In this document: one piece after another, positions 1-22,613 of the stretch
How the letters are laid out: every line of letters starts with the position of its first letter
How positions within the stretch are numbered: the stretch's first letter is position 1
DNA from: a virus
Strand: one strand, 5' to 3'
Virus record (IMG/VR): IMGVR_UViG_3300013120_000195
Location: 1 to 22,613 of that record
DNA length: 22,613 nt
Notes under the pieces: model-generated
Seen by the model: the letters and a program-made list of their open reading frames with translations, nothing else
Databases searched by the model: none
What the model was told of the DNA's origin: nothing
Translations under genes and position numbers: made by a program

Positions 1-2354
1 CCTTCGGTCTTCGGCGCTAGTTTCTTCTTGAGTTTTTTCTTCAGGCCGGACGGGGACTTTTGCGGCACGAGGGTCGCGCGGAACTCTTCGAGGTGCCTCA
101 CAGTGACCGTGCGGTCCACCGCAGACTTCAGCCAAGGGCTGTGCGTCACGAGAGTTACGGGGCATTCCGCTGCGATCTCCTGCAGGAGCGAGACCACGGA
201 TTCGCACCCCGCCTTGTCGAGTCCGTCGAACAGCTCGTCCGCCATGAATTGCCTGAAGGACTTTGCGGAGCGTTGCCCCACGATCTCCCGGAAGGCCAGT
301 AGCAGCGCGAGGTCGAGGCGTCGCTTCTGCCCCTTCGACGCGCCCGCGTACGAGGAGCAGCACCCGGGAATCCCACCCTCGACGGTCAGCTTCTCGCGCG
401 TCACGTCCTTGGACTTCAGCTTCGTCGTCGCCTGCAGGCGAACCTTCGCACCCGCACCAAGCAGGACCTGCGCATACGCAGTCGCCCGCTTGTTGATCGC
501 GGGGATCTCCGCTTCGATCAGGAAGGACTTGAGCCCTGCGTGGCCGAAGCCCTCAACCCAAAACTCCAGACGGGCCGCTCCGTCCTTCAGCACGCCCAGC
601 TTCTCGTCGGCCTTCTCGATCGCGGCCTCCTTCTCCTCGACCTGCGCGTCGATCGTCCCCTGCTGCTGTTGGAACACGGCCCAGCGATCGTCCGCCGTCT
701 TCGCCTCCGCCTTCGCCGTGGCGAGCTTCACCTCCAATGCCTGTAGCGCGGCCTGCTCCGCCTCCACGTCGGCCTCCGCCAGCGCCACCGCCGGGGACTG
801 CGGCTCCAACGGCTGCTCCAGGTCGTCCCGTTGACTTTCGAGCTTCTCCGCCGACCCCAGCGCCTCGTCCCGCGAAGACTCATGCTGGTCGATCTCCGCC
901 CCGAGTACGCCGCGCGCCTTGTGCTTCAGCTCGTCAGTCACGGGCTGGGTGCAGGTGGGGCACTCGCCCTCCAAACCCTCCAACGCCGTCAGCCGCTTCT
1001 TGAGCTGCTGCGCGTTCGCGTTCGTCGCCACGGCGTGCTGCTTCGCCGCCTGCGCCTCCGAGTCCAGCGAGGCGAACAGCTCCTCGTACTCCACGAGCAG
1101 CGCCTCGAACGCTTCCTGGTCCGCCTGCGCGTTCGCCTGCGCCACGAGCAGGTCGTCCTCAGCCTTCCCCACGCGGCCCTTGCGCGTCGCCACGGCAGCC
1201 GACAGCCGCTTGTATCGTAGCGCAGTCACGTCCCGCTCCAGCTCCAACGCCTCCGGGTCGCTGCCCGCCTGCAGGACCTGCCAGTCGTGCTGAATCTGCT
1301 CCAGTGCGGTCTGCGCCTTGCCGCGCGTCACCTCCAGCTCGCCGATCTCCTTGAGGAAGATCCCAAGGCGTACCTTCGCAACCGACTGCGCCTGCGCGTA
1401 CAGCTCCAGCCCGAGGATGCGCTCAAGGATCTGCTTCCGCTCCGCGTCCGGCGCAGCGAAGAACGATCGGATGTCCTCACGGGCACCGAAGGCCACCGAG
1501 TTGCAGAAGGTGTGGAAGTCGATCCCGAGCATCGTCTCGACCGCCTGCTGCGTCTCCGCGTCGGTGCCGCGCGTCACGTCCTCGGTGCCGACCTGCAGAT
1601 AGAGGTGGTTCTTGTGCTGCGGGTGCCGCCGGTAGCGGGTGACGGTGATCGGCTCGGGGCCGCCGTCGATGCAGACGCGGACGAAGGTGCCGCTCTTGGA
1701 GCCGATGCGCACCACGTCGTCGCCCTTGAAGTCCGAGCGGATGCCGCGTCCGAACAGGCACCACGAGACGCCGTCGTACAGCATCGACTTCCCCGAGCCG
1801 TTCGAGTTGCTGCCGGGCTTCCAGACGATCACACCGTCGATGCCCGTCAAGCCCGGCAGGGAGAAGTCGAATTCCTCCGTGTCGAACGGCCCGAAGTTCC
1901 GGTACAGCACCTTCCCGATCCGCAAGCTGGGCAGCTCCGCCTTCTTCTTCACAGGCCCCTCATCTTCGAAGTTGTGGGTGTGCCCCAACGCCTCCGGTTC
2001 GAACACGTCCGCGAGATTCAGTAGCCCATCCCGCAGCCAATCCAGGCCGGGGATCTCCACCGACAGGTTGATGCTGATGGAGTCCCCGGGGGAGAGGTAC
2101 GCGGCAGACGAAGTGAACGACCCCCACGGCGTCTCCGTGACGACGTTCCCCTTCGGGGTGAGAATCCGAACCACCGTCGGCGATCCCGTCGAGTCGACTT
2201 CGAGAATGCCGTGCAGTTCGAGGGAGTTTGAGACCTTGCCCTGCGTCCCGACCAAGGTCCCCGGAATCACACCCTCTGCGAGAATGCACTCCGACCCGTC
2301 GAGGACCTGGACGATCGCCCCGGGTCCCTTGGGTTCTTTCCCGACGAGGGCCAC
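1..2354 (-). CDS. SbcC/Rad50-like (T4 gp46-like) recombination ATPase, 3' end cut by window edge
   Basis: This is the large SMC-like ATPase partner of the SbcD/Mre11-like nuclease encoded upstream; in this family the pair processes DNA ends for recombination. About 784 codons are visible and the gene runs off at position 1. Visible motifs, numbered from the GTG at 2354, are a Walker A (PGSNSNGSGKS, about 180-190), long coiled-coil arms, a zinc-hook CPTC (C465, C468), a signature-like GASKGQKRRLDLAL and a Walker B FMADELFDGLD (D706, E707). The C-terminus becomes lysine-rich (LKKKLKKKL). The frame opens at GTG 2354, one base beyond the upstream TAA, but that start has no good ribosome binding site and would put Walker A about 130 residues too far in. 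GTG 1952, preceded by GAGGGG, would give the usual spacing. The first 134 codons are therefore either a fused domain or an untranslated open stretch. Function is near certain; the start is not. Confidence 0.93.
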   Translation of the reverse strand, partial: MALVGKEPKGPGAIVQVLDGSECILAEGVIPGTLVGTQGKVSNSLELHGILEVDSTGSPTVVRILTPKGNVVTETPWGSFTSSAAYLSPGDSISINLSVEIPGLDWLRDGLLNLADVFEPEALGHTHNFEDEGPVKKKAELPSLRIGKVLYRNFGPFDTEEFDFSLPGLTGIDGVIVWKPGSNSNGSGKSMLYDGVSWCLFGRGIRSDFKGDDVVRIGSKSGTFVRVCIDGGPEPITVTRYRRHPQHKNHLYLQVGTEDVTRGTDAETQQAVETMLGIDFHTFCNSVAFGAREDIRSFFAAPDAERKQILERILGLELYAQAQSVAKVRLGIFLKEIGELEVTRGKAQTALEQIQHDWQVLQAGSDPEALELERDVTALRYKRLSAAVATRKGRVGKAEDDLLVAQANAQADQEAFEALLVEYEELFASLDSEAQAAKQHAVATNANAQQLKKRLTALEGLEGECPTCTQPVTDELKHKARGVLGAEIDQHESSRDEALGSAEKLESQRDDLEQPLEPQSPAVALAEADVEAEQAALQALEVKLATAKAEAKTADDRWAVFQQQQGTIDAQVEEKEAAIEKADEKLGVLKDGAARLEFWVEGFGHAGLKSFLIEAEIPAINKRATAYAQVLLGAGAKVRLQATTKLKSKDVTREKLTVEGGIPGCCSSYAGASKGQKRRLDLALLLAFREIVGQRSAKSFRQFMADELFDGLDKAGCESVVSLLQEIAAECPVTLVTHSPWLKSAVDRTVTVRHLEEFRATLVPQKSPSGLKKKLKKKLAPKTE

Positions 2355-2813
2355 TTACCGCGCGGCAGGAAGGGCCTTGCCGAAGACCTCGCGCTCCCAC
2401 TTCCGCCTTTCGACGATGCAGAGGCGCAGAGCCTCCTGGTAGCCGTACACGGCGATCGAGCGCGTCAGCGTGCGCCTCACGCCGCTCGCGTTGATCCGCG
2501 CCTGGAAGGCCGGAGAGTTCGTCTCGCCGCCCGGCAAGTACCCGATCCCGGTCGGCAACCCCCGGGAGGACTTGTCGCTGCGCGGCTGCACGTAGACCTT
2601 GCCCGCGTACGTCGCGGGCGGGAGGCCCAGCTCCCGGCGCGTCCTGTTGATCCAACGGATCGCCGCCTTCTTGGCTTTCGCCATCCCACCGTGCGTCGCC
2701 GCACCGTGCCACTTCGAGAAGTTCGTCCCGAACGCGCACACTCGTCCGAGATACCCGCGATGCCGACATCGCTGGCTCGGGAAGTGCGTGTCCACTCTTG
2801 AAAGGCCCTTCAT
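2355..2813 (-). CDS. Tandem AP2-like DNA-binding domain protein
   Basis: The 152-residue product starts at ATG 2813, which overlaps the previous stop as ATGA and follows a G-rich ribosome binding site. Two segments resemble AP2-type integrase-like DNA-binding folds (three strands then a helix). The first is residues 1-65, beginning KGLSRVDT and ending in a helix around KKAAIRWINRTRREL. The second is about residues 78-140, with GIGYLPGG, then FQARINASGVRRT, then a helix containing YQEALRLCIVERRKWE. Phage AP2 domains are usually found in homing endonucleases or as stand-alone DNA binders; no nuclease motif is visible here. It may be a DNA-binding regulator or a homing-endonuclease remnant. The assignment rests on pattern resemblance only. 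Confidence 0.6.
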   Translation of the reverse strand: MKGLSRVDTHFPSQRCRHRGYLGRVCAFGTNFSKWHGAATHGGMAKAKKAAIRWINRTRRELGLPPATYAGKVYVQPRSDKSSRGLPTGIGYLPGGETNSPAFQARINASGVRRTLTRSIAVYGYQEALRLCIVERRKWEREVFGKALPAAR

Positions 2814-2974
2814 GCCAGCACCCCCATCAAAGCGGCTCCGAGAGCCAAGCCCGTGAGAGCGCAGACAGAGGCGACCACCCACCACGGCAATCGGCGGCGG
2901 GGAACCTCGCCCGCGATCCGCGCCGCCATCTCCGGCGAGGCGTAGCGCAGGCTGTCCAGTGTCTGCGGTTTCAT
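2810..2974 (-). CDS. Small single-pass membrane protein (54 aa)
   Basis: The ATG at 2974 overlaps the stop of the preceding gene (ATGA) and follows GAGGAAAG at good spacing. The TGA overlaps the next ATG at 2813. The product has a charged N-terminal half (starting MKPQTLDSLRYASPEM) with a Pro-Arg-rich turn, then one hydrophobic segment at about residues 29-53 that reaches the C-terminus. This suggests a tail-anchored or single-pass inner-membrane protein with its N-terminus in the cytoplasm. No family is recognised. Translational coupling on both sides supports it being real. Confidence 0.7.
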   Translation of the reverse strand: MKPQTLDSLRYASPEMAARIAGEVPRRRLPWWVVASVCALTGLALGAALMGVLA

Positions 2975-3111
2975 AGTTTCGCTTTCCTCATGGCGTCAAG
3001 CCGAGTCGGACGGGAACGCGGCCGACGCCCTACCGCGATCCCCACAATGAAAGCCACGAGGCAAAGCCACGCGACCTCGATCCAATGGAAGGTCAGCTCC
3101 TCGCACCCCAT
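2971..3111 (-). CDS. Small single-pass membrane protein (46 aa)
   Basis: The ATG at 3111 lies inside the end of the upstream gene with AAGG eight bases before it; the TGA overlaps the next start as ATGA. The product begins MGCEELTFHW, has one transmembrane segment (about IEVAWLCLVAFIVGIAVG, residues 11-28) and ends in a strongly basic tail (RRPRSRPTRLDAMRKAKL). By the positive-inside rule the tail should face the cytoplasm. No family is recognised. It sits next to another tiny membrane protein, so the two may act together, but that is only inferred from position. Confidence 0.68.
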   Translation of the reverse strand: MGCEELTFHWIEVAWLCLVAFIVGIAVGRRPRSRPTRLDAMRKAKL

Positions 3112-3497
3112 ACGTCGACCTTGTGACGTTCGAGCGAGTCGATCAACTGGTCGACGGCCCGGCGGCTCTTCATCCGCAGGCCGACGGTGGGCACCTCGTC
3201 GATGATGAGCATGAGGACCACGGCCTCGGGAGGCGTGCGGTCCGGCACCGGGTCCGACGACCATGAGAGCACGTCGTAGCCGACCAGCGCCATGTCGGGC
3301 AGCGGCGGCATCACTCCCGAGCCGTGCGGTTCCGGGAGAGGTCTGCGCTTCCCGCACGGGAGCCCGCCGATGAACTCCGCCGCGTCCTGCGTCGCCTCGT
3401 CGTACCCGTGCCGTTCGCGCAGCACCTTGATGATCGCGGCCAGCTTGTTCCCCAACCGCTCCGCGACCGCGCTGTCAGGTTCTCTCGTCTCACTCAT
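3093..3497 (-). CDS. Hypothetical protein (134 aa)
   Basis: The ATG at 3497 overlaps the stop of the SbcD-like gene as ATGA. The N-terminal part (residues 1-45) is a predicted helix (SETREPDSAVAERLGNKLAA). A Pro/Gly-rich middle follows, then a strand-rich C-terminal half (AVVLMLIIDEVPTVGLRMKS) ends in a helix (AVDQLIDSLERHKVDVWG). The C-terminal pattern of two strands followed by a helix recalls small unknown phage proteins, but no function can be given. Its last 19 bases overlap the start of the next small membrane gene. Confidence 0.72.
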   Translation of the reverse strand: MSETREPDSAVAERLGNKLAAIIKVLRERHGYDEATQDAAEFIGGLPCGKRRPLPEPHGSGVMPPLPDMALVGYDVLSWSSDPVPDRTPPEAVVLMLIIDEVPTVGLRMKSRRAVDQLIDSLERHKVDVWGARS

Positions 3498-4516
3498 AGC
3501 TTCGCTTGCTCCAGTAGCTCCAGGCCGAGATCCACAAGGCTCGCGGCGACCAGCTCATCCTTCTCCGTGATCCCTTGGTACTCGACGTATGCCGCCAGCG
3601 CCTCCTCGTGCGAGTCGCTGCTGTGAACATCGAGGCGCGGGTCGTCGTCGTCGAACTCGACGACGGTGGACTCGACCTTCTGCGTCTGCGCCACAGCCTC
3701 CTCGAACTTGGCGCTCGCGTCCGCCGGGTCTTCGAGTTGCACGCGCACGAAGTCACACTCGCGCACGCCGGACAGATCGGCATCCGCATCGTTGACGATG
3801 ATGAAGCGCGGGGACTCCGTGTTCTCGACCAGCGTCACGGGCGGAGAGTCCGCAGCGTCATAGATCAGGAAGCCCCGCAGCCCCCCCGCGTCGCCGTAGT
3901 GCCACTGCATCGGCGCACCGCAGTACCGGATCTTGCCGTCCAGGAGCGAGATCGGTTCGTGAACGTCGCCGAGGATGATCCGGTGCCAGTGGTCCGGCAT
4001 CAGGTCTGCGATCGCGCGGCCCTTGCCGGTCGGCACCGCGCCCTCCACGAGACAGTGAGAGAGCAGTACCTGCGCACCGCCGTGCTGCACGAGCTTCTTC
4101 ACGCCCGCGCGGAACGCAGCGTCGTCCTCGACCCACGGCATGAACGCGAAGCCCTCCGAGACGGCGGGCTCGTCGTACACGTCGGCCATCCCGCCGAACA
4201 CCTGCAGGCTCGTGTACTGAGGCGTGCGCAGGTAGCTGTCGTGGTTCCCGGCGAGGATCTTGACCGGCATCTCAGCCGCCGCAGCCGCCACGGTGCGACA
4301 GACCTGATCGAGCACCGACACGTCGATCTCCGTGCGCGAGTCGAACACGTCGCCGAGGATGATGAGTCCGTCACACCCCTCCTCCTGCGCCTTCTCGACG
4401 ACCCACTCGAAGCAACGCACCGCGTCGACGAGGCGCGTCGAGAGCCCCGTCGAGTTGATGGTGGCGTAGCGGAGCTGCTGGTCGAACTGCGTGTCACCCG
4501 TGATCGCCCAACGCAT
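3494..4516 (-). CDS. SbcD/Mre11-like (T4 gp47-like) metallophosphoesterase nuclease
   Basis: This 340-residue protein is a calcineurin-like phosphoesterase, the nuclease partner expected for the SbcC/Rad50-like ATPase downstream. Motifs in order are GDTQFD (D8, Q10), GDVFD (D56, D59), GNHD (N91, H92, D93), LLSHC (H154) and LGDVH (D184, H186), followed by RYCGAPMQW, equivalent to the family's product-loop region. The histidine normally found in motif I (DxH) is replaced by glutamine. The C-terminal 130 residues would form the capping or ATPase-binding part, with an acidic patch (FDDDDPRLD). The start overlaps the upstream stop as TGATG and the stop overlaps the next ATG. The sbcD and sbcC genes are separated here by four small genes rather than adjacent. 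Confidence 0.93.
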   Translation of the reverse strand: MRWAITGDTQFDQQLRYATINSTGLSTRLVDAVRCFEWVVEKAQEEGCDGLIILGDVFDSRTEIDVSVLDQVCRTVAAAAAEMPVKILAGNHDSYLRTPQYTSLQVFGGMADVYDEPAVSEGFAFMPWVEDDAAFRAGVKKLVQHGGAQVLLSHCLVEGAVPTGKGRAIADLMPDHWHRIILGDVHEPISLLDGKIRYCGAPMQWHYGDAGGLRGFLIYDAADSPPVTLVENTESPRFIIVNDADADLSGVRECDFVRVQLEDPADASAKFEEAVAQTQKVESTVVEFDDDDPRLDVHSSDSHEEALAAYVEYQGITEKDELVAASLVDLGLELLEQAKL

Positions 4517-4908
4517 CAGCCCTCCCCCACGTTCCGCGCCGCCATGTCACGCGCCCAGGACATGAGGTGATCGGCCTCGGACTCGCTGGGGTCGCCACCC
4601 TTGAGACGCCGGAAGACGATCGGCCTCTGCGACTCCCGCGCGTGCTGGATGTCCTCGCACACTCCCTGCGAAAGCCCGTTGTCGACGTACACCGCGACCA
4701 AGTCGCTCCGGTCGATCCACGCCCACCCGGCCTCCATACCCCACCGCCGCTGCGTCTCGATGCTGTCGTCGAGAACCTGGGGGTACAGGAGATGCGACGC
4801 GAAGGGAGCCTCCCCTCGGAACAAACAGTCGCGGAGCGCAGCCCGCGCGTAGTCGAGGTTCGCCTCCACGTCCCCGGAGAACGGCGACAAGACTGCGACG
4901 TGCCTCAT
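4516..4908 (-). CDS. DUF7768 / nucleoside 2-deoxyribosyltransferase-like protein
   Basis: The 130-residue product begins with a strand and loop typical of nucleoside 2-deoxyribosyltransferase-like Rossmannoid proteins (VAVLSPFSGDVEANLDYARA). It continues with a hydrophobic HLLYPQVLDD, an RRWGMEAGWAWIDRSD segment and VAVYVDNGLSQGVCEDIQHA, where DNGLSQGV resembles the substrate-binding SxG loop. In such proteins the fold binds or cleaves nucleosides or nucleotides. A role in phage nucleotide metabolism or NAD-type sensing is possible but unproven. It is coupled to its neighbours on both sides by ATGA and TGATG overlaps. Confidence 0.72.
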   Translation of the reverse strand: MRHVAVLSPFSGDVEANLDYARAALRDCLFRGEAPFASHLLYPQVLDDSIETQRRWGMEAGWAWIDRSDLVAVYVDNGLSQGVCEDIQHARESQRPIVFRRLKGGDPSESEADHLMSWARDMAARNVGEG

Positions 4909-5111
4909 GCCTTCGCCTCCGCTGCGCGAGCCGCGTCGACCTCGGACTCGTCCACATAGAAGCGGTCGGTGTCCATCTTGCGGAGCAGGCCAGAGATCAC
5001 CTTCTCCGTTCGACGTTCCCCGAGGGAGGTCAGCGCGATCCGCCGGACCTCCTCGTCCGTCTCAATCTCCCGCACGATCAGGTGCGCCTTCGCCTTTTGC
5101 TTCTTCGCCAT
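4905..5111 (-). CDS. Small basic hypothetical protein (68 aa)
   Basis: The ATG at 5111 follows GAGGAAGG closely and lies inside the end of the upstream gene. The TGA overlaps the next ATG (ATGA). The product starts MAKKQKAKAHLIVREIETDE, a basic N-terminus running into mixed-charge helices, and ends with an Ala/Glu-rich helix (SEVDAARAAEAKA). No family is recognised. The short basic N-terminus echoes, weakly, the lysine-rich tails elsewhere in the window. Confidence 0.7.
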   Translation of the reverse strand: MAKKQKAKAHLIVREIETDEEVRRIALTSLGERRTEKVISGLLRKMDTDRFYVDESEVDAARAAEAKA

Positions 5112-5322
5112 CGCCTTCCTCTTCAGGGTCGTGCCCGGGGAGCCACTCGACGCGAGTGCGATCCTCGTACACGTCGATGAATCCGATCTGAGTACCGCCC
5201 CGCAGAATGGGGAGGTTGCCCGTGTTCGCCTTGGTCCTCGTTCCGATCACGTCGTCCGGCTGCAAGCCCATCAGGACTCGCTGCAGGTGCGCGACGGTCA
5301 CGAATGGATGCGTAGTGCTCAC
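5062..5322 (-). CDS. Hypothetical protein (86 aa)
   Basis: The start ATG at 5322 overlaps the stop of the upstream membrane-protein gene by the ATGA pattern. The N-terminal 60 residues look like a compact alpha/beta domain (FVTVAHLQRVLMGLQPDDVI, then GGTQIGFIDVYEDRTRVEWL). The C-terminus is charged and disordered (DPEEEGDGEEAKGEGAPD). The last 50 bases overlap the next gene, a larger overlap than elsewhere in this block. Function unknown. Confidence 0.65.
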   Translation of the reverse strand: MSTTHPFVTVAHLQRVLMGLQPDDVIGTRTKANTGNLPILRGGTQIGFIDVYEDRTRVEWLPGHDPEEEGDGEEAKGEGAPDRAGD

Positions 5323-5510
5323 TCAGGCTCCTCCCGCGTCAGGCGACGAGGACCCGCCGTGCGTGCGCGCTGGTTGGTCTCGTGCATCACCGCAACGCAG
5401 ACGACCAGCATCGGGAAGATCGCCCACCACACGCGCAGGCCCGGAGCCCAGCACACGATGGCGGCGAAAGAGAGGAGGCCGCTCGTGGCGGCGAGAGCGT
5501 TCGTCAGCAT
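5319..5510 (-). CDS. Small membrane protein, two predicted TM segments (63 aa)
   Basis: The product has two hydrophobic stretches, about residues 3-22 (TNALAATSGLLSFAAIVCWA) and 26-43 (VWWAIFPMLVVCVAVM), separated by a short GLR turn, and a polar basic-acidic tail (RARTAGPRRLTREEPE). This predicts a hairpin membrane protein with the tail in the cytoplasm. The start at 5510 overlaps the end of the zinc-ribbon gene by seven bases, and the stop overlaps the next ATG. It is too small and lone to call a holin; no lysis genes are nearby. Confidence 0.68.
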   Translation of the reverse strand: MLTNALAATSGLLSFAAIVCWAPGLRVWWAIFPMLVVCVAVMHETNQRARTAGPRRLTREEPE

Positions 5511-5728
5511 TTCCGTTCCTCCTTGAAGACGGGGGTTCCCTCACGAATCAGACTGCCACAGCGTCGGACGTTCAACGCGCGCTGTCGACCTCGACCGAGG
5601 GAAAGCAGCGAGTGCCCACACACCGGGCACTGCGCAAGCCGCAGAGGTCCACGACCCGGGCCGCGAACCCAACGGTACCAGTCCATGCAACGCGGGCAGT
5701 AGGCGTCGACGGTTTTGTTCGTCGGCAC
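5504..5728 (-). CDS. Zinc-ribbon protein (74 aa)
   Basis: Two cysteine pairs, CPRC (C11, C14) and CPVCG (C34, C37), spaced 19 residues apart, are a standard zinc-ribbon arrangement. A basic Arg-rich segment between and after them (GRGRQRALNVRRC) would suit nucleic-acid binding. The likely role is a small DNA- or RNA-binding or protein-docking factor; no specific family is recognised. It starts at ATG 5728, three bases after the stop of the preceding gene. Confidence 0.7.
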   Translation of the reverse strand: MPTNKTVDAYCPRCMDWYRWVRGPGRGPLRLAQCPVCGHSLLSLGRGRQRALNVRRCGSLIREGTPVFKEERKC

Positions 5729-5731
5729 GCC

Positions 5732-6094
5732 TCACTCCGATCGGGCCTCACGCTTCTGCCGCGCCCTCTCCTCCTTCGACATCAGGAGGTACACATCGGG
5801 GTCCTTGCCGTACACCGCACGCAGCGCCGGGTCTTCCACGCCGCTGCTCAGGTCGATCACGAACTGCTCGCCGCGCCTCTCCGCCGCGAGGATCGCGTCG
5901 CGCGGAGGCATCCTCCACGCGATCCCCTCGGGAGGGATGACATCCGGGGTGATGATATGCACGTCGGCTTCGGCGTCCTCGGAGACGAGAGGACGGGGCT
6001 GCGTCAGGGAAAGACGAGTCCCCACGACGCAAGCAAGCCACACGAGAACGAGAACGCCGCAGATGGCGGCGAAGAGAGTGATGTAGGGATTCAT
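5732..6094 (-). CDS. Single-pass membrane protein with soluble C-terminal domain (120 aa)
   Basis: ATG 6094 is chosen because it overlaps the upstream TGA as ATGA. An open extension further upstream only shadows that gene. The N-terminus is a transmembrane or uncleaved signal segment (YITLFAAICGVLVLVWLACVV, about residues 4-23). The rest is soluble: an acidic stretch (VSEDAEADVHIITPDVIPP), a mixed alpha/beta region, and a charged C-terminal helix (SKEERARQKREARSE). No enzyme motif is seen and the function is unknown. Confidence 0.68.
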   Translation of the reverse strand: MNPYITLFAAICGVLVLVWLACVVGTRLSLTQPRPLVSEDAEADVHIITPDVIPPEGIAWRMPPRDAILAAERRGEQFVIDLSSGVEDPALRAVYGKDPDVYLLMSKEERARQKREARSE

Positions 6095-7014
6095 AGGTCG
6101 AGACGGACTTTGTAGTGATGCTTGCCCAGTTGAGCCTCGGAGGGTCCGACCCACTTCGCGGGGATGCGGATGATCTTCCCGGCCGCCTTGGGCCATCGTT
6201 CATGGTCTTCAGGGTACCTGCGGTAGTGAGCCCGGCGGTGGTGCGCCGTCGGGCTCTTTCGTTGGCGACCCGGAGCCTCTTCGACAGGCTCGGGCAGAGG
6301 GAGCATCGTGCGGATCTCCGTCACGGTGCGAAGGTGGAAGCGCGGACGTGCGTCCGAGCGAGCGATGCGCCCCTTCCGCTTCTCGGTTCGCGGTGGTATC
6401 TGCTCGACCACGAAGCGGTGAGGGGTATTGAAGTACATGATCTCCTCGATCGCCGCCCGCGCATTCCGTACGCCGCTGCGAGTGACCATCTCAGCGTCGT
6501 GCTTCGCCACGGCAGGCGGGACGATCATCGCATTCTTCGTAGCGGTGAAGTTGAGGTCGACCCAGCCCCGGAACTGCGCGCCGAGCTTGGACGCGCGCCC
6601 CGGCGTGAGTTCCTCTCCTTCGATCCAACCCATCGACACCATGATCGCACCCTTCGGGATGCTGCTGGGGTCCCTGGGTGGGCCGTACTGCTGAACCAGC
6701 TTCTCCCAGTCCTCGAAGGCTTCGTTCCGTCCGGGCAGCGGCATCCCCTCGATGAAGTACCGACGAGCGGCGCAGCCTTGCTGGTCGCGCTCCGCATCCC
6801 ACAGCACGATGCACGAGCCTGGGTCCTCGATCGCAACGTAGGGGAAGGGAAGGAAGAACGAGTCCCACACGAACTGCACGTCGTCCTCGTCAAACTCCTT
6901 CGGCAGCACCTCGTGCGCGACGCCGGGGAACTCAAACAGCTTCGCCTGACGCATGACGGGCCTCGCCTGCGGAAGCCACTTCTCGATCACGCCTGCGAGC
7001 TTGTCGAAGATCAC
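6091..7014 (-). CDS. Hypothetical phage protein (307 aa)
   Basis: The frame has good codon character and is coupled at both ends by ATGA overlaps. The N-terminal two thirds looks like a globular alpha/beta domain (FFLPFPYVAIEDPGSCIVLWD, MVSMGWIEGEE). A basic linker follows (RTEKRKGRIARSDARPRF), then a His/Arg-rich C-terminal module (HHRRAHYRRYPED, GKIIRIPAKWVGPSE, GKHHYKVRLDL). Similar short C-terminal modules occur in uncharacterised phage proteins, where they may bind nucleic acid. No catalytic motif is recognised. Confidence 0.72.
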   Translation of the reverse strand: MIFDKLAGVIEKWLPQARPVMRQAKLFEFPGVAHEVLPKEFDEDDVQFVWDSFFLPFPYVAIEDPGSCIVLWDAERDQQGCAARRYFIEGMPLPGRNEAFEDWEKLVQQYGPPRDPSSIPKGAIMVSMGWIEGEELTPGRASKLGAQFRGWVDLNFTATKNAMIVPPAVAKHDAEMVTRSGVRNARAAIEEIMYFNTPHRFVVEQIPPRTEKRKGRIARSDARPRFHLRTVTEIRTMLPLPEPVEEAPGRQRKSPTAHHRRAHYRRYPEDHERWPKAAGKIIRIPAKWVGPSEAQLGKHHYKVRLDL

Positions 7015-7247
7015 GCGACGACCTCTCCTAGAAACCGGAGGACCTGCTGCGCGCAGCGGTGGCGAACCTTCAGCGCCACCTGCTCCAGCGCCAGCGGCGC
7101 GTTGATGTGTACGTCGGCGGGCTTGTAGTGGAAGCGCGGGTCCGCCTCCACCTCAGTGATCTCGACACGCGCCCACCCGCGCACAGAGCGCACGCGCTCC
7201 GCGTCGGTCTCGAAGACGAAGGTGGGCTGTTCTCCCTGTCCGGTCAT
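7011..7247 (-). CDS. Hypothetical protein (78 aa)
   Basis: ATG 7247 follows GAGGTAGGA at suitable spacing and the TGA overlaps the next start. The sequence alternates predicted strands (TFVFETDAERVRSVRGW, ARVEITEVE) with a C-terminal helix (LALEQVALKVRHRCAQQVLR). No domain is recognised. It is the first gene of the tightly coupled block that runs down to the SbcC-like gene. Confidence 0.7.
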   Translation of the reverse strand: MTGQGEQPTFVFETDAERVRSVRGWARVEITEVEADPRFHYKPADVHINAPLALEQVALKVRHRCAQQVLRFLGEVVA

Positions 7248-7265
7248 TGGTCCTACCTCACTCGG

Positions 7266-7628
7266 TCAGATGCTGATCTCCCGCCAGTCCGGCTCGATGC
7301 GGTCGAGCCACGCAAGGTGCTCCTCGAAGTCGCCCTCGGCACTCGGACGCATGAGTCCGGCCTTCACGAGCCCGAGCGGCGCACCCGGGAGTCGCATCTG
7401 CTCCTGGCGGCAGTTGCCGGTGGCGATTCGAGCGGCGGCGAAGCCCAGCTTCCCGTCCATCAAACCCTCGGCAGCCGCGCAGTCGTCGCAGCACTTCCCC
7501 GAGCCGTCCCGCGCGAGCGGGGCACCCGCCCCCTTCGGTAGCGGCATCACAGTCTCGAACCGGATCTCCCCTGCCCGCGCGAGCGCGAGACAGCGGGGAC
7601 ACGGATCTTCGGTCATCGGCTTAGTCAT
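7266..7628 (-). CDS. Putative zinc-binding hypothetical protein (120 aa)
   Basis: The start is taken at ATG 7628; the open frame upstream overlaps the exonuclease gene and lacks coding sense. ATG 7616 is an alternative, and neither start has a strong ribosome binding site. The product has a CPRC pair (C10, C13) and a downstream CCDDC, with a basic loop between them, which suggests a metal-binding knuckle. This is followed by ATGNCRQEQMRLPG and a C-terminal helix with HLAWLDRIEPDW. A hairpin lies just upstream. Function unknown. Confidence 0.68.
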   Translation of the reverse strand: MTKPMTEDPCPRCLALARAGEIRFETVMPLPKGAGAPLARDGSGKCCDDCAAAEGLMDGKLGFAAARIATGNCRQEQMRLPGAPLGLVKAGLMRPSAEGDFEEHLAWLDRIEPDWREISI

Positions 7629-7655
7629 GCCAGGAAAGTACCTGCCTAAGAGGAG

Positions 7656-7679
7656 AATCTCCCGACCCGACCGGAGATT
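7656..7679 (-). other. Intergenic inverted repeat (7-bp stem)
   Basis: AATCTCC and GGAGATT pair perfectly across a 10-base loop in the short gap after the exonuclease gene. On the minus strand it is followed by CTCCTCTT, which is only weakly U-rich. It could be a weak terminator, an RNA-processing site, or a structure controlling the next start. Confidence 0.5.
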
Positions 7680-7680
7680 T

Positions 7681-8661
7681 TCAGACGGTCGCCTCGGAAA
7701 CGCGCCTCTCGGCCTCACGGAAGGGGGTTAGATACCGCTCCGGGTCCCCGAGGATCGAGCCCATCTCCAGGGCAGCACAGGCGCGGAGGAAGTCCTTGGG
7801 CCGCAGCGCAGGCGCGTCCTCCAGGGCCGCTGAGAGGCCCTGTGTGGGGCCGAAGGAAGCCCGGAGGTCGATGCCCGGGATCACCCGACGCAGCCGCAGG
7901 TGCGCAGCGAGGAGCGCCTCCTCGTACTTCCTGCAAGCCCCACGGGTCCGGATGTAGCCGCAGAGCATGTCGAGCTGCTGCGTGGGCTCGCGGAGGCCCA
8001 TCACGCCGGGGTACTCGTCCTCCAGCTCGTTGATGAGTCCGAGCGCGCGTTTCTCCCCGCAGCCCGGCACGCCCTCGACCGAGTCCGACTTATCGCCGAC
8101 CAGGGTGCGGTACAGGATGTAGTGCTTGGGATGGACGCCGGTCACATCGACGAAGCCGTCGGCGGTGACCCAGCACTTCGCGCCGAGGTCCCAGACCTCC
8201 GCTCCGAAGAGAACGGTCTGGTACAGGTCGCGGTCGCTCGTGATGACGGCCGGTGCTTCGTCGCCCCACAGCCGCGCGGTCGCAGCCACGCCGTCGTCGG
8301 CCTCGCGGTCCTTGTACGCTAGACAGGTCACACCGAGCAGAGGGAACAGCTCCCAGCATCGGTCGATCTGAGCAAACGCCTTCTCCTTCTCCTCCTCGGG
8401 GAGCAGCTCGCGTCGTTCCTTGCGCTCGCCCTTGTAGCCGGGGAGCAGGCGCAGCCGTCGCGCCGGAACACCGCAGTCGAAGAAAGCGACGATGCGCCCC
8501 GCGTCCATCTCCGGCATGAGCAGGAGGGAGCGGAGCATGTTGAGCGAGCCGTAGATCCCGCCGGTGTACGTCCCGTCGGCTTTCAGGTCGCTCAAGGCGG
8601 ACGCCATCACGTTCCTGATGATCAGGCTGTTGGCGTCGATGATGACAGGTCGTGCGCGCAT
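7681..8661 (-). CDS. 5'-3' exonuclease / flap endonuclease (T4 RNase H, T5 D15-like)
   Basis: The 326-residue protein carries the full FEN signature. Counting from ATG 8661 these are D9 (IIDANSLI), FDCG with D62 followed by the arch residues YKGERKERR (K77, R80), EADD (E120-D123), TSDRDLYQ (D143, D145), GDKSD (D190, D193), and the helix-hairpin-helix-like GVPGCGEKRA. This enzyme removes RNA primers and 5' flaps during lagging-strand maturation. The polymerase encoded upstream lacks a 5'-3' exonuclease domain, so this separate gene would supply it. The start is preceded by a modest GGGGA; the longer upstream frame is rejected because it crosses the terminator-like hairpin. Confidence 0.95.
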   Translation of the reverse strand: MRARPVIIDANSLIIRNVMASALSDLKADGTYTGGIYGSLNMLRSLLLMPEMDAGRIVAFFDCGVPARRLRLLPGYKGERKERRELLPEEEKEKAFAQIDRCWELFPLLGVTCLAYKDREADDGVAATARLWGDEAPAVITSDRDLYQTVLFGAEVWDLGAKCWVTADGFVDVTGVHPKHYILYRTLVGDKSDSVEGVPGCGEKRALGLINELEDEYPGVMGLREPTQQLDMLCGYIRTRGACRKYEEALLAAHLRLRRVIPGIDLRASFGPTQGLSAALEDAPALRPKDFLRACAALEMGSILGDPERYLTPFREAERRVSEATV

Positions 8662-8682
8662 ATCAGTCCCCGTCGAAAGTGA

Positions 8683-8712
8683 GAGGGGGTGCAGGTTGCC
8701 CCACACCCCCTC
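8683..8712 (-). terminator. GC-rich hairpin between parB-like gene and exonuclease gene
   Basis: GAGGGGGTG and CACCCCCTC form a perfect 9-bp stem around a 12-base loop. It lies between the stop of the ParB-like gene (8741) and the start of the exonuclease (8661). No long U-run follows on the minus strand, so it may be a weak or partial terminator or an RNA-stability element that lowers expression of downstream genes. Confidence 0.5.
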
Positions 8713-8740
8713 AGCTCGACACAGGTGGGATGAGGGGAAC

Positions 8741-9976
8741 CTAGTCGAGATCCGCGTCGGGCGTGTGCTTGGCGGCTTCCGCCTTGACCACGGCCATGAA
8801 CGCAGCCAGCTCCTTCTGCAGCTTCGCGTACGACGGGTCGCCCTTGTCCGGAGTCAGCTCCGGAGCCACCGGGTCGTCCAGGTCGCCGCGATCCCACAGC
8901 GAGTAGGCGATCGCCCCGAGCAGCTCGTGGTACTCGGTCGAGCCCACGTCGCTCGCGTCGGTGTGCCCCAGCTCGTAGCACATGCGCTGGAGCATCGTCT
9001 GCTTCTCGGTCGAGGAGCGCCACGCGGTGAGGGACCGCTTCGGGTCCTTGCCCTTGGCCGTCTTCTGCGGCTCACCCTTCGCGGCGGCCTTCGCCTTCGT
9101 CTCCGTCTCGGCCGCCTTGCGCAGCTTGCGGATCTCGGGCGCGGTCGTGCTCGCGCTGATCTCACCCGCGAGCTTCTTCCGCATGGCCGGAGTGAGCTTG
9201 GCGACCTCCAGCCCGGCGTCGACGGACATCGTGCCCTTCGAGATGCGCTCCCGCACGTCGGTAGGCGTCTCCATCAGCTTGAGCGCACGGCGGACGCGGG
9301 CGATGTTGAGGCCGGTCTCCCGAGCGATGTGCGCAGGGAGCCACTCCTTCTTCGTGAGCTTCGCCACGACCCCGCCGATCTCCAGCATCGTGAGATTCGT
9401 GCGGCCGTCCTCGGAGTTCTCCGCAACGGCCACGGCGAGGGAACGCTCGTTGTCGCCCACGAGGTCGGTGCGCACCGTGCAGAGCACCGGGTCCTTGTAG
9501 CCGAGCTTCTTCAGCGCGAGATACCGACGCTCACCCGCGACGATCTCGTACTTCCCGGCGGCCTTCGCCGGTCGCACCACGAGCGAGGAGAGCAGACCCT
9601 CAGCCTTGATCGAGGCCATCAGGTCGTCGATGTCCCCCGGCGTCCCGCGCGGGTTGAACCCGGGGATGACAGCGAGCTGCTTCAGGTCGAGCGCAGCGGC
9701 GGTGCCTCGCTTCTTCGACGCGCCCAGGCGCAGCTCGGGATCGCCGGGCTTGCCCTTCGGCATCGAAGGCGGAGCGGCGGCAGTCCGCGCGGCGGCACCG
9801 GCCTTCTTCGTGACCTTCTTCTTGGTGCTCGCCTTCTTGCGCGTCGCGCCGGTCTTCTTCGTGACCTTCTTCTTGCGCGTCGTAGTCCCCCCGGTCTTCC
9901 GGGAGGTGGTCTTCTTCTTGCCGACCTTCTTCTTGGTCGTCCGCTTTTTGCGGTTGGCGGTTGCGGTTGCAGACAC
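8741..9976 (-). CDS. ParB-like protein with lysine-rich N-terminal tail
   Basis: The 411-residue protein starts at GTG 9976, with an ideal AGGAGG five bases upstream. Residues 1-60 are a lysine/threonine-rich, H1-like tail with repeated KKKVTKK and KKK motifs. Residues 95-200 form a ParB/Srx-type N-terminal domain: IPGFNPRG (NPR 108-110), then VAGERRYLALKKLG (GERR 148-151, the phosphate-binding box), then AENSEDGRTNLTMLE. A helix-turn-helix follows (LPAHIARETGLNIARVRRAL, about 213-232). The C-terminal 150 residues are helical and charged. ParB proteins bind centromere sites and clamp DNA using CTP; no ParA partner is visible here, so replication, regulation or a nuclease-like role is also possible. 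Confidence 0.88.
   Translation of the reverse strand: MSATATANRKKRTTKKKVGKKKTTSRKTGGTTTRKKKVTKKTGATRKKASTKKKVTKKAGAAARTAAAPPSMPKGKPGDPELRLGASKKRGTAAALDLKQLAVIPGFNPRGTPGDIDDLMASIKAEGLLSSLVVRPAKAAGKYEIVAGERRYLALKKLGYKDPVLCTVRTDLVGDNERSLAVAVAENSEDGRTNLTMLEIGGVVAKLTKKEWLPAHIARETGLNIARVRRALKLMETPTDVRERISKGTMSVDAGLEVAKLTPAMRKKLAGEISASTTAPEIRKLRKAAETETKAKAAAKGEPQKTAKGKDPKRSLTAWRSSTEKQTMLQRMCYELGHTDASDVGSTEYHELLGAIAYSLWDRGDLDDPVAPELTPDKGDPSYAKLQKELAAFMAVVKAEAAKHTPDADLD
9803..9952 (-). repeat. Lysine-rich tail repeat in parB-like gene
   Basis: This stretch encodes residues 9-58 of the ParB-like protein. It contains three near-repeats of a KKKVxKK unit separated by Thr/Gly/Ala/Arg spacers (TGATRKKAST). 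On the plus strand it appears as repeated cttcttc/gtgacc blocks. The same unit appears in the recombinase and helicase tails. Confidence 0.85.
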
Positions 9977-10075
9977 GGGGGCCTCCTGGGGCTATCGGTT
10001 CCTAGTCGTAGCGAGGGCCGGGCGGCCCCCGGTGCCGCTGAAGTTACCTCCAGCGGCGAGAGCGGTCAACGCGGG
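9977..10075 (-). promoter_or_regulatory. Leader with two tandem hairpins before parB-like gene
   Basis: The 99-base gap holds GCCGCTG/CAGCGGC (10034-10040 with 10051-10057, 10-base loop) and then CCGGG/CCCGG (10018-10022 with 10028-10032). In minus-strand order both fall after the recombinase stop and before the parB-like AGGAGG. No clear -35/-10 pair was found. Attenuation, termination or RNA processing are all possible. Confidence 0.5.
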
Positions 10076-11269
10076 TCAGGGCTCTTCGTCGTCCCCTTCC
10101 TCCATCTCCAGGAGCGCCCTCGCGCCCCCGGCCTTGACGACCTCCAAATACGCGCCCTGGGCGGCCTCCCGGAACTCCGGGTCCTCCTCCCACAGCGCGA
10201 TCCAGGCGTCGCCCTTCTCGAACTTCCGGCCCCCGGCCCAGGATCCGGTGTACTTCCCCCCGCCCGTCGATCGGATCCGGTTCGCGTCCTTGAGGACGTG
10301 CCAGACCGTCAGGATCGGCGAGGGGCCGTGCTTGAAGTCCAAGTACCACGTCGCCTTCTGATGCGGCGGCGCGCACTTGTTCTTCTTCGTCGTCGTCAGG
10401 ATCAGGTAGCCGCACGCCGGGCCGGACGTGCCGCCCTTCTTGACGGTCGAGACGCGGACGCAACGGACGCGCAGGGAGAAGGCGTACTTCGCCGCCTTGC
10501 CTCCGGTCGTCTGCAGCTCGGGTCCTCCGAAGCCGCCGAAGCCCCCGAGCTTCATCCTCTCCTGATTCACGAGGATGACGTGCGCGCGGGCGCGAGCGAT
10601 CTTCTTGAACAGCTTACCGCACTGAGAGGACAGCACGCGGGCCTTCGCCGCGACGTGCGAGTCCTCCGAGGACTTCTCATCGACCTCCACCTTCGCGGGG
10701 GACGCTCCAACGGAGTCCCACACGATCAGCGTCGGGTGCTCGGGCGGCTTCTCGATCAGCCGGTCGAGCATCTTGAAGACGACGTCGAACCCTTGCTCCA
10801 TGTGGTCCGGACAGACGTACACGAGCTTCTCAGGGTCGATGCCAAGCTGCAGTAGCGTCTTCTTCTCCAGCGCGTGCTCATAGTCGAGGTACACCGCTGT
10901 CCCACCCATCCGCTGACACTCGCGGATCGCAACGTGAGTCAGGGCGGACTTCCCCGAGCCCTCTGCGCCGAAGACCTCGCTGACCCGTCCGACAGGCCAG
11001 CCGTTGCCGAAGACCTCGTCGATGCCAGCGAAGCCCGTCGGGATCCACTCCACGACATCCGCCAGCGTCTCCGCGTCCTCGGCTCGAAAGACCTCCGCGC
11101 CCTTCACGGACCCGGCGGCCTCGATCAACTCCATCGTGAAGTCGGGGCTGCCCCCCGCCTTCTTCCGGCGGGAGGCACCCTTCTTCCTGGTGACCTTCTT
11201 CTTGGTCTTACGCTTTGCCCTTTTTGCGGCGGACTTTTTTCTTCCGCGCAGGCTGTCCTTGAGACCCAC
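10076..11269 (-). CDS. RecA/UvsX-like recombinase with lysine-rich N-terminal tail
   Basis: This strand-exchange ATPase would coat ssDNA and drive recombination-dependent replication. GTG 11269 is chosen because GGAGGG lies seven bases upstream, giving 397 residues. The first 38 residues are a lysine/arginine-rich tail (KTKKKVTRKKGASRRKK). The core follows: Walker A GAEGSGKS (101-108), the catalytic glutamate in YLDYEHALE (E131), Walker B LIVWDS (181-186), NQERMKLGG, a glycine-rich loop 2 (GGFGGFGGPELQTTGGK), and an acidic C-terminus (EMEEGDDEEP) as in bacterial RecA. Its first 62 bases overlap the end of the upstream gene in a different frame, and both frames encode basic residues there. The family call is very secure. 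Confidence 0.96.
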   Translation of the reverse strand: MGLKDSLRGRKKSAAKRAKRKTKKKVTRKKGASRRKKAGGSPDFTMELIEAAGSVKGAEVFRAEDAETLADVVEWIPTGFAGIDEVFGNGWPVGRVSEVFGAEGSGKSALTHVAIRECQRMGGTAVYLDYEHALEKKTLLQLGIDPEKLVYVCPDHMEQGFDVVFKMLDRLIEKPPEHPTLIVWDSVGASPAKVEVDEKSSEDSHVAAKARVLSSQCGKLFKKIARARAHVILVNQERMKLGGFGGFGGPELQTTGGKAAKYAFSLRVRCVRVSTVKKGGTSGPACGYLILTTTKKNKCAPPHQKATWYLDFKHGPSPILTVWHVLKDANRIRSTGGGKYTGSWAGGRKFEKGDAWIALWEEDPEFREAAQGAYLEVVKAGGARALLEMEEGDDEEP

Positions 11270-11537
11270 TGGAGCCCTCCAGGTACGCAACCAAGGCTTC
11301 TACGTCACCATCAGACCCGAGTGCGTCGTAGCACTCGTTCGTCGCTTGCAGGTTCCGGAGCATGGACTCGCGGAACATCACGTCGAGGTCGGCCTGCATC
11401 TGCTCGATGTCCGCCTCGGGGTCGTCGCCGACCACTCGCGTCAGGGACACGAAGCCAGCGACCGAGGAGAACTGCGTCAGAAAGACCTTGCCCTCGCGGG
11501 ACAGGCTCACCGAGTCGCCGGGTTTCAGCGTAGGCAT
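11208..11537 (-). CDS. Hypothetical protein with basic C-terminal tail (109 aa)
   Basis: It starts at ATG 11537 and overlaps the recombinase start by 62 bases. The N-terminus is beta-like (LKPGDSVSLSREGKVFLTQF), which could be a small barrel; the middle is an acidic helix (DDPEADIEQMQADLDVMF); the C-terminus is a linker (GSSGSQGQ) and a basic tail (ARKKKVRRKKGKA). It sits between the gp32-like and RecA-like genes and shares their lysine-rich tail style, so a role with the recombination proteins is plausible. No family is recognised. Confidence 0.75.
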   Translation of the reverse strand: MPTLKPGDSVSLSREGKVFLTQFSSVAGFVSLTRVVGDDPEADIEQMQADLDVMFRESMLRNLQATNECYDALGSDGDVEALVAYLEGSSGSQGQPARKKKVRRKKGKA

Positions 11538-11553
11538 CGCTCACCCCCAGGGG

Positions 11554-12729
11554 TTACTTACCCTTGCCGGAGACCCGACTCTTGATCGAGGCTGCCGCAC
11601 CCTTCGGCTTGCGAGGGGTCGTCTTCTTGGCCGTCTTCTTCGCGGTCTTCTTGGCCGTCTTCTTCTTGGAGGTCTTCTTGCGCGCGGGGGCAGGAGCCGG
11701 TTCGGGCTCCTCTTCCTCCTCGTCCTCCTCCTCGACGACCTCACACTCGCTGATCGGGATGCACCACGGCTCGTCCGGGTCCTCACCCTCCTCAACGATC
11801 AGGAGGCACGAGTCGTCTTCGTCGTCGTAGCCAGTGACCTCGCCGACGACCTCGTTCTCATCGTCGTCCTTGAACGTCACGACCTTGCCGACCCACTCGT
11901 CCTCCTCGGCTTCCTCCTCTCCTTCTTCAGCCTCGGCGTCGGGGTCGGGCTCCTCTTCCTCCCCGGTCTCGGCCGCCGGTTCTTCGGCAGCGTCGTCGGA
12001 CGAGGTTCCGAGATCGCCAGCCTTCACGGCCTCGACCATCTTCTTGTAGCGCGCGGGGAACTTGGTCTCGCCCGTCAGCCCTTCATAGATGGCGAGCAGA
12101 GCCTCCAGATCCACGGCGAAGAAGTGGTCGCGCACCGAGAAGCGGCCCGCGAGGTCGACCCACGCTTCGGCCAGCTCGTCGTCTTCCGAGATCGGACAGG
12201 GGTCGAGCTTGTGGACGTCCCAAACCGTGTCGAGTTGGGCGCCCGTCTTCTTGACGAGGAGATCCCGACCCTCCAGGGGATCGGTGATGTCCTCGCCCAC
12301 GTCGTCGTCGAGCATCATCTTGACGACGGCTTGGTACACGGAGTGCTTGCCCCGCAGGATCCGGACGTTCGGCGTCTCGGCCGTCCCTTCTTCGGCGCGG
12401 TCGATCACCGGGATCCAGTATTCCACGGAGCGACGGACGAAGGACTTGGCGAAGTCCTTGTCCTCCTTGCTGCCCTCCCGGTACAGGCGATCGAGGTAGT
12501 CGAACACCGGGCAGGGAAGGCCGAACGCTCGGGGCGAAGTCGTGCCCTTGTTGAGCGGCTTGCTGAACATCGCCGGGTACTCGATCCCCGGCAGCTCGTC
12601 CTCGGGCGGCGGCAGGATGCGAATCTGCATCTTGCTGAAGGTCTTGTTGTTGATCCTCAGCCCGCCACGTTCCATGCGCTTCTGCTGGCCGAGCAGCTTG
12701 TCCCGCATGGCCTGGGAGATTTTCGGCAT
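11554..12729 (-). CDS. T4 gp32-like ssDNA-binding protein with extra beta domain and lysine tail
   Basis: The 391-residue protein has a gp32-type core in residues 1-240: FSKMQIRILPPPED, PCPVFDYL, SVEYWIPVID, then GEDITDPLEGRDLLVKKTGA and a VWDVHKLDP strand. This matches the ssDNA-binding OB-fold proteins of T4-like replisomes, though only one cysteine is left where relatives carry a zinc-binding set. Residues 241-278 are very acidic. Residues 279-331 look like a small SH3/KOW/Tudor-like barrel (WVGKVVTFKDDDENEVVGEV, CIPISECEVV). Another acidic run follows (EEEDEEEEEPEP), then a lysine/alanine tail (SKKKTAKKTAKKTAKKT). Acidic tails are known to bind partner proteins in SSBs; the barrel and the basic end are unusual. 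Confidence 0.82.
   Translation of the reverse strand: MPKISQAMRDKLLGQQKRMERGGLRINNKTFSKMQIRILPPPEDELPGIEYPAMFSKPLNKGTTSPRAFGLPCPVFDYLDRLYREGSKEDKDFAKSFVRRSVEYWIPVIDRAEEGTAETPNVRILRGKHSVYQAVVKMMLDDDVGEDITDPLEGRDLLVKKTGAQLDTVWDVHKLDPCPISEDDELAEAWVDLAGRFSVRDHFFAVDLEALLAIYEGLTGETKFPARYKKMVEAVKAGDLGTSSDDAAEEPAAETGEEEEPDPDAEAEEGEEEAEEDEWVGKVVTFKDDDENEVVGEVTGYDDEDDSCLLIVEEGEDPDEPWCIPISECEVVEEEDEEEEEPEPAPAPARKKTSKKKTAKKTAKKTAKKTTPRKPKGAAASIKSRVSGKGK
11557..11682 (-). repeat. Lysine/alanine tail repeat in gp32-like gene
   Basis: This stretch encodes residues 350-391, with four tandem KKTA units (KKTAKKTAKKTAKKT) followed by PRKPKGAAASIKSRVSGKGK. The composition resembles the C-terminal tails of linker histones and bacterial H1-like proteins. 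Confidence 0.85.
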
Positions 12730-12799
12730 GTCAATCAGTCCTCAGCTCGTCTTGGTTTTCAGGTTTCGGATTGCGCCTTCGTCGGGGCGGTGGTGCGGC

Positions 12800-13297
12800 T
12801 CAGCCGCTAGGTGCCCACTGCTTCGGCGCGAGCAGCCGCTGCAGGATGCGTGCCCTGTGGTCCAGGGCATCCCGTAGCGACCGCAGCACAGCATACTGCC
12901 TGCGCAGTCGGTCCAGCCTCTCTTTCTCGGAATTCAGCTCCGGGAGGATGTCCAGCCGCGCCCGGATATTGGCCTCCGTGGGAACGTCGGTGGTGTGCTC
13001 GTCGATGTAGCGCCTCTGGAGGACGTACGCCTCGCCTTCTTGCGTCGCCACGACCCGCTCTCCGACCCTCAGCGCGTGCAGCGCACGCTCCGTCTGGTAC
13101 GACCAAAACGCGAGACGGGCAGGCGCGGTCCGGGCCTGCTTCCGCAGGATGTCCGGGTCATCGCTGATCGCCAGCTCGTCCGCCATTCGCGCCTTGACGG
13201 TTCGCCCGTCCTCCAGCACGACCTTGATCGCCTCGATGCCCGCGAGGTGGTTCTCGCCGTGCTCGATGCGCTTCTTCCGTCTGACCTTCTTCGCCAT
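12800..13297 (-). CDS. Possible UvsY-like recombination mediator (165 aa)
   Basis: ATG 13297 overlaps the endonuclease stop as TGATG. The N-terminus is basic (AKKVRRKKR), then a short strand pair (AIKVVLEDGRTVKARMADEL). The rest is helical and charged, with an Arg-rich pattern (AFWSYQTERALHALRVGERV, LNSEKERLDRLRRQYAVLRS, ending in a helix with HRARILQRLL). Placement just before the gp32-like and RecA-like genes, and the mostly helical make-up with a TEANIRARL segment, fit a UvsY-type mediator that loads UvsX on gp32-coated DNA. There is no sequence proof; it could be another small replication accessory. Confidence 0.45.
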   Translation of the reverse strand: MAKKVRRKKRIEHGENHLAGIEAIKVVLEDGRTVKARMADELAISDDPDILRKQARTAPARLAFWSYQTERALHALRVGERVVATQEGEAYVLQRRYIDEHTTDVPTEANIRARLDILPELNSEKERLDRLRRQYAVLRSLRDALDHRARILQRLLAPKQWAPSG

Positions 13298-13818
13298 CAG
13301 AAAGGCGTCTCCCCGGTCAGGAAGGGATCAGGTTTGTGCGAGGGGAGTCCATCCCACCCCTCGCGTTTCGCTTGCGCGTCGACCTCGGCCTCTACTCGCA
13401 GCCACTCCTCCGGGTCGTACCCGCAGTAGCCCTGGACGCGGTTCCGGTCGAGGTTGTTCTCCTCGTGCGTCCCCCAGCGCAGGTTACACACGCGGTTGTC
13501 CTCCGGGTCGTGGTTCGGACCGTGCAGCACCTCCGCACCCACGAAGGGCGGCGGCCCAACGTGCGCGAGGAGCACCGCGAGATGCACCGACATCGAAGTC
13601 TGCTTCCCTTCCGCGCGCAGGTTCACGTACGGATAGAGCCCCCGGTACCCGCGACGCGACTGCTTCAGGACGCGCCCCTTGTACCGACGCGGCGCGACCT
13701 TCCCGCTCCTCGAACGCACCATCTCCGTGCGGTCGACAGAGCGAACGCGGCCGAGCGAGGACGCCTCGTAGCGTCCCGCGAATCCGGGGATGGGCTTCCA
13801 CAGCTCCTTGTCGGTCAC
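13297..13818 (-). CDS. HNH endonuclease with NUMOD4 domain
   Basis: The 173-residue protein starts at GTG 13818 (GTGA overlap with the upstream stop). Residues 5-30 are an NUMOD4 motif (ELWKPIPGFAGRYEASSLGR, then VRSVDR), usually part of homing-endonuclease DNA recognition. Residues 78-125 form an HNH_3-type fold: SVHLAVLLAHVGPP, then VLHGPNHDPEDNRVCNLRWG and THEENN. Key residues are H79, H99, H103, N108 and N112. Such free-standing enzymes are common selfish passengers in phage genomes. It sits in-frame with operon coupling, so it does not obviously interrupt a gene. Confidence 0.9.
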   Translation of the reverse strand: MTDKELWKPIPGFAGRYEASSLGRVRSVDRTEMVRSRSGKVAPRRYKGRVLKQSRRGYRGLYPYVNLRAEGKQTSMSVHLAVLLAHVGPPPFVGAEVLHGPNHDPEDNRVCNLRWGTHEENNLDRNRVQGYCGYDPEEWLRVEAEVDAQAKREGWDGLPSHKPDPFLTGETPF

Positions 13819-14003
13819 TTCGAGTCGGTCAGCTTCTCCACCGCAGCCTCGAACCGCTGCAGCTTCTCCTCCAGGATGTGCTCCAGACGCTGCACCTCGC
13901 CCGAGATGGTCTGCGCCGCTCTGTCGATCTGCTCCGCCGCCGACGAGATCGTGCTCGCCGCGCGTCGCACGTCCTCGGACCCCTGCAGGTACACGGACTC
14001 CAT
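13815..14003 (-). CDS. Small coiled-coil protein (62 aa)
   Basis: ATG 14003 follows AGGAGG at close spacing. Nearly the whole product is heptad-like helix (AASTISSAAEQIDRAAQTIS, then EVQRLEHILEEKLQRFEAAV), so a coiled-coil oligomer is expected. It resembles no known family that can be named. Its stop overlaps the GTG of the HNH endonuclease, and it lies eight bases downstream of the Arg/Trp-rich gene. Confidence 0.72.
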   Translation of the reverse strand: MESVYLQGSEDVRRAASTISSAAEQIDRAAQTISGEVQRLEHILEEKLQRFEAAVEKLTDSK

Positions 14004-14011
14004 CACGCCTC

Positions 14012-14302
14012 CTATTCGAGCACCCACCGACGGATGCGTCTCGCCGCCCGAACCCACCAACGTCGACGCGGAGCGTGCGTGACCTTCCAACGCAACTGCG
14101 TGGCGGTCGGCCCCTGCATCGGCTGAAGCGGGATCAGGTCCTCGATGAGATTCCCCGGACTCGGGGCCTGGATAATCGGCATCTGGAACTCGCGGAACCC
14201 GTCCGCGAGCTGACGCCGCGCCTTGCGCCGTAGCCGCCACCGCCTCCAACGGGCTCGTACCCGCCAGATCGGAATGCGCTCGGGCTCTGGACAGAGCGTC
14301 AT
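14012..14302 (-). CDS. Arg/Trp-rich hypothetical protein (96 aa)
   Basis: ATG 14302 overlaps the polymerase stop as ATGA. Both ends are extremely basic and tryptophan-rich (RVRARWRRWRLRRKARRQ near the N-terminus; RRRWWVRAARRIRRWVLE at the C-terminus), with a neutral, proline-rich middle (MPIIQAPSPGNLIEDLIPLQ). This composition fits nucleic-acid or membrane binding. No family is recognised. Confidence 0.65.
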   Translation of the reverse strand: MTLCPEPERIPIWRVRARWRRWRLRRKARRQLADGFREFQMPIIQAPSPGNLIEDLIPLQPMQGPTATQLRWKVTHAPRRRWWVRAARRIRRWVLE

Positions 14303-17178
14303 GCCGCCTCCGCCATGCGCTCCCACAGCTCGTCGATGTCAAGGTGATCGAGGTCGAGGCCGACGAGCGTCCCCCACGTCGAGCCGACCTCACAGTCGGC
14401 GATGATCGGCACCTGCAGCCAGGACCAGTCGAGGCCCGGCAGCACTTCGTCGGAGAGCTGCGGCAGGTTCTCCATGATCCCCCTCGCCAGCGTCGCCACC
14501 TCGATGAACTCGTCGACATGGCAGTCGAAGATGATCGAGTCGTGGACGGTGAGGATGATCTTGGAGCGCAGGCCGCGCTTCCGCATCTCCCGCCAGATCA
14601 GCACGAGGGACATGAGCGTCATGTCCGACGCGGTGGACTGGATCGGGAAGTTGATCGCCTGCCGTAGCGCACGGGAGACGATCTGGTCGTCGACGGAGCG
14701 CACCTCGGGCACACGGCGGCGTCGTCCGGTGAAGGTCTCCAGGAAGCCCACGCGCTTGACGTGCCGCTCCAGCTTGGCGATCCCCGTCCGCAGCGCCGGG
14801 CGAACCTTGAAGTACCGCTCGATGAGCTTCTGCGCTTCCTCGACGGTGAGGAAGACGCCGTCCTTCTTGAGCGTGTTGACGAGCGCCGGAGGACCACCGC
14901 CGTACAGGATCCCGAAGTTCACCCGCTTGGAGCGTGTGCGCCACGCCTTCTGGTCCTTCGGGTCCAGCGCCTCGTACCCCTCCTTGCCGAGCCCGCTCAC
15001 GTCGATCGCCGTCTGCGTGTGAACGTCCGCGCCCGCCTTGTACGCGCGGATCATGCTGGGCTCTTTGAAGACCGAGGCCGCAACGCGCAGCTCGATCTGG
15101 CTGTAGTCGGCCTGAAGGATCAGGCCCTCGTCCCCGAAGCGCGAGACGTATGCGCGCTTCACGCGCCCGCCGTCCTTGTTCGGGATGTTCTGCAGGTTGG
15201 GGTTCGCCGACGCGAGCCGTCCGGTCACGGTGCCGTGCAGGAGGAACTCGCCGTGGAGCAGGCCGAAGGGATCGAGGCGCTCGGACAACGGGCGCACGAA
15301 GGTCCCGAGGAGCGTCTGCGCAGCGCGGTACTCCAGGATCGTGCTCGCCAGCTCGTTCCCGCGACGGTCCAGCTCCTGCAGCACCTCGGCGTCGGTCGAG
15401 AAGTGCTGCCACTCCGCCTTCTCCACCGCGTCGCGCACCACGTCCATGAACTCGGGCGGCTTGCCCTTGCGCTTCTTCGTGTGCGCAGTCTTCCACCGCT
15501 TGTACCTGAGCCCCAAACGATCGAGCCCGCCCTTCGTCAGATGGACGGGCTGCTCGCCGTAGTAGCCTCGGTCGAACAGGACGACTTGAAGCTGCGGCGT
15601 GCTGCCGGGGTTGAATGAGTCGCCCTTCCCAGCCGCCTCGCGGGCCTTGATGAACTTCCGGACCGTCGGCAACTCCTGGATCGCCGTCGCTGCCGCGTCC
15701 TGCTCGCCCTGGAAGTGCTCCTCCAAGTCGGCAGCGACCTCCTGGTCGACCTTCGCACCCTGGAACTCCATATCCGCGAGAACGTCGGAGAGGGCGGGCA
15801 GGAACGAGTCCGCGAGCAGCTCACACTTCTCCGTGAACTCGGGTGACTCGCGCATCGCGCGGTCGACGCGGCAGGTGCAGTCTGCGTCCATCCCCGCGTA
15901 CCTGAAGATCAGCTCGCCCGGGATGTTGGAGTACGAGCCGCCGCGATCCGGGTCGCAGTCCGCGTGCGCAGCGATCCAGTCCTCCAACGGCTTCTCGTAC
16001 CCGCCCATGCCGGTGTAGGCATACGCGAGCGTCTTCAGCCCGTGGGTGCCGCGCTTCTCGTCGAGGGTCAGGTGCGTCGTCATCGTGTCGCGCACGTTGA
16101 GGACCTCGACCTTGAGCGCAGCGCGGATGTGCTTCGCGTCGAACTTGCTGTTCTGCGCGCGTTTGTCGATCTCGGGGTCAGCGAAGAACTCCGCCAGGGC
16201 CGCGATCAGCGCGGGCCGCTCGTGCTCCTTCTCCCCGCCGATGCGCCACGGCGAGTCCGGGTGGTCGAACGGGACGGTGAAGCCATACCCCTCCTCGTCC
16301 GAGAAGCTGAAGCACGCGAGCGGGGGGAATTGGTCCTGCCACCAATCGAGAGCGCCCGTCTCCGTGTCGAAGTACACCGGGCGGCCGTTCTCCCTGAACG
16401 CCTGTAGCAGCGCCAGGACATCGTCCAGCTCGGTGAGGGTGAAATACTCCCCGAGCCCGAGCAGCTCCTCGTGCTCGCCCTTCAGGAAGGCGTCAGCGGT
16501 GCGCAGCGCCTCGGCGAAGCGGTCCAGCTCGTGATCGAAGCGGAGGATGTACGCCGGGTGCAGGCAACCGAGCACGCGCAGGTCCGGGAACTCGGGTCGA
16601 ACGCAGTCGAGCAGCTTCCCGGTGAAAGAGGTGATCCCCGTCTGCCCGGCCAGGAACTCCAGGCTCCCGTTCCCGAGCGCGACGATCAGGCGCGGCTTCC
16701 GTGCGGCGATCTCGCGTATCAGCTCCGGCGAGCAGGACTTGATCTCGGTCTTGTTGGGGTTCCGATTCCTCGGCGGTCGGCAGCGCACGAGGTTCGTGAT
16801 TCCCACGCGCCACTCGCCGTCCATGAAGGACTCGATCGAGTTCCGTAGCAGCGTCCCCGATCGTCCAACGAAGGGCGTCGCCTTCCGGTCTTCGTCCGCG
16901 CCCGGTGCTTCCCCAACGAAGAGTACGTCGCACTCCGTCCATTCCTCCGAGACGCAGCGCGAAACGACCGTGTGTCCGTCCGGCTCCTTCGCCAGAATCT
17001 TGTCGGCGGTGCGGTGATACTCCCCGCCGCCTAGACAGTCGGGGAAGTCAGCACTCCACGGCAGGAGCGAGCACCAAAAGCAACCGGACTTCGGCTCGAC
17101 CGTGCCCGGCTCCACGAAGGGCCGTGCCGTTGGCAGGCTGCCACTGGCAGACCGCAGTCGAGCTTTGATACCGCTCAC
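14299..17178 (-). CDS. Family-A DNA polymerase fused to an N-terminal uracil-DNA glycosylase-like domain
   Basis: The 959-residue replicative polymerase starts at GTG 17178, overlapping the upstream TGA (GTGA) with GAGG eight bases before it. Residues 30-230 are a family-4 UDG-like domain: C33, C36, C133 and C149 as probable 4Fe-4S ligands, GEAPGADED (89-97), PFVGRSG, TNLVRCRPPRNRNP and HPAY. Residues 265-440 are a DnaQ-like 3'-5' exonuclease (D271, E273; NSKFD with D347; YAGMD with D431). Residues 460-930 are the Pol A domain: motif A LQADYSQIELR (D691), motif B RTRSKRVNFGILYG with K751 and F755, motif C TVHDS (H879, D880). No 5'-3' exonuclease domain is present. A UDG-like extension on a Pol A enzyme is known from phage SPO1-type polymerases. 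Confidence 0.96.
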   Translation of the reverse strand: MSGIKARLRSASGSLPTARPFVEPGTVEPKSGCFWCSLLPWSADFPDCLGGGEYHRTADKILAKEPDGHTVVSRCVSEEWTECDVLFVGEAPGADEDRKATPFVGRSGTLLRNSIESFMDGEWRVGITNLVRCRPPRNRNPNKTEIKSCSPELIREIAARKPRLIVALGNGSLEFLAGQTGITSFTGKLLDCVRPEFPDLRVLGCLHPAYILRFDHELDRFAEALRTADAFLKGEHEELLGLGEYFTLTELDDVLALLQAFRENGRPVYFDTETGALDWWQDQFPPLACFSFSDEEGYGFTVPFDHPDSPWRIGGEKEHERPALIAALAEFFADPEIDKRAQNSKFDAKHIRAALKVEVLNVRDTMTTHLTLDEKRGTHGLKTLAYAYTGMGGYEKPLEDWIAAHADCDPDRGGSYSNIPGELIFRYAGMDADCTCRVDRAMRESPEFTEKCELLADSFLPALSDVLADMEFQGAKVDQEVAADLEEHFQGEQDAAATAIQELPTVRKFIKAREAAGKGDSFNPGSTPQLQVVLFDRGYYGEQPVHLTKGGLDRLGLRYKRWKTAHTKKRKGKPPEFMDVVRDAVEKAEWQHFSTDAEVLQELDRRGNELASTILEYRAAQTLLGTFVRPLSERLDPFGLLHGEFLLHGTVTGRLASANPNLQNIPNKDGGRVKRAYVSRFGDEGLILQADYSQIELRVAASVFKEPSMIRAYKAGADVHTQTAIDVSGLGKEGYEALDPKDQKAWRTRSKRVNFGILYGGGPPALVNTLKKDGVFLTVEEAQKLIERYFKVRPALRTGIAKLERHVKRVGFLETFTGRRRRVPEVRSVDDQIVSRALRQAINFPIQSTASDMTLMSLVLIWREMRKRGLRSKIILTVHDSIIFDCHVDEFIEVATLARGIMENLPQLSDEVLPGLDWSWLQVPIIADCEVGSTWGTLVGLDLDHLDIDELWERMAEAA

Positions 17179-17408
17179 CCGACGACCTCTGCCGACTCAC
17201 GTCTGCGCCAGGGTTGCTCGTACTCTTCTACGAACGGGGACCCGTGCTGCTTCGGACGTGGTGGCGCGAGGCGATCGAACGGCAAAAGGAACACTCGGTG
17301 GGTAGCCGCATACGAGTCCCAGCACGCGACGCGAACGTCACAGCTAGAGCACTCTTCGCAGCGTTCCGGTGTTCCGAAGCATTGAGGGAGTCGCGTCTTC
17401 CGAGTCAT
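17175..17408 (-). CDS. Cysteine-cluster protein (77 aa)
   Basis: Five closely spaced cysteines (C10, C17, C20, C23, C29, in CFGTPERCEECSSCDVRVAC) suggest a zinc or iron-sulfur site. The remainder is basic/aromatic (RVFLLPFDRLAPPRPKQHG) with an acidic-aromatic end (FVEEYEQPWRRRESAEVV). Its stop overlaps the polymerase start, so the two are translationally coupled, and the polymerase's own N-terminal domain is predicted to be an Fe-S protein. Function unknown. The ATG at 17408 is 15 bases beyond a large hairpin, so this may open a new transcript. Confidence 0.7.
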   Translation of the reverse strand: MTRKTRLPQCFGTPERCEECSSCDVRVACWDSYAATHRVFLLPFDRLAPPRPKQHGSPFVEEYEQPWRRRESAEVVG

Positions 17409-17422
17409 GAGCAGACAAGCAG

Positions 17423-17457
17423 GCAGGCCACCCCGGTATGTTTCCGAGGTGGCCTGC
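17423..17457 (-). other. Strong hairpin before polymerase transcript
   Basis: A 14-position stem with one C-A mismatch (17423-17436 with 17444-17457) closes on a 7-base loop TATGTTT. It lies between the beta-helix gene and the Cys-cluster gene. There is no U-run after it on the minus strand, so it is not a textbook terminator; it may be a processing site, operator or leader structure. Confidence 0.65.
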
Positions 17458-17460
17458 GCA

Positions 17461-17488
17461 GGTCAAGGATGACCCAAAAAAGTCCCGC
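17461..17488 (-). terminator. Weak terminator-like element and possible -35 box after beta-helix gene
   Basis: On the minus strand the stop of the beta-helix gene lies inside a short TCCC/GGGA stem, which is followed by C and six Ts (17475-17480), as in a weak intrinsic terminator. Just after it is TTGACC (17461-17466), a good -35 match, but the best -10 at 17 bases (AAACAT, in the hairpin loop) matches only three of six. A promoter for the polymerase operon here is possible but not shown. Confidence 0.4.
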
Positions 17489-19210
17489 TCAGGGATTGGG
17501 TTCGATGCCGTAGGCGTCGATCTCCGGGTTCGTGAGGTTGCGAGTGCCCTTCGACATCTTCACACCGGACTGGAAGCCCGAGTGGCCGGAGAGCGGAGCA
17601 CCCGCCGTCTCGCGTTCGATCTCGACCGTGCCGTTGTCGATGCCGCCACCCCACGGCGTGTCGAGACAGATCGCGGTGCGATTTCCCTTGATCTCGAAGC
17701 CGTCCAGGATCTCCAGCTTCTCGACGCCGGAGAAGGCCGCATGGTTGCGGTTCGCGTTGGGGTGGTCGCACTTGAAGCCCGAGACGATGACGTGCCGATG
17801 GCTGTAGCCGGTCGGCGTCAGGTACGCGCCGTGACCCTTGTCGGTCCAGGCGACGATCGCGCCGTTCGAGCGGAGCTGTCCGTGCTGCGCACCGTGGCTC
17901 TCGCAGTCGACGAACGCGGCGAGTCCCCTGCAGCCGACCAGCGTGAAGTCCGAGCCGCCGCCGGAACCCTCGTGGATGCCGCGTGCGATGCAGCGCAGCA
18001 CGAGGATGTCGCCGAACTGGCTGGGACCGGACTGCTGCCGGTTGGTCATCTGCAGGAACGTCCGTCCGTTCGAGAGGCCGTCCGCATACGGGAGCACCTC
18101 CAGGTCGACGAAGACGGAGTCGCCCTGGAAGTTGTCGCCATAGAACGAGTGCTCCTGCGCGGGCTCGAAGGTGACGCGGCGGAGGTCCCACTGCGCGGGT
18201 CCGTGCGCGCGACACGCCCACTTCATCCCGTAGCCGCCGTACCCGTTCCGCGACTGCACACCCAGGTGCAGGTCGTACCCGGTGATGAGTCCGACGACGT
18301 TGTTCATCGCGGTCATCAAGGGCGCGTATGCGTGCTGGTTGTTGAAGATCCCGAGACCCTCCAGGCGGAAGCCGTCGACTCCGCCCAGGTTGCCCCAGAA
18401 GCTGTACCCGCCGTGAACGCGAGTCGTGTCCTTGCCTTCGCCGAGCAGCGCGACGTCGCGGATCACGTCCGAGTCGTTCCACGTCGCCGTGAACTGCTTG
18501 CCGAGCGAACCCCCGCCGATCGAGCAGCCGGGATACGGGCGGTCGCCTTTGAGCAGGATCACGTCACCCGGGCGAGCACGTCGAATCGCCTCGGCCTCGG
18601 GGTACACGAGCGGCAGGTGCCACTGGCCGTAGGTGCTGATGACCTGTCCCGTCTCCAGCATCGTGATCTTCCAGTCGCCGGGGCCGTCGCCGGTCGGCTC
18701 GATCTCGATGGTCGGAGTACCGATCGACACCTCCGGCGGAGGCTCGAAGCCGGAGTTTCCGCCGCCGGGCGGGTCGTACGGTCGCCACGGGACGCAACGG
18801 CGGTGCTTGCGAGCCCACCGGATCATCCGCGTGCGAATCTCCGGCGTGACGGTGATCGGACCGCGTCCGGCGATCAGGATCTCCTGGTCGACGCGCGGGA
18901 ACTTGCAGCCGCCACGCGGGCGGATCTCCGTCACCTCCCCGAGCGGTTCGACTTCGTAGTCGACGATGAGACCGCGATCCGTGCGGCCGACTCCGCCTCT
19001 CCCGTCCCCCGTGTCGCTTCCGCGATCGACTTCGCCCTCCTCGCCGCGAGCAGGCTCCGTTTCCGGATCGGGGTCAGTCTCGGGGTCTTCCTCGTGGCCG
19101 CCTGGACGACGGCCCCTGATGAGCTTCTTCAGACTTCGGGCCGACACGCCGATCGAGTCCGCATCCGCAGCGATCTCGTCGAGCGCCTCCCGCACTTCGC
19201 GTAGTTGCAT
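17489..19210 (-). CDS. Parallel beta-helix (pectin-lyase-fold) protein, tailspike/depolymerase-like
   Basis: The 573-residue protein starts at ATG 19210, eight bases after AAGGAG. Residues 1-30 form a helix (QLREVREALDEIAADADSIG) that could trimerise; residues 36-80 are an acidic, low-complexity linker. From about residue 205 to 560 there are repeated short strands with Gly/Asn turns typical of right-handed beta-helices: EAIRRARPGDVILLKGDRPY, GFRLEGLGIFNN, HVIVSGFKCDHPNAN, LEILDGFEIKGNRTAICLD. Such folds in phages usually bind or cut host surface polysaccharides. No catalytic acid pair can be assigned by eye. It is the only structural-type gene here and is placed between primase and polymerase. 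Confidence 0.82.
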   Translation of the reverse strand: MQLREVREALDEIAADADSIGVSARSLKKLIRGRRPGGHEEDPETDPDPETEPARGEEGEVDRGSDTGDGRGGVGRTDRGLIVDYEVEPLGEVTEIRPRGGCKFPRVDQEILIAGRGPITVTPEIRTRMIRWARKHRRCVPWRPYDPPGGGNSGFEPPPEVSIGTPTIEIEPTGDGPGDWKITMLETGQVISTYGQWHLPLVYPEAEAIRRARPGDVILLKGDRPYPGCSIGGGSLGKQFTATWNDSDVIRDVALLGEGKDTTRVHGGYSFWGNLGGVDGFRLEGLGIFNNQHAYAPLMTAMNNVVGLITGYDLHLGVQSRNGYGGYGMKWACRAHGPAQWDLRRVTFEPAQEHSFYGDNFQGDSVFVDLEVLPYADGLSNGRTFLQMTNRQQSGPSQFGDILVLRCIARGIHEGSGGGSDFTLVGCRGLAAFVDCESHGAQHGQLRSNGAIVAWTDKGHGAYLTPTGYSHRHVIVSGFKCDHPNANRNHAAFSGVEKLEILDGFEIKGNRTAICLDTPWGGGIDNGTVEIERETAGAPLSGHSGFQSGVKMSKGTRNLTNPEIDAYGIEPNP

Positions 19211-19251
19211 GGCAATGTTCTCCTTGGGAAAGAGGCCAAGGAGGCAGCCTA

Positions 19252-19347
19252 TCAACACGAACGTGCGGCGAGGAAGCACGCGATCGCCAAAAGCGTGACG
19301 AGCGTGCCCACGTACAGGCGTAGGCGATCCTGGGGCGTCCGGGTCAT
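19252..19347 (-). CDS. Possible 31-aa membrane peptide
   Basis: A short frame from ATG 19347 encodes a basic N-terminus (MTRTPQDRLR) and one hydrophobic segment (LYVGTLVTLLAIACFLAARS). The composition fits a small membrane peptide, matching the other tiny membrane proteins in the window. However, no ribosome binding site is visible upstream (the leader is C-rich), so it may not be translated. Confidence 0.32.
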   Translation of the reverse strand: MTRTPQDRLRLYVGTLVTLLAIACFLAARSC

Positions 19348-19466
19348 CGGGGGCGCGGGGGGTCAGATTCCCAAAATAGGGGACCGACGGCTCTGCGGGG
19401 CCGCCGGTCCAGGCCCACCCCAGCGGGGGCCGAGAGACAAGGGAACCGTCCTACCTCGGCCGCCCC

Positions 19467-19488
19467 GGGGCCGCAAGCCCCTCTTTTT
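19467..19488 (+). terminator. Plus-strand intrinsic-terminator-like hairpin
   Basis: GGGGC (19467-19471) and GCCCC (19477-19481) form a 5-bp GC stem with a CGCAA loop, followed by TCTTTTT. The T-run is on the plus strand, opposite to the genes around it, so it would stop antisense transcription entering or leaving this region. Confidence 0.55.
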
Positions 19489-19594
19489 GCTTTCCCCGGG
19501 ATCGGTGGTACTGTGAGGATACCTACGGGGGACTGAAGCGACCCCGCATGGTTGTGAGGAGCTGAGAGAACCTCCTCTCGTCTTCCTAGACGAC

Positions 19595-19629
19595 GGCCCC
19601 CGGGACGACCTCCTGACGCCCCGGGGGCC
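19595..19629. other. Perfect 10-bp GC-rich inverted repeat
   Basis: GGCCCCCGGG and CCCGGGGGCC pair without mismatch over a 15-base loop. It is the strongest stem in the intergenic region. A terminator, RNA structure or protein-binding palindrome are all possible; no long T-run follows on either strand. Confidence 0.65.
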
Positions 19630-19689
19630 ACTTTGGTTCCGCCCTTCCCCGGTCTTCCGACCCCTCTGTTCGCCCGGGGTCCGCACACC

Positions 19690-19695
19690 TACAAT
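19690..19695 (+). promoter_or_regulatory. Candidate plus-strand -10 box (TACAAT)
   Basis: TACAAT matches five of six bases of the sigma-70 -10 consensus and stands out in GC-rich DNA. It is 45 bases before the plus-strand ATG at 19741. No good -35 lies at 16-18 bases, so the call is tentative. Confidence 0.4.
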
Positions 19696-19740
19696 GCGCC
19701 CCTCAATGTTCCGAGGCGCGTAGCGTCTCTCAAATAGATA

Positions 19741-19884
19741 ATGGATCACCACTGGAACCTGGAGCCGTCCGAAGCGGTCGCCCAGGAGGAGGTCATCGAG
19801 GCGGGTAGCCTGAACGACGCCACGCTGGCGGCCATCAACGCGGCCGTCGCTGCGGCCGTCGCGGAGGCCCTGGCTGCCAAGTAG
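19741..19884 (+). CDS. Tiny plus-strand protein (47 aa), opposite to all other genes
   Basis: The frame encodes a polar, acidic N-terminus (MDHHWNLEPSEAVAQEEVIE) and an alanine/valine-rich helix (LNDATLAAINAAVAAAVAEA), amphipathic at best and not clearly transmembrane. GC-rich third positions are as in real genes. It has a candidate -10 box upstream and a plus-strand terminator 22 bases after the stop, so it looks like a self-contained transcript. There is no ribosome binding site before the ATG, so either translation is leaderless or weak, or the transcript is a small RNA. No family is recognised. Confidence 0.5.
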   Translation: MDHHWNLEPSEAVAQEEVIEAGSLNDATLAAINAAVAAAVAEALAAK

Positions 19885-19905
19885 CCGGACCTCAATCTCA
19901 TCCCG

Positions 19906-19940
19906 AGCCCGGTCGCCCGACGCGGCGGCCGGGCTTTCTT
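19906..19940 (+). terminator. Intrinsic terminator after the plus-strand mini-gene
   Basis: AGCCCGG (19906-19912) and CCGGGCT (19929-19935) form a 7-bp stem followed by TTCTT on the plus strand. On the minus strand the side facing away from the primase gene has no U-run, so the element is oriented for plus-strand transcription, though it may also slow convergent minus transcription. Confidence 0.65.
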
Positions 19941-19944
19941 CGTG

Positions 19945-20961
19945 TCAGCGTCCCAGTCGTTGACGAATGCGATCGGCGGTGGACGGGACGCCGCGTCCTT
20001 CGAGCAGCATCTCCAGCTCGTCCCGACGTTCCCACGGGTCGCCCTGGTCGAGTCCGAGCACCGTCACCTCCGGCACGACAGGGAGCAGCGCAGAGTACAG
20101 CGCGTCGATCTCCTTCCCCGCCATGTGGTCGAGTGCGATCACGACCTCCTGCAGTCCCGCCGCGCGCAGGTGCGCGAACAGCCTGACCTGCTCCGGTGAG
20201 GCGAACTTCCCGAGCAGCGCGACCGCGTGCTCGAAGGCCATCATGTCGAACGGTCCCTCGACCACCGCGATGCGTTCGACGCCGAGGCAGTTGTCGTAGT
20301 TGAGCAGACACGTCCCGCGTTGGTGGAAGCCTTCCTCGTTCGGCTCGTTGAGCGACTTCGGGATGCGTTCGTCGTCCGGGTCGTCGCACAGGCGCGTCGT
20401 GAAGTACACCTGCGCGTTCTCCTGGATCACCGGGAACACGAGCCGGTTCCGATACCGCCCCTGCGTGCAGTACCCGATCTGGAAGCGTTCGACGAACTCC
20501 CAGGGCACGCCTCGATCCTCCAGGTACTCCAAGCCCGGACGGAGGCTCGGGGCCTTCAACGTCTTCTTCTCCGCGTCCGCGAGGATCAGGCACGGCAGCG
20601 GCAGCTCGCGCGGCTTCAGATCCGGGAGTGGCTCAGGCGGAGCGAAGACCTCGCGCACCGCACGCGCGACGCTCGTGCGCGGGGGCGTCGTCTCGTCGCG
20701 GAGGAGAGCCAGCTCCTCCATCCGCACGAAGCCACCGTTGAGGTAGCGAAAGAGCTGTCCGAAGCTACCGAAGGCGAAGCCACAGCGGAAGCATCCGCCG
20801 ACGCGCTTCTGCACGTTGATCCCGAGCTTGCGTCCTCGGCTCTCCGTCCCGATGCGGTCGATGCACGCCGGGCAGTTGAACTGGTACTCCGGTCCGCGCC
20901 CCGAGTGCGCGCCCATCCGCTCGTCGAGGTACGCGAGCAGGTTGGTGAGCTTGCGGACCAC
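19945..20961 (-). CDS. DnaG-type primase with degenerate TOPRIM DxD
   Basis: The 338-residue protein starts at GTG 20961 with GAGGGG seven bases upstream. An N-terminal zinc finger is present (C30, C33, C57, C60: CPAC and CFRCGF). The primase core follows: YLEDRGVPWEFVERFQIGYC, then RYRNRLVFPV, FTTRLCDD and PKSLNEP. The TOPRIM starts at VVEGPFDMMAFEHA (E235). The next motif, normally DxD then G, reads ALDHMAGKE (D278, M280), so the second acidic residue is missing; a later LDQGDPWE matches the third motif. The enzyme would make primers for the helicase-coupled replisome encoded just upstream. It lacks a recognisable helicase-binding C-terminal domain. Family call is secure; activity is less so. 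Confidence 0.9.
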   Translation of the reverse strand: MVRKLTNLLAYLDERMGAHSGRGPEYQFNCPACIDRIGTESRGRKLGINVQKRVGGCFRCGFAFGSFGQLFRYLNGGFVRMEELALLRDETTPPRTSVARAVREVFAPPEPLPDLKPRELPLPCLILADAEKKTLKAPSLRPGLEYLEDRGVPWEFVERFQIGYCTQGRYRNRLVFPVIQENAQVYFTTRLCDDPDDERIPKSLNEPNEEGFHQRGTCLLNYDNCLGVERIAVVEGPFDMMAFEHAVALLGKFASPEQVRLFAHLRAAGLQEVVIALDHMAGKEIDALYSALLPVVPEVTVLGLDQGDPWERRDELEMLLEGRGVPSTADRIRQRLGR

Positions 20962-20964
20962 GAA

Positions 20965-22440
20965 TCACCCCTCGAAGTCCAGCTCCTTCTTGGGCCGGGT
21001 GAGCTTCTTCTTCTTGACCTTCTTCTTGCCCTTCTTCGTGACCTTCTTCTTGCGCGTCAGCCCGACCGACTCCTTGACCGCGTCGACCTTCATCGCGTGC
21101 GCCTCGATGTCGCCGCCGATCCGCGTACCCGCCACGTCGAGAACTCCAGTCGAGGAGATCAGGCAGCAATCCCGTCGGATGTCGCACTCGATCGTCCGGC
21201 CGTCCTCAACGTCCCGTAGCCCGGCAGCAAACAGACGCGCACGACCGTCGATGCGTTCGTCGTCCGTCTGGCAAAAGGCGAAGGCCGCGTCCACGATGGC
21301 CGCCTTCTCGAAGGCTTCCGCGAAGTCCTCGATGGTGATGACCTCCTTCTGCAGCGCGGCCTGCTTCGCCTGCGAGCCCGTCCACACCGCAGCGTCGAAC
21401 TCGCCAGCGATCGCGCGCAGGTCCTCGTAGATCCCCGCCTGCTCGTGCCGCATCTCACCGAGCCGCCGCTCCGGCTTCATGATGTCGGCGTAGTCGACGA
21501 TGATGACGTCGGGATAGAACTCGCGCGAGGCCAGGAGTGCGAGGTGCGAGCGCACCGTCGAGATCGTCGCCGAGCGCGTCGGGTACGACTTCACGAAGAG
21601 GCGGCCAGGGAGGAGCTTCGTCGCGCGAGCCTTCAGCTCCTGCACGTACCGTATCGGGTCGCTGCGCTTGTACTTCACGCGCAGCCCCATCAGGCGGTCG
21701 TCGTACCGCTGCGTCACCTTCTGGTCGTTCATCTCCAGCGAGTAGTGGGCGACGTTGAGACCGGACACGTCGCTCAGCGCACCGAAGCCGATGTTGATGA
21801 GCGTCGTGCTCTTGCCGCGCTTCGGCGGTGCCAGGATCACTCCCAGCTCGCCGCGTCCGAGACCTCCCGCGAGAACCGCGTCCAGGTGCTCGATGCCCGT
21901 GCGGACGCCGGTAAACACCTTCTGCGGATCGGTGTACCACACGGCGCGGTCGTCGATGTCGGCCCGGTAGTCAATCCCGATCTCCAGGAGATCCTCACCG
22001 ACGAGCAGCGCGTCGTCGATCAGCGGGCGCACGTCGCGGTTGCCCTTATCCAGTCGTCCGGCTGCTTCGACGATCGCGTTGACGAGTGCCTGCTGCTTGC
22101 CGAAGGCCACCGCCTTCTGCATCACGGCGTGCGCGTCCTGAACGTCGTGCCCGTACAGCTCGCCGAGCGCCGACTCGACAGGAGCGAAGTCGTCCTTCCC
22201 GACGAGCGGGCGGATGTCCTCGATCAGAGTCGGGTGCGTCGGGAGGCGACGCTCTTCGTCGATGTGCGCGAGGAGCGCGCGTGCGATGATCCGGTTCGCG
22301 TCAGAGACGAAGAACGTGTGGTCGAGTGCCGTGCGGTACCGGATGCAGAATCCCGGCACGCGGCACATCACCGCCAGGATGTGATCCTGGAAGGGAGCGC
22401 CGAAGTCCTGGCTGTAGTTGACCGCCTCCTTCTTCGGCAT
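20965..22440 (-). CDS. DnaB-type replicative helicase with lysine-rich C-terminal tail
   Basis: The 491-residue protein starts at ATG 22440 and is followed four bases later by the primase start codon. An N-terminal helical domain occupies about residues 10-160. The RecA-fold motor includes GIEHLDAVLAGGLGRGELGV, Walker A APPKRGKST (204-212), AHYSLEMND, Walker B VIIVDYADI (312-320) and TGSQAKQAAL. A long lysine tail ends the protein (RKKKVTKKGKKKVKKKKL, about 463-480) before LTRPKKELDFEG. This is the hexameric helicase that unwinds DNA ahead of the polymerase. The tail is not part of the usual family. Confidence 0.94.
   Translation of the reverse strand: MPKKEAVNYSQDFGAPFQDHILAVMCRVPGFCIRYRTALDHTFFVSDANRIIARALLAHIDEERRLPTHPTLIEDIRPLVGKDDFAPVESALGELYGHDVQDAHAVMQKAVAFGKQQALVNAIVEAAGRLDKGNRDVRPLIDDALLVGEDLLEIGIDYRADIDDRAVWYTDPQKVFTGVRTGIEHLDAVLAGGLGRGELGVILAPPKRGKSTTLINIGFGALSDVSGLNVAHYSLEMNDQKVTQRYDDRLMGLRVKYKRSDPIRYVQELKARATKLLPGRLFVKSYPTRSATISTVRSHLALLASREFYPDVIIVDYADIMKPERRLGEMRHEQAGIYEDLRAIAGEFDAAVWTGSQAKQAALQKEVITIEDFAEAFEKAAIVDAAFAFCQTDDERIDGRARLFAAGLRDVEDGRTIECDIRRDCCLISSTGVLDVAGTRIGGDIEAHAMKVDAVKESVGLTRKKKVTKKGKKKVKKKKLTRPKKELDFEG
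20986..21054 (-). repeat. Lysine-rich tail of helicase gene, 28-base match to parB-like gene
   Basis: This stretch encodes KKKVTKKGKKKVKKKK. Plus-strand bases 21031-21058 are identical to bases 9854-9881 in the parB-like gene, in the same codon phase. Low-complexity AAG codons explain part, but not all, of this match. Confidence 0.8.
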
Positions 22441-22443
22441 CGC

Positions 22444-22613
22444 TCACGCTCCCGGACTCCACAGGACTCCGGGAACGCCGGACAAGTCCACGCTCGTCCG
22501 AGCAGGTGGTGGGAAGTGCGACACGACCAAGGCCGCGAAGTCCTCCCAAGCGAAGTCCGAACAGCCCACCCGAGTCGAAAGGCCCGTCTCGAAAGACTCG
22601 GCCACCGATACCG
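22444..22613 (-). CDS. Unknown protein, C-terminal fragment cut by window edge
   Basis: An open frame enters from the right edge and ends at TGA 22444-22446, three bases before the helicase ATG. The visible 55 residues (from VSVAESFETGLSTRVGCSDF to a terminal PGVLWSPGA) have GC-rich third positions and fit the tight packing of the operon. No domain can be recognised in so short a piece. Confidence 0.55.
   Translation of the reverse strand, partial: VSVAESFETGLSTRVGCSDFAWEDFAALVVSHFPPPARTSVDLSGVPGVLWSPGA

Follow-up and report, generated by a model that had tools for sequence, protein, structure and literature searches.

Four replication and recombination proteins of an uncultured phage lineage, i.e. 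a ParB-like protein, a UvsX/RecA-like recombinase, a gp32-like SSB and a DnaB-like helicase, carry long lysine-rich tails at fixed termini. Comparison between genomes supports position and charge as the shared feature of these tails, and not a sequence module. Tail strengths co-vary, which suggests one shared charge-based system that holds the machinery on DNA. With a probability of about 0.5, the tails would be disordered polycations through which the machinery is tethered to DNA and probably also docks on the acidic arm of the SSB.

The stretch analyzed (the window), a 22.6 kb viral contig from IMG/VR, has 66% GC, and no tRNA genes were found over its whole length. All of the replication/recombination genes identified in it are on the minus strand (Table 1). 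These encode the DnaB-like helicase, a primase, a UDG-exonuclease-PolA fusion, an HNH/NUMOD4 nuclease, ORF165, the gp32-like SSB, ORF109, UvsX/RecA, the ParB-like protein, FEN, Mre11 and an SbcC-like protein. The ParB-like protein has an HTH_ParB match below the Pfam cut-off. The RecA start is likely the GTG at position 11269, since the relatives begin with MGLKD. The nearest named relatives of the window DnaB are the Herelleviridae phages LysYB1, Goe26 and SPO1 (36–38%), and that of the window RecA is Goe26 (36%).

Several other features of this region were observed. In the window and in the relative L185, a uracil-DNA glycosylase superfamily domain precedes the exonuclease and family A polymerase in one fused protein. 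A homing endonuclease gene is present between the polymerase and UvsY-like genes. A 596 aa protein encoded between the polymerase and primase genes appears beta-helix-like by eye; Pfam and PHROG gave no match to it. A second IMG/VR contig of 12.4 kb, L002 (IMGVR_UViG_3300009128_001003), matches the window genes from DnaB to RecA at 100% protein identity.

Table 1. Positions of genes, tails and domains in the window, and of selected genes on related contigs (prefix L).
Feature	Position	Strand	Evidence or remark
DnaB-like helicase, 491 aa	20965..22440	-	Pfam DnaB_C 7e-16, phrog_19 6e-59
DnaB C-terminal lysine tail, residues 463–485	20986..21054	-	+15 per 40 residues
Primase	19945..20961	-	untailed control
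596 aa protein	17489-19279
UDG-superfamily + exonuclease + family A DNA polymerase fusion	14299..17178	-	untailed in window
NUMOD4/HNH homing endonuclease gene	13297-13818	-
ORF165, UvsY-like mediator by predicted fold	12800..13297	-	AF2 + PDB fold matches
gp32-like SSB, 391 aa	11554..12729	-	phrog_1192 4e-15; Foldseek to T4 gp32 core 1gpc E 9e-9
SSB acidic linker 1, residues 243–280	11890..12003	-	residues 239–280 net charge -22
SSB Tudor/SH3-like barrel (predicted), residues 281–331	11737..11889	-	net charge -17; AlphaFold2 + Foldseek
SSB acidic linker 2, residues 332–347	11689..11736	-	net charge -10
SSB C-terminal lysine tail, residues 350–391	11557..11682	-	+18 per 40 residues
ORF109, conserved, function unassigned	11208..11537	-	homologues in ten relatives
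UvsX/RecA-like recombinase, likely GTG start	10076..11269	-	Pfam RecA 3e-41, phrog_97 5e-54
RecA N-terminal lysine tail, residues 8–37 (from GTG at 11269)	11159..11248	-	+20 per 40 residues
ParB-like protein, 411 aa	8741..9976	-	Pfam ParB_N 4e-11, phrog_1033 4e-25
ParB N-terminal lysine tail, residues 9–58	9803..9952	-	+21 per 40 residues
FEN/RNase H-like nuclease	7681..8706	-	untailed control; position + conservation
Mre11/SbcD-like	3494..4516	-	untailed control
RecA and DnaB genes with likely inteins, and a terminase-like gene with a LAGLIDADG domain, in relatives	L024:15604-17661; L023:131-3043; L165:3661-6669
Likely small terminases with C-terminal lysine tail	L019:10403-11143; L165:2877-3587; L167:5733-6539
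316 aa acidic protein of G003	L008:5073-6023		lysine block at end, +19 per 30
Distant relative of the 316 aa protein, in G004	L015:9981-11102
SSB with two predicted Tudor-like barrels	L221:5305-6705

Tail strength is expressed as the highest net charge per 40 residues. The first-pass annotation had listed seven tailed proteins, and this number is reduced to four. The long tails of ParB and RecA (N-terminal) and of SSB and DnaB (C-terminal) are all in real, conserved genes and at the termini first assigned. They are of the H1-like or lysine-repeat type, i.e. long KK-rich ends on DNA-binding proteins, with disorder predicted for the SSB only. The three shorter cases were dropped because of overlap or a length of about 10–11 residues. 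ORF109 ends with RKKKVRRKKGKA, yet bases 11208–11269 double as the RecA start in another frame, thus its basic end is not an independent tail. The putative tail of ORF165 is just MAKKVRRKKR, ten basic residues at the N-terminus, and that of the SbcC-like protein (positions 18–44) is about 11 residues long. As an observation in its own right, a single lysine-rich DNA stretch provides basic ends for both ORF109 and RecA in different frames, and this overlap recurs in the gene calls of L022, L024 and L186.

No tail was found in the window on primase, FEN, Mre11 or the polymerase C-terminal end, where net charge ranges from -5 to +1 per 30 residues; the polymerase fusion displays a short basic N-terminal end in several relatives but not in the window. 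To describe the tails as spread across a replisome is thus an overstatement, since tails are missing from primase, nuclease and Mre11 and from most of the polymerase.

ORF165 is conserved and is encoded between the polymerase and SSB genes. Its AlphaFold2 model (pLDDT 83) has T4 UvsY as all of its best 15 PDB matches (TMq to 0.57, probability 0.98–1.0), with weak E-values of 0.04–0.2 and about 13% identity. The earlier suggestion that it is a recombination mediator is supported at this fold level. No UvsY family was among its Pfam or PHROG hits.

About 19 uncultured contigs related to SPO1/T4, here treated as one clade, came from scans with the polymerase, DnaB and RecA, and gene order is kept wherever visible. 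Their DnaB cores are 46–64% identical to that of the window. The tails are at the same termini in relatives of 35–60% identity; position and charge are conserved and the tail sequence is not, with the exception of short flanking elements. For example, by eye, the DnaB tail is preceded by VKESVGLT in the window and by (L/M)KD.xG(I/L)T in relatives, and a PR[KR]PKGA-like element recurs in the SSB tails of the window and relatives. DnaB has a basic C-terminal end in all ten clade contigs where this end is readable (+9 to +20). The SSB, RecA and ParB tails are strong in the window, G005, G006 and L186, and weak in G009, L183, L185 and L191. The last four, together with L221, have weak alanine/proline-rich ends and retain the replication genes, thus strong tails are not essential.

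Outside of the clade the charge is at most +8 in DnaB (n=49) and RecA (n=65). The SSB tail has a precedent in Herelleviridae: a lysine block is present in the SSB of Bacillus phage Goe26, which also ends in lysines. Likely inteins were also seen in RecA (685 aa) and DnaB (970 aa) of relatives; their Pfam intein-splicing matches do not reach the curated cut-off. The likely intein of DnaB contains LAGLIDADG, and a terminase-like protein has a LAGLIDADG domain as well.

Enrichment was analyzed in eight whole contigs, and a protein was counted as tailed when a 30-residue window at one end reached at least +13. By this measure the four families have 14 tailed proteins out of 25, against 9 of 561 others (odds ratio 78); the Fisher p of 6e-16 is nominal, since homologues are not independent. 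Three of the nine others (in G004, G005 and G006) belong to one family, located just before a large protein that is terminase-like by position, and G004 adds a T4-type portal (Pfam 9e-43); from this position and the portal the family is likely the small terminase. In G003 and G009 it is untailed or weakly tailed. Tailed members are listed in Table 1, as is a 316 aa acidic protein of G003 which ends in a lysine block.

The tails may alternatively be separate DNA-affinity extensions of the HupB/HupS/Ku type, with no contacts between tailed proteins and no hub, and with covariation reflecting a common demand, e.g. host ionic conditions or genome packing. This is rather unlikely. In its favour, lysine-rich ends are typical of DNA-binding proteins, and the likely small terminase, which is outside the replisome, is tailed in three relatives. 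However, the tails concentrate in four functionally linked families, whereas other DNA-binding proteins (FEN, primase, Mre11 and polymerase) are untailed.

The first-pass annotation had asked whether tails are gained together. Tail strengths do covary between genomes. Spearman coefficients of tail charge are 0.86 for SSB–ParB (n 11), 0.71 for SSB–RecA (n 12), 0.93 for DnaB–SSB (n 6) and 0.90 for DnaB–ParB (n 5), and RecA–ParB is weaker (0.55, n 12, p 0.06). Independent contrasts on the polymerase tree give 0.79, 0.65, 0.55, 0.88 and 0.59, respectively. This tree has an unresolved base, and two changes are enough to account for the strong/weak label, thus few independent events lie behind the covariation. 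The Spearman coefficients stay about as high when core lysine content is partialled out. Lysine content was rejected as the cause of the tails, as tail charge is not predicted by core lysine.

The idea of a common module is therefore retained for the shared termini, the enrichment and the covarying charge, but not for sequence. A nine-residue stretch, TRKKKVTKK, is identical in the ParB and DnaB tails, with 28 identical bases (4/3000 tail shuffles). A unit common to three tails had also been proposed; a 5-mer shared by three of the four window tails is not unusual for their composition (345/5000). A sequence module across genomes was rejected, since at the protein level tails are no more alike within genomes than between them (3-mers 184/2000, 4-mers 97/2000). 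The 9-base DNA words are slightly more alike within genomes (4/2000), which may originate from codon bias; a strong AAG codon bias is present. Tandem Repeats Finder shows 12-base arrays inside the SSB and DnaB tails. Turnover of such repeats is the probable way in which the tails grow, while their charge would be maintained by selection.

Such repeats bring up neutral expansion, in which slippage of AAG-rich 12-base repeats would lengthen disordered ends that tolerate it. The arrays and the codon bias are what this process would leave, as are the rapid turnover of tail sequence at constant position and the (KKKT)n tract of one likely small terminase, about eleven units at L167:5733-6539. Neutral expansion as the whole explanation is nevertheless improbable: the same four families are affected repeatedly and others rarely, there is no link to core lysine content, and charge is kept in tails that have no simple repeats (DnaB of G005, RecA of G003).

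The SSB contains the gp32 OB-fold core, which also matches 2a1k and 8gme. AlphaFold2, with 13 homologues, predicts this core followed by an acidic, disordered linker, by a barrel modelled with confidence at residues 281–331 (pLDDT 81–88) and by a disordered remainder that includes the tail (pLDDT about 40). The net charge is -4 in the core, about -49 at residues 239–347 and +19 in the tail. Thus the acidic C-terminal arm of gp32-type SSBs is present, and the protein then ends basic. Foldseek matches of the barrel are to PHF1/PHF19 Tudor (TMt 0.66–0.78, about 0.74; rmsd 2.2) with weak E-values of 0.03–0.1. The barrel is present in the clade SSBs, in two copies in that of L221, and the F286 and W322 positions are aromatic throughout the clade. 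In an alignment by eye to PHF1, two of the four cage positions are aromatic, and a full methyl-lysine cage is not evident. The protein is thus predicted to be a gp32-like SSB that contains a Tudor-like domain flanked by acidic stretches. This would be an unusual architecture, if true; a search of the open-access literature turned up no pertinent description of a phage SSB with a Tudor domain.

A Tudor-like domain could act as a reader, binding lysines, perhaps modified, in the partner tails, as Tudor domains do with histone tails. The best small-domain matches, PHF1/PHF19 Tudor, include several structures solved with H3K36me3, and the domain and its two aromatic positions are kept in the clade. 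But the fold match is weak (E 0.03–0.05), only two of the four cage positions are aromatic, KOW/NusG domains, also Tudor-like barrels, are among the matches, and weak-tailed members keep the domain. A reader function is accordingly hardly probable.

Acidity of the SSB rises with the charge of its own tail (rho -0.74, p 0.004, n 13), and with the ParB and RecA tails there are trends only. After phylogenetic correction the links are borderline or weak (r -0.48, -0.47 and -0.32, with 41, 59 and 180 of 1000 permutations as strong). A charge-matched replication compartment, in which the tails would engage the acidic Tudor-bearing gp32 arm as well as phage DNA and the charges of tail and arm would coevolve, is a tentative and unlikely extension.

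The preferred reading, tethering to DNA with docking on the SSB, would proceed as follows. The four proteins would have acquired disordered lysine tails at fixed termini under common selection on charge and not on sequence. Each tail would most likely serve as a polycationic anchor: it would bind nucleic acid irrespective of sequence and so hold its protein on the phage DNA during replication. The tails would also dock reversibly on the acidic SSB arms, which is probable because the arm is unusually acidic and ends in a basic tail of its own. Docking could load helicase and recombinase onto SSB-covered DNA and raise their local concentration, possibly as a condensate.

The clustered genes for a gp32-fold SSB, UvsX-family recombinase, UvsY-like mediator and DnaB-type helicase resemble the T4-type module (gp32, UvsX, UvsY, gp41), to which the clade adds lysine tails on three of these proteins and on ParB. 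In T4 gp32 the acidic A-domain binds partner proteins and the basic N-terminal end contacts DNA (PMC3012046). The T4 protein ends with its acidic domain and has its basic segment at the N-terminus, whereas the arm of the clade SSB bears a Tudor-like domain and has a basic end. The SPO1-like Herelleviridae (SPO1, Goe26, LysYB1) provide the closest named DnaB relatives, but no strong lysine tail is present on their DnaB or RecA. In the Goe26 SSB a lysine block, an acidic stretch and a lysine end are seen, but by sequence no Tudor-like domain. Condensation of E. coli SSB needs its disordered linker (PMC10906006). The SSB-Ct hub of that protein is likewise a partner-recruiting arm, however it has a nine-residue acidic tip, and any contact here would be diffuse and polyelectrolyte in nature.

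Prokaryotic DNA-binding proteins are enriched in lysine-rich low-complexity regions (PMC6821194). HupB and HupS have a lysine-repeat domain, and truncation of the HupB C-terminal end abolishes DNA affinity (PMC11229371). These and related bacterial tails are, like those described here, disordered KK-rich ends on DNA-binding proteins. They are on single host proteins, in contrast to the present set, in which four proteins of a phage are tailed together and tail strengths covary. The HupB and HupS precedents also raise host mimicry, i.e. tails that copy an actinobacteria-like habit of the host. This is very improbable: when 84,980 species genomes were searched for the clade polymerase, to identify the host, no relative was found, and contig GC ranges from 52 to 67%.

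Lysine-rich disordered ends on DNA-binding proteins are thus already known. Searches of the open-access literature found no phage replisome with shared lysine tails, nor such a concerted set on four replication/recombination proteins within a single phage lineage. The tail system touches current questions on SSB-driven condensates. Lysine tails have been known on single bacterial DNA-binding proteins, and the clade provides natural variants that range from strong to weak. It is therefore testable whether non-specific charge, as opposed to specific contacts, can hold a replisome and recombination machinery together.
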